From Terebella lapidaria (taxonomy: Eukaryota > Annelida > Polychaeta > Terebellida > Terebellidae): a DNA stretch of 64,000 nt. Location of the stretch: positions 18,618,868 through 18,682,867 of the forward strand of contig OX424555.1 in NCBI GenBank assembly GCA_949152475.1, written 5' to 3'. Positions 1 through 64,000 of this stretch are shown here, piece by piece. The notes under the pieces are model-generated. The model saw only the letters and a list, made by a program, of their open reading frames with translations, had not been told where the DNA came from and ran no database searches. Position numbers and translations under genes: made by a program. Positions within the stretch are counted from its first letter, which is position 1. Each line of letters opens with the position of its first letter.

Positions 1-3000
1 CCCATCCGTGAGCATAGATTTACCACAAACTGTGCTTGGACGATCAGCGTTTCGCGACAATGGTGCCGGATTAGCCAATCGTCGAGATATTGGTGGATAA
101 AAATCCCCCGCTTGTGGGCGAGAATCTGGACTTCCCGAGCCACCATGGTGAAAATCCACGGCGCTGTCGATAATCCGAACGGGAGCGCCCGAAACTGCCA
201 TACGCGGCCGAGATAGAGAAATCTCAGGTATTTGCGAACTGCGGGTTTCATTGGAATATGGAAATAGGCATCTTTGAGATCGATCGTTACCACCCACGAA
301 TCGCGAGGCATGACTGAACGAACTTGCTCCGGCGTTTCCATGGAAAACGTCGGCACTATTAAGAACTTGTTCAACGGAGAAAGATCTATCACTGGTCTCC
401 AACCCCCCGACGCTTTGGGAACCACAAACAACACGCTGTAGAACCCGGGAGTGTCCCCGGGAGCAGGTTCTATCGCTTGTTTCTCGATCATCGCCGTTAT
501 CTCCTCGTGGAGAACACGGCGGCGTTCTGGATCGTTTGGAAGAGTGAAACCCCTTGGGACGGGCGATAACGGTGGCAATTTCTCGAATTTCAGGCCGAAT
601 CCTCGACGGAGCGTCGAGACGACCCAGGGGCAAGCCCCGAGCCGCTCCCACTCTTTCCAAAACAGAATTAAACGAGCTCCTACGGGCTCGTCTGAGGAAG
701 GAATATCGACCGAAACGAGCTGACCATGCAGCTCTTCTCGACACTCGAGCAAAGGATCCGGCCCGGAATCCGAAGCTATACGTACCCGGTTTCTTTTCCC
801 CTGCGGGCTTGGGAGCCTCTCCGCGTCCTCGGCCTCGGCCACGACCACGGTCTCCTCGGGTGCTGCCGGCAGAGGCCCCGCGAAAGGGCAACCCTGAGGC
901 CCTGCCTCTCGCTCTACCACGGCCACGAGTCGGCTGTTGCTGAGACTGAGACTGCTGAACTGCAGACTGGGGCTTCTTAAAGGCCGAAACCATCTGTTGT
1001 GTGAGGCGTTCCAGAGACTTCGACTGGCTCAGGAGGGCATTGGAAGTAGAGGACTTCGCGGCCTTCTCGTCGGCCTCCTTCTTCACCTCCCGCAACTCCG
1101 CAGAACGGTCAGGGAGTAGAAGTGAAGTAGGGGCTCCGGAAGAGGGGATAACGGGGTGGAGAACTCTCATGTCTGTCATGAGCTGGTCCGGAACCTCGAA
1201 CTTGAGGGATGAGAGGAAGGCGTCACGCCGCCACAACTCGGACACCCAGAGTGAGTGGGAGTCCAGGGCCACCTTGTCACCCACACCTTTGCCAATGGAG
1301 GTGACCAATGAAGCGCAGCTCAATAAGGCTTCTGCCAAATCATCCCGGTCGACGTCAGGGTTGTCCAGGACCTGGTCACGGCACTGAAGAATGGCCCGTC
1401 TCGTAGCCATCGACAGCCAGTCCATGGCCGAATCCGTGGCCAGCCCCACTCGAAACGTGTGCTGCAGCTCCGCCAAGGCCGCCCATGGGATCTCCACGGC
1501 CTTAGGCTCCTTGAAAAAGGCGTAATGGGGGTGATGCCTCCTCAAAGCTGTAGGCTTGTCGTCCAACTCCGACGACGTATAGTAGTCGTTGACAGACGGG
1601 CGAGCAGGATACGCGCCAATCGCCGACTTGTTGGACCTGATGGTCTCGTCCATGCGCTCCTGCATGGAGCCGCGAACTCCCTGTGACAGAGGGAACCGTA
1701 AGGCGTCCTTCGACGGCCGGGGGTGCTCTATCTCAGAAGAGATCATCGAACGAGCCACCTTCTTGACTGGGGCCGGAGCATGCTCTTCGGGCCACAAACC
1801 CGGGAGGACCCTCTTCACAAAATCCAACTTCTCCCCCCAAGAGAGAGGGTCGTCGGACTCGGGCTGGTCCGCCTCCTGGTCCGGGTCCGCCTTACGCTTT
1901 CGCGGAAGCGTGAGGCCTGACGGGCCAGGTAACGGCTGGTCAGCCGACTGAGAGACCTGTAGGGAAGGTTCCTCATCTGAAGACGGCTCTTCCCTAAGCA
2001 GAGGGGAAGACGGGGGCGGTGGCGGCTGTGGAGGCGTGAACCTCGCCAGAAACTGCTGCCACTGGCCTAACATCTCTTCCCGAAAAGACTGAAGCTCGCC
2101 CCTAAGGCGCTGCTCTGACGTCGTGGAAGAGCTCCCCTGGACAGGAACACCGGACGGCTCCGACGCACGGGAAGACCCTTGGTCCGCCAACTGGGCGAAG
2201 GACAACATACCCTGGCTAGAGGCGACGAAACCGGAGGGCAGAGCCGTAAGAGGGGAATCGTCCTTGATATCCTCGGCGATCTGAAACACACAGGGCGAAT
2301 CAGAAAAAGGAAACTCTGGAAACCGTGGAGACATGGAAACTCCAGGAACCCATGGGTTTGGACGGCTCATGGCCCTTGGCTCCCGGCCCCTACTGGCCAC
2401 GGCTCCGGTAGCCACGGCCTGGGGTCCAGTAACCGACGGGAAATCGGGTGCCGGCGGCCGTATCACTGGCGACACGGGCCCGGACCGAAATCCGCCCTGG
2501 CTATGGGGTTGAAACCCAGCTCCGGGGGCAGGTGCCCGACCCGGAGGGGGAAACAACACTCTCTGTCCAGAGGGATCCCGGGCGCAGGGAACCGTCGTGA
2601 GCCCGACGGAACCGGCAGACCCCGAAACCACACTCGGACACTGAAACCCAGGTCGTTCAGCCAGAGAAGCATGAGAACGAGGGGCCAGTAGAGAGGGAGC
2701 CAAAAGTGAGCCACACAAACCCGTAGGTTGTGGGGAAGTTAGGGTGCCGAGAGCCGAACGCGCGGCTCCCGGGACCCGTACCTGGCTGAAAGAAAATGAC
2801 AATGATAAATCAAAACTTACAGCACAAACAGCATTGGTTAACTGCAAATCTAAACGCCGCTTGCGTTCCTCAGACGCCTTGGGACGCGGCCTGGCGCTAT
2901 CAGAATCTGACGGGGAAGGGGGAGTAGGGCAACCAGCAAACCTGCGGGCCTGAATCTCCCGTAAGCCTTGAAGACAGAGTTTCCACTCGTCGATGGACCA

Positions 3001-3300
3001 ATCCGCGCATAACTCACAGGTGGCTGAAGGACGGCAATAAACAGTGTCCCTACACTGCCAGCAGGCGTTATGAGCCTCCCACTTAGGAAGGTAGTGTTTG
3101 CAAACGATGCACTTCATATCTGAAACATATCAAACATCGAAGTACAAACGGGCGATAATGGGGGAAGGAAAGGGGCCTGGGGAGGCTTTACCATTTCCTC
3201 CCAAAAAAATCGCAAATCACTAACTCTAAGCTAGTCTAACAACGAAAGAACGATCTACTGAAGAAAAAGCTGTGCAAAGAACAGCCTAAAGACGATCGTA
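1..3300 (-). mobile_element. DIRS-type retroelement fossil (5' part; cut by window edge)
   Basis: On the minus strand, 1-560 translates to reverse transcriptase of the DIRS type, with the DLKDAYFHIP block near 240-290, LPFGLSTAP near 170 and the YLDDW palm motif near 75-95. Upstream on the same strand, about 700-3120, is a gag-like region that begins with a cysteine cluster and ends in an arginine/glycine-rich tail. The order gag then RT and the RT signature are typical of DIRS retrotransposons, which use a tyrosine recombinase; that part and the other terminus would lie beyond the window. The reading frames are not continuously open, so this copy looks broken, with several breaks. The 5' boundary is uncertain (3.1-3.5 kb). 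It lies in the same orientation as the CFAP74-like gene, probably within one of its introns. Confidence 0.78.
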
Positions 3301-4169
3301 GACGTGAAGAAATTCGACTTTGAATGCCGAAAGCAAGACTTGCTGCACATCCAACAATGGAGGAGCAAATTAATGGCGGTTAAGGTCAATCATATGACCG
3401 GTGTGACGTCACATCTACACCGCGGGGAATCTGAGATGTGTGAGAGTAATTTCCTTCAATTTCGAGTTCGAGATGGATGTCAGGAATTTTGAGAAAATTC
3501 TTGTGACATTCATTTCTCTCTCCTCTTCTTTGAATGCCAAGGTAAGATTACCCAAAGAGTTTATTATAGAGGTAGTGGTATGGCAATAAATACATAAATT
3601 AATCATGAACTTTATGATAATTGATCAAAACTGACCAAAGAAATTACAAAATAATGTAATCAGACAAACAGTAATATACAGAGTAATGATATGTGAAACA
3701 ATAGTGTTACATCCACTATGCAAACACATACATGTACAGAAAATAGTGGGTTTCATTGCAAGAAGCAAAAAAAAACCTGCAAACATGCAGACGACATGCA
3801 CAGAACATTGCTGTCACAACGATTGGCATCTCCTTTAAAGTTTTTCATCAAAGAAGAAAGAACACCAAAAATGCTCAATGGATAATGAAAAGGTGTAAAA
3901 ATGTCAGTTGTATTGAAATCAATTTCCTGTGGGTAGCTCACACAAAGTGACTCTTCATTGTCATAATTAGGTTGTGCAACTAGTGAAGTTCATTCACATT
4001 CATTCTAGAAGGAATGACAATAATATAAAACACCAATCATACATGATTGTCATGATTTTATCCATAAGGAACAACATCACACATCATGCCACTATTGGTA
4101 ACACTGATATCTAACATACAACTAGCCATACAGATACATGCAAAATGCTAATGCTCACGGTGTTCTAAC
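3301..4169 (-). other. Probable intron of the CFAP74-like gene; no other feature seen
   Basis: AT-rich sequence between the retroelement and the last visible exon of the minus-strand gene. The donor of that exon (GTTAGA, reading leftwards from 4169) opens an intron whose acceptor is not in the window. I see no coding potential here. Confidence 0.5.
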
Positions 4170-7100
4170 CTTTCGCTTAGTAACAACAAGAGATTTATGT
4201 GCCATTTTCTTGCCATGCAGATAATGGACATATTCAATAGCTTCCTCTTCGTCTTGGAAGTCTCCACCGAGTTCTGTAAGCTGGTGACGGAGGGCTTCAC
4301 CCTCCAAGTGCTGCATAGCTAATGACTAATTAAGTGGAATGATCAATTAGCTATGAAGACATACATTTCTTCTTAAAGCCACAAACAAATGTACAATACC
4401 ACAACACATCAAATCTTTAGCATTGTGTGGTACTTGTTAGCTTTCAAGCAAATTGTTAGTAAAACGAAAACATTAACTAAAAGCAAACTGCAAATCCATG
4501 GTCGGATCTTATTACATAAAGAACAGAATACTCATAAATGCATGGTAAACTTAACATGTCCAATACACAAAAGCAATGTATATGCACAAGAAACAGTGTA
4601 TATATCCAGTAGAAACAGTTTTTAAAGAAGTTCAAGACCATAGTATGTAGTCTAAAATTGCTAGGCAACTTGTATTGTTATCAATAAGCAGAGAAACGCA
4701 TCATCTAGACAATAATGATTCATACCTTATCCATCTTACTGGCACCAGGTACACTGACACCTGTGTCTGCACCCCTCGGCACTTTGTAAGGCTTGTGCTT
4801 GTCCCACATCCCTGCAAACTCTGGCTTAGCTAGAGTGTTCATGTGTTCCTCTGCAAAAATTGTCATGCCACTGTTTATCTAGTTAAAAAAAGTGACTGAG
4901 CATCATAAATTGAATTCAAAGAATATATATAGCAATAGGAGTTGTGGGCTTCAAACCTTCTGGATCAGTGGTTTTGACAACAGTATGGTTGCGAGTCATT
5001 GTCATGGGTGAGATTGTGCCATCGTCACTGTCTGATTCATCCCCGGTACGACCTTCGTACTTCTGTTGTAGATGCAATAAAAATTGGAATTATTTACCAC
5101 AAAATTGCAATTGGCATAAAAATCCATCTATATGTACATGCATGATTTTGTCATAACAGGATATTCTAACATTCCCAGACAGTTCTGTGCTCACCGAGAG
5201 ATCCACTTCATAGCTGTTGTGGTTGGTGTCCAGCTGAGATGACTCCAGCGTCTTGACTTTCCGTCGTCTGTGAGGCTTCACGATCTGTTTACAATAAGTG
5301 TACATGTAAGTATGTGACACAAAATAAAACTTACAAGCCTTAAGTCAAAATTCGCTGTGGTCACTGATAACTGATTATTTTCATGGTCTTCCATAACATG
5401 TGTACAGACATGTGCAATATAGCGATATTTAAAGGAAATTATCAAAATCTGTTCAAAAATGCGACCTGTAGAGCGTTTACAGGTAAGTCTCTAAGGACAA
5501 GGCACAATGATCACAAATCCATAGTATTTGCATGAGGGTATGTCTGAGAGCATTACTTATATTATTTTGCTTATACTTATACAGTTCAGGAAATATCATC
5601 ACTGTTTTAAGTGTAAGATTTAGTTGTGCACCTTGGCGTTCTCTTTCTTGGCATCAGGGAAGAGGTACGACTGCTGCTGCTTGCGTCTCTTCATGCGTTC
5701 CTGCTCCTCCAGTATTTTCTCAGCGATGTCTATCTGACGGTCTCGCTGCTTCAACTTGAACAGTCTAAAGGCACAAATAGTACCCATTATCATCAACTTT
5801 TCATTTTACGATGGATCTCAGAACATGTACCCACCTGTATCAGGTTTACAAACAAACTATTTGAGGTTGCGAGGACTATGAGAATTCTGCTAGTCAAACA
5901 GTCATCATTTATCCATTTCCATGGTCTACTAGTACTCAGTGACTTTATGTACGTTACACATACTGTTTTTCTCTCTCGAACTCTTCCAGTTTCTGTTGTT
6001 TGATCATTTCGTCTGAGGGGTTGCCGCCAGCTGACAGGATCTCCTGTCGTGTTCTTTCCACAGCGCTGTCCTGCTGCTTGAGCATCGCTCGGTCTCTGGC
6101 CTGAAGAGCTCGCAAGTTCTCCTGCAAAACATAAATATGTCAAAATTTTAAAATTAGTTGGAATAAAGCAGTAACCAGAAGTAAAATGACTGGGCCAAAG
6201 ACAACTGTAATGAAGTGAACACTGCTACATCACCCTGTTATTTGTGATATCTTTCTTGAGCTTGAGCATGGAAGTCATCCTCTTCTCCATGTGCTCCTTC
6301 TGCCGTACATGCTCTTCTGCTGATCGCTGACGCATCCTGCAATAGATAAAACTTGTGTTTGCTCAGGAATGAAATCCTACAGGGCGGCACTCAAATACAT
6401 ACACAAAACTAGACATCTGACACAAAAAGTCATGAATGACAGGCATAACCAAGCGAAACAGCACTCACTTTGAAAGTGTTTTCTCCAAAAACTTGCTGGC
6501 TTTTTCTTGGCTCCTAACAGCTTCATCAATTTGGTGGTTGAACTGCTGCTGCTTTCTGTGCATCGCGGAAATCTCAGCTCTGTAATGTACAAATCCACAA
6601 GTATACTACCGGGTACCCGCAGTCTGTGACTCTGCCTAGACTCACACACTAGCAAAAGCAAGAACTATTGGCCCAAGTAGCGCACCTTACTCTGTTAATA
6701 CTAATCACCCACTGAATGTATACCATATTTAATCCGTCTGGCACATTTTTAATCTTTATTGAATTTAGAAGAAATAGTAAGCTGCGCTACATGGGCCGAA
6801 CTATGTTACCTCTGTTGAGTGCGTCGGGCCCGCAGTGCCTGGTCAGCATACTCCTGCTCCTTGCGGGCACGGATCTCTGCCTGCTCAGCCTGCTCCAGCT
6901 CTAGCTTGTTCTCTTGTCTCTGTAAGTCATCCTCCGCCAACAGGAGCTTGCCTTGCTCAACCTGCGCCCGCGCCAGCTCATACCTGCCACATTTGTACTT
7001 GCATGAAGGTGGATTTGAATATATACAAGTCATGCATACAATAATAGAAACTCCTATTTGACAGCTTTAAGTTTCTGACAACCCAGACACTATCATTTGT

Positions 7101-8042
7101 TTAGAACTCACTCTGCTTTGTCCAGATTTTCTGCTATTTTAGCTTCAAGGTTGACTTCATTTTCAATCTCCTCATTCAATCTCTCATTCTTGGCCCGTAA
7201 CCGATACAACGCAGCACTATCAAAAAAATTGTTGATTACAATATTTGGGATGCATCAATAACTGGTCATGATAACATAGGGTGAGTTCATTGCAATTCAA
7301 ATAATGACCATAGTTAGTTCAGATGAAAATGTATAAAACATTAAGAATCCACTAACTTATTTTCTGCCCCCTCAGCTTGTTGTATTTCATCAACAACAAT
7401 ACTTTTCTCTTTTTCAAGCTCTTGAATGTGTTCTCGGCACTTCTTCAACTCTTCACTGAAATAATAATAAGATAGATTTATTAGTAGTCCAGTGTATGAG
7501 ATCAAAAGCAACATCAAAAGCAATGTATGGAATGTAAATTTATCAAGTAATCCCTTCTGCTGACAATGTTTGAAGAATGATATAGTATATAATTTGGAAG
7601 TTCTGACCGTGTTTTCTGTACTTCGTAGGTGTTTTCTTTCACAGTTTCTGCCAGCTGATCTATGTAGCGCCGCAAGTGTATCATCTTGACCTGGTCAGTC
7701 CATGTTGTTTTTGGCTCATATAATGAATATCTTTCTGACACTCCATCGTATGATCTATGAAGACAAACAAAGTGGTGTAATATATTGTATACTAATACTA
7801 TAATAACTTGAGAAAATTTGATGAAGCCAGCAACGCACAAAAGATCTCTTTTTCTGAGTTTCTGATAAAATGAATACAAACAAATATGTTTATCAATATT
7901 TCACCAGTCTTATGGACATCTACCCCACAAAGTTCTCCTCATCACTGAGGGACTCGGAGCCACCGTCATCATCCTCAATGTCAAAGTCTATTGGGATGTC
8001 GTCTGCTTCATCCGCAAACAGACCGTCTTCTTCTACGTCCAT
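4170..8042 (-). CDS. CFAP74: CFAP74-like ciliary central-apparatus protein, N-terminal 537 codons
   Basis: Thirteen minus-strand coding exons join in phase with GT-AG borders: 8042-7924, 7754-7608, 7455-7357, 7216-7112, 6983-6810, 6579-6469, 6336-6234, 6121-5964, 5764-5632, 5284-5195, 5062-4957, 4850-4726 and 4310-4170. They start at an ATG (8042) two bases inside an exon, so a 5' non-coding exon is likely. The protein opens with an acidic stretch, then a long charged coiled coil (residues about 55-385) with blocks such as ALYRLRAKNERL and RENLRALQARDRA, then a Ser/Asp-rich linker and a WDKHKPYKVPRG segment. This matches my memory of the N-terminal half of CFAP74 (FAP74), a C1d projection protein of the axonemal central pair. 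The later ASH/MSP-like domains must lie to the left of the window. The identification rests on memory of the family, but the exon model itself is firm. Confidence 0.75.
6668..6800. mobile_element. Short TIR element (MITE-like), copy 1
   Basis: A 133-bp element in an intron of the CFAP74-like gene. Its ends are inverted repeats of about 22 bp: GGCCCAAGTAGCGCACCTTA on the left and the complement GGCCCATGTAGCGCAGCTTA on the right. GAACTAT occurs at both edges and may be or include the target duplication. It shares the internal word TTTAATCCGTCTGGCAC with the element at 8850-8970 and one end with 44231-44295. Confidence 0.7.
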
Positions 8043-8849
8043 TACTGCAATCTTGGCAAAAAACAGCAACACAAGGTAAATTCAAAATCGGAAAAATAAA
8101 CTTCACACCTCTGTTACAGAAATGATCAATAAACTTGGGAGCACATGTATGTCGTGTGTACATGTATTTCCAAACATGGGTAAACACTGGTCCCACTAAA
8201 CTTGCTAAACAATGCCACATGAGGTATCTGACCAGTTTGGATCGTGGATAGTGTTGAAAGTGGATTTTAAAGGAACAGTTTTAACATGTTTAAAGCTACA
8301 ATCACTTTTAGAATTGACAAAATTTATTCATTCTGCGGTAGCTTTATTTTGTCTATAGAATGAGAAATCGTACAAATTTGGGTCTGAAAATGTGTATTAC
8401 GTGCCTAAGATGAGTTTTCAAATCAACATTCAAATTCGGGCAAGTCAATCTCGCACCAAATTTTTCCTCAAAGCGGCCCGAGTTCTATACACAGTCTCAT
8501 GACGTCATTGGTTTTTGTCTAGACACTGTGGCAACCGGCAATGTAGGCAGGCCGATCATTCTCTATCCACTGTTTTCATGCACGATTAACGGCAATTACG
8601 GCAAAGTATCTGTTGTTGAACTGTGCATATTATATTTCCTATATACCCGGTATTCCTGACTATCTTGAGATATACTTTCAAGTTTGCGTGACAAACAAGA
8701 ATGCTAAATTTGGCTGATTATAAAATTGATTCCAACTTTAAAGATCAGATTGTATCTGTGCACAAAATTTTATCAGATCTGCTCAAGCATTACACAGCGA
8801 TTTTGGAGCACAAATTGAATACCAATCTGGGCAGAGATGGGTTCATCGA
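8043..8849. other. 5' flank of the CFAP74-like gene; nothing further recognised
   Basis: AT-rich sequence containing the acceptor just before the start codon (minus-strand GCAG ending at about 8045). A 5' non-coding exon and promoter are expected here or further right, but I could not place them. No convincing RFX X-box was found. Confidence 0.35.
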
Positions 8850-8970
8850 CCCAAGTATCATACACTGCGCCTTGATACTACTTGTCCACTAAATGAATAC
8901 CATTTAATCCGTCTGGCACCATTTTAATCCTTATTGAACATAGAGGAAGGCGCAGGATACGATACTTGGG
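8850..8970. mobile_element. Short TIR element (MITE-like), copy 2
   Basis: A 121-bp element. The left end CCCAAGTATCATACACTGCG and the complement of the right end, CCCAAGTATCGTATCCTGCG, match over about 24 bp with three differences. TTCATC lies just outside or at both edges. The middle repeats the TTTAATCCGTCTGGCACC block of copy 1, so both belong to one non-autonomous family with faster-changing ends. Confidence 0.65.
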
Positions 8971-9408
8971 CTGCTTCATCAATCAGCGCCATGCTATCTG
9001 CACCATGTGGGCCCCCATATGGGAGTTTTAAACTAAAAATGTGGCCATTTTTATTTTTAAACAATCACAGCCTACATTTATGTTATTTGTTATGTTTTAA
9101 TTACTGTGTTTTGTTTTTGTTATGTTATGTTCTATATGTTATAGATTTATGTTATGTTATTTGTAAACGTGATTACCCATGTTATATACAACCCACAAAT
9201 TTAACTAAACTAGACCTAAAATAACGTGACTGACATGCCACTAGGGGAACTCTGAGGTCATTGTTGCCAGCAATATGGCCGGATCATACCGGTACTGCAA
9301 ATACTAGTGGGAGTGCTTCAAAAGCTTGTGTGAATAGTGCACCTTGGATTACGGGACTGGTTTGAACCTGACGGGAGCCACATGATATAGTTAGGCTTTA
9401 TGCATATC
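8971..9408. other. Intergenic, partly low complexity
   Basis: About 9080-9170 is a simple TATGTTATGTT-type stretch. The rest shows no coding signal or recognised repeat. Confidence 0.4.
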
Positions 9409-9516
9409 GCATTCTTTAAAGTGTGATCATGATTTTTCTAAGCACAAGTCACCGAATCAGGGTAGGCCTAGATTCGGTGACAAGTGCAAAGATCATGATC
9501 ACACTCGAAAGAATGC
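9409..9516. repeat. Near-perfect hairpin (arms about 48 bp, loop 12)
   Basis: Left arm 9409-9458 and right arm 9471-9516 are reverse complements except for a small bulge, beginning GCATTCTTT and meeting at CACCGAATC around the loop AGGGTAGGCCTA. The arms contain the palindrome TGATCA. It could be a fold-back MITE or a small-RNA precursor; nothing in the sequence decides. Confidence 0.75.
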
Positions 9517-9830
9517 CAAATTTGGATTTCTCGCTTAATTACAAAAGAAATATAACCAATAGTCACAAAATCCATTGTTTTCACGACACTTGTGCTGGGA
9601 ATGATTTTTCCTGAGTGTGGGAATTCGGAAACTTAGGCGAAATGCAGTTGTGCACCCGCTAAAATAAATCATGATTCATTCAAAAGAACATATCTTTGTA
9701 ACGGGTCGATGAATACAGCGCTTGCCTACATTATGATTATAACAAGATGATCAAAATTGATGATCACTATCCTACATGTGATCTGTCAATGCATTGAGAC
9801 AGGGACACTCGATTTGAGTACTCGACTGCC

Positions 9831-11061
9831 TCAGTGTGAACTTTCATCCACGTTAGGTGCGTACCTAACCGTAACCACCAGTACCTAATGTCAGGTACAC
9901 AAAATGGCTCAAATAAGTATGGTGATCGGAACAAGAAAGTCCAGCTAACTGCGGCAGACGACATTACAGCTTGAGCACATCATCAGCACCACGATAGTTG
10001 AATGTATCTTACCGTATACAATGCCCCCCCCCCCCTCCAAAAAAAAAAATCCCAAAAGATATGATGAAAAGCACAGAGGTACTTCATTCAAATTTCTAAT
10101 AACTAAACAATTATTTTGATATCAATGAAACAGATAACTTGAGATACGCTTGCTTAAATGATATTCAACCTCAATAAAATATCCTTAAAATATTGGAAAC
10201 TATGAGGAATATCTGCATCATGATATATAAGCCTAACACATGCCTACTGAGCAAATAAAGGACCAATTTAAAATTAAAAGGCTTCTCAGCCCAGCATGGA
10301 ATACTTTGTCATGTAATAATAATATACGTCAAATTACGTTAAAAGTAGCTGTGGCATCGCAGACGAATCGTTGTGCTTACTTCATAATGCCAAAGAAGGC
10401 CATACGCAAGCGTACATATTCATGCATTCACGAATTGCTGCAAAGAAAATTGTATGTTCCAAAATACACGTCATTGCGGTAAAATTTGCTTTGCTTTTTT
10501 TTGGAACGTAAATTCCCATCGGCTCCGCTGTTTTGGATGTTTCCAGACAATCTGAGCATTTTACATAATCATCTCAAACCTAGCACACGGATTGATGCAT
10601 TATATTTGTGAAATATTCAAAGTTTTCCATCAGTTCCAGAGATTTTATGTCAAGAACGAAGAAAATCCTCATTTAAAGTAGGGTGTCCAAACGTTTACAT
10701 GCCGAAACGGGCGTCGATAGGTTGGCATGGAAAAGTCAGCATATAGACATGTATACAGAGTTGACTGCGCCCCAACGCTCTAATGTCAAGAAACATTTCA
10801 TTGACCAAATCTGGGGTACACTGTACAGATGCATATATGAGCAATGCTTGATGCATAAGACTCCCGGACTCGCACTTGTCCGCTGACAGTTGTGTATATT
10901 GAACATTGCAAACTTATGAACCAGTCCAGTGTGTCATTCATTTCTGGTCAATCACACATTTCGTCAAAAAATATTACTTTTTCGACCATTTTGCGTACCG
11001 ATCACCAGGTACTGTGGTTAAGGTTGGGTACGTACCTAATGTGAATGAAAGTTCTCACTGA
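9831..11061. mobile_element. 1.23-kb non-autonomous TIR DNA element
   Basis: Inverted repeats of about 77 bp bound this segment: 9831-9907 starts TCAGTGTGAACTTTCATCCA, and 10986-11061 is the complement of TCAGTGAGAACTTTCATTCA and continues in parallel to AAAATGG. No transposase-like frame is visible between them, and a poly-C/poly-A run lies at 10022-10050. I see no clear target-site duplication. The family is undetermined. Confidence 0.65.
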
Positions 11062-11603
11062 ACTCACCTGGGCAAGGTAAAGTCAATGAGCGATAATAGA
11101 GGATATATAACAGAAAAGCAGCACGGCAGCCTGGATTACTTCACGAGTGGCAAAATTCATGCACAACATACAACTAAAGTTGGATCTAACTAACATTCGA
11201 AAATATTCTATAAGTATGCAATAGTAAACGATATATTATTACTTTCGCAAGTTTTCAGGTTTTGGGGTTCCCGTTTTCTCGATGTGTGTATTCGTAACCT
11301 TAACAACTGCACCCCGTGAAACCATAACGAATGGTTATTTCCTCTTTCTGCCTAAACCATGTCTCTGTGCCCCATCCCCATCCTCACCCCTGCACTGGGT
11401 GTTATAGGCTATGTGTATCACCATTTTGTGTATTATTGAGGAAATAAACAGTCACCTCTTCTTGTGAAAAAAATTATTGAAAACAGTCAATGGGTGAAGA
11501 AGGGCTATTTTTGGGCCATAGTATTGAATTGGATTGAATTTATTCGTTACATTGGACAATACATGTACACAACTACAACATACGAGAATAATATAGACAT
11601 GTA
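11062..11603. other. Intergenic; possible minus-strand LINE tail at about 11520-11600
   Basis: GATTGAATTTATTC near 11530, read on the minus strand, resembles the AATAAA-plus-(AAATC) tail seen at 19870 and 40670, so a short LINE 3' remnant is possible. Otherwise nothing is recognised. Confidence 0.3.
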
Positions 11604-12192
11604 TAGTCCATGAGCCAACTATCCAAAAGGCCCTTATTTTAGGAGTTGGTTACCCAGGTCCGCCGGCATGCTGAATTTGGTATCAGAGGAAAGCTAGTGA
11701 ACGCTAGTTTACGAAAATATACTTCTCACTCAGTTAAAATTGCACGTTACCATGGTAACGCCGATCACGTGACCTGTGCTCTGAATTGGTGGTTTGTCAA
11801 TTTTTTCCGCAATATGACTTAACATTTCAAATACAGTAATTTTTTTCATAACAAATTTGGCCTAAGCTTATGATGTTCCATCAGTTTGATGTTTATACAG
11901 TTTATTTTCATTTTATGAGCACGGACAAAGATATTTACCCTTTTCATGGTTTCCATGGTTACCACCATTATTAGTAAATTATTACACAAATATATCATGC
12001 ATACAAAAAGACCAGCTTCAGCAGAAGTTGTGAATAAGTGGTGACTTATTTTTATTTTATGTCGTAATCATACTAGCACAATGTGTATGAAATATTTACG
12101 TGACCAGCCATGAAATAGGCATATTATATCGGGCCGTTTCCATGGAAACGTAATGTCAAATCAAATGTTATAATACCATGTTCGCAGGGTCC
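11604..12192 (+). repeat. Left long TIR of the 6.66-kb transposon
   Basis: 589 bp, matching the complement of 17691-18266 nearly throughout (shared landmarks: TAGTCCATGAGCC, GCCGGCATG, GTTACCATGG, GATCACGTGA, TATAATACCATGTTCGCAGG). Small indels and substitutions separate the arms, so the insertion is not brand new. Confidence 0.85.
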
Positions 12193-12504
12193 GAATACGG
12201 TTTCAAAAATACTATTTGGTAAATATCGCATAAATTTGTCGAATTGATTGCTTTCTACAGTTGGCATGATTTTATTTTAGATATATATATAATATTACAC
12301 CACAAGTCGCACGTTACCATGGAAACATATATCAATAAAATGTGAAAATGGTGTCATTGTTTTTCAGTTGTTGACTGTAATCATGGTGTACGTCCCAACC
12401 TTTTCATATCAGGGCACAGCTAATAATGTATGTGGGTGGGTTATATTTGAAACAGGTGTAAGCCCAGTTCGTGTATGTTGTATACCGGTAGTTTTCATGG
12501 CAAC
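11746..12504 (+). promoter_or_regulatory. Five spaced X-box-like palindromes in and beside the left TIR
   Basis: GTTACCATGGTAAC (11746), GTTTCCATGGTTAC (11949), GTTTCCATGGAAAC (12136), GTTACCATGGAAAC (12313) and GTTTTCATGGCAAC (12491) are versions of one 14-bp motif, spaced 203, 187, 177 and 178 bp. The first and third are perfect palindromes. They match the RFX X-box pattern GTNNCCATGGNAAC. Likely transposase-binding sites; binding by host RFX is possible but untested. Confidence 0.6.
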
Positions 12505-13955
12505 ATTAGGTAAAATAGTGCCTTGAAAGCTTCAATAAAAACATGAAATCAATCAGCTGATAGTCCTATTATAGGTATCTGGTTAGGAATGCTACAGGGC
12601 TACATTATGCGTTGACAAGGCCCATCAAAATAATACGGGTAAACCCAAATTGCCGTGGGAATATTTTATCCTTAATTATCAACACATTTATGTAATTTTC
12701 CATTGTTTATAGTGTCTATGACAATTAATTATTCAAGGTGATATACTAGTAAACAAATTTCTCCGCAACTCATTCTGCACCAAATCGCACCGCAGCGTCA
12801 GCGGGAAAATGGATTTCCGCATAAGATTGTGCCCAAATCTTCATCGAGTGGACTGTTCACTGTACACTATGTAAGTATTATATATAACCAGTATGTCCAC
12901 TTCGGTGTCAAGCGTGTCACCTTAACTGCTTAACGGTAATGCCTGAAGAAGCGTTTAGTAGCACACGGTATACGTATGTGGTTTTCTGTGAATATATATT
13001 ACCGTAAACGTCATTCACTCGCATACGGTATAGGCCTGCCAGTAACAAACATAATTTTTGTATTTAGACCACGTTGTTGAAAAGTCTGAAATCATGATTC
13101 AAGTAAAAAAAAAAACATTAATATGGGCCATTGAAAGGTTGTGTAGACAAAAAGTACTTTCGTCCCATGACTGTCACGAAGGGCGATGAATGAATTGTGA
13201 GTGAGCCATTGGTGTGCTCGAAATTCTTGACATGTGTATAGCCTTGTTATAGGCCTATGGGTGCTGCATGGTAGTTGGTTGGTTTACTACATATGATGGA
13301 ATTGACAATGAGATTCATGTGGACATGTGTATCAGTATAGAAGAATATCTCTGACGAACCCATACGAAAGTTCATAACCATGTTTTTTTTATGACCGGTA
13401 TAGATCGCCAAAGGTTTTTCTCGGGTTTCTAAAATCTGAATGCCGTATACTGTTTGCTATTAAACGCAGAATAAGACTAGATTATTTTGCATTAGGTTCC
13501 TGCACCAATTCACAGTAATATGAAGGCCTTCATGAAAGTTGTTAGGCAATTGTTACACGGTACATGTATCGATATCTATATGTATATTCTTAGTGCTCTG
13601 ATCAACCAGCACTACTGATAAGGTCAATACGGTGTATAGAAAAGTGTTTTTCATCCACAATGAGCGGTTTTCCATTCATCCATTCATTCATTAATTCGTT
13701 TATCAATTTCTGATACAAAAAAGGCAAATATGACATGTTCGTTTCGATATTTCGCAAAATGGTCACACAGTATCCCAAACAAATGTGTTTTGGGGGGTGG
13801 GGGTCTTTTACCGCTCAATCGTTTGTTTCAATGAATGTGCATAAAAGCAAGGTGACGAAACTGCATCCAATATCGATTCATTTGCAATCAATAATATTTT
13901 TCCAGAACTCATAATTCCTAACAAATGGAAACAAACAGACCTCCACGTTGTTTGA

Positions 13956-16900
13956 AGCGGAAGACAGTGTTTCGCCGATGTTCCAACGAAACGTCCAACA
14001 AGAAATAACCTGCCTCTGAAGAATGTACATTCATGCATATTCTGTCAATCAAGAAAGTATGTCACTACTAAAGCAAAAAGTAGAGTTCTGGAGACACACA
14101 CTATTTGTAACTCTGGAGAAGCCGCAAAAACTGTTGAGACAGCAGCTGAAATCAGGCATGATGAATCAATGCTCGCCACGCTACGCTGCATGCAGTTGCA
14201 TTTGGGTGCTGAGTTTTCTTATCACAGAACATGTTATCGCAGGTATACCAGTACCAAGCATATCGGTAATTCAAAAGACGAATCCATCTATGACGCAGCA
14301 TTCAAGTCTGTAGCATCACACGTTGAAAAAAAAGTGATTGAAGATCACCAGACCTTGCAGATGAACGACATCCAGTCTGCTTTCAACAACTTTTTGCAGG
14401 AAAACAGTGAAAACTTAGCAGAATCATGCACTTTTCAGTACAAAAGCGACAGGCTGAAAAAGCGTTTGCTCAACTACTTCGGAGACAGACTTTCATTTTG
14501 GCGACCTGGTCGTATGAATGCACCAGAAATAATTTACAGTGCTAATATACCAACTGGGAAGTTCGTAGAAGCCACAATGCTGTCCTCTAAGGCGAACCTG
14601 GAAATGAAGTCTGATGACGGGGACGAGAACAAAAAGCCTTCCAATATCAACTTGCAGGCAACATTGCATCATGCAGCTCAACATATCCGGGCAGTTCTCT
14701 TAACTGTGAAATCTACGATCTACAATCCCATACAAGCACAAGATTTTCATGAAGACCGTATTCCTGTCCCTGACGTAGTGTACAACTTCTTAGCGTGCAT
14801 CATTCACAGCTGCCTGGATTATGTTGAGACTCCTCGTCTAGATGTACCAACACCATCCCACCGACAAATTTTGTCTATCAGCCAAGACATGATTCATGCT
14901 GTTACTCGTGGTAGAGTTAAAACCCAGAAACACGTGGCACTTCCATTGATGATCAGGAGTACATCCAGCGTAGTGGAGACCATCAATGTTCTGAACAGAA
15001 TGGGCCACAGTCTGTCATACACGCAGTGTGATGAAATCGAGACAACTATGGCAAAAAAATCGTGGCGTCAACAAACTGTGTGCCTGATAGCTGCATCCCA
15101 AATACATTTGCAACTTTCTGCTGGGATAACAACGACTTGAGAGAAGAAACATTGTCCGGCCGGGGAACAACACATTGCACCAATGGAATTGTAGTTCAGG
15201 ATAAACAAGTCCCAATAAAACGAGGTGAAATTGGCCATGTACCGTCTACTAATGATGACCAATCTGAGAGTGAACCTCAAGTAACTTCAAGACATAGACG
15301 GTCACTGCAAGAAACAGGAACAGGAACAGGACTTCTCGCATTCAATCCCCTGCCCAGAAGAGGTCCAGGCACGTTGACCATCAATCCTGAAAACATTGAC
15401 ATGTCTTGTTCTGAGGTATGTGAACGAATTGATCTCGGATGGATAGTAGCAAGATTGGATCTGACTGAAACTCTGTTTGGAAACTCCGTGGATCCGGGTT
15501 CGCAGCAGGTACCAGGGTGGACAGCGTTCAATGCAGTGCTTCAAAGAGGACAGGCACAGAGACAAAGTCAAGTGAGTTACATCAGACCGATTGATGCCAG
15601 TCCAACAGAACTGTCCACTGTGTACACTCTTCTAAAAAGGTCACTGGCGATGGCAGAAGAACTCAATGGCGTCAAACTGAATGCCCAATAGTTTGTGACC
15701 TGGCCATTTACGCTAAGGTAATGCAGATAATATGGCAGAGACCTGACGAATTTTCCAGAGTGGTGCCGAGGTTGGGATGTTTTCATGTGATATGTTGCTA
15801 TCTCTCAATTCTTGGAAAACGATTCGGAGATGCTGGATTAGCAGATGTCCTAACAGAGAGTGGTGTCCTTGCTTCGGGAAGTGTGCCAGGCGTCATTGAA
15901 GGTAGACACTACAACAGATCCACCAGAATGCACAACATGCTTCAATGTCAGGACATAGAAAGGTGCCTTTGTCAACACTATGTGATGTTTGCTGTTTCTT
16001 CTGTTTGTAAGATTTCCTACATTATTTCCTCATGACAACAGTTCATCATTCGCAATGTTACATATTATCTTTGGCTTGCTTTGCAGATCATCGTACGATC
16101 TCCAGATGCTGATGTGCAAGTAATTGCTACCAGTTGTCAATCAGCCATAACTGCATCACTGTTTGTCGAGACAGGTAGTGGTAGAAACAGCAAGTTTGTT
16201 GATATCAAATCGGTCGTCAAAAAATTTGGACCAGCAATATGTGCTGCTTTGCCTGGCTTACATGCTGTAACAGGGTGCGATACTGTCAGTGCATTTGCCT
16301 TCAAAGGCAAGAGGAAAGCTCTCGATATTATTGACAAGAGCACGACACTGAGAGAGACCATGAAAAAGCTGGGGGACACGGTACCACTTCCAGATGATTT
16401 GCTACCTGAGCTGGAGAGCTTTGTCTGTGCACTTTATGGCGCTGATACCACAGAAGTCAACGAGGCACGCTACATCACATTTTGCAAAATGAAAAATGTT
16501 GAGGTATAGTTATTTTGTCTAATTGTGCTTAACAGTCTCAAACACATTTACACATGATAAACATTGTGACGTTTCCTAATACATACCATGCATAAATCCT
16601 CTTCAAACAGTCTCAAAAATTACCCCCAACACGAGCTGCTCTGAAGAAACACATGATGAGGGCAAACTTCCAGTCTGCCATTTGGAAAAATGCACTGAAT
16701 CCGACCCCCAACCTTCCAGATCCATGTGGTAACGGATGGATTGAACTCGGTGGTCAGCTGGTTATTGACTGGACTGACGCAGACCCAGCGCCAGAAGCCG
16801 TGCTTGGGTTGGTGGCATGCAAGTGCCGGACCGGATGTGACACAAGACGATGTAGCTGTCGGACCAACGGACTACAATGCTCTGACGCGTGCAAATGTAC

Positions 16901-16979
16901 ATCATGTGTGAACCAACCGATCATCGAAGACTCTGATAGTGACTCAAACTCTGACACAAACGATGATGACGATGAGTAA
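13956..16979 (+). pseudogene. Decayed transposon protein: Cys/His head, conserved core, XPG/FEN-like nuclease, CXC tail
   Basis: The first segment reads from a CIFCQSRKYV zinc-finger-like head (about 14029) through YHRTCYRRYTS into a long conserved core. The frame then shifts at the A-run 15053-15059, and again near 15675-15682, where it continues as CPIVCDLAIYAKV and RLGCFHVI. Two further exons follow with good splice sites: 16087-16503, with SPDADV and GLHAVTGCDTVSAFAFKGK (an H3TH-like loop as in FEN1/XPG), and 16611-16979, with LPPTRAALKKHMMRANFQ and a cysteine-rich ACKCRTGCDTRRCSCR tail, ending at TAA. This matches a very abundant invertebrate repeat-protein family. Part of the middle expected from that family seems missing between about 15960 and 16086. 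Two frameshifts plus this gap mean the copy cannot make a full protein. Confidence 0.7.
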
Positions 16980-17690
16980 AGTTGGTACAGTTGTAGGCTT
17001 ATTTTGCGAGGATGTTTAATTTTACATATCACATCAGATCAGACCGACGGTAAATAAGCTTTCCTTTCATTCATTAATCGTATCTGTTAAACTTATTTGT
17101 TATTACTTGTTATTATTTGTTTTGTTTTTTTAACATGGAAAAAAATATTTATTATGTGGCTTTTTATTGCTACATTTTATGAAATATCAATATATGAACT
17201 GACGAACTTTCATACTGCACAAAGCATGCACACAAATGTTCTCAACATTGATGAATAAATGTTTATGTTGTGGCAGTTTTGCCTTCATTTCATGCGCTCA
17301 TTGCAATTAGATGTATATAGCTATTCATAGAAAAGATAACAGATGGCGAGATTCAGTTTGCACATTCATGAATAAATGTCCATAATTTATTAATTTGAAT
17401 GACACGAACGGGTTCCTTTACCATAAAAACCCAGGCTTTGAAACCTCAATCAGGTTGATCAGATGATTAGTTCTCGACATATTACAGGCAATAGCATTTT
17501 CAGTAATGGCTGCCGTAATTTCCATATTTTTGACGTTTTCATAAATACTCGATGGTGCTTCATTCTCTATCAATATATTCTCTGATTATCTCAAAAGATC
17601 AAAACATTTAGCATTGACAACTGATCATCAAAACAATGATTACTTTTGGTTGGCACTTGGACGATTTAATTCCAGTATAATCGCATGTAC

Positions 17691-18266
17691 CCTGCGAACA
17701 TGGTATTATAACATTTGATTTGACATTACGTTTCCATGGAAACGGCCCGATATAATATGCCTATTTCATAGCTGGTCATGCAAATATTTCATACACATTG
17801 TGCTAGTATGATTACGATATAAAATAATAATAAGTCGCCACTTATTCACAACTTCTGCCGAAGCTGGTATTTTTTTATGCATGATATATTCGTGTACTAA
17901 TTTACTCAAAATGGTGGTAACCATAGAAACCATGAAAAGTTAAAATATCTGGGTCCGTGTTCATAAAGTGAAAATAAACTGTATAAGCCTCAAACAGATT
18001 GAATATTAAAAACTTAGGCCAAATATGTTATGAAAAAATTAACTGTATTTGAAATGTTAAGTCATGTTACGAAAAAAGTTGACAAATTTCCATTTCCGAG
18101 GACATGTCACGTGATCGGCGTTACCATGGTAGCGTGCAACTTCTACTGATTGAGATGTTTATTTTCGAAAGCTAGAGTTTAGTAGCTTTCATCTGATACC
18201 AAATTCGGCATGCCGGCTGACCGGGGTTACGAAATCATTTTTTTCTGGGTCTCGGCTCATGGACTA
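17691..18266 (-). repeat. Right long TIR of the 6.66-kb transposon
   Basis: 576 bp, the inverted partner of 11604-12192. It ends GGCTCATGGACTA, followed by GTA. Confidence 0.85.
17730..18133 (-). promoter_or_regulatory. Three X-box-like motifs in the right TIR
   Basis: GTTTCCATGGAAAC (17730), GTAACCATAGAAAC (17917) and GTTACCATGGTAGC (18120) mirror the three outer motifs of the left TIR with the same 187- and 203-bp spacing. The equivalents of the two inner left motifs lie inside the TIR boundary and are not duplicated here. Confidence 0.6.
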
Positions 18267-18931
18267 GTAGTACAATGTAACAAGGTGACACATAGCTAAC
18301 TCTATTATTGGTACTAGTAGATGGTACTATATAGTAGATAGTACAATGGATGTTTGATAGAAAATTATGTCAAATATTGCTCTTGAATGAAGTATAGACC
18401 AAGTATTTGTCAATCAATCGAAATTGGTATCCACAAACTGAAAAAATGTCTTCGTTTTTGGTCTCCAGAATATATATTCAGATTTTCCTATCCTGTTTAC
18501 GTTCGTTTTCGTTCATAGTTTGGCAATGCCGAATGGTACCCCCAATGTGTAACTCGAACGTCCATTTGCGCTAAGTTTCAGATTGCTATCTAAAATACCG
18601 GTACTGAACAAGATGGCAATTTACCGAATTACATCTACATGGTACCATAGAATTTCTGGGCCCCGATACAATTTTGCGTGTTTGCTTTATTTTTTATATT
18701 CACATGAGTGGCTGGTTCCACGCTGCAACAATACTAGAATACCATGATTTTCATTCCTCGTGGACCAATCCCTGAACTCACTCAGGATCCGGAAAATCTT
18801 TTTACTGTTCTGTGAACTTTTTATCCAATTTTCTAGATAGAAGACTGGAACTTAGCAGCAATTGCTCTTCGACTCTCTGGTGAAGCAAGGAGGGTAGGAG
18901 TTATCTCCATACTGATTGAATTTGTCATGTC
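18267..18931. other. Intergenic; no gene or repeat recognised
   Basis: Includes a short TAGTA/ACTATATAG-rich patch at about 18310-18350. Nothing else stands out. Confidence 0.4.
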
Positions 18932-19900
18932 ATGAGAAAACAAAAGTTTGTGAAATTTGCAAATATCGATAAACATGATAAAATAACTATCTATGTTTTT
19001 AAAGTTCTTAACCTAAAAACACGTAAACTGTTATCATCAGCCCTAGTTCAAAGCCATTTCGATTACGGTGTCACTCGCTGGTATCCTGCACTTACTCAAG
19101 ATCTCAAACATAAACTCCAAGTGGCCCAAAATAAAATTGTCATGTTCATTCTCAATATGGGTCCACGCACTCATGTTGGTCAAGCTGAACTCTCCAGTTT
19201 GAACTACCTGAATACTTCTGATCGTGTGGATCAGCTCACTCTCAACCAAATGTATAATGTATACTACAATACAGCACCAAACTACTTGATAGATCAGTTT
19301 AAGCCGGTTCGATCACAACATTGTCATGTTACAAGGGGCGCAGGTTTCAATTTTGTATTGCCCCAGGTCCAGGGTGTGTCTCGCTACAATTTCAATTTCC
19401 AAGGTGCTGAACTCTGGAACGCCATTCCATCTACTATAAAAAATGTACCTGACAAAAACATTTTTAAGCGTCAAATCAAACTACATCTGTGTTCACGGGC
19501 CCAATACAGGGCTGATGCCCAATTTATATAGCCTCCAAGGTACTTCATACTTTGTCAATCTACATGTATGCATTATATCTAAATGTGTCTAAAAAGGTTA
19601 CCTTGTCAATCTAACTGTAAACCATTCTGTGTTTTTACTCGTTATGTTCACCCCTGTTTCATTTCGTATCATTCACTGTCTCTACATATCTGTTTACTTG
19701 TACTATATATAACTAGTCATTCTTGTCCGTCCACATTTTTCTTGCCCATATGGACCACCCTGGAAATAAGTTTCAAACTTTAGGGTGCTATCCATGGTGT
19801 TCATTCATTACATTGTTTCATTATAATCATATGTATATGTATCAATGTAACTCATGTCATGTCTGCTCACCAAATAAATCAAATCAAATCAAATCAAAAT
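18932..19900 (+). mobile_element. 5'-truncated LINE (Jockey/CR1-type), C-terminal RT part and 3' tail
   Basis: An open stretch of about 199 residues (18932-19531) matches the end of non-LTR reverse transcriptases: ALVQSHFDYGVTRWYPAL, then KLQVAQNKIVMFILNMGPRTH, and later GAELWNAIPSTIK. The 3' part ends in AATAAATCAAATCAAATC near 19872-19895, a short-word tail expected of target-primed insertion. The catalytic YADD region is absent, so it is a dead 5'-truncated copy, but the visible frame is open and thus fairly young. Confidence 0.8.
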
Positions 19901-20439
19901 CTATTATACTTGACGATATCTCGCGGTGAATCTTGAAAAAAATCAATGGGCGAATTCTTTTTGAACTCACCAGTTGTTCACTGTAAAGGCTGATAAACAT
20001 GCCAAGAACGACCTAACGTTTGTCCGGGAAAAAATATTGGCATGTGAAAATAGTTTACCATTCTAGCTTCATGGATTTATTTGCAATGTTCAGTTTCATT
20101 TACAGTGATAAGGCAAATTACTGTTCAGCAGTCACATCTACTACAAGGAACGAGTGGGATCTAGTGAACTGTGTTTGTGACTTGTAGCCATAAACGCTTT
20201 CAGCGATGAAATGATGAAGACCCAATGAGAACCAATGTCTCAGCTGGGTCGAACGGGGTTACCACTGGGTCTGGCCGCAAACTGTCCTTCGGGATCATAC
20301 ATTTTCACAATGTAATTTCCGGTGTGTCAGTAGCAGTGCCAGTGCCGTGGTGATCAATTGACCCAACCCTAGTACTATATACGGCCTACCCCCGTCCCCC
20401 TAATTTAAATTTAAAGGAATGACCATTGGCAAAAGGAAA

Positions 20440-22100
20440 GATTCATCGCTTAATCATTTGACATACCTACTGAGAATCTGACCCAGTGGGACACTCATCA
20501 TTTCATCCTTTCAACTGACCCAGTGGGAATCTGACCCAGTCAGACATTCATTGCTTCATCATTTCACTTGACCTAGTGGGACACTGACCTAGTGGGACAC
20601 TCATCATTTCATCTTTTCAACTGACCCAGTGGGAACCTGACCCAATCAGACATTCATCGCTTCATCATTTCACTTGACCAGAAATACATTGGTCTTATGT
20701 ATTTCTGACTTGACCTAGTGGGACACTCATCATTTCACCTTTCAACTGACCCAGTGGAAACCTGACCCAGCCAGACATTCATCGCTTCATCATTTTACAA
20801 GACCCAGTGGGACACTCATCATTTCATCCTTTCAACTGACCCAGTGGGAACCTGACCCAGCCAGACATTCATCGCTTCATCATTTTACATGACCCAGTGG
20901 GACACTCATCATTTCATCCTCTCAACTGACCCAGTGGGAACCTGACCCAGCCAGACATTCATCGCTTCATCATTTTACATGACCCAGTGGGACACTCATC
21001 ATTTCATCCTTTGAACTGAGTGAGTGGGAACCTGACCCAGTCAGACATTCATCATTTCATCATTTTACATGACCCAGTGGGACACTCATCATTTCATCCT
21101 TTCAACTAACCCAGTGGGAACCTCCTCATTTCATCATTCCAACTGACCCAGTGAGAACCTGACCCAGTCAAACATTCATCGCTTCATCATTTTACATGAG
21201 CCAGTCGGACATTCATCATTTCATCCTTTTAACTGACCCAGTGGGAACCTGACCCAGCCAGACATTCATTGCTTCATCATTTTACCTGACCCAGTGGGAC
21301 ACTCATCATTTCATCCTTTCAAATGACTCATATTGGGAACCTGACCCAATCAGAAATTCATCGCTTCATCATTTTACCTGACACAGTGGGACACTCATCA
21401 TTTCATCCTTTCAACTGACCCAGTGGGACACTCATCATTTCATCATTCCAACTGACCCAGTGGGAACCTGACCCAGTCAGACATTCATCGCTTCATCATT
21501 TTACATGACCCAGTGTGACATTTATCATTTCTTCCTTTTAACTGACCCGTGGGAACCTGACCCAGCCAGACATTCATCGCTTCATCATTTTACCTGACCC
21601 AGTGGGACACTCATCATTTCATCCTTTCAACTGACCCAGTGGGAACCTGACCCAGGAAGACATTCATCGCTTCATCATTTAGCATGACCCAGTGGGACAC
21701 TCATCATTTCATCATTTCAACCGACCCAGTGGGAACCTGACCCAGTGAGACATTCATCATTTCATCATTTTACATGGCCAAGTGGGACATTCATCATTTC
21801 ATCATTTTACATAACCCAGTGGGACACTCATCATTTCATCCTTTTAACTGACCCAGTGGGAACCTGACCCAATGAGGCCTTCATTATTTCATCATTTTAC
21901 ATGACCCAGTGGGACATTCATCATTTCATGCTTCAACTGACCCAGTGGAAACCTCATCATTTCATCATTTCATCATTCCAACTGACCCAGCCAGACGTTC
22001 ATTGCTTCATCATTTCACTTGACCTAGTAGGACACTCATCATTTCATCATTTAAACTGACCCAGTGGGAACCTGACGGAGTCAGACATTCATCGCTTCAT
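20440..22100 (+). repeat. 90-bp satellite array, forward arm (~18 units)
   Basis: Unit built of two related halves around GACCCAGTGGGA: one ends CATTCATCGCTTCATCATTT, the other CACTCATCATTTCATCCTTT. The 90-bp period is exact between 20821 and 20911; other units carry deletions or lack a half. Confidence 0.9.
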
Positions 22101-22509
22101 TTTCAAGGCAGACACCAGTAATGCCTTTATGCTTTTGTCAAAAAAAATTCTCTTTTTCTTTCATTTTCTGGTTCCGCACGATAATTTCAGTTTGCCCTGA
22201 TATATCTGCCAAATTCCACAGCTGGTCAGAAATGAGGTGTAGAAAAAGCTTATTGTTTTTGAGCTGGCTTCGGGGTCTGTAAGGTCCGTGAGGATGAAAT
22301 CAATATTTCTGGTTCCACATGATAACTAAAAAAATATTATGGCAATGACTGTGGGACTTTGCATGGAGGTCCATATATCACCAGGGAAGAAGACCGTTAA
22401 TTTTGAGGGTGTCGGGATTTTTCACGAAAAATGCTGTGAAAGAAGAAAAAACGAAAAAAAATTTTTTTTTGACAAAACCGTTAAGGCGTATCTGCTGAAA
22501 TACCTTAAT
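22101..22509 (+). mobile_element. Family A (Helentron-like) segment inside the fold-back element
   Basis: Starts AAGGCAGACACCAGTAATGCC, a decayed version of the family A 5' hairpin at 28027, then TTTATGCTTTTGTC, GGTTCCGCACGATAA and AGGTCCGTGAGGATGAAATC, all shared with 29510-29780 and 35460-35720. It separates the two satellite arms. Confidence 0.65.
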
Positions 22510-23140
22510 GATGAAGCAATCAATGTCTGACTGGCTGAGGTTCCCACTGGGTCAGGTGGAAGGATGAAATGATCAGTGTCCCACTAGGTCAAGGGAAATG
22601 ATGAAGCGATGAATATCTGACTGGTTCAGGTTCCCACTGGGTCATTTGAAAGGATGAAATGATGAATGTCCCAGTGGGCCATGTAAAATCATGAAATGAT
22701 GAATATTTCACTGGCTCAGGTTCCCACTGGGTCAGTTGAAATGATGAAATGATGAGTGTCCCACTGGGTCATGTCAAATGATGAAGGAATGAATGTTTGG
22801 CTGGGTCAGGTTCCCACTGGGTCAGTTGAAATGATGAAATGATGAGTGTCACACTGGGTCATGTCAAATGATGAAGCAATGAATGTCTGGCTGGGTGAGG
22901 TTCCCACTGGGTCAGTTGAAAGGATGAAATGATGAGTGTCCCACTGGGACAGGTAAAATGATGAAGCGATGAATGTCTGGCTGGGTCAGGTTCCCACTGG
23001 GTCAGTTAAAAGGATGAAATGATGAGTGTCCCACTGGGTCAGGTAAAATGATGAAGCGATGAATGTCTGACTGGGTCAGGTTCCCACTGGGTCAGTTGAA
23101 AAGATGAAATGATGAGTGTCCCATTGGGTCACATGAAATG
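22510..23140 (-). repeat. 90-bp satellite array, inverted arm (~7 units)
   Basis: Reads TGGGTCAGGTTCCCACTGGG and GATGAAATGATGAGTGTCCC on the plus strand, the complement of the forward-arm units. Confidence 0.9.
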
Positions 23141-23240
23141 ACAAAACAAATGCTCCTGGCTGTGCTCCGTTGGGTCTTTTCGAGAGACCCAGCTGAGACC
23201 TGTTGGTTGTCATTGGGTCTTCATCATTTCATCGCTGAAA

Positions 23241-23798
23241 CCCCCTACGACGGAAAAACCCTGGAAATCCCCAAATCATACAGTTGCAGTTTTATTTTAG
23301 AACACTTCTGTACAGCTTCTGTCCCGGTTGATTGAATGTAGATGACCGGCAGGAGTGTCTATGCTATATGATACAATTATAGTCCTAATAACAGAACGAG
23401 TAGATCTAGACCCAAATCTACTTCATTATCGACTCACGGGAATCAAACCGGAACCAACTTACCAACTACAATAGACTCTAGTCTAGGGCTAGGCCTACTG
23501 AACTGTCTGAAGTGAAGTAGATCTAGATCTAATTGTAAGTTTTTTGAGTTTGTCTATACGATTGCCAATATAAAATCGTGAGGGATTGCACAAAAAAGTA
23601 ACTATTTTTAACTCTTTCTGACGTAAATCAGAAACCGATAAGAACCCATCTCTTATGGGTTTCTGCGTACATGTAATGAACATAACATACTTTTCATGCT
23701 TACCGATACATGTATATATAAATGCAAAAGTCATGTTTTCTACTAGATGTTTGGTGTTTTTACAGAACTGTGGACCAGGTCTATGTAATTTAACCACC
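23241..23798 (+). other. 5' flank of the TIR-STING-caspase gene
   Basis: No other gene here. A possible acceptor (TTTTACAG ending about 23765) precedes the first coding exon, so a 5' non-coding exon may lie upstream. I could not place a core promoter. Confidence 0.4.
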
Positions 23799-26700
23799 AT
23801 GGCATGCGGAGGGGATGTGATGGACATAGATACCAGATGTTCCGCTGAGACTATGACATTAAATGGTCCGGACCAGTATCATCTATATATTGGCTATGAT
23901 CGTGACGACCAAGATGCTCGAGTTCATTTCAAGGATATCAGCGAATCTTTGGAGGACCAAAACTTTCTTGTGTTCCACGATACCAGTACTGATGGGCATG
24001 CAATCAACATAAGTAATGGCACTCGGGTATCTCAAAAGGTAAATACTGATTGTCAGAAATGTTCTGAATCTTATGATTCATATTGAATAATCACTCAATG
24101 TACCAGTATTTGTGATTTGTTTGCTTTCATCTTGTCATAACTCTATTGTGAATACAGATGGTGATTCTGATAACGAAATCATACCTGGCAAAAACAGTGT
24201 GGTTCCCACATGAGAAGAAACATGTCTTGGACAAGGTAAACACCAGATCGATGCCCGAGTCTCTGTGCCTACTACTGTTTGATGTTGAGGCAGAAGAATT
24301 ACCAGATGACCTCCAGGGCTATGCCGCCATCACGCATGGGGAGAACAAACTTCAATATCTGGTGGAATTTCTCAGTAAAGGTGTCATAGCTTTGTACCAT
24401 TGAATAAAATCACCTTCTTTACATATCTATCTAAACATACATTTACATGTGTATTAGTAATACATATTATTCGTTGCAGATATCACACCACACCCATCTG
24501 CTGTTTCCAAGTACAACATGGGTGTTACACTAGCCTGTGGACATTTTTATGGCTACCTGCGGTTTGTTCTGCAGGGTGAGCAAGATTATCATGATTTCTT
24601 CGAGTTTCAAGATACAATGTTAGCACATTCTCGAGTTGTATTTGGCACTATCTTGGCATCATGCATCTTTGCTCTCTTTATGTATTCACCACGTGTATTG
24701 TAGTTAGCCATGTTCACATCATAAACAATTGACCACAGGACCAAGGTCCTCCAAGTGAAAGTAAATAAATGGTTTGTTGTTTTCAGGTTTACGTGACCGA
24801 ATCCAGGAATCTCGTGTTCATGAAATGGCGGGCAGGCGTGTGATGAGTCTCAAAATGTTTGTTGTTCTCCCTGTGTCGTGCCTATGCCCATCTGACATGT
24901 GTGCCATGGACCCAGTAGCCATCTCGCAATGTAGTACCATCCCTTACAACGTCAGCAAGGGCGGGATCAAAGCTCGGGACTACAAGGCTACCGTCTACGA
25001 AATCAAAGGAAAGGAAGAGGTACATGTATCTTAGTCCTTGTAGTGTTGAATATCGATAGAATTGAGAACTGTTGCATGTTTTATAGAGAGCCAAAGTCAT
25101 GACGTAGAGTATTTGAATAGCAAAAGATTTAATTCGCCTACTGGTTCTAAACATCTCAAATTCAATGGTACTGCTAACTTGAAACAAAGGCTGTTTACTT
25201 GTTTAGAACTTGCCACACTTCAGCACTCTATTTTGTTTTGGTGTTTTTGAGAATGAGTTTTTTCTTCTTCAAAAATTTAACTTATTGACAGACGATGTTG
25301 TCTAATTAAGGCATTTCAGCAGAAATGCCTTTATGGTTTTGTCAAAATTTATATTTTTAGGTTACCGGACCTATGGTCCGATAACCTATTGGCATGGCGT
25401 TGCGTCCGTCGTCCGTCGTCGTCCGTCGTCGTCCGTCGTCGTCGTCGTCGTCCACATTTTTATCTTTTTTGTTTACGGGCGAATTTTTCTGAAATTTTGC
25501 AGAAAAATACTTAAAAATAATTCAAGAAGGAAGTATTTTTTAGTTTTTTGATTTTCGCTTTTTCTTCAAAATGGCGGCCGTTTTCGACGAAAAAGGCCTG
25601 ATTTTGGAGTTTGGCGGCCATTTTCTCAAAATCTGTTCAGTAACTTTTTTTCTCTTTGATACATAAGACTCCTCATATGTACTTCTATGATGTCTACAAA
25701 TTTCGTTGCGCTTGAATCGCTCGAAGTGGGCCATTTTGGCCCAAACTCGGCCCAAATGGGACTTTCCCATGTTAAATTCTCCTATGCTTTATAATGGGAC
25801 ACATTAAAGCCTAATATCTCACTTAATATTGAGATTAGAGACTAGGAATCAATTGTGGACATATAGGAAATGATATATGCTGAATATTGTCGTGACCTTG
25901 AATTTGACCTCTGACCTTGGTTTCAAGGTCAGAGCGGCTGTTTTCGTCGAAAAATGGCCAATTTTGGACTTCGACGGTCGTTTTCTCAAAATCTGTTCAG
26001 TAACTTTTTTTCTTATTGATGCATGACACTCCTCCTATGTACCCCTGTGACATGTATAAATTTCGTTGCCCTTGAATCGCTCGAAGTGGGCCATTTTGGG
26101 CCCAAACTCGGCCCAAATGGGACTTTCCCATGTTAAATTCTCCTATGCTTTATAATGGGACACATTAAGCCTAATATCTCACTTAATATTGAAATTAGAG
26201 ATTAGGAATGAATTGTGGACATATAGGAAATGATATATGCTGAATATTCTAGTGACCTTGAATTTGACTTTTGACCTCATTTTCAAGGTCACAGGACAAA
26301 ATGGCTAATATCTCGCTTATTATCGACTTTACAGCTTAGGAATCAGTTGTGAACATATAGGAAATGATATATGCTGAATATTCTTGTGACCTTGAATTTG
26401 ACCTTTGACCTCATTTTCAAGGTCACATGACAAAATGGCTAATATCTCGCTTATTATCGACTTTACAGTTTAGGAATCAATTGTGAACATATAGGAAATG
26501 ATATATGCTGAATATTTTCGTGACCTTGAATTTGACCTTTGACCTCATTTCCAAGGTCGCAGGACAAAATTGCTAATATCTCGCTTATTATCGACTTTAC
26601 AGCTTAGGAATCAATTGTGAACATATAGAAAATGATATATGCTGAATATTCTCATGACCTTGAATTTGAGCTTTGACCTCATTTTCAAGGTCACAGGACA

Positions 26701-29700
26701 AATTGGCCAATATCTTGCTTATTAGCGACTTTACAGCTTAGGAATCAATTGTGAACATATAGGAAATGATATATGCTGAAAATGCTCGTGACCTTGAATT
26801 TGACCTTTGACCTCATTTTCAAGGTCACAGGACAAAATGGCTAAGATCTCGCTTATTATCGACTTTACAGCTTAGGAATCAATTGTGAACATATAGGAAA
26901 TGATATACGCAGAATATTCTCATGACCTTGAATTTGACCTTTGACCTCATTTCCAAGGTCACAGGACAAAATTGCTGATATCTCGCTTATTATCGACTTT
27001 ACAGCTTAGGAATCAATTGTGAACATATGGGAAATGATATATGCTGAATATTCTCGTGACCTTGAATTTGACCTTTGACCTCATTTTCAAGGTCACAGGA
27101 CAAAATGGCCAATATCTTGCTTATTAGCGACTTTACAGCTTAGGAATCAATTGTGAACATATAGGAAATGATATATGCTGAAAATGCTCGTGACCTTGAA
27201 TTTGACCTTTGACCTCATTTTCAAGGTCACAGGACAAAACGGCCAATATCTTGCTTATTAGCGACTTTACACCTTAGGAATCAATTGTGAACATATAGGA
27301 AATGATATATGCAGAAAATGCTCGTGACCTTGAATTTGACCTTTGACCTATTTTCAAGGTCACAGGACAAAATGGCCAATATCTTGCTTATTAGCGACTT
27401 TACAGCTTAGGAATCAATTGTGAACATATAGGAAATGATATATGCTGAAAATGCTCGTGATCTTGAATTTGACCTTTGACCTATTTTCAGGGTCACAGGA
27501 CAAAATGGCCAATATCTTCCTTATTAGCGACTTTACAGCTTAGGAATTAATTGTGAACATATAGGAAATGATATATGCTGAAAATTCTCATGACCTTGAA
27601 TTTGACCTTTGACCTCATTTTCAAGGTCAACAGGACAAAGTGGCTAATATCTTGCTTATTATCGACTTTACAGCTTAGGAATCAATTGTGAACATATAGG
27701 AAATGATATATTCTGAATATTTTAATGATATTGAATTTGACCTTTGACCTAAATTTCAAGGTCAGTCATTTTATTTTCAAAGTCAGATTACAAAATGGCT
27801 TATATCTCGGTTATTATCAAATTTACAGCTTAGTAGTCCATAGTGAACATATAGGAAATGATGTATGCTGAATAGTTTGGTGATCTAGAATTTAACCTTT
27901 GATCCCATTTTCACGGTTAGAGATATGGCGATTTCAGTGGTCACCTTGAATTTGACTTTCAACTTTCTCGGCTTAACTCTGTATATTTCTCCGGTAACCT
28001 TACTAGCCCATTGGGCTAATTTTTATTAAGGCATTTCGGCAGAAATGCCTTTATGGTTTTAGCAGAATTTTTTTTTTTTTTTTTCTTTTTTCTTTTTTAG
28101 GTTACCGGACCTATGGTCCGATAACCTATTGGCATGGCGTTGCGTCCGTCGTCCGTCGTCGTCGTCATCGTCGTCGTCGTCGTCGTCGTCCACATTTTTA
28201 TCTTTTTTGTTTACGGGCGAATTTTTCTGAAATTTTGCAGAAAAATACTTAAAAATAATTCAAGAAGGAGGTATTTTTTAGTTTTTTGATTTTCGCTTTT
28301 TCTTCGAAAAAGAAAAAGGCCTGATTTTGGACTTTGGTGGCCATTTTCTCAAAATCTGTTCAGTAACTTTTTTTCTTTTTGATACATAAGACTCCTCATA
28401 TGTATTTCTATGATGTCTATAAATTTGGTTGTGCTTGAATCGCTCGAAGTGGGCCAATTTGGCCCAAACTCGGCCCAAATGGGACTTTCCCATGTTAAAT
28501 TCTCCTATGCTTTATAATGGGACACATTATGCCTATTATCTCACTTGATATTGAGATTAGAGACTAGGAATCAATTGTGGACATATAGGAAATGATATAT
28601 GCTGAATATTCTCGTGACCTTGAATTTGACCTCTGACCTCAGTTTCAAGGTCAGAGCACAAAATGGCTTATATCTCGCTTATTATCGACTCTACAGCTTA
28701 GGAATCAATTGTGGACATATAGGAAATAATATATGCTGAATATTCTCGTGACCTTGAATTTGACCTCTGACCTCGGTTTCAAGGTCAGAGCACAAAATGG
28801 CTTATATCTCGCTTATTATCGACTCTACAGCTTGGAAATCAATTGTGGACATTTAGGAAATGATATATGCTGAATATTCTGATGACCTTGAATTTGACCT
28901 TCGAACTCATTTTCAAGGTCACAGGACAAAATGGCTAATATCTCGCTTGTTATCGACTTTACAGCTTAGCAATCAATTATGAACATATAGGAAATGATAT
29001 ATGCAGATTATTGTCATGACCTTGAATTTGACCTTTGACCTCATTTTCAAGGTCACAGGACAAAATGGCTAATATCTCACTTATTATCGATTTTACAGCT
29101 TAGGAATCAATTGTGGACATATAGGAAATGATATATGCTGAATATTCTCGTGACCTTGAATTTGACCTCTGACCTCATTTTCAAGGTCCAAGGACAAACT
29201 GGCTCATATCTAGCTCCTCTATTGACTGTATAGCTTGGGAATCAATTGTGGACATATATACAAAATGATATACATTGAATATTTTGATGATCTTGAATTT
29301 GACCTTTACCCCTTCATTTTCAAGGCCACAGCACAAAATTGCTAATATCTCTCTGATTATTGAATTTACAGCTTAGCAATCAACTGTGGACATGATATAT
29401 GCTTAATGTTATATATGCTGAATATTCTCTTGACCTTGAATTCAACCAGTGACCTGGCTAACATCTAAAATATTAAACATTGTCCGGTAACCTATCTTCG
29501 GCCCTTGTTTTCTTCTTCCGCCGTTTTGGTTTCCGGACGATAACTTTAGATTGCCTTGACGGATTCTTGTCAAATTTTCACCACAAGTCAGAAATGATAT
29601 GTGGAAGAACCCTATTCTTTTTGAGCCGGATCCGAGGTCCGTGAGGTCCGTGAGGTCCGTGAGGATGAAATCAAGGCTAATTTTGAAACTTGGTTTCCGG

Positions 29701-30034
29701 ACGATAACTGGAAAAATATTCACGCAATAGTTGCAGAACTCTGCATGGAGGTTCATATGCCACCAGGGAAGAACCCTATTGATTTTGGGATCGATCGGTC
29801 AAATGACCTTTGACCTAGAGGTCAAAATAACTTTTTGCTGATTCATCCTTGAGGCTTTCTGCATATCTCGGAAACGGTGCATCGTAGAGCGAAACGGACG
29901 TTATTTTCGGACTCGTCGCCCTAGACAAACATGTCTAATGGGTATTATGGATGAACTTTGACCCGAAATTTTTAGGTTACCGGACCTATGGTCCGATAAC
30001 CTATTGGCGTGGCGTTGCGTCCGTCGTCCGTCGT

Positions 30035-30066
<32 letters not shown>

Positions 30067-33000
30067 CACATTTTTATCTTTTTTGTTTACGGGCGAATTT
30101 TTCTGAAATTTTGCACAAAAATACTTAAAAATAATTCAAGAAGGAGGTATTTTTTAGTTTTTTGATTTTCGCATTTTTTTCAAAATGGCGGCCGTTTTCG
30201 ACGAAAAATGCCTGATTTTGGACTTTGACGGCCATTTTCTCAAAATCTGTTCAGTAACTTTTTTTCTGTTTGATGCATAAGACTCCTCATATGTACTCCT
30301 ATGATGTCTATAAATTTCGTCGCGCTTGAATCGCTCGAAGTGGGCCATTTTGGCCTAAACTCGGCCCAAATGGGACTTTCCCATGTTAAATTCTCCTATG
30401 CTTTATAATGGGACACATTATGCCTAATATCTCACTTGATATTGAGATTAGAGACTAGGAATCAATTGTGGACATATAGGAAATGATATATGCTGAATAT
30501 TCTCGTGACCTTGAATTTGACCTCTGACCTCAGTTTCAAGGTCAGAGCACAAAATGGCTTATATCTCGCTTATTATCGACTCTACAGCTTAGGAATCAAT
30601 TGTGGACATATAGGAAATAATATATGCTGAATATTCTCGTGACCTTGAATTTGACCTCTGACCTCAGTTTCAAGGTCAGAGCACAAAATGGCTTATATCT
30701 CGCTTATTAACGACTCTACAGCTTAGGAATCAATTGTGGACATATAGGAAATGATATATGCTGAATATTCTGATGACCTTGAATTTGACTTTCAACCTCA
30801 TTTTCAAGGTCACAGGACAAAATGGCTAATATCTCGCTTGTTATCGACTTAACAGCTTAGCAATCAATTATTAACATATAGGAAATGATATATGCAGATT
30901 ATTGTCATGACCTTGAATTTGACTTTTGACCTGATTTTCGAGGTCACAGGACAAACAGGCTAATATCTCACTTATTATCGATTTTACAGCTTAGGAATCA
31001 ATTGTGGACATATAGGAAATGATATATGCTGAATATTCTCGTGACCTTGAATTTGACCTCTGACCTCATTTTCAAGGTCCAAGGACAAACTGACTCATAT
31101 CTTGCTCCTCTATTGACTGTATGGCTTGGGAATCAATTGTGGACATGATATAGAAAATGATATACATTGAATATTTTGATGACCTTGAATTTGACCTTTG
31201 CCCCTTCATTTTCAAGGCCACAGCACAAAATTGCTAATATCTCTCTGATTATTGAATTTACAGCTTAGCAATCAACTGTGGACATGATATATGCTTAATG
31301 TTATATATGCTGAATATTCTCTTGACCCTGAATTCAACCAGTGACCTGGCTAACATCTAAAATATTAAACATTGTCCGGTAACCTATCTTCGGCCCTTGG
31401 CCTAATTTTTTTGCCGAGTCGGCATTTTTCGTTTTCGTCGATATCTCGGAAACTGTGCGTCGTAGAGCGAAACGGACGTTATTTTCGGACTCGTCGCCGT
31501 AGACAAATATGTCTAAAGGGTATTATGGACGAACTTTGACCTTGACCCGAAATTTTTTTGCCGAGTCGGCATTTTTCGTTTTCGTCGATATCTCGGAAAC
31601 GGTGCGTCGTAGAGCGAAACGGACGTTATTTTCGGACTCGTCGCCTAGACAAACATGTCTAAAGGGTATTATGGACGAACTTTGACCTTGACCCGAATTT
31701 TTTTTGCAGAGTCGGCATTTTAGGTTACCGGACCTATGGTCCGTAACCTATTGGCATGGCGATGCGTCCGGCGTCGGCGTCGTCGTCCGTCGTCCGTCGT
31801 CGTCGTCGTCGTCCGTCAACAATTTTATCTTTAAAGTTTACAATCGAATTTTTCTGAAATTTTGCACAAAAATGCCTAAAAATATTTCGAGAGGGAGGTA
31901 TTTTTTAGTTTTTTGATTTTCGCATTTTTTTCAAAATGGCGGCCGTTTTCGACGAAAAATGCCTGATTTTGGACTTTGGCGGCCATTTTCTCAAAATCTG
32001 TTCAGTAACTTTTTTTTTTATTGATGCATAACACTCCTCATACATGTATGTACCCCTGTGACATGTATAAATTTCGTTGCGCTTGAATCGCTCGAAGTGG
32101 GCCATTTTGGGCCCAAACTCGGCCCAAATGGGACTTTCCCATGTTAAATTCTCCTATGCTTTATAATGGGACACATTAAAGCCTAATATCTCACTTAATA
32201 TTGAGATTAGAGACTAGGAATCAATTGTGGACATATAGGAAATGATATATGCTGAATATTGTCGTGACCTTGAATTTGACCTCTGACCTTGGTTTCAAGG
32301 TCAGAGCGGCCGTTTTCGTCGAAAAATGGCCAATTTTGGACTTCGACGGTCGTTTTCTCAAAATCTGTTCAGTAACTTTTTTTTCTTATTGATGAAAAAC
32401 ACTCCTCATATGTACCCCTGTGACATGTATAAATTTCGTTGCGCTTGAATCGCTTGAAGTGGGCCATTTTGGGCCCAAACTCGGCCCAAATGTGACTTTC
32501 CCATGTTAAATTTTCCTATGCTTTATAATGGCACACATTAAGCCTAATATCTCACTTAATATTGAAATTAGAGACTAGGAATGAATTGTGGACATATAGG
32601 AAATGATATATGCTGAATATTCTCGTGACCTTGAATTTGACTTTTGACCTCATTTTCAAGGTCACAGGACAAAATGGCTAATATCTCGCTTATTATCGAC
32701 TTTACAGCTTAGGAATCAGTTGTGAACATATAGGAAATGATATACAGTGGTCCCCCTCAGATAAGACCCCCCTCAAGAAAGACTTCCCCCTTTGTAAAGA
32801 CTTTTTCTTGTGGCGCTAGAATGACTTTAACATGTAAATGAACCCCTCTAATAAGACATCCCCTTAGATAGGACCTTGATTTTGTGGCAGACGGGTAGGT
32901 CTTATCTGAGGGGGACCACTGTATGCTGAATATTCTTGTGACCTTGAATTTGACCTTTGACCTCATTTTCAAGGTCACATGACAAAATGGCTAATATCTC

Positions 33001-36000
33001 GCTTATTATCGACTTTACAATTTAGGAATCAATTGTGAACATATAGGAAATGATATATGCTGAATATTTTCGTGACCTTGAATTTGACTTTTGACCTCAT
33101 TTCCAAGGTCGCAGGACAAAATTGCTAATATCTAGCTCATTATCGACTTTACAGCTTAGGAATCAATTGTGAACATATAGGAAATGATATATGCTGAATA
33201 TTCTCGTGGCCTTGAATTTGAGCTTTGACCTCATTTTCAAGGTCACAGGACAAAATGGCCAATATCTTGCTTATTAGCGACTTTACAGCTTAGGAATCGA
33301 TTGTGAACATATAGGAAATGATATATGCTGAAAATTCTCGTGACCTTGAATTTGACCTTTGACCTCATTTTCAAGGTCACAGGACAAAACGGCCAATATC
33401 TTGCTTATTAGCGACTTTACAGCTTAGGAATCAATTGTGAACATACAGGAAATGATATATGCTGAAAATTCTCATGACCTTGAATTTGACCATTGACCTC
33501 ATTTTCAAGGTCACATGACAAAATGGCTAATATCTCGCTTATTATCGACTTTACAGCTTAGGAATCAATTGTGAACATATAGGAAATGATATATGATGAA
33601 TATTCTCATGACCTTGAATTTGACCTTTGACCTCATTTCCAAGGTCACAGGACAAAATTGCTAATATCTCGCTTATTATCGACTTTACAGCTTAGGAATC
33701 AATTGTGAACACATAGGAAATGATATATATATGCTGAATATTCTCATGACCTTGAATTTGACCTTTGACCTCATTTTCAAGGTCACATGACAAATGACTA
33801 ATATCTCGCTTATTATCGACTTTACAGGTTAGGAATCAATTGTGAACATATAGGAAATGATATATGCTGAATATTCTCATGACCTTGAATTTGACCTTTG
33901 ACCTCATTTCCAAGGTCACAGGACAAAATTGCTAATATCTCGCTTATTATCGACTTTACAGCTTAGGAATCAATTGTGAACATATAGGAAATGATATATA
34001 TATGCTGAATATTCTCATGACCTTGAATTTGACCTTTGACCTCATTTTCAAGGTCCCAGGACAAAATGGCCAATATCTTGCTTATTAGCGCCTTTACAGC
34101 TTAGAAATCAATTGTGAACATATAGGAAATGATATATGCTGAATATTCTAGTGACCTTGAATTTGACTTTTGACCTCATTTTCAAGGTCAACAGGACAAA
34201 ATGGCTAATATCTCGCTTATTATCGACTTTACAGCTTAGGAATCAATTGTGAACATATAGGAAATGATATATTCTGAATATTTTAATGATATTGAATTTG
34301 ACCTTTGACCTAAATTTCAAGGTCAGTCATTTTATTTTCAAAGTCAGATTACAAAATGGCTTATATCTCGCTTATTATCAAATTTACAGCTTAGGGGTCC
34401 ATAGTGAACATATACATGATATAGGGAATGATGTATGCTGAATAGTTTGGTGATCTAGAATTTAACCTTTGATCCCATTTTCAAGGTTAGAGATATGGCG
34501 ATTTCAGTGGGCACCTTGAATTTGACCTTCAACTTTCTCGGCTTAACTGTATATTTCTCCGGTAACCTTTCTAGCCCATTGGGCTAATTTTTTCGTTTTC
34601 GTTGATATCTCATCGCCCTAGACAAATAGTCTAGAGGGTATTATGGATGAACTTTGACCTTGACCCGAAATTTTTTTGCCGAGTCGGCATTTTTCGTTTT
34701 TGTCGATATCTCGGAAACGGTGCGTCGTAGAGCAAAACGGACGTTATTTTCGGACTCTTCGTCCTAGACAAACATGTCTAGAGGGTATTATGGATGAACT
34801 TTGACCTTGACCCAAAACTTTTTTGCCGAGTCGGCATTTTTCGTTTTCGTCGATATCTCGGAAACGGTGCGTCGTAGAGCGACCCGAAATTTTTTTGCCG
34901 AATCGGCATTTTTCGTTTTCGTCGATATCTCGGAAACTGTGCGTCGTAGAGCGAAACGGACGTTATTTTCGGACTCGTCGTCCTAGACAAACATGTCTAG
35001 AGGGTATTATGGATGAACTTTGACCTTGACCCGGAACTTTTTGCCGAGTCGGCATTTTTTGTTTTCGTCGATATCTCGGAAACGGTGCGTCGTAGAGCGA
35101 AACGGACGTTATTTTCGGACTCGTCGCCCTGTACAAACATGTCTAATGGGTATTATGTATGAACTTTGACCTTGACCCGAAATTTTTTTGCCGAGTCGGC
35201 ATTTTCGTTTTCGTCGATATCTCGGAAACGGTGCGTCGTAGAGCGAAACGGATGTTATTTTCGGACTAGTCGCCCTAGACAAACATGTCTAAGGGGTATT
35301 ACGGATGAACTTTGAACTTGACCTGAAATTTTTTTTCATTTTCGTCGATATCTAGTAGATATTATAAATTAATCATCACACCGAAATGCCTCCAAGGCAT
35401 CTTTAGGCCTTGACGTCTAGTTTTATTTTATTTTATTTTTTATTTTTTTTTTTTTTCACTTTTTGGTTTCCGCACGATAACTTCAGTTTGCCTCGATGTA
35501 TCTTTGCCTTATCTTTCACCACTGGTCAGAAATGTTTTGTAGAAGAAGCCTATTGTTTTTGAGCCATCTCTGGGGTCCGTGAGGTCCGTGGAGATGAAAT
35601 CAATGTTTTTGGTTTCTGCGCGATAACTCAAAAAGTATTTTGGCAATGAATGTGAAGCTTCGCATGGAGGTTCATATATCAGCAGGGAAGAAGCCTATTG
35701 ATTTTGAGGTCGAGCCGTCAAACGACCTTTGACCTAGGGCTCGAAGTAATTTTTGCCGACTCATCCTTGAGGCTCTCATGCATATCTCGGAAACGATGCG
35801 TCGTAGTGCGAAACGGACATTATTTTCGAACTCGTGGCCCTAGACAAACATGTCTTAAGGGTATTAGGGATGACCTTTGACCTCGACCTTAAATTTTTTC
35901 GCTGAGTCGGCATTTTTTCGTTTTCGTCGATATCACGGAAACGGTGCGTCGTAGAGCAAAATGGACATTATTTTTGGACTAGTGGCCCTAGATAGACATG

Positions 36001-39000
36001 TCTTAAAGATATTAGGGATGACCTTTGACCTCGACCTTAAATTTTTTCGCTAAGTCGGCATTTTTCGTTTTCGTTGATATCTCGGAAGTGGTATGTCATA
36101 GAACAAAACAGACGCAAAACGTTTCGGACTTGTGGCTCTAGACAGACATGTCTTAAGGGTATTAGGGATGACCTTGACCTTACATTTTTTCGCTGAGTCG
36201 GCATTTTTCGTTTTCGTCGATATCTCGGAAACGGTGTGTCGTAGAGCGAAACGGACGTTATTTTCGGACTTGTGGCCCTTGACAGACATGTCTTAAGGGT
36301 ATTAGGGATGACCTTTGACCTTGACCTTACACTTTTTCGCTGAGTCGGCATTTTTCTTTTTCGTCAATATCTCGGAAACGGTGCGTAGAAGAGCGAAACG
36401 GACGTTATTTTTGGACTCGTGGCCCTAGACAGACATTTCTTAAGGGTATTAGGGATGACCTTTGACCTTGACCTTACATTTTTACGCCGAGTCGGCATTT
36501 TTCGTTTTCGTAGATATCTCGGAAACGGTGTGTCGTAGAGCGAAACGGACATTATTTTCGGGCTCGTGGCCCTAGACAAACATGTCTTAAGGGTATTAGG
36601 GATGACCTTCGACCTTGACCTTAAATTTTTTCGCCGAGTCGGCATTTTTCGTTTTCGGCGATATCTCGGAAACGGTGCGTCGTAGAGCGAAACGGACGTT
36701 ATTTACCTTAAGGGTAAGGGTATTAGGGATGACCTTTGACCTTGACCTTAATTTTTTTTGCCGAGTCGGCATTTCTCTCGGAAACGGTGCATCGTAGAGC
36801 GAAACGGACGTTATTTACCTTAAGGGTAAGGGTATTAGGGATGACCTTTGACCTTAATTTTTTTTGCCGAGTCGGCATTTCTCGCTTTTGTTGATATCTC
36901 GGACACGGTGCGTCGTAGAGCGAAAGGGACGTTGTTTTCGGACTCATGGCCTTAGACAAACATGTCTGAGGGGTATTAGGGAGGAACTTTGACCTTGCCC
37001 TGAAATTTTTTCGCCGAGTCAGCATTTTTCATTTTCATCGATACCTCGGAAACAGTGCGACCTAGAGCAAAACAGACATTAGACAGATAGTCTTAGGGGT
37101 ATCAAGTTTGTCCTTCACATACATGTAGTTGCACAAATGTCTTATAGGTCTCATTGGGAGCTTGACTGCTTCATCATGTTTTTGCTGAGTAAGCATTTTG
37201 TTTTTTTCATGCTTCACCCTGAAATGCCTCCAAGGCCTTTAGGCCTTGACGTCTAGTTTTGTCACAGATATTATCAAAAACACACAGAAATAAACCTTTA
37301 CTGAGTACGTGAAGTGAATGTGAATGTACTGGTACTAAATATTATCATCAGCCTATGAAATTCATTAGGTAATTTCGGAAAACCTCTTACACAGCTGTAC
37401 CGAGTGGTGATGGAGTTTCCAGGCACGCTAACAACTTTGTACGACATGGTCAATGACAAAACATCTGGGATGAGTCGAGATGAGTGTAGACGTGAGGTGG
37501 ACCTGTTCTACTTCCACCTGAGGGCGCTGCTCACCAGTCATGGACTGCAGGATGCAATCCACATCATCTACCTCAATGGTCAGTCAGTGGTTACATACTC
37601 GCAGGGACTTTGAAACCTCCATTCATCTTGGTATTTTTTGTAAAACAGTGTCATACATGTACCAACCATCACAGATTTCCTTCCGTAGATCATCAACAGG
37701 CTTTCGTGGATTGTATTGTGCACCATATTAAAGAACAGATCAAGAGAGAGCAATTGCATCCAGTTTGCTCAGAACCTAAAATAGGTTAGTCTTCTAGATT
37801 CATTTTATCCTCAGAAATATCATCTCTGTGACAATATTATGGTAGATGCATTGGCAGATATTCTGGATTTGACTGTGGACTAATCCATTGAAATGAGATT
37901 TACTCAAGTATTCTGACTTGAATATATTTATATATACATACAATTTCATACAAAATAATAGAATTGATGTTCAAAATTTTCAGCGGGAACATTCCTCTCT
38001 CCAATGAAACCAGTGGATTCTAAGCAGAAAAGTATAATTGCTATCATCTCATTCCCATTCAATTGTTAGAATGCTTTAAATCATTTAAGTTGAAGTAAAG
38101 TGCATCTATGGAAATAAAATCACTGAGACTATTTGTTCTGTAGTCACATGGGAGAAAAATCGGATGGCGCACTACATGCTGGATGTACCTGAGGGGCAGA
38201 AACGAGGCAAGGCGTTCATTTTCAATAATGAAAAGTTTCAACGAATCTCCGGACTGGACAACAGACGTGGCACAGAAAATGACATAAGTTGGTAAACTTT
38301 TAGATATTTATTACTCTTTATATTTGATTTATCTAGATGATGTGTATGGTTTCGTTTTTCACATAGGTTTTTTTGTGAATCATTTGTTTCATAAATGATT
38401 AGACATAATTATTATGATGGATATAGAGTCTACATATATTTATATCCATTCATACTATCCTCTGTATTCATACTACATTGATAGAATTCACATTCATATG
38501 GAGTTGTTTCTATTTACCACTGCAGAGAAGATGCACGAGTTGTTCAAGCTCCTGCAGTTTGAAGTGCATGTTTTCCGAGACTTGACTGCTGCCGAAATGA
38601 ACAACAAAGTCGCAGAGCTATGTGAGAGTACAAACTTCCAGACCGACCGGGCCGTTGCCTTCTGTATCATGTCCCATGCCAAGCTAGGCCAGTTGTATGG
38701 GACAGACGGAGGGCTGGTCAAAATCACGCACCTCACCAGGGAGCTAGCTCAGGTTCAGACTCTCCACAGGAAACCCAAAATGTTCTTCATCCAGGCCTGC
38801 CAGAGAGGCAGAGGTACTGAGCATTCAAACAAACTAAATCTCCGAAGTTGACCTCCTATTCCATTGCAATTATCCACAGATGTTGATTTACGGGTAAACA
38901 TGTGCATGTTTGCTTGTTCACTGTTATGAAATGAACTTTGAGTTTGGGGTTACTAAAATGGTGTACATTTTCTCATGCAGGGACTAGTTCACAGTCCTCC

Positions 39001-39600
39001 ACAGAACCCACTACCCCAGTCAGTCCAAGTCCAGCAGAGGATATGGAGACCGAGATCGAGACTTCAGTCAGCTCCAATGGAGACGATGCAAGTCAGTCGA
39101 CCGAGCAGACAGCGAGACAGGACTCTGGATACTCCTCAGACATGAGCCACACAGGAATCTCAGGACCCCTGCAGAAACTGACAGAGCAGGAAATGACACA
39201 GCCCAATTCACCAATCCAGGCAATATACTCCATCAACTTCCACCCGTCTAATGACATTAGCGTAGGCACACAGGTCGCTGACTCCGACAGCTCTGAAGGC
39301 GACTTGGCCACAGCTGATCTTGTCCCGGGGGCACCTGACTTTGTTATGAGTTATGCCACCCTGCCGGGCTGTCTCGCCTGGCGATATTCAGGTGAACAAT
39401 TCCACAAAACATTCTACCTGGATGCATTGTATGAAAAAATCCATGAACTCAGATCTGTAGAACCATTAGATCGTATTCTCATGAAGGTATCAGAATTTGT
39501 CAAGGATGAAATGGAACAAGTTTTCCCACATGAGCGTTTCTACAAGAGACAATTTCCGTTTTATCTTCAAACCACTGACAAATTGATCTATTTAGATTAG
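23799..39600 (+). CDS. TIR-STING-caspase fusion protein, 723 residues, apparently complete
   Basis: Exons 23799-24038, 24158-24380, 24480-24575, 24787-25019, 37395-37578, 37689-37784, 37984-38031, 38144-38287, 38526-38813 and 38981-39600 join in phase to one frame ending in TAG. The start ATG sits in CCACCATGG, an ideal Kozak context. TIR (about 27-150) has YHLYIGYDRDD, VILITKSYL and W95-xxx-E99. STING (155-357), with no membrane helices, has ACGHFYGYLRF (Y180, human Y167), GIKARDY (R250 and Y252, human R238 and Y240) and VVMEFPG (E271, human E260). The caspase (374-723) has R414-R-G-T, H472, the catalytic C513 in QACQRG, then a 115-residue Ser/Thr/Asp-rich linker and a p10 with SYATLPGCLAWR. 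There is no CARD, DED or STING C-terminal tail. Expected role: cyclic-dinucleotide sensing coupled directly to proteolysis, and perhaps NAD+ cleavage. Two neighbouring genes is the alternative; unbroken phase and the missing prodomain argue for one. Confidence 0.88.
25313..25358 (+). mobile_element. Family A 5' tip (Helentron-like)
   Basis: AAGGCATTTCAGCAGAAATG followed by CCTTTATGGTTTTGTC: a hairpin-forming 5' terminus like that at 28027. Family B element B1 starts immediately after it. Confidence 0.7.
25359..28020 (+). mobile_element. Family B element B1 (long type, ~14 tandem units)
   Basis: Begins AGGTTACCGGACC TAT GGTCCGATAACC, a hairpin, then a GTC-type microsatellite (25408-25450), a unique block with GGCGGCC and TCTGTTCAGTAAC, and about 14 tandem units of roughly 133 bp. 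It ends TCCGGTAACC, then the stem AGCCC ATT GGGCT and AAT. Inverted sub-terminal GGTTACCGGA/TCCGGTAACC, an internal microsatellite and a 3' stem-loop are the layout of Helentron-associated (HINE, DINE-1/pearl-like) elements. Non-coding. Confidence 0.75.
28027..28098 (+). mobile_element. Family A 5' tip of the second, larger element (A2)
   Basis: AAGGCATTTCGGCAGAAATG then CCTTTATGG and a T-rich tract. It is interrupted by B2; A2 sequence resumes at 29508. Confidence 0.7.
28099..29507 (+). mobile_element. Family B element B2 (short type, ~7 units)
   Basis: Same head as B1 with its own GTC microsatellite, then about seven ~133-bp units. It ends GTCCGGTAACCTATCTTCGG plus CCCTTG. Compared with B1 it lacks the second GGCGG block and has a different end type, shared with B3. 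Confidence 0.75.
29508..29973 (+). mobile_element. Family A core (A2) between B2 and B3
   Basis: Contains GGTTTCCGGACGATAAC, AGGTCCGTGAGGATGAAATC and CACCAGGGAAGAA, shared with 22170-22430 and 35460-35720, and one copy of the ~146-bp family A unit. Confidence 0.7.
29974..31406 (+). mobile_element. Family B element B3 (short type, ~7 units)
   Basis: Nearly the twin of B2 in unit order and private changes. It ends CGGCCCTTGGCCTAAT, where GGCC CTT GGCC is the 3' stem-loop. Confidence 0.75.
31407..31721 (+). repeat. Family A tandem units (2 copies)
   Basis: About 146-bp units with TTGCCGAGTCGGCATTTTTC, CGATATCTCGGAAACGGTGC and AGACAAACATGTCTAAAGGG. Confidence 0.8.
31722..34588 (+). mobile_element. 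Family B element B4 (long type, ~14 units)
   Basis: Matches B1 in unit order, second GGCGG block and 3' end (AGCCC ATT GGGCTAAT). About 180 bp longer because a Tc1/mariner-type MITE sits in it. Confidence 0.75.
32745..32921. mobile_element. Tc1/mariner-type MITE, 177 bp, TA target duplication
   Basis: CAGTGGTCCCCCTCAGATAA at one end and its exact complement TTATCTGAGGGGGACCACTG at the other, flanked by TA on both sides. It interrupts the GATATATGCTG word of a family B unit, so the target is known precisely. The near-perfect ends suggest a young insertion. Confidence 0.9.
34589..35421 (+). mobile_element. Family A tandem units and 3' terminus (A2 end)
   Basis: About five 146-bp units, then CCGAAATGCCTCCAAGGC, the stem around TTTAGGCCTTG and a terminal GTCTAGT followed by TTT. 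CTAGT fits the CTRRT rule of Helitron 3' ends. GAAATGCC is the inverted partner of GGCATTTC at the 5' tip. Confidence 0.75.
35422..37257 (+). mobile_element. Second family A element (A3), ~9-10 units
   Basis: T-rich start, then GGTTTCCGCACGATAAC, GGGGTCCGTGAGGTCCGTGG and TATCAGCAGGGAAGAAGCC, then decaying 146-bp units to about 37100. The 3' terminus CAAGGCC TTTA GGCCTTG plus ACGTCTAGT has a perfect 7-bp stem. Confidence 0.75.
37258..37394 (+). other. Right edge of intron 4 of the TIR-STING-caspase gene
   Basis: Short unique sequence ending in the acceptor TTACACAG before exon 5. Confidence 0.6.
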
Positions 39601-40734
39601 ATCCTGAAGGTACTGCCTATTTGTCTAAGTAGTTTCCCAGGCACTATTCCATGTATATGTGTGATCACCACTGAGTGAGACATAATATGTATTCACATGA
39701 ATCAATTTGAATTACCTGTATGTGTGACACCAAGATGCCAGGGAGGGTGATAATCAGCTCCAAAGAATGGAACCTACCCGGTAGCGGGCTTCATCAACTT
39801 GCTGTTTACGTTGTTGCATCTTCAGATATGTGACCTATTTTTTAGTAGGACAGTGTTACTAACATCTGATAGATTCTGGTGTATATAATACTGCATTTCA
39901 CTGATGTGTACATATAAAAATACTTTCGACCACCAAGACAAGAGCGCCAGTTGTAGAGGTATTCAGCCAGATTTTGTTGCATCTCTGCTCTTGCTGTGTT
40001 ATAACAAAGGCTGATAATGGTACTTGTTGATTTATATGACCGGTGTTCGGAACTTTTGTTGTTGTTTGGAAGACTCATCATCTCATGTGCACAAAAATTA
40101 AGTGCAAAATTCGAATGTGCAATAGTAGTATATAAGTGCACTGATACGAGAAAATGTATTGACAACTCTTTACTATCACTTTGAACACTTTTTACAAAAA
40201 TCCTGCAATATCTTAGGATCTCTTCTAACAATGCTTACAGACTAGTACTAGACTTCTAGTATTAACAATTTGTTACATTGTATGCACCCTCGACATGACA
40301 GTGAAACGTAAGGCAGCAGCATTAACTTATCAGATACACCGAGTGTATAAATAATTTTATCTAATAAATGTTTATTTCTCGTAATGAACTTCCTGGCATT
40401 TTATCTTGTTCTCATAATAAATGTATTGTTATGAAACAATGATTGACATCAATTTTTCCACACCAATATAATATTGCAAAATTTCAATTGTCATGCCTGC
40501 AGTCAATCAGAGTTAAATTTTGTCTGGTTAAAATATGTAGAGATATGTATTCTAAACATAGAGCTCTGTGCTTACTGGACCTGAGACAGTTATAAGATCA
40601 AGGAAATGTCCTGAGTTCATGAGAATAATCAGCATGTTGCAATTCATCATATACTATTAGTAAATGCAAAAATAAATCAAATCAAATCAACCAAAAAAAA
40701 TCAACCAAAAAAAAGGGCTAAGAATGGTTACCGA
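39601..40734 (+). other. 3' untranslated region and downstream spacer; LINE-tail remnant at ~40670
   Basis: AT-rich, no coding frame of note. AATAAA occurs at 40363-40368 and again at 40416-40421, either of which could end the caspase-fusion transcript. AATAAATCAAATCAAATCAA near 40670 looks like another LINE tail. Confidence 0.45.
40363..40368 (+). terminator. Candidate polyadenylation signal
   Basis: AATAAA about 760 bp after the stop codon of the TIR-STING-caspase gene. The choice over the second AATAAA at 40416 is open. Confidence 0.4.
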
Positions 40735-41605
40735 AGGAATTTAAAGTGTTAAGCTGTCAAAATTTGACATGGTAATTTTGTTTTTGACAGAAATGACAGT
40801 TTAAACCTTTGACCCAAATTCAAGGTCATCACTCAAATCGCTGTACTTGACTTCCTTTTTGAATGTGCCATCTTGAAGTGTTCTGGGAGATTACTTAGTC
40901 CTCCATGTTAAAATCTCCCATGCTTCATAATGGGACACATTATGTATCGCTAATATCTCACTTAATATTGAGATTAGATATTAGGAATTAATTGTGGACA
41001 TGATTATGGACATGATAGGAAATGATATACCGGTATGCTGAATATTTTCGTGACCTTGACCGGACTTTTGACCGCAATTGATTCCTAAGCTGTAAAGTCG
41101 ATAATATGCGAGATATCAGCCATTTTGTTCCCGGACCTTGAAAACGAGTTCAAAGGTCAAATTCAAGGTCATGAGAATATTCAGAATATATCATTTCGTA
41201 TATGTTCACAATTGATTCCTAATCTCAATATTGGCGAGATATTTGAAAAAATGTGCCTCATTACAAAGCATAGGAGAATTTAACATGGGAAAGTCCCGTT
41301 TGGGCCCTTGTCACAGGGGTACATATTAGGAGTGTTATGCATCAATAAGAAAAAAAGTTACTGAACAGTTTTTTTTAGAAAGTGGCCGCCAAATCCAAAA
41401 TTGGCCGGTTTTTTTTTCAACGAAAACGGCCGCCATTTAAAAAAAAAAAACTCATAAAACTAAAAATGCCTTCCTCTTCAAATATTTTTTTAGACATTTT
41501 CGTGCAAAATTTCAGAAAAAAATTTAAGATAACATTGTTGACGGACGAGGGAAGCAACGCTATGGCAATAGGTTATCGGACCATAGGTACGGCAACCTAA
41601 ATAAT
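40735..41605. mobile_element. Old family B copies, head to head
   Basis: 40735-41060 is a decayed family B unit region in plus orientation; from about 41065 the sequence is family B on the minus strand, ending at 41605 with the complement of the AGGTTACCGGACC head. It carries more changes than B1-B4, so it is older. Confidence 0.65.
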
Positions 41606-43749
41606 AGCCCAGGGTAAATGAAGTTTACCGGAGAAATGTACATATTACGCTGTCAAAGTCTGAAACGGTACCCATTTTTTTCAACAAAAACGATCAGCAT
41701 TGAAGCATTTGAAGCTCATCAAACATCATATTCAAGGTTATATGTGACTTTCTATTTGATTGTGCCAATAATTAAGCTCTATCTCCATGCACTAGCAGTA
41801 CAGTCCACAATCACCATATAGATGTAGACCATGTAGACCTAGTGGGGAAACACATAGCTTAAGTTTCTGCTACGAGGATATTATAGGAAGCCATATTTGC
41901 TGCATCCTTTGGGGTGTTTAAACTTGACCTCCGGTGACCTTGGGTCCTTATATTTAAGAATATGTTTGGAGTGTACCCAAGGGTCCTACAACAAATTATA
42001 GGATCCTTGGTGTACCTCGAAATATGGGAATTGGCCGATGAAAATAAAGTACCTTGAATTTTTTTTAAGGTTTGGATTATGTGCATATAGCACGTCACAT
42101 ATGATTTATATTATAGTGAACTTGAACTTGACTTGAGATGACCTTGAGTGCTGAAACACAATCTCTTGTCTACATTTGTACATTTTTCTTCGCGAATAGA
42201 ATACCTGAAGGGAGATGTTGTTTTCGTAGCATATAGTAAGTCATATATGATGGATCTGTTGGTGATAAAGAACTTGACCCTGGATGACCTTGATTACTAA
42301 ACTTCAAGGTAATGATAAACTGAACAGGACAAGCAAAATGCTTGAACGGTGGTTGTATCGTGAAAATAATATTGGACTTGACATCGAATGAACTTGATTG
42401 TTTGATCTCGAAACTTATGTTTCAAAATGTGTAAAAATGTGCCATTGGATATATCATTCTGAACTGAAAACCGTATAGGAAGATTTTGACGACTTATACC
42501 CAACAACGTGAACAAATAGCCAGCTAGCTGAACACCCTTGCCAGTTGGTGGTTATTGTTATAACGTTGTTCGCCATTCTCGTCGGCCGATAGCAAATTAT
42601 TCAATCTTCCTGGAACCAGTTGGAATTTTTTGAAACTTTGTATGGTGAAACTATGAAATGGTCTTTTACAGAAGTTTTTTTACACTCCATTTGCCATTTA
42701 GACATATTATACTGTTCAGCCTTTAGAGTTAGTTGCAGGTTCAGGTGAAATCATAATTAGGGATAGGAAACACCTGTAATGTCTTCGAATCTGACCATGA
42801 GTTGTCAACAGCAACGCCACTTCACAGTTGAAATGAAAAAAATTGGCTTCTGGGTAGAAACACTTGAAGATAGAACGTATGTTTCTGTTGTGTGCATATA
42901 GCAAGTCCTATGGTCGATCTGTTGGTGACCTTCGACATGACCTCAAATGACCTTGATGTCGCATTTCACCTGGAATAAGTGAATTGTCCTCTGCAAGCAA
43001 AACGATTGTATATTAAGGTTTGTATTAGGGTTGTATAACGGGCAAACATCATAACTATATGGTCGAACTGTTGGTAACCTTGAATTTGATCTCAGATTAC
43101 AAGTACATGTATATTTGGTGATAATTCTGAAGATCACATTTGGCCTGAATATGAGAAATGTGCAAAATGGCCTCTGCAGGAAAAGAGCTCATAAATAGAG
43201 CCTGGCCCTAGGGTTGTATCATAACTCATGATTTCCCCAAAATCTGCCTAATAACTTTTTTCCCCAATGAATGCATACGACTCCCTCCCTTGTGACATGT
43301 ATAATAATATCGTGCCCTTTGATCACCGCCCTGGTGGTCATTTTGATTTTCCGATGGGTCGGCGAAAAAAAATTGTTAGTCCGAAATATGCTTCACTATC
43401 TATTTTGAGCCGAAAAAATTCCCATTCAAATATTTCTTGGACTTTCCATCCACTTTTTAGCTTACCGACCAATTTGGACAGATAGAGCATACACTGGCGG
43501 AAATCCCCGTTCCGATTTCCCTTTTTGGGGTCTTAGGGTTTGGGCAGGAGGAGGGGGAGCTACGGCCCTGGTAGGATCAGAACATGGATGGTTGCATTCA
43601 TAGAAATGTGTCTATGCGTTATCGCATGGAACCGCTTCACCTCTGTGGGTCGGGCCATCCACCCCAGAGTGAAGTAACTTTACATAATCCGAGATTAGTG
43701 TAGTTTTTGCAGTGTGGGGCGCCCAAAGGGTTAGCTTTGGTCTAGTGGC

Positions 43750-44231
43750 ATTTTGGTTTTTGGCCCCCTCACTTGCTTCACTGGTTCAACACTTGTATAT
43801 ATCAATATGTCTTCTGTAATTATGTTATCATGTCCACAATTGGTAATAAATAGATGTTTCTCTGAATATATCATATTTGTAAATTTGTAATTCATTAAGG
43901 ACTCCCTTTTCCCACTAAAAGTTACAGAAATCATTCGTGTTTATAAATTGACTGTTAACTTGTTAACGGTATTTATAAATAGAGATATTTCGACGTGTCG
44001 TTCAATTCCACCTACCTTCCCCTCCTCCACCGGATTTTGGTTTTTGGCCCCTCACTTGCTTCACTGGTTCAACACTTGTATATATCAATATGTCTTCTGT
44101 AATTATGTCATCATGTCCACAATTGGTAATAAATAGATGTTTCTCTGAATATATCATATTTGTAAATTTGTAATTCTTTAGGAATTCCCTTTTCCCACTA
44201 AAAGTTACAGAAATTATTCGTGTTTATAAAT
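43750..44231 (+). repeat. ~200-bp direct duplication (43750-43949 and 44034-44231)
   Basis: Both copies run from ATTTTGGTTTTTGGCCCC through TTCACTGGTTCAACACTTGT to CGTGTTTATAAAT with only a few differences, separated by 84 bp. Confidence 0.85.
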
Positions 44232-44295
44232 ACGGTATACATTCAGTGTGTGAGTAGTATTGATTAACAGAGTAAGGTGCGCTACTTGGGCCGAA
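44231..44295. mobile_element. Single end of the MITE family seen at 6668 (copy 3)
   Basis: AACAGAGTAAGGTGCGCTAC then TTGGGCCGAA is the complement of the left end at 6668, and the match continues to the GTATAC word. The partner end is not found, so it is truncated or was rearranged by the neighbouring 200-bp duplication. Confidence 0.6.
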
Positions 44296-45835
44296 CTTTC
44301 TCATGACGATCACGAACCGAGATAGTTTTCTGAAATTCACTGCATATAATGTGTACAATATACAAGCAAGTTCATACAGATGCTCCTTATTCCAGTAGGT
44401 CTATGCAAGTCGACGAAAGTCTGGCGTTTTTCAAAAAAGAACGAGCCGACAAACAATGACTTGCTTGCTAAATTTTCCGAGTTGAGTGTATGGCATGATT
44501 TGCATTGAGTTCAATACCTGTGGAAAGTCAGATCGCTATAATTCGCTTGAGTAGAGTCGTGGTCACTGTAATGTATACTTCGTGATCCGTTCATGTGCAC
44601 CGACCGCTGCAGTGAGTGAGATATTATTGTGATGCCGCATGCTTTTATCGACAAATCCGCTGCATCTGCTGAATTTGCTTGTAAAAATCCGATAAATACT
44701 ACATATCCATCATCAAAAAAGTAAGTCTCGGTTAGTGATCTATATCATGTCGCCCCACTATCCTGAAAGTTTCCCCACGAGGCATGTAAATGAATTGAAG
44801 ATCTACCTCGTATCTATCAGTGACGTTCAGCTGTCTGTATTAATTTTTTGCCAAAGTTCGGTGTTTATATGGCGAAGCTATAAAGACTAACATGGATCAA
44901 TACAAAATTGAAGATATTCCCAAATGCTAGGCATTCCCACTCTCAAACTTGGATTAGATATGTGTCAGACGACATGTTCGATCATCGATGGATTGTAATG
45001 TCATGGATTGCTCAGTGAAAATCTCAAGTTTTAGAATCTCAATATCATTCTCCAGAAAATTCACACAAAAGTTGATAGATCTGGAGACTATGTTTGATGA
45101 TGTCCTTAAAATGCCCAGAATCAACCAGAGAACATCTGAACCCCTTTAGCTTCTGGGGCCCTGGGCGGGCCCAAGGCCCTACGCCTATGGGCTGGGACTC
45201 TCCCGTAATACATGACCCTGGATGATCACTGCTCCCCCGAATAAAATTCCTAGATCCTTCACTGAGAGCATAGGAAAGGCATATATAGTCATGTACGGTG
45301 GATCGATTTGTGACCTTGAACTTGACCTCAAGGGGATATCCAACCTGAATTATGTAAATATTTCCTCTGCAGACATACGCTTGTGGTTAGTGCTCAGGTT
45401 TTTATTAAGGGAGTCATATAGGAAGTCATATATGTTGTATCTTTTGGTGACCTTCAACTTGACCTCGGATGACCTTGAGTGGTAAAACTCCTGGTCATAT
45501 TTGACATGAATTATGTAAATTGGCCTCTGCAGGCTAATTGATGACAAATAGATCTGATAGTTGTATTAGGGTCATATAGAGAATCGTATGTAGTGGATGA
45601 CCTTGAACTTGACCTCAGACTACTTTCAGTATCATGTCTCAATAGCATGTTTGCCGGTAAGCTACGGCACCCTTGGTGCTATGTTTCCTTCATAATGAGA
45701 GTTGTATACAGTAAACTTATAGAATACCTCAAGATAGGGCTTAAATGTTATATGCGCATTCAAACGGGAAGTGCTGTTTAGCGATTTCACTGGTGTCCTA
45801 CAATTTGACCTACAATGACCTTGCATGTAATATTT

Positions 45836-47173
45836 AAGCATCCCGATTGAAAATCGGGAGGCCTCATGTTTTTGTCTGTTTTTTTTTCGTTTTTTTTTCG
45901 GGCGATTCCTGTGAATGTCATAATTTGATTCAGGCAATTTCCAGGGAGGGGGGGGAATTTTTTTGGGTGTATTTTTTTTTTTTTTTTTGGACTTGGAATT
46001 TTTCCCTCGCCTGCACCCATGCAGATGTAATACTGTAACTGAGCCATGCTACTGTATTCACTGACTGCACCCTGCATGTCCAGCATGAGGCTAGGCTCTG
46101 CCCTCTCAGCCAGTGCAGTATATGAGAGCCCTGCTCATCAATGCCTTACAAGATCAGCCAGTTTTGGACTTAGAATTTTTCCCTCGCCTGCGCCCATGCA
46201 GATGTAATACTGTAACTGAGCCATGCTACTGTATTCACTGACTGCAGTCTGCATGTCCAGCATGAGGCTAGGCTCTGCCCTCTCAGCCAGTGCAGTATAT
46301 GAGAGCCCTGCTCAGTAATGTCTTACAAGATCAGCCACTCTGTCCAGCACAGCAATAGGCTCCGCCCCTCTCAGCCAGTCCTGCTCAGTCATGCCTTACA
46401 AGATCAGCCAGTCTGTCCAGCACAGCAATAGGCTCCGCCCCTCTCAGCCAGCCCTACTCAGTCATGCCTGACAAGTGATACAGCAGTAAAGCTAGCATGT
46501 CCAACATGACCCCAGGCTCATATCCATGCATAACCCCTCAATCCCCCCTCCAAAGCCTGGTTTACTAGTGTGTGTACATGGTAAAAGAATGAAGTTCCAT
46601 CCCACAGAATACAATAGTTGGTTAATAAGTCAACACACATGACACAACATGCTTGGGGAATGATTTGCCCTGTCTGCATTTATATTGTACAAACATGTAT
46701 TGTTTGAATGTTTTGTTATTCATCTCTATTTCACATGCAATGAACAAATCATCATTGTTTTAGTTAGCTGGGAAATGTTTGGCTTTGGTTATAATGTGAA
46801 TGCGAAAATTCCGCTGTATTGTACAAGTTTTGAAATCACAAAATTGGCTAAGATGACACAGCATTCTTTTAGTCACGTATCATTTTATATTTGACAGGAG
46901 CACCTGAAAAATATCACGAACATCCTGATTAAATATACTAGTACTCTGAATAATATTGGCTGGGTAATTGTCCATTCATTTTGGGTGGCAAATGTCTGGT
47001 GGGCCAAGTTGTCAAGATGATAGAAAGCAGTTCTGGTAAGAAACTGTCTGATGAGCTCTCACTCTTACCCACATACAATGGCATATGTATCCTTTGTTCT
47101 CAGTCCAGTATGAACATTTGAAATGATAACAAATTGGGGGATGCCACAAAGCCTATTGGCTTTTATGTCTAGT
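45836..47173 (+). mobile_element. Family D Helentron-like element
   Basis: 5' tip AAGCATCCCGATTGAAAATC with GGGAGGCC (hairpin CCCGATT..AATCGGG), a T-rich tract, tandem repeats, and a 3' stem AAAGCC TATT GGCTTT, then TATGT and CTAGT. It has the same plan as family A with different sequence. The sub-terminal words GCATCCC and GGGGGATGCC are the inverted pair. Confidence 0.6.
45989..46490 (+). repeat. 177-bp tandem duplication plus ~74-bp partial repeats
   Basis: Two near-identical 177-bp copies start at GGACTTGGAATTTTTCCCTC (45989) and at 46166. They are followed by two ~74-bp copies of a segment with GATCAGCCA, CTGTCCAGCACAGCAATAGG and CTCCGCCCCTCTCAGCCAG. Confidence 0.85.
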
Positions 47174-47204
47174 TAAACGACAAATTGGGTTGGGCGAAAA
47201 TTGT
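46491..47204. other. Rest of family D element; no gene
   Basis: Non-coding interior and 3' end of the family D element. No further repeats or coding signal. Confidence 0.4.
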
Positions 47205-48735
47205 TATTTTTTGAATGCCCAAGGGTTAAGATAGGTTACCGGACGATTTTAACTTTAACCATTGCAAGTATGACCTTAAAATTTATTGTCAAGGTGGTTT
47301 AGCTTGGTTTAGTTCAGGCTCACCAAAAGTACAATACATCAGAACAAATATTTTGTTTGTAGCAGCTAATACACATTTATTGGTCACCTGAAGTCAAGTT
47401 CAAGTTCCCCTCAATGATGTGCAATATAAACTACCTATTTGCTTATAACACGATACGAACCTAAGTTTTTTTTCGACAAGTGTTGTAGCCGCAAAGGCCA
47501 ACCCCCCAGGTCAGTTCATAGCACGTAAGACGTGAGATTGAGCACTCAAGGTCATCAGTGGTCAAATAAAAAATAACAACATTCATTATGTCATATTTGA
47601 CTTTCTATATGCTCATAATATATGTGTTTTGCCCCCAAAAGCCAATTTGCGCATATCAGGCCTTCATGGGCATTTCGGACCTATACATGTACATCAGGCC
47701 TTACGAACAATTTAAGACTCCCCATCCTTACATGCAACATCAATGACCCAAGGTGGCATGTTCTGAAGAAGAAAACATGTCGAAACAGATGAGATATTCG
47801 TTTTGAGTGATTTTCAGCCAAGAAAAAAAAATGTTTTCACCTGTGAATATACTTTTTCTGTCTGTACTGGAATGGCCCAAAACCTGATTTCGGACCCCCC
47901 AAAAAACGTTCCACCAACCCGTCGGAAAAATCAAAATGGCCGCGGAACAAATACACATCACAAAGATATATAAGGGGAATCCTTTGAAACAAAAATCTCA
48001 AAATTGTCTGAACAGTTTTCGAGAAAAGGGCCGTTAAACTCAGAAATTGGCCGTTTTTCGTTAAAAAAAGGCCGCCATTTTGAGAAAAAACTAAAATAAA
48101 AAAAAACTATTTCTACCTCCCTCTTAGAAAAATTTCAAGCATTTTTGTGCAGAGAGATTCAACTGTGAACTTTAAAGATAATATTATGGATGGAGGACAT
48201 ACAGACGACTGTACGCCCACACCTCCCCCCCCCCACACCTAGAGATCTCGTTATGTATTTCTGATTGTATTTATACACCTCAACAGTGATCTGAGAGACC
48301 AAATTTGCACATTTTCTTGGACGCCTCACATGTAGCGCTCCAAGACCGGCCATGCTCATCTTGCAATCTCAATAATGTAATTTGTCTGTGCGAATATTTT
48401 CATAAAGTATCGTATATTACTGCTTTGGTGTAAATTGAAATGAGATGAGTTAACAAAGTTATCCCACAAAATATACAATCGTATGTAAAAGTACCTTCTG
48501 GTACACCTCGAGATGTTGTCGGAGAGATATCAGCTTTCAAAATTTTCTTGGGAGGTTTACGGCGCCCCCAAACCCCCACACCGGCCATGCTCGGCTCGCT
48601 TCGCTCGACCCAAGTCACACTCATTATCTTCACCGAAATTTTACCCTCCTCCCTCCCGTCCCTCCCACACACAAAATCCTGGATCCGCCCCTGTCGACGG
48701 ACCCAACGCCACGGCAATAGGTTATCATGCCAGTT
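47205..48735 (-). mobile_element. Old family B copy on the minus strand, with an inserted repeat
   Basis: The left end is the complement of TCCGGTAACCTATCTTAACC (short-type 3' end) and the right end AATAGGTTATCATGCC is the complement of the family B head. 47880-48130 retains the GGCCGCCATTTTGAGAAAA block. An unrelated repeat with GCTCGGCTCGCTTCGCTCGA and a GATCCGCCCCTG edge lies at about 48540-48690. Confidence 0.6.
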
Positions 48736-49586
48736 TGGGCTTAACACCTACTAGTATACATTTCTGTGGCATAGTTAGTCCCTGGGCTAAGTTTCCGACA
48801 AAAGACTGAACTATGGTCGAAAATTGCCGTTTGAAGCTTGTCAAGTTGTAACACGATACCGTTAATTGGGCATCGATAAACGGTGCAAAAAAATAATTTC
48901 ACAGTGAATGATGTCAATGCAAGCCGTTTGGGAATATTGGAGTCTCTATCTGAAAAGATGGTCCATTTTACATGTCCTAATTTTGCGTGTGTCATCGTTT
49001 CATTACTACGGACTTGTAAGTGTACTGTATTTATATGAATACATTTCACTAATGATGCGATATTCCAGGTGTCCAATTCTTCCCAAATACACACAATATA
49101 GAACAGCAAGTGACATCGATTATGTATATAATATAAATAAAACCCCTCACAATTCAAGTTTGTGCCGGTCATCGCAACATTATGTAATCATGGTAATCGA
49201 TATGTATCGGCCGGCGTCGGACTTTAGCATGTATTAAGCGATGGTGTTTGATCTCTGAGTGACCCATAAGACCCAAGAATTGCATGCTTGACTAGCTCTC
49301 TGTGAAAAACACAAATAAACATACCCTTATCAACGTTTGAATGAAAGTTCCGATCTGTTCAGAAATCAATATTTTCAAGGGGCGTTCCGTGTGCGGAGAA
49401 GTTCACCAAATACAAAATAGAAGAAATGCTTTACAGAGAACTGCTTACTGTTACATACATGATCATATACTCTTGACCATCAATGATGTGACATTGTTTG
49501 GATGTCTTGAACGTATCGGGAGTCACGTTATAGACAATCTAAAAACTTTGGATATTTGCGGAGAGAGACATCTCCAAGGAAGGAGG
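48736..49586 (+). other. 5' flank of the KY-dynein-stalk gene
   Basis: No gene or repeat recognised. A promoter is expected here but is not visible to me. Confidence 0.35.
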
Positions 49587-52500
49587 ATGGATTGCTGTGT
49601 GTCAATGTGTGTGGCCCGGGAGAAGTATTATCCGCTGGTGTACGTTCCGGTCCGGGACCTGGAGCTGCCCGCCCCAAGGCTACCGTCTTGCCGCCGCTCA
49701 CAGGTCTTCCGACCAGAACAGTACACCGCCGTACAGCGCCACGCCACCAAGGTAGAGTCGTGTAAAACCAGCTCATATGATGTTATTTACGATGGTGTGT
49801 AAAGGGTATTGTTCATTTATTGAGAAAGGGTATTGTATTTTGCATTATGTTTCCAAGTTCGCTCTAACTTATGTTTTCAAGTTCGCTCAAACTGTCACCA
49901 CTTGCAGCCTCTGCCGACACTGACGCTCTACGGAAGTTTTCAGACATTGGCCAGGCATCTGTGCCGACTGGCTAGGGACGACCTGGGCCGTCTTTGGGCC
50001 ATCTATTGCTGGATAACATCCATGTCTCTGGATCAGACCCAGACCAGCGACAAACACCCGCCCGCAGAAAACTCGCCCCTCGAGTACCTTATTCGGATGA
50101 AGAACAGGGAAAATGTCCACTCGCATCTGTTCGCAGCCTTGTCCCAGTAAGTGCTGATTTGATCTTGTAGGGAACGGACTGGCATTGTCATTAGAATTTT
50201 TCAGATTTATCTCATTATTATTATAATTTTCTAGGGCAGCAGGTATACCTTGTGTTGTGATCAAAGGTGTGAGCAAGAACGCAGGCTACCAACTTGGTGC
50301 CAAAGTGGACCATTCTAAGATGGCCTCACAGTGGAATGCTGTCTTTGTGTACAACGAGTGGCGCTTGGTTGACACGCTCTGGGGCTCCACGTGTATCACC
50401 GGCAAACGCTCGACCGAGTGGGCCATCGTGGACGCGGACGGGGATATAATGACGGCAGAGGAGAAGTTGTCAGACGGCAAGAGCCGCAGTGACTTCAATG
50501 ACTTCTATTTCCTGACCGATCCAGACATGCTGGTCTGTACACACCTACCAGACGACTCAGCCTGGCAGCTCCTGCCCACTCCAGTGACCGAGGAGGACTT
50601 CACAACTCGGGTGTATGTTCGTGAACAGTTCTTCCATCTCAATTGCTCCTTGAGATTCAGCGAAGCAGCAGACTTATTATTGAAATCTAAGAACGGGAAA
50701 GTGGTGATTGAGTTCGGGTTGCCAGAGAAAAAATCACTTGCTTACGATTTCAAGTACCTCTTGTTCAAGGACCCCTCTTCCTGCCCAGTCAAAAACAACT
50801 CGCAATTGCAAGGGACGGTCTACAGTGAAATCAATCCCGACGTGGTCTCATATAACATCCAGTTCCCTGCCAAAGGCAGATTCCGTTTCGACATTTTCGG
50901 TGTTGATTCCAGGAGGCAGAAGAGGTTCGATCTCGTTGCTTCTTACCTGATATTCTGTGACAGTCCATCGCCTGACTTCCAGATGCTGCCGGACTCGCCC
51001 GAGATTGGCTGGGGTCCGGGGTTGGAATGTCGTAGGATGGGTCTGCTACCGCTCACGCACCAGTCTGGGGTAATCGACGTCAATGATGGACGGTGTCAGA
51101 TCAGATTCCAATTGAAGGAGCAACTCACCTTCGGCATCGAAATGAAGCACAACGATATTCCATCGTGGGAGCTGGAAAACAATGCTATACTCCGAGCAGA
51201 AAACGGTGAGTTGCAAGTGGACGTTAGGCTGCCCAAAACAGGACAGTACGCCGTCAAGTTATACGCCAAACAAGGAGACACGCCGGGGATACTCAACAAT
51301 GTCTGCAACTATTTGGTCAGAAACAAGGCCGTGACATCTGGACCATCATCATTTCCGTACGTCCACAATGGCATTATTGGGAGAAATGCTCATGTTTGTG
51401 AACAGTTCGGTATTCAGTCCACTTCTCATTCACAGAATCTGATTGTCACCGATACAAACGATGTACCTTTTGGCTTTGAACTGAAGAAGGATGGGGTTGA
51501 TTTGTTGGCGATGCTTTCTGGGCCAAAACTGGCTACCAGCAAACTCTCAGAAATGCTATCCAAGGAAAGGAATAAGCAGCAGATAATCTTCCACTTGAAG
51601 ATGGTGGAGTACGGGGAATACTCACTGAACGTGTACGCCCGGGAGACGGACAGCAGGCTGGTGTACCCGGCTCATAGCTACACGGTCGTCTACGACCCCG
51701 ACAACAACGCTACAACTAAACCCGTCACTTTCGGGCCACTCTCCACAACGGAACCTCTCTACATTAACGGCAGTCAGATGAGCACCAGCCACTCGACCCA
51801 TCACAAAGACTTGGTCCATGCCTGTGTGGAGAAGAGATTCCATTCATTCCCACCGGGTGGATCTCTCGACTCGTCTATCAGCATCACGGAGACGGGGATC
51901 GGGATGAACTTGACGATGGACTCGCTGGATTCGGACAGCTCGTACCGAGTGGACATGTATGAGGAGCTGTCTCACGACTCGGGTATCCTTGTACCCAAGA
52001 AGTGCAGTCGTCTGATGACCACTACAGATGACGAGCTCTTGGGCAAACAGCAGTCCGTCGACCACGCACCTCAACCCGACAGACGTGTGTACTCCTTGCT
52101 AATTCCAATAAATCTACAGCTTCAAATTTCTAGAGTGTAATAGTTAGCGGTAGTATGCCTTCTTCTCCTTTGCAGCTTTCAGTCCTGTGGCAATGAGAGC
52201 TCGGCTCAAGATGGTGCTTGCGTGTCCCACGCTCGAGTTTGCTGACACAGCTCTGAAGAAATGTCGTAACCATGACTACCATGACAAGGACCTCGTTCCC
52301 CGGGTGGAGGAGCTGTTTGGAAAATTGCATGTTCAGAAAAGTAAACATCATGTTCTGGTTTCTCCATTTTGGTTACAAACATTTGCATTTCCCAGAGGTT
52401 GCAAGACGTATATGTATATCTGGAGTATGTACTAAGATACTTGGTCGTGTTAGCTGTTTCTGACAATTTGAATATGTTTACAGACTTCAGTAAGGCGCTT

Positions 52501-53234
52501 CGGAACGCGATGGCCTCTGGAATCACGGGTCCACTGGAGCGTTCACTGGAGGCTGTGGATCAGCTGGGACTGTACAAGGAGATGGGCTTCCTGGTAGTGA
52601 TGGCGCGGAGGGTGCTGGTCAAGCGACTAGGCGAGAAGATCCGCAAGATGGACCAGACAACTGTAGCCGAGGTCAAATCGTACACTGCGCCGCCCAGAGC
52701 GGCTTTGCAAGTGATGAAGGCTTCTTTGATGCTGCTAGGTCACACTGAGAGAGAACTCAAGGTGCGCAATCTTCATGATATGCCTACATGTATACGTAGT
52801 CTGTACATGTAGGTGCAGCATACATGTGCAGTCAACAGTGGTTGTAGTTGTAGTTGTAAATCATACTCCTGATTGACAAAAATATATATGTTGACGCCTA
52901 GGACTGGGAGTCGATGCGACTTGTGATCGGTGAGACCCAGAAGATGAAGCAGCGACTGAAGGACGTGGACTTGGAAGCTATCCAGGCTAATACAGCGCTG
53001 GAGGCTGAGCGCCTGATGACCGGCTTCACTCACGACGACGCCGTCAGAGTCAGCGACGTGGTGGACGCCTTCTACGCCTGGGTAAGTCCATGGATACTAG
53101 ACAGGCATTGTGCTCAGTAATAACATCTTCAATTTTGTGGGGGTTCAACGCGGTGTCATCTGAAATGCAATCATCACTTCATATATATATATCTTTTACA
53201 GAGTCGGAACATGATCAAGTTGAAGCTGAATTAA
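49587..53234 (+). CDS. Kyphoscoliosis-type protein fused to a dynein-stalk-like segment, 969 residues
   Basis: Exons 49587-49751, 49908-50146, 50235-52084, 52176-52340, 52484-52761, 52902-53081 and 53202-53234 join in phase and end in TAA. Residues about 60-190 are the transglutaminase-like core of the KY/ltd-1/hillarin group (RLWAIYCWITS, AAGIPCVVIKGVSKNAGYQL, SQWNAVFVYNEWRLVDTLWG). Beta-rich KY repeats follow (about 220-690), marked by GWGPGLECRRMG and SGPSSFPYVHNGIIGR. From about 755 the chain is helical, and VAEVKSYTAPPRAALQVMKA with LLG and DWESMRLVIG resembles the dynein heavy-chain stalk base. The usual KY Cys and His are replaced (HSHLF and SQWN) while the Asp stays, so a scaffold role is likelier than catalysis. 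The start ATG is the only good one in exon 1; a further upstream exon is not excluded. Confidence 0.82.
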
Positions 53235-53408
53235 CACTGCCTGGTTCAATAGAGAGCCGTCGATGGAATTTTGCAAGAACTAATCTTTTATATCGATTGC
53301 TGGTGTATGGTGTCGTATGTAAATAGAAGCAAATATGTGGAAGCAGTCTTTCTGTTTTAGTATAGTTATTTATGGTCAGTGACAGACATCAAACGTTTAT
53401 TTGTGTGC

Positions 53409-53414
53409 AATAAA
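53409..53414 (+). terminator. Polyadenylation signal of the KY-type gene
   Basis: AATAAA 175 bp after the stop codon, just before the next repeat element begins. Confidence 0.6.
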
Positions 53415-53924
53415 TACATGTATGTTATTCATTTTTATTGTATCCCCCGAAGAAAAGTTCGGCGGATACTATGGATTTTTCTTTGCCGCGCCGCCGCGTC
53501 CGCCGCCGCCGCCGCCGTAGATATTTTCTTGTGTACACTCTATAGCTTTTATACAGACACATCTTATGGTAAGATTCCGACACCAATCGATTTTGGTTGC
53601 CATAGGAACCAAATTGGCCGATTGGTGACACATTTTGTGCTCAAATTAGCCTGTTTAACATACATGGTTTGTGAACGCTCTACAGGTGGGGGTTTTTGAT
53701 CAATGATGATGAAATCGCACAGACTCGATGAGAAAGACCGTCACACCAAACCAGTTATTTTTCTGAATGATCGAATAATATTAATTAGTTAAGAGGTTAA
53801 CTTATTACGACCGTTAAAATACCTACTTTGACATGATCACTCCAATAACCTGTACTATGAAAGCAAATGGCACTGGATTCTTGTTCAGAATAGAGAACTG
53901 GTGTTTTTGGTGAAAACAGAACGA

Positions 53925-54264
53925 ATAAGTTAACATTGGTTTTACTAGTTAAGTCTATTATTGACCACAGTAAAAATAGTTATGACGAGAAATATCCATT
54001 ATTGAGCTCAACAAGGTTAAGGTTCTGTCCAGTAGAGATTTCATGGGTGTAACCGAATAAGGTAACATTATTTTTACTAGTAAGTCTATTATTGACCACA
54101 CTAAAAATAGTTAAGGCAAGAAATATTTATTATTGGGCTCAACGAGGTAAAGGTTCTATGCAGTAGAGATTTCATGGCTGTAACCGAATAAGTTAACATT
54201 ATTCTATTATTGACCTTAATAAAAATAGTTAAGATGAGAAACATTTATTATTGAGCTCAACAAG
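53925..54264 (+). repeat. ~125-bp tandem units (about 2.7 copies), split by insertion
   Basis: Units carry ACCGAATAAGTTAACAT, AAGTCTATTATTGACCAC, TTATTGAGCTCAACAAGG and CAGTAGAGATTTCATGG. A further unit resumes at 57227, showing that the array was cut by the element at 54265-57226. Confidence 0.8.
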
Positions 54265-55179
54265 CACTGTGGCGGAGCTTGCCCATGCGTGAGAAGATTT
54301 TTACCGGAAATTGTCCTTGATTCTCCCCGGGATGCCCGCGATTCTTCCCGGTGGTACACAGCACGCTGGTTTATAGGCATGGTAAATATGTATTTCTCAT
54401 TCATTATTTCAATTTGGTAGACGCATTGAAACAACCATTTACCTGTGAACATTGAAAAATTTATCCTGATGTAGATACACTGTGCAGTGCCTGTTTTCCA
54501 TTTTTATCAAAAGCCCATGATTTTTACCTGGGTGTCCAGGATTTTTCCCGGCGTTTTAAACAGGACCCATGATTCTTTCCGGTAGTTCATGTGTATAAAA
54601 ACACGTGTAAAAATGTTATAACTTCATGGATGACCTCACATGTGTGTAATTGAATAATATTATGTATTGTATATGTCCACGATCATTATCGCTGTTACCA
54701 CTACAAAGCAAAATATGAAGATGCCGAAAAAACAATTCAACACTGTATCGGAAGCCACAAGAATGGACCAAGTACAGGTGTTTTACCAAGTACAGGTATT
54801 TATATTTTGACATTGACGGTGATGATGATGTGAAGTGCAATCCTTCCAAAGGGACATTATAATATTGGATCTGGCGCGATTACTGTGCCCAGCGATATGC
54901 TCCTTCACAACCCAGCAATGAAGACAATGAAAGTTGGAGGAGCTAACGGAAAATTTTAAGATTTGTTCGCAGTGAGATTTGTTGAGCCTATTAAACAAAA
55001 TTGATCGTTAGTGGAACATTTAAACCTGAGATATACCTTTATGGTTTTGCCTGTGTTCCTTTTATTCCTCCTAATTCAGTCTATATTAATTTTTTTTTTA
55101 CCTTCAATCGTTTTGGGGTTTGCGATAATTAAGTCCAGAATGACCGAATGGAATATGGACAAAAATTTCTCCATTTCTC

Positions 55180-55550
55180 CAGTATATAAAGCATATGACA
55201 CATTCTTGTTTGTACCTACTGGGGTTCATGAGGACGGATTCAAGGTTGATCTCTGGACTTCAAAGTCATAATTCGAGAAATTTTCAGGCAATGGATATGG
55301 AAGTTTGCATTAAGGTTCAAACTAGGGAAGAATCCTATTGATTTTGGGATTGATGCATCACATTACCAGCATTTCTGCTGAGTCATCATTGAGCCTTCCT
55401 GTATATCTCGAGAAATGTGCATCATAGAGGATAACATACGTTATTTTCGGACCCCCGGCCCCAGGCAAACATGTCTTACTCTGGTGAACTTTGCCCCCAA
55501 CCTAAAACTTTTTGCTGAATCACCATTTTGGTATTTTCGTCCATATTCCT
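55180..55550 (+). repeat. Old family A remnant inside the 2.96-kb element
   Basis: GGGAAGAATCCTATTGATTT, GTATATCTCGAGAAATGTGC and GGCAAACATGTCTTA follow the family A core in order but with many changes. Confidence 0.55.
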
Positions 55551-56042
55551 CCTCTGGTTGTCGTCATCACCAGCTTGAGCGGTGGCCATCTGGGAGCCAA
55601 ATAAAAACGCGTGTTTGCCAAAATTAGTAACGTAATCAAAGATAAAACATACGCTGCAATCGTTGCAAAACTTGGACGGACAAAGAAAAAACACGTACAT
55701 GTAACATTCGCAATTTTTTCCATCCGTCAAAATATCATGGAAAAAAAATCAATAAAAACTGGTGTTCGCATCGAGTACTTCACAATGGTGCCAATATTTT
55801 TTCGTGTTGTCCCTACGGTATTGAAGCAGAACTTATTTTTTATAATATAATATTATATTACTTTTTGGAGGAGCATGTTGTCCGTCTTGGATGGACAAGA
55901 GATAATTTTAAATTGATAGTACAGAAGTTACTCTTGTCTAGGAAACATGTACTTATATAAACATATCGGGAAATGTGTCCGTCCTAAATCCGTTACTTTC
56001 TGACGATTTATGAGCAAAATAATGAATAATTTTTTACCGGTT

Positions 56043-56438
56043 AGGCCGTGTTGTTTTCTTTCTTTGTTTACCGTCAGCGGGCGGGTGAAAATAGCAATTA
56101 TTTTGAGAAAAAAAAACACAAATCTTTTTGTCTTTTCCCCCCTCAAAAATGATGTATTTCTAGCCACAAAAACACAGAACTTCGTGAAGGATAGTAAATG
56201 GTTTCCATTTTGCTGTTTCCCTCCCTGTTATTATCAATCAAGTATTCAATAGCTCAGCAAACGGTCAAATGCCATTTATTTTACATTTTTGGCATGAGTT
56301 ACTTTGTGAAAAAAGACGGTATCGTGATGATAAACGTCTGTGTGTTTTTTTCTGTGTTTGTTTTTTTCCCAGGCTGGCTGGCGAGTACTTTTCGAAAAAA
56401 AAGTTGACGGGAAACAAAGAAAAAACACAACATGGCCT
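56043..56438. repeat. Inverted repeat pair (~35-bp arms, ~400 bp apart)
   Basis: AGGCCGTGTTGTTTTCTTTC at 56043 pairs with the complement of GAAAAAACACAACATGGCCT near 56418-56437. This may be a small nested MITE within the 2.96-kb element. Confidence 0.5.
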
Positions 56439-57299
56439 TACAAACAGACTGTTTCTCGTATATTCGATCGATCACTGGGCAACAAGATATAGAAACTGAC
56501 CAATATTTAAAAAAAACTACAGACCATCTTTAAAATTCGCAACAAAATTTCTTGAGCGTGAAATCCGCCATATATAATGTAAATTAAATATGCTACTCGT
56601 ACGTAACAATTCTCTGCCATATTACAGTAGCGTTCACGATTGATTTTACAGGTTAACATGTTTGAAATGGCAGAATCTTATAAATAGTAATGGGAAAATG
56701 TTTGATATTCACCGGTGAAAATCCTGGGCGCTTCGGTGAAAATCCTGGGCATGCCTAAGCGAGCCGGAAAAAATCAGGGGCTTCTGGTTTATTTCACTAG
56801 CTTGAACGTTGCAATAAATACCCTCCAGTTTGTTTTCTTGTGATGCAATTATTATATACATACTGACGAAGTGTTGTGCACATTGTTGAGCGAAAATATG
56901 CAATAATCATTCAACAATTTGTAATATTTCCAGTCTGCCCCGAATTTGCCGTTCAAATAACAGTTGTATCATTGTGAATTACTGCTCAACTCCAGTTCTC
57001 TTCGCAATACCACCAACAGCCATTTATCTAACTATTTTAACCACATTTATCATTGAAACATCGGTAATCACTATTTTTACTCCACATTCAAAACATACAT
57101 GCTTATCGAATTTACCTCCCGGAAAGAGTCACGGGCTTCCCGGTGAGAATCGTGGGCTTCCCGGGTAAAATCAAGGGCATTTTCCGGTAAAAATCTCCTC
57201 ACGTATGGGCAAGCTCCGCCACAGTGACAAGGTAAAGGTGTAATCCAGTAGAGATTTCATAGGTGTAACCGAATAAGTTTGCATTTTTTTTTACTAGTT

Positions 57300-57790
57300 A
57301 AGTCTATTTTTACTTCGAATTTCAACTTGAAACCAAGTTTGGCACATATTATGAGTTAAAATATAACTGTATATGGTGAAAAGTTTGATCTGGCTCCAAT
57401 TTCGTAATCTTGAAATGCAATTTTGGTCAACTTTTATTTGAATTTCAACTTGAAACCAAGTTTGGCACATATTATGAGTTGAAATATACGTTATGGTGAA
57501 AAGTTCGCTCTGGCTCCAATTTTGTCATCTTGAAATGCTGTTTTAGTCAACTTTTAGTTTGAATTTCAACTTGAAACCAAGTTTGGAACATATTATGAGT
57601 TGAAATATAACTTATGGCGAAAAGTTCGAACTGGCTCCAATTTCGTCATCTTGAAAAGCATTTTTTGTCAATTTTTACTTTGAATTTTATCTTGGAACCA
57701 AGTCAAATATTCTGAGTTGAAGTATAACTTCAGGTAAAAAGTTTTATCTGGCTGTAATTTCGTTATTTTATCGAACATGTTGGAATGGAA
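57300..57790 (+). repeat. ~121-bp tandem repeat, 4 copies
   Basis: Each copy has GAATTTCAACTTGAAACCAA, ACATATTATGAGTTGAAATA and CTGGCTCCAATTTCGTCATC. The last copy is the most diverged. Confidence 0.85.
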
Positions 57791-57899
57791 ATTCATATGC
57801 AGTGATTTCAGTGGTGATCTTGAATTCGACCTTAACGTACAAACATAAGGGTAATGAAAAGTCAGAATTTAAAAGTTATATCTGCAATATTATCTCTTC

Positions 57900-58160
57900 A
57901 AAATAACATAATTTATAGAGTAACTGATCAGCATTCTAATACTGAAAAGAAAATAGGGGGTCACCGTGCTGGTTTCTTCGACATATTCGATCAAAAATCA
58001 CAAACATTTACTAAAATGACTTAATTTATGGTATTTTTACACATTTTTTGCCCATATTCACATCTTGCATCTTGTTTTCCAAGAGAACGGATACGGTGAC
58101 CCCCTATTTTCTTTTCAGTTTTAGGATGCTGATCAGTTACTCTATAAAATATGTCATTTT
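57900..58160. repeat. Long hairpin, 68-bp arms, ~125-bp spacer
   Basis: 57900-57967 and 58093-58160 are reverse complements with about five differences, containing AGAGTAACTGATCAGCAT and GAAAATAGGGGGTCACCGT. Confidence 0.85.
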
Positions 58161-58703
58161 GAAGCTCTAGATTTTGTTAATACAGTCATTTATTCTGAAA
58201 ACTCTTTGACCCCCTCCCCTCACTGTTTGGAGCGGACTACCTTAAATAACATCGAAAGGTCAGTGTAGCAATTTTGGTGAAAAAAAAACAGTTGTGGCTT
58301 AAGATTTGACATTTCTCTTGTAACCTTTCTTAGCCCTTGCTCTAGTTTTTCACACTTACAATGTATCAGTAATTTATTTGGGGCAACAGGAATGATAGGG
58401 CTACGGGGGATACACACGAGCGGTCATATGTTGTATGTTGTGTATTACTAAAAAGGAGTGCCACCATAATTGCCAAGTAATTGAAAATAAATATGCATTC
58501 AGTATCTGTATACATAAGGAACAACATATTGTATTCTCTGACTTATGTTGGAAGAACTCCACATACAATTCATACTCGCCCTTTGAGCATTTGTCTATGA
58601 AAATTAGTTGAAATTCCACATGCATATTTTATGGTTTATGTCAAATTACAACTGAATGCATACTAGTCTATAAACATTTCATTGCAAAACTGGTTGTACT
58701 TGT

Positions 58704-58960
58704 AGTCATAACTGTTGAGTTGTCAAGGGTAATAATAAGTACCCAAAATAGGCCAGAATGCACCAGCAAACGCCAAAAAGCGTTTGGCTTCTGGGGCCCC
58801 AGACCCCCCGCCGTTTGGGACTCCCTGCGATCGTGTCATAACTGTTGAGTTGTCAAGGTTAATATGTACCCAAAATAGGACCACAATGCACCAGCAAACG
58901 CCAAAAAGCGTTGGGTTTCTGGGGCCCGCTGAAGGGCACCCGCTTAATTCTTGTGCCCTC
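58704..58960 (+). repeat. ~130-bp tandem duplication with GCTTCTGGGGCCC motif
   Basis: Two copies start GTCATAACTGTTGAGTTGTC (58704 and about 58834) and include CACCAGCAAACGCCAAAAAG. A related GGGGCCC block occurs at about 45150. Confidence 0.75.
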
Positions 58961-61114
58961 CTTTCTGGGATTTCTAAATACGTCCCTGAGATATCCTGTG
59001 GTTCTCCAACTGAAACGCATCATAAGTGGATTATGTCTCAGAAAAACTGGGGAAATAAAAAAAAAAAAAACGTTAAGTACAATAACTCTTCAAAAAGAAC
59101 AGTTTCCAAGAAAATAAACCCAAACCTCGAACCAAACATTACGTTGGTAAGATTCTCGTACACAAACTAGTCAGCTTAAACAGAATAAGACTTGCTTGTG
59201 GTAACCGGGAGATGGGCACGGATCCCCAAGGAGCAGAGGATATATGCCAGTCAAGGTATCCAGACCGAGGACCATGTCCTGCTGCACATTGACTTGACTT
59301 CAAATACAGAAGGGTGATTGCGAATCAACATCAAACTCTCTGCCAATTGCAATTGTTTATTGACAGTGCTCCAATCTCAGACCTTGGTGAACTTTGCTTG
59401 AGGCGTGAACTCTGCTTGAACTGTGCTTTAATGTTGAAAAGTGCCCTTTTATTCTGTACAATATCGGAATAGTTGTGTAAATCTGATCTCATTTTATTTG
59501 TCAATAAACTATTACATGTAGGGCTACGTAAGCAGTACAATAAAACATTGATTGGATAAATTTAAGGGCTGGATAACTTTTGTTATTGTTTCCTTTATTA
59601 TAACATCACAAACATATGCATATATCCATAGTTTCACTTATCGTGTATCATAAATACAAATACATGATATATTTAGAACATCCATGCGTATATTTTGCTT
59701 TTCCGTGAACAACGAAAATGCATGTACCATTGCAGGGATTAGGTGATTTATGTAAAGCGATCACTCCTGAAATCAGACCAAACTCCCTGGTTCTATTTAT
59801 GGTTGACGTCAACACTGGAGTTCTACTGTATAGTCTACACTGCAAAAATTGCTTTGTTTGAATACCAGTTCGATTCAATAGTGCGGCACATAGATAAATG
59901 CCGGTATATTTAGTTCATTATTTGTATTATGGTACATCTATATGAGCAGAAACCCATAAGAGAATCTCTCTATATGGGTTCCTGGTACTAGTCAATGCGT
60001 ACAAAGTATCTGGCAGCTTGGAAGGGAACCTCCTACTTAATCCCATTTTCATTCGAAATGTGACGAACACGTCGATGTTAATAATACTATATATGACATG
60101 TTTGTAACATGCGGCAGGGTGGAGCTGCAATTAAATAAATCTGTTCATCCAATGTCAGCTGAATGTGAATTGACTAATTATCTTTAAGGACAAGTGTTAC
60201 ACGAAGCTGGTTTCATGAAATTGAACAAAACAAGAAAGTAGTACTACCGTTATATAGTACAGCTTGAGTTATTTTCAAGGCACGTAAGTGTGGTGCACGT
60301 ACTTTGACCTTGAGCCTTATAGAATTTAACGCACATCAAGCAGTCCAGTGTAGATTCTACTACAATCGATACACCACCTGAACATTAGAGATTCACCTTT
60401 GAAATATTCACTACACACAAAGTAGGCATTGAGCGTGTCCAAAAAATGTATTCAAGAATTTCGCGGAAGCGTTTGATATCGCTCGATGTCGCTCGCGGGT
60501 AGTCGCCGTGTTGTCGAATGCCCGCATGAATATTTTACTATGTCCGTAACAAGACATTCCTGGTTCATTCTTATTGAAGACAATTATTACTTGATGAAGC
60601 TGTAAACTTTTATCGATAGTCGCTGTGAATTTAAATCAGTTCAGTGGTTATATAGAATGTGTGTCTCGGTGTGTAAGACCCGTGTCCTCTGTGTCGTGTC
60701 GTGAGTTTTATTTTCAGGACGCCAGGTAGAGTGTAGAAGACACGAGAGGGCACAGGTACAAAGACTGGGGTGACACGGGACTACACGGGTTCATTGCCAG
60801 GCGAATACCTGGCTAATCACGCATGTATGACTCACTCCGTTCGAAATAACCTCAGATAATTCAAAAAGTAAAATGAAAACCCTATAGTAAATCTTCTTTC
60901 TTATGCCGGGTCATAACACCAGTAGCATAATACCTCGAGCAACATTTGGCGAACGAGTATGTATATGCACCACCATACCATATTGATACAGTGAAATAGT
61001 TAACCTTAAAAACTTGAGGTTCCCTGAAGCCAAATGCAGACCACTAATAGCAGGCTCTCGTCAGCAATGCCTCCAGCTACATCTAACTATTGAACACGGG
61101 TGACTGAATCACAT
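58961..61114. other. Intergenic; no gene recognised
   Basis: AT-rich sequence with scattered short frames none of which resembles a known protein. Confidence 0.35.
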
Positions 61115-61528
61115 ATGTATTGTGGCCCTTCTCGGAGGTATGTTTTCAGATGGAAAATATCAGCAAAAAAAGTGGCCATCACTTCGTTATTGTGTAGTTC
61201 TATATGCTGGTGTGTGTGGTTCATCATCGCTTTGTTGTTGACAAATTTGACGCTTTATTTCGACAGAAGCAGTCAGTACAGAGCCACTCTAACGGTCTCT
61301 AGCTACTGGTGCCGCGCTGATAAGGTCAAAGCTCCAACACAGGACAGTTTACATAAGTATTTATTCGGCGATTATTTTTTGTGCTTTGGAATAACATTGG
61401 ATATCAGCAATTTATACGTTGGTGGGGGCAAAGTGCAATGCTACTTGGAGCCTCAGCGACGGACTGCATGCATGCCACTTGTTTCTGTGAATGGACACTT
61501 CGTTAGCGTGTGTTGTAACGTCCTGTAA
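61115..61528 (+). CDS. Possible small membrane protein or exon, 137 residues
   Basis: Open frame from an ATG to TAA. After a basic stretch (RRYVFRWKISAKK) comes a hydrophobic segment of about 23 residues (SSICWCVWFIIALLLTNLTL), then a Cys-containing C-terminal part with one N-linked site candidate (NLTL). This looks like a signal-anchor (type II) topology. I do not recognise the family, and a chance frame is possible because no splice or neighbour evidence supports it. Confidence 0.25.
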   Translation: MYCGPSRRYVFRWKISAKKVAITSLLCSSICWCVWFIIALLLTNLTLYFDRSSQYRATLTVSSYWCRADKVKAPTQDSLHKYLFGDYFLCFGITLDISNLYVGGGKVQCYLEPQRRTACMPLVSVNGHFVSVCCNVL

Positions 61529-64000
61529 CCTTCCCTCAATAACGGTTCATCCATGTCAACCAAATTTGGATATGTATGGGATGAATACAATACTATAACG
61601 ATACAAGAGCAGTACACCATATAAAGGGCAAGCAAAGGCAATTAACGGATGCTAGAAACCCGATCCAGCGTGTAGCCATTGTGTCCAAACAGCTATATCG
61701 GATATCTGTAAATGGTCCGTTGCCCGTCTGTTGGGTAATGATATCAGACTCGCAGACGGACAGGGACTACCGGGCCCCAGCAGATTGCCCCAGTAGACTC
61801 CTGACGTGGACACATGTACCGCGACCTACCGGCTCCACGGCCGAGAGATTCGGTGGTCCAAGTCCGCCGCTTTACGCATGCATTGACTTTTGGATGAACG
61901 CAACTTGATATGTACTTTTTTGCAAACAATTGCTGGATTTCGTCCTTTGGAACACAACACGTGAGAGCCGCTATCCTGATGGACATTGGGCCGGCAGCCG
62001 CGTCTGTCGGACTGGCCTGGAGCCCCGAGTGGTCATGGGAAAGTATGCAGCGCCTGGCACTAACGTCATGAAACACGAGAAAAAACAGGTATTTTCTTGG
62101 AAATCACCCCGTGTTTTGACTCTTCAAAATTTATTATTTTATTGTAAAGATCTGGGACGAAGTCCGTAAGTAAATGTGTAAGCATGTTTTCCAAAGAAAC
62201 CTGACACTCATTCATCATTTGCTGGTGTGCTAATGTGTATACGCGCTAATTCTGTTTGTTTAACTTTGGCTCATATATGCTTGCTCAAAATTTGATCTAT
62301 CTCAAATATCAATTTACTACAATCGTAACAACAATTTCTATAAAACAAATATTGTGACTAATACATACATGAACTCCGAATCATTCAGTAATATTGGCGG
62401 TGGGCAATTATTTTCAATGACGGAAGCAATTTGTGTGTCACTGCAGAGTGTACTCAGTGAATATAATATATCTGGAACAACGACCGAGCAATATTGTCTC
62501 ATAATAGGCTCTTTGATATATGGACCTAGTCCAGCATGTAACGGATTAGGTCCAGTTCCATTTGAATGCCAGATATTGAGCTCTATACATAGCTGAAGTG
62601 TGCATGTACCGTGATGACACGAGTAAATGCCGGCACCCTCATTGTCCCAGTATCAATGGCCCATGTATTCTCCTGTATGCACTGGAATCCATATACGAGG
62701 TATATATGTGCGACGTAGGTGCATTTTGTCTACATACCTATGGGTGTTGCAACAATGTGGTTAACTTCCATGAAGTTGGGCTCTTTGTGTTACTTGGCAC
62801 AACAGGAAGACGATGATGCTCAAGCACGCCATCTAGTCTAAGAGGTGATATCATGGATATTGTCAAGTTTCCATGAGATCGATAAGTAACCTTCACAGGA
62901 CACCCTAGTCCAGGCCTAGTCAGAGGGTGTGGGCACGTGTGTATCTGTATCGGTTCCTAGCTGGGCGTGGATCGGGCACCACTGGCTATAAGTACCCTTA
63001 TCCCCAGGCCCTGATGTCCGGCCATCGATTGCTGAATGTCAGTCCATACATGTACATGTATATCAAAGAACATGCAGTCTCTTCTCAGGAATCCAAAGCT
63101 TTGTTGATATATTCAATGAAATTCAATAAAAAGTTCGTACATATAAATGCAAAGTGGTAAAATCGGGTCAGCTATGATGCTTTTTCATATAATTAACAAT
63201 TGACCTATCGCCGAACCAATTTGTCCGAGTCTTTTTACGCCATTTACGACGCATTCTGCAAAACGTTATTATTGGCCAAAGAGAACTTTGAGAACGTAAT
63301 TTGTGAAACTCGGACAACTTTTGGGGGCTGCATGGTGCTTGCTTGTGGAAACCAAGCAAGCATGGTGCAGGATGTCATATGTCACCGGACAAGGAGAGAG
63401 TGGATCAGGAATAGGTCGCCATCGTGTAATTATTTCGTGAAGTATGATTTGACACGTCGTTTGCATGGATTTCTAGCAGACACAGTATAGTGACATTTCC
63501 ATTCATTCAGTAATTGGCTATGTCTCGTGTTCATCCCCTCAATTTTCTGCATGCCCGTAGAAAATACAGCCCAGCATAATATAGGATTTCCACAGCAGAC
63601 TAGAGCATCAGCTGCAATTGTGTTTATGTTATAATTGGTGTATGTATGCAACAACGGCTGAGACTGAAAGATGATTCATAGTCAACCAGCTGACATTCGT
63701 TATATCCCTAACAATTCTTGTATTCTCCCTCAGCCATTGACATTTTACAGTCAATGCATCAATATATTGCACGCAAAGTGCGTGCGGGTGAAACAACTGA
63801 ACTGAACTGCCCCATGCACGATAACAGCTATTAATTTCAGATTTTACAAAGTGTGATAACCAAGTGGAACTAAATTAACTCTACGCGTAGGCTATACATG
63901 TACGGATCCCGGGCAGAAATGACACGCAGATTGAGTGACGAGATAGTACGCAGTTTTAATGTAGTCGTGGAATGTTTCAAGTTACTAATGATTCCTGGAC
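61529..64000. other. Unassigned; scattered short frames
   Basis: Frames of 60-96 residues occur near 61681-61908, 62354-62596, 62927-63160 and 63200-63490 (the last with several Cys). None resembles a family I know, and I could not build a consistent exon chain. No repeats stand out. Confidence 0.3.

Follow-up and report, generated by a model that had tools for sequence, protein, structure and literature searches.

Ten exons on the forward strand of the window (the whole 64-kb stretch of DNA that was analysed) can be joined in silico at AG/GT borders, from position 23799 to 39600, into a coding sequence of 723 residues. TIR-like, STING ligand-binding and caspase domains are present together in this one open chain. 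Its single stop is the terminal one and no phase break occurs, as had been claimed in the original prediction. Judged from the domains and splice signals described below, one gene probably encodes a soluble, single-chain TIR-STING-caspase protein that is gated by a cyclic dinucleotide.

Table 1. Coordinates and content of the predicted exons and of the two larger intervals between them.
Feature	Position	Strand	Content
Exon 1	23799..24038	+	Start codon within ACCACCATGG context; TIR-like domain, first part
Exon 2	24158..24380	+	Remainder of TIR-like domain; Glu99 opposite a Glu of oyster TIR
Exon 3	24480..24575	+	STING ligand-binding domain begins; Tyr180
Exon 4	24787..25019	+	STING ligand-binding domain; Arg250, Tyr252
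Intron 4	25020..37394	+	12375 nt; long tandem arrays inside; STING homology unbroken across
Exon 5	37395..37578	+	STING ligand-binding domain; Glu271
Exon 6	37689..37784	+	STING domain ends; donor 95.9 percentile
STING-to-caspase gap	37785..38143	+	359 nt from the end of exon 6 to the start of exon 8; contains AATAAA at 38113
Exon 7 (doubtful, optional)	37984..38031	+	Linker, 16 residues; frame holds with or without it
Exon 8	38144..38287	+	Caspase large subunit begins; Arg414 of Asp pocket
Exon 9	38526..38813	+	Caspase large subunit; His472, Gln511, Cys513
Exon 10	38981..39600	+	Ser/Thr-rich intersubunit linker of ~116 residues, caspase small subunit (Arg652), stop codon

Gene model and the TIR-STING half

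All ten exons of the original prediction were located with AG/GT borders, but exon 7 may not be real, as its splice sites are poor (acceptor 77.9 and donor 56.9 percentile on a general consensus matrix). When it is skipped, exon 6 joins exon 8 directly and in frame, giving 707 residues. The donor of exon 8 is also weak (61.7 percentile on the same matrix). An end of exon 8 at 38291 has a better-scoring donor but loses the frame with exon 9; the end at 38287 was kept because the alignment with caspase-7 crosses that junction without a gap. When the bases of exon 10 were shuffled 5000 times, 0 of the shuffles kept its reading frame open. No tRNA was found within the window. A Pfam scan of the whole chain at E up to 10 returned three families, Peptidase_C14, STING_LBD and, below its cut-off, prok_STING. 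In a simple Kyte-Doolittle test, 0 of 705 windows of 19 residues reached 1.6 (best 1.46), and no window typical of a membrane helix was seen in the 723-residue chain. By this measure the predicted chain lacks the four N-terminal transmembrane helices of canonical animal STING.

The STING domain of the original prediction is well supported. STING_LBD (PF15009) matches residues 167–341 with E=1.8e-28, covering positions 1–180 of the 182 of the profile and lying far above the curated cut-off. The best match of the N-terminal half among solved structures (PDB) is the oyster TIR-STING, with an alignment of residues 18–348 that spans both the TIR and STING parts. In the STING pocket, Tyr180, Arg250, Tyr252 and Glu271 are kept, as judged by their presumed counterparts in human STING, and others are changed; Ser162, Tyr163, Arg232 and Thr263 of human STING presumably correspond to Gly175, His176, Lys244 and Gly274. 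The domain may bind a cyclic dinucleotide.

The TIR domain of the original prediction stands as a resemblance, but a divergent one. It was undetected by Pfam in the whole-chain scan (E up to 10), and when the region was scanned alone TIR_2 scored 17.1 bits (E=0.0078), short of its cut-off of 28. None of the 13 matches of the region alone to solved structures was a TIR, the one match in NCBIfam was irrelevant (E 0.02), and PADLOC returned 0 families for residues 1–357. Against the TIR of oyster TIR-STING, the region had an alignment score of 65, where the best of 2000 shuffles scored 51 (91 vs 66 with BLOSUM45), so that 0 of 2000 shuffles reached the likeness. Glu99 is aligned with a Glu of the oyster domain in the local alignment; a MAFFT pair alignment of both TIRs places the gaps differently, and residue claims were not drawn from it. 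From these comparisons, the N-terminal domain is tentatively read as a divergent TIR.

The caspase half and its predicted junction with STING

On present alignments, the STING-to-caspase junction is the sole part of the predicted chain without homology support. The two halves lie on the same strand, 359 nt apart, and the phases of donor and acceptor match. The exon 6 donor and the exon 8 acceptor (95.8 percentile) both score well on this consensus matrix. A donor and acceptor pair at such spacing was found at 1.05% of 44,801 control positions, or about 0.35% with a phase factor of 1/3, although these positions are neighbouring and not independent and the thresholds were the observed scores, chosen afterwards. 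Read as one intron, the gap of 359 nt is longer than any of the gene's remaining six small introns (99–238 nt); if exon 7 is used, the gap splits into introns of 199 nt and 112 nt. Within the gap, an acceptor at 37815 that the model leaves unused scores 4.5, vs 2.5 for that of exon 8. Codon choice is alike in the TIR-STING and caspase halves (r=0.67), a weak argument for one gene. Spacing, phase and splice signals therefore agree with the single chain of the original prediction and suggest it, short of proof.

AT-rich introns commonly contain AATAAA. The AATAAA at 38113 leaves room for a TIR-STING-only isoform or for two genes; an ATTAAA also occurs at 37727, inside exon 6. A single gene might possibly give two products, the full fusion and, when the intron is retained and the transcript is polyadenylated at 38113, a short TIR-STING, with the caspase as an optional effector. 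Such an arrangement is compatible with the single-chain reading. It would fit the in-frame stop that directly follows exon 6 when intron 6 is retained (the open frame ends at 37789), and the poor splice sites of exon 7 suggest alternative use; the general frequency of the AATAAA motif in such introns may count against it.

The caspase domain of the original prediction was confirmed in both its large and small subunit regions. Peptidase_C14 (PF00656) matches residues 394–714 with E=2e-35, covering positions 1–225 of the 233 of the profile and far exceeding the curated cut-off. Caspase-7 aligns in two stretches of 69.5 and 18.7 bits, the latter, over the small subunit alone, being weak (i-Evalue 0.0098). 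The catalytic His472 and Cys513 are kept, as are Arg414, Gln511 and Arg652, which we take to form the Asp pocket. Two active-site glycines are altered, SHG to SHA and QACxG to QACQR. The QACXG pentapeptide of caspases, in which X is defined as R, G or Q (PMC10967218), is therefore not matched. No CARD or DED had been claimed on the chain, and none was matched by Pfam at E up to 10. Loss of the two active-site glycines may alter protease activity, and owing to it the caspase of a real fusion could be mainly a scaffold or a very narrow cutter. We consider this rather unlikely in view of the five retained catalytic and pocket residues and of a profile match that covers the whole domain.

Two adjacent genes, a TIR-STING that ends just past exon 6 and a separate caspase that starts in or just before exon 8, are improbable. 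The stop met on retention of intron 6, the AATAAA together with a Met at 38164 just ahead of the caspase core, and a non-coding first exon that could precede the exon 8 acceptor would all accommodate them, and the oyster chain 6wt6 (415 residues as deposited) aligns with the TIR and STING parts only. However, a 3' UTR, a poly(A) site and a promoter would have to share 359 nt of 31% GC and CpG o/e 0.12. From the stop at 38086 up to Met 38164 there is no ATG in frame, and that Met is preceded by ATGs in other frames at 38108 and 38148; the good donor of exon 6 and good acceptor of exon 8, with matching phases, also argue against two genes. A trans-spliced operon, in which AATAAA at 38113 would be followed by the acceptor at 38144, is unlikely because the exon 6 donor is good. 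Assemblies can fail in long tandem arrays such as those of the 12-kb intron 4, but an error there that joined pieces of two STING genes is very improbable, as exons 4 and 5 join without a phase shift to give a single complete STING domain, with no gap or overlap, and it would in any case leave the link of STING exons 5–6 to the caspase intact.

Proposed mechanism of the single chain

STING is considered a constitutive dimer, so the on-switch of a single-chain TIR-STING-caspase cannot be simple pairing and higher-order oligomerisation would be needed instead. A cGAS-like receptor would make a cyclic dinucleotide, the STING dimer would bind it and stack as oligomers, and the caspase domains, hung from the C-terminus and crowded by these oligomers, would pair and become active. 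Self-cleavage could occur at aspartates of the long linker, e.g., Asp618 in VAD-S. The active caspase would cut targets, leading to NF-kB-like signalling (cf. Drosophila DREDD) or, as we infer for the 'death pathway' of the original prediction, to cell death. The caspase sits where vertebrate STING has its signalling tail; if the fusion is true, an enzyme would occupy the place that serves to recruit kinases in vertebrates. The TIR may be a packing partner or a second effector. In a bolder and fairly unlikely version, one cyclic-dinucleotide-gated STING oligomer would drive both a TIR NADase and the caspase of the same chain, with autocleavage freeing or locking the TIR-STING filament. Precedents for the simpler mechanism above are a TIR-STING filament that activates its effector (PMC9402430) and FADD-DREDD recruited by STING oligomers (PMC13144350). 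If true, the dual effector would place a full sensor-to-execution immune pathway within one animal protein, and the predicted fusion itself would offer a compact protein for a direct test of nucleotide-triggered caspase activation.

Relation to known systems

The TIR-STING of Crassostrea gigas (PDB 6WT6/6WT7) has an N-terminal TIR followed by a STING ligand-binding domain, an order that the predicted chain repeats with its TIR-like domain, and Gly175 and Gly274 are also Gly in the oyster sequence. Its chain aligns to the first 348 residues of the predicted chain only, and its TIR is clear in Pfam (TIR 1.8e-17), whereas that of the predicted chain is below cut-off. Like metazoan TIR-STING, the predicted chain has a STING ligand-binding domain and no membrane segment by hydropathy; unlike it, the chain goes past STING into Peptidase_C14. 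According to PMC10732462, the TIR-STING proteins of metazoa and of bacteria are regarded as convergent. The Sphingobacterium faecium protein also combines TIR and STING, with STING oligomers driving the effector, and has no caspase (PMC9402430).

A STING-caspase single chain was found in none of the literature matches listed. In viral and prokaryotic collections, the TIR-STING part had 2 pattern matches in viral contigs and 10 in genome contigs, 0 of them confirmed by tblastn, and in the viral collection the caspase part had 4, again with 0 confirmed; such collections say little. Within the 64-kb window, tblastn of the chain recovered its own exons and 3 weak matches (E 3.2–8.4).

In Drosophila, STING activates the caspase DREDD via FADD, and the output described is Relish cleavage (PMC13144350). 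The mechanism proposed here likewise has a caspase switched on by a STING oligomer. The fly route uses three proteins with death-fold and non-canonical contacts, whereas here there is one predicted chain with no DED or CARD match; the fusion, if true, would collapse this route into one chain. In the same source, the authors state that whether FADD recruitment to STING oligomers is ancestral and used by other invertebrates needs further studies. A gene fusing both ends of the pathway would, if true, be natural evidence of a functional STING-caspase link.

SARM1, which is cut by caspase-3, also links a TIR NADase with a caspase, but as two separate proteins and with no STING (PMC12846840). Sensor-caspase fusions include TNFR-caspase and LRR-caspase in amphioxus (PMC2575513) and bivalve caspases with double-stranded-RNA-binding prodomains (PMC7836458) or with FN3/PB1 (PMC10967218). 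In these, as here, an unusual domain replaces CARD/DED on the caspase; they differ in that the available text of PMC2575513 has no STING and that of PMC7836458 and PMC10967218 has 0 occurrences of the word. Metazoan STING-TRADD-N fusions likewise join STING to a domain of apoptosis and immunity signalling (PMC8195603), the partner there being an adaptor domain and in the predicted chain a protease.

Exon chain and domain matches

The window reads as animal DNA carrying introns. The ten exons of the original prediction join, as had been claimed, into 2172 nt encoding 723 residues with a single stop at the end. Pfam searches of the whole chain matched STING_LBD at residues 167–341 (E=1.8e-28) and Peptidase_C14 at residues 394–714 (E=2e-35); just one further family, prok_STING, appeared at E up to 10, scoring below its cut-off, and no TIR family was listed. 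Residues 1–357 matched 76 distinct sequences of solved structures at E up to 1, and the top match among the best 60 of these was a metazoan TIR-STING fusion, that of the oyster Crassostrea gigas (6wt6, 7.8e-21), aligned over residues 18–348. For residues 358–723 the search gave 170 distinct sequences with E of 0.001 or less; caspase-7 headed the best 60 of them (5.1e-24), aligning strongly over the large subunit (69.5 bits) and weakly over the small one (18.7 bits, i-Evalue 0.0098).

Features of the window, with positions in window coordinates
Feature	Position	Remark
Cys-rich Tesmin/TSO1-like CXC match	16596–16976	20.8 bits, slightly under cut-off of 23.5
Tandem array	20441–23131	~90-bp units, directly upstream of the TIR-STING-caspase gene
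TIR-STING-caspase gene	23799–39600	ten exons, + strand; predicted fusion
Intron 4	25020–37394	12,375 nt, many tandem arrays
Copies of element starting GGTTACCGGACCTATGGTCCG	25360, 28100, 29975, 31723	starts of four same-strand copies in intron 4
Exon 6	37689–37784	last STING exon
Exon 7	37984–38031	optional linker
Exon 8	38144–38287	first caspase exon
Exon 10	38981–39600	last caspase exon
KY-like protein gene, long open frame	50227–52137	downstream of the TIR-STING-caspase gene; three Ig-like_KY stretches, Pfam 6.2e-48

The TIR is the weakest domain call of the chain. Scanned by itself, the region gave TIR_2 at 17.1 bits, under the Pfam cut-off of 28, and none of its 13 PDB matches was a TIR. 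The oyster TIR is a clear TIR_2 (1.8e-17), and its alignment with the region scored 65, against a top score of 51 in 2000 shuffles. Glu99 (in WFPHE) pairs in this alignment with an oyster Glu that we take to be the NADase position, a role that is putative for Glu99. Judged from its sequence, the N-terminal region is probably a divergent TIR.

Splice sites were ranked as percentiles of the GT or AG sites on the window's + strand, using a general consensus matrix. Exon 7 is in-frame as predicted, but with its acceptor at the 77.9 and its donor at the 56.9 percentile it is a doubtful exon; the chain without it keeps the frame at 707 residues, and the fusion is therefore independent of this exon. 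If used, exon 7 would place PVD-S between the STING and caspase parts, where a caspase might cut. The exon 8 donor stands at the 61.7 percentile; a better donor at 38291 is out-of-frame, and the caspase-7 alignment crosses the junction at 38287 without gaps. Middling sites include both ends of exon 2 (acceptor 80.6, donor 87.3), the exon 5 acceptor (82.9) and the exon 9 donor (88.7). A strong acceptor at 23766 (98.4 percentile), 33 nt upstream of the ATG, points to an upstream first exon, and the reading frame is open as far as 23622. This exon is taken as non-coding because the ATG stands in ACCACCATGG; an additional coding exon may nevertheless precede it.

The junction between STING and caspase exons

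Exons 1–6 are one unit because homology to oyster TIR-STING spans them, and the STING domain is complete once, with no gap or overlap across intron 4. Exons 8–10 are one unit because caspase homology joins them. The STING-to-caspase link is the sole one in the chain without homology support, and the alternative is that these exons are not one gene. Both sets lie on the same strand, 359 nt apart (the gene has six other small introns, of 99–238 nt), with a good exon 6 donor (95.9 percentile), a good exon 8 acceptor (95.8 percentile) and matching phases, all of which support the link. Of 44,801 control positions, all lying outside the gene, 1.05% had an equally good donor and acceptor at the same spacing, or ~0.35% with a 1/3 phase factor; these positions are neighbouring, so not independent, and the thresholds are the observed scores. 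A separate unspliced caspase would have no in-frame ATG from the stop at 38086 to the Met at 38164, which out-of-frame ATGs at 38108 and 38148 precede. A boundary between two genes would also have to fit into this gap, with 31% GC and CpG o/e 0.12. Against the link stand an AATAAA at 38113, an unused acceptor at 37815 that outscores that of exon 8, and an immediate stop codon if the intron after exon 6 is retained, the open frame ending at 37789.

Residues, precedents and predicted function

None of the 705 hydropathy windows of the whole chain reached 1.6 (top 1.46), and the protein is therefore probably soluble. The STING pocket holds Tyr180, Arg250, Tyr252 and Glu271, which we take to be counterparts of human STING Tyr167, Arg238, Tyr240 and Glu260, and also Gly175, His176, Lys244 and Gly274, presumably replacing human Ser162, Tyr163, Arg232 and Thr263. 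Oyster TIR-STING likewise has Gly at the positions of Gly175 and Gly274. The caspase retains His472, Cys513, Arg414, Gln511 and Arg652, with SHG changed to SHA and QACXG to QACQR. Its intersubunit linker (~116 residues) is Ser/Thr-rich and contains several aspartates, one of which is Asp618 in VAD-S. Residues 565–570 of this linker, in exon 10, read DSGYSS (DSG at 565), which we take to match the DSGxxS phosphodegron pattern and which might link the caspase to ubiquitin-driven turnover.

STING is regarded as dimerising without ligand, and the switch would therefore be oligomerisation or linker geometry. By analogy with known systems, the likeliest working mode is that ligand would bind the STING part, which would then oligomerise and crowd the caspase domains into activity. 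Bacterial TIR-STING has been reported to form ligand-induced STING filaments that turn on effector activity (PMC9402430, in part). In Drosophila, oligomerised STING recruits FADD, which in turn brings in DREDD, the fly homologue of caspase-8, and DREDD cleaves Relish (PMC13144350). The TIR NADase SARM1 can be activated through cleavage by caspase-3 (PMC12846840). The output could be NF-kB-like signalling or death; the original prediction proposed a single-chain death pathway, and the fly precedent favours NF-kB-like signalling more than that prediction allowed.

No STING-caspase chain appeared among the open-licence papers listed by full-text search (titles, abstract starts and passages). Within this scope, the architecture is a candidate for one absent from print. 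The main text of PMC10732462, which surveys STING across 146 sequences from eukaryotes, nowhere uses the word caspase. A survey of 46 bivalve caspases has reported CARD, DED, DD and double-stranded-RNA-binding prodomains, with 24 lacking a known prodomain (PMC7836458); STING or TIR occurred nowhere in the text of this survey or of two further bivalve caspase papers. Excerpts of other reports describe sensor-caspase fusions as a known kind in amphioxus (PMC2575513) and STING fused to TRADD-N in metazoa (PMC8195603).

Surroundings of the gene

Ahead of the CXC match, open frames run from 13956; none of them matched a Pfam family at an E threshold of 0.01. The array upstream of the gene runs in one orientation up to ~22070 and in the opposite one from ~22507, a large inverted arrangement. 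In intron 4, 134-bp and 147-bp tandem arrays lie between and after the copies of the repeated element, which look like mobile elements with internal tandem repeats.
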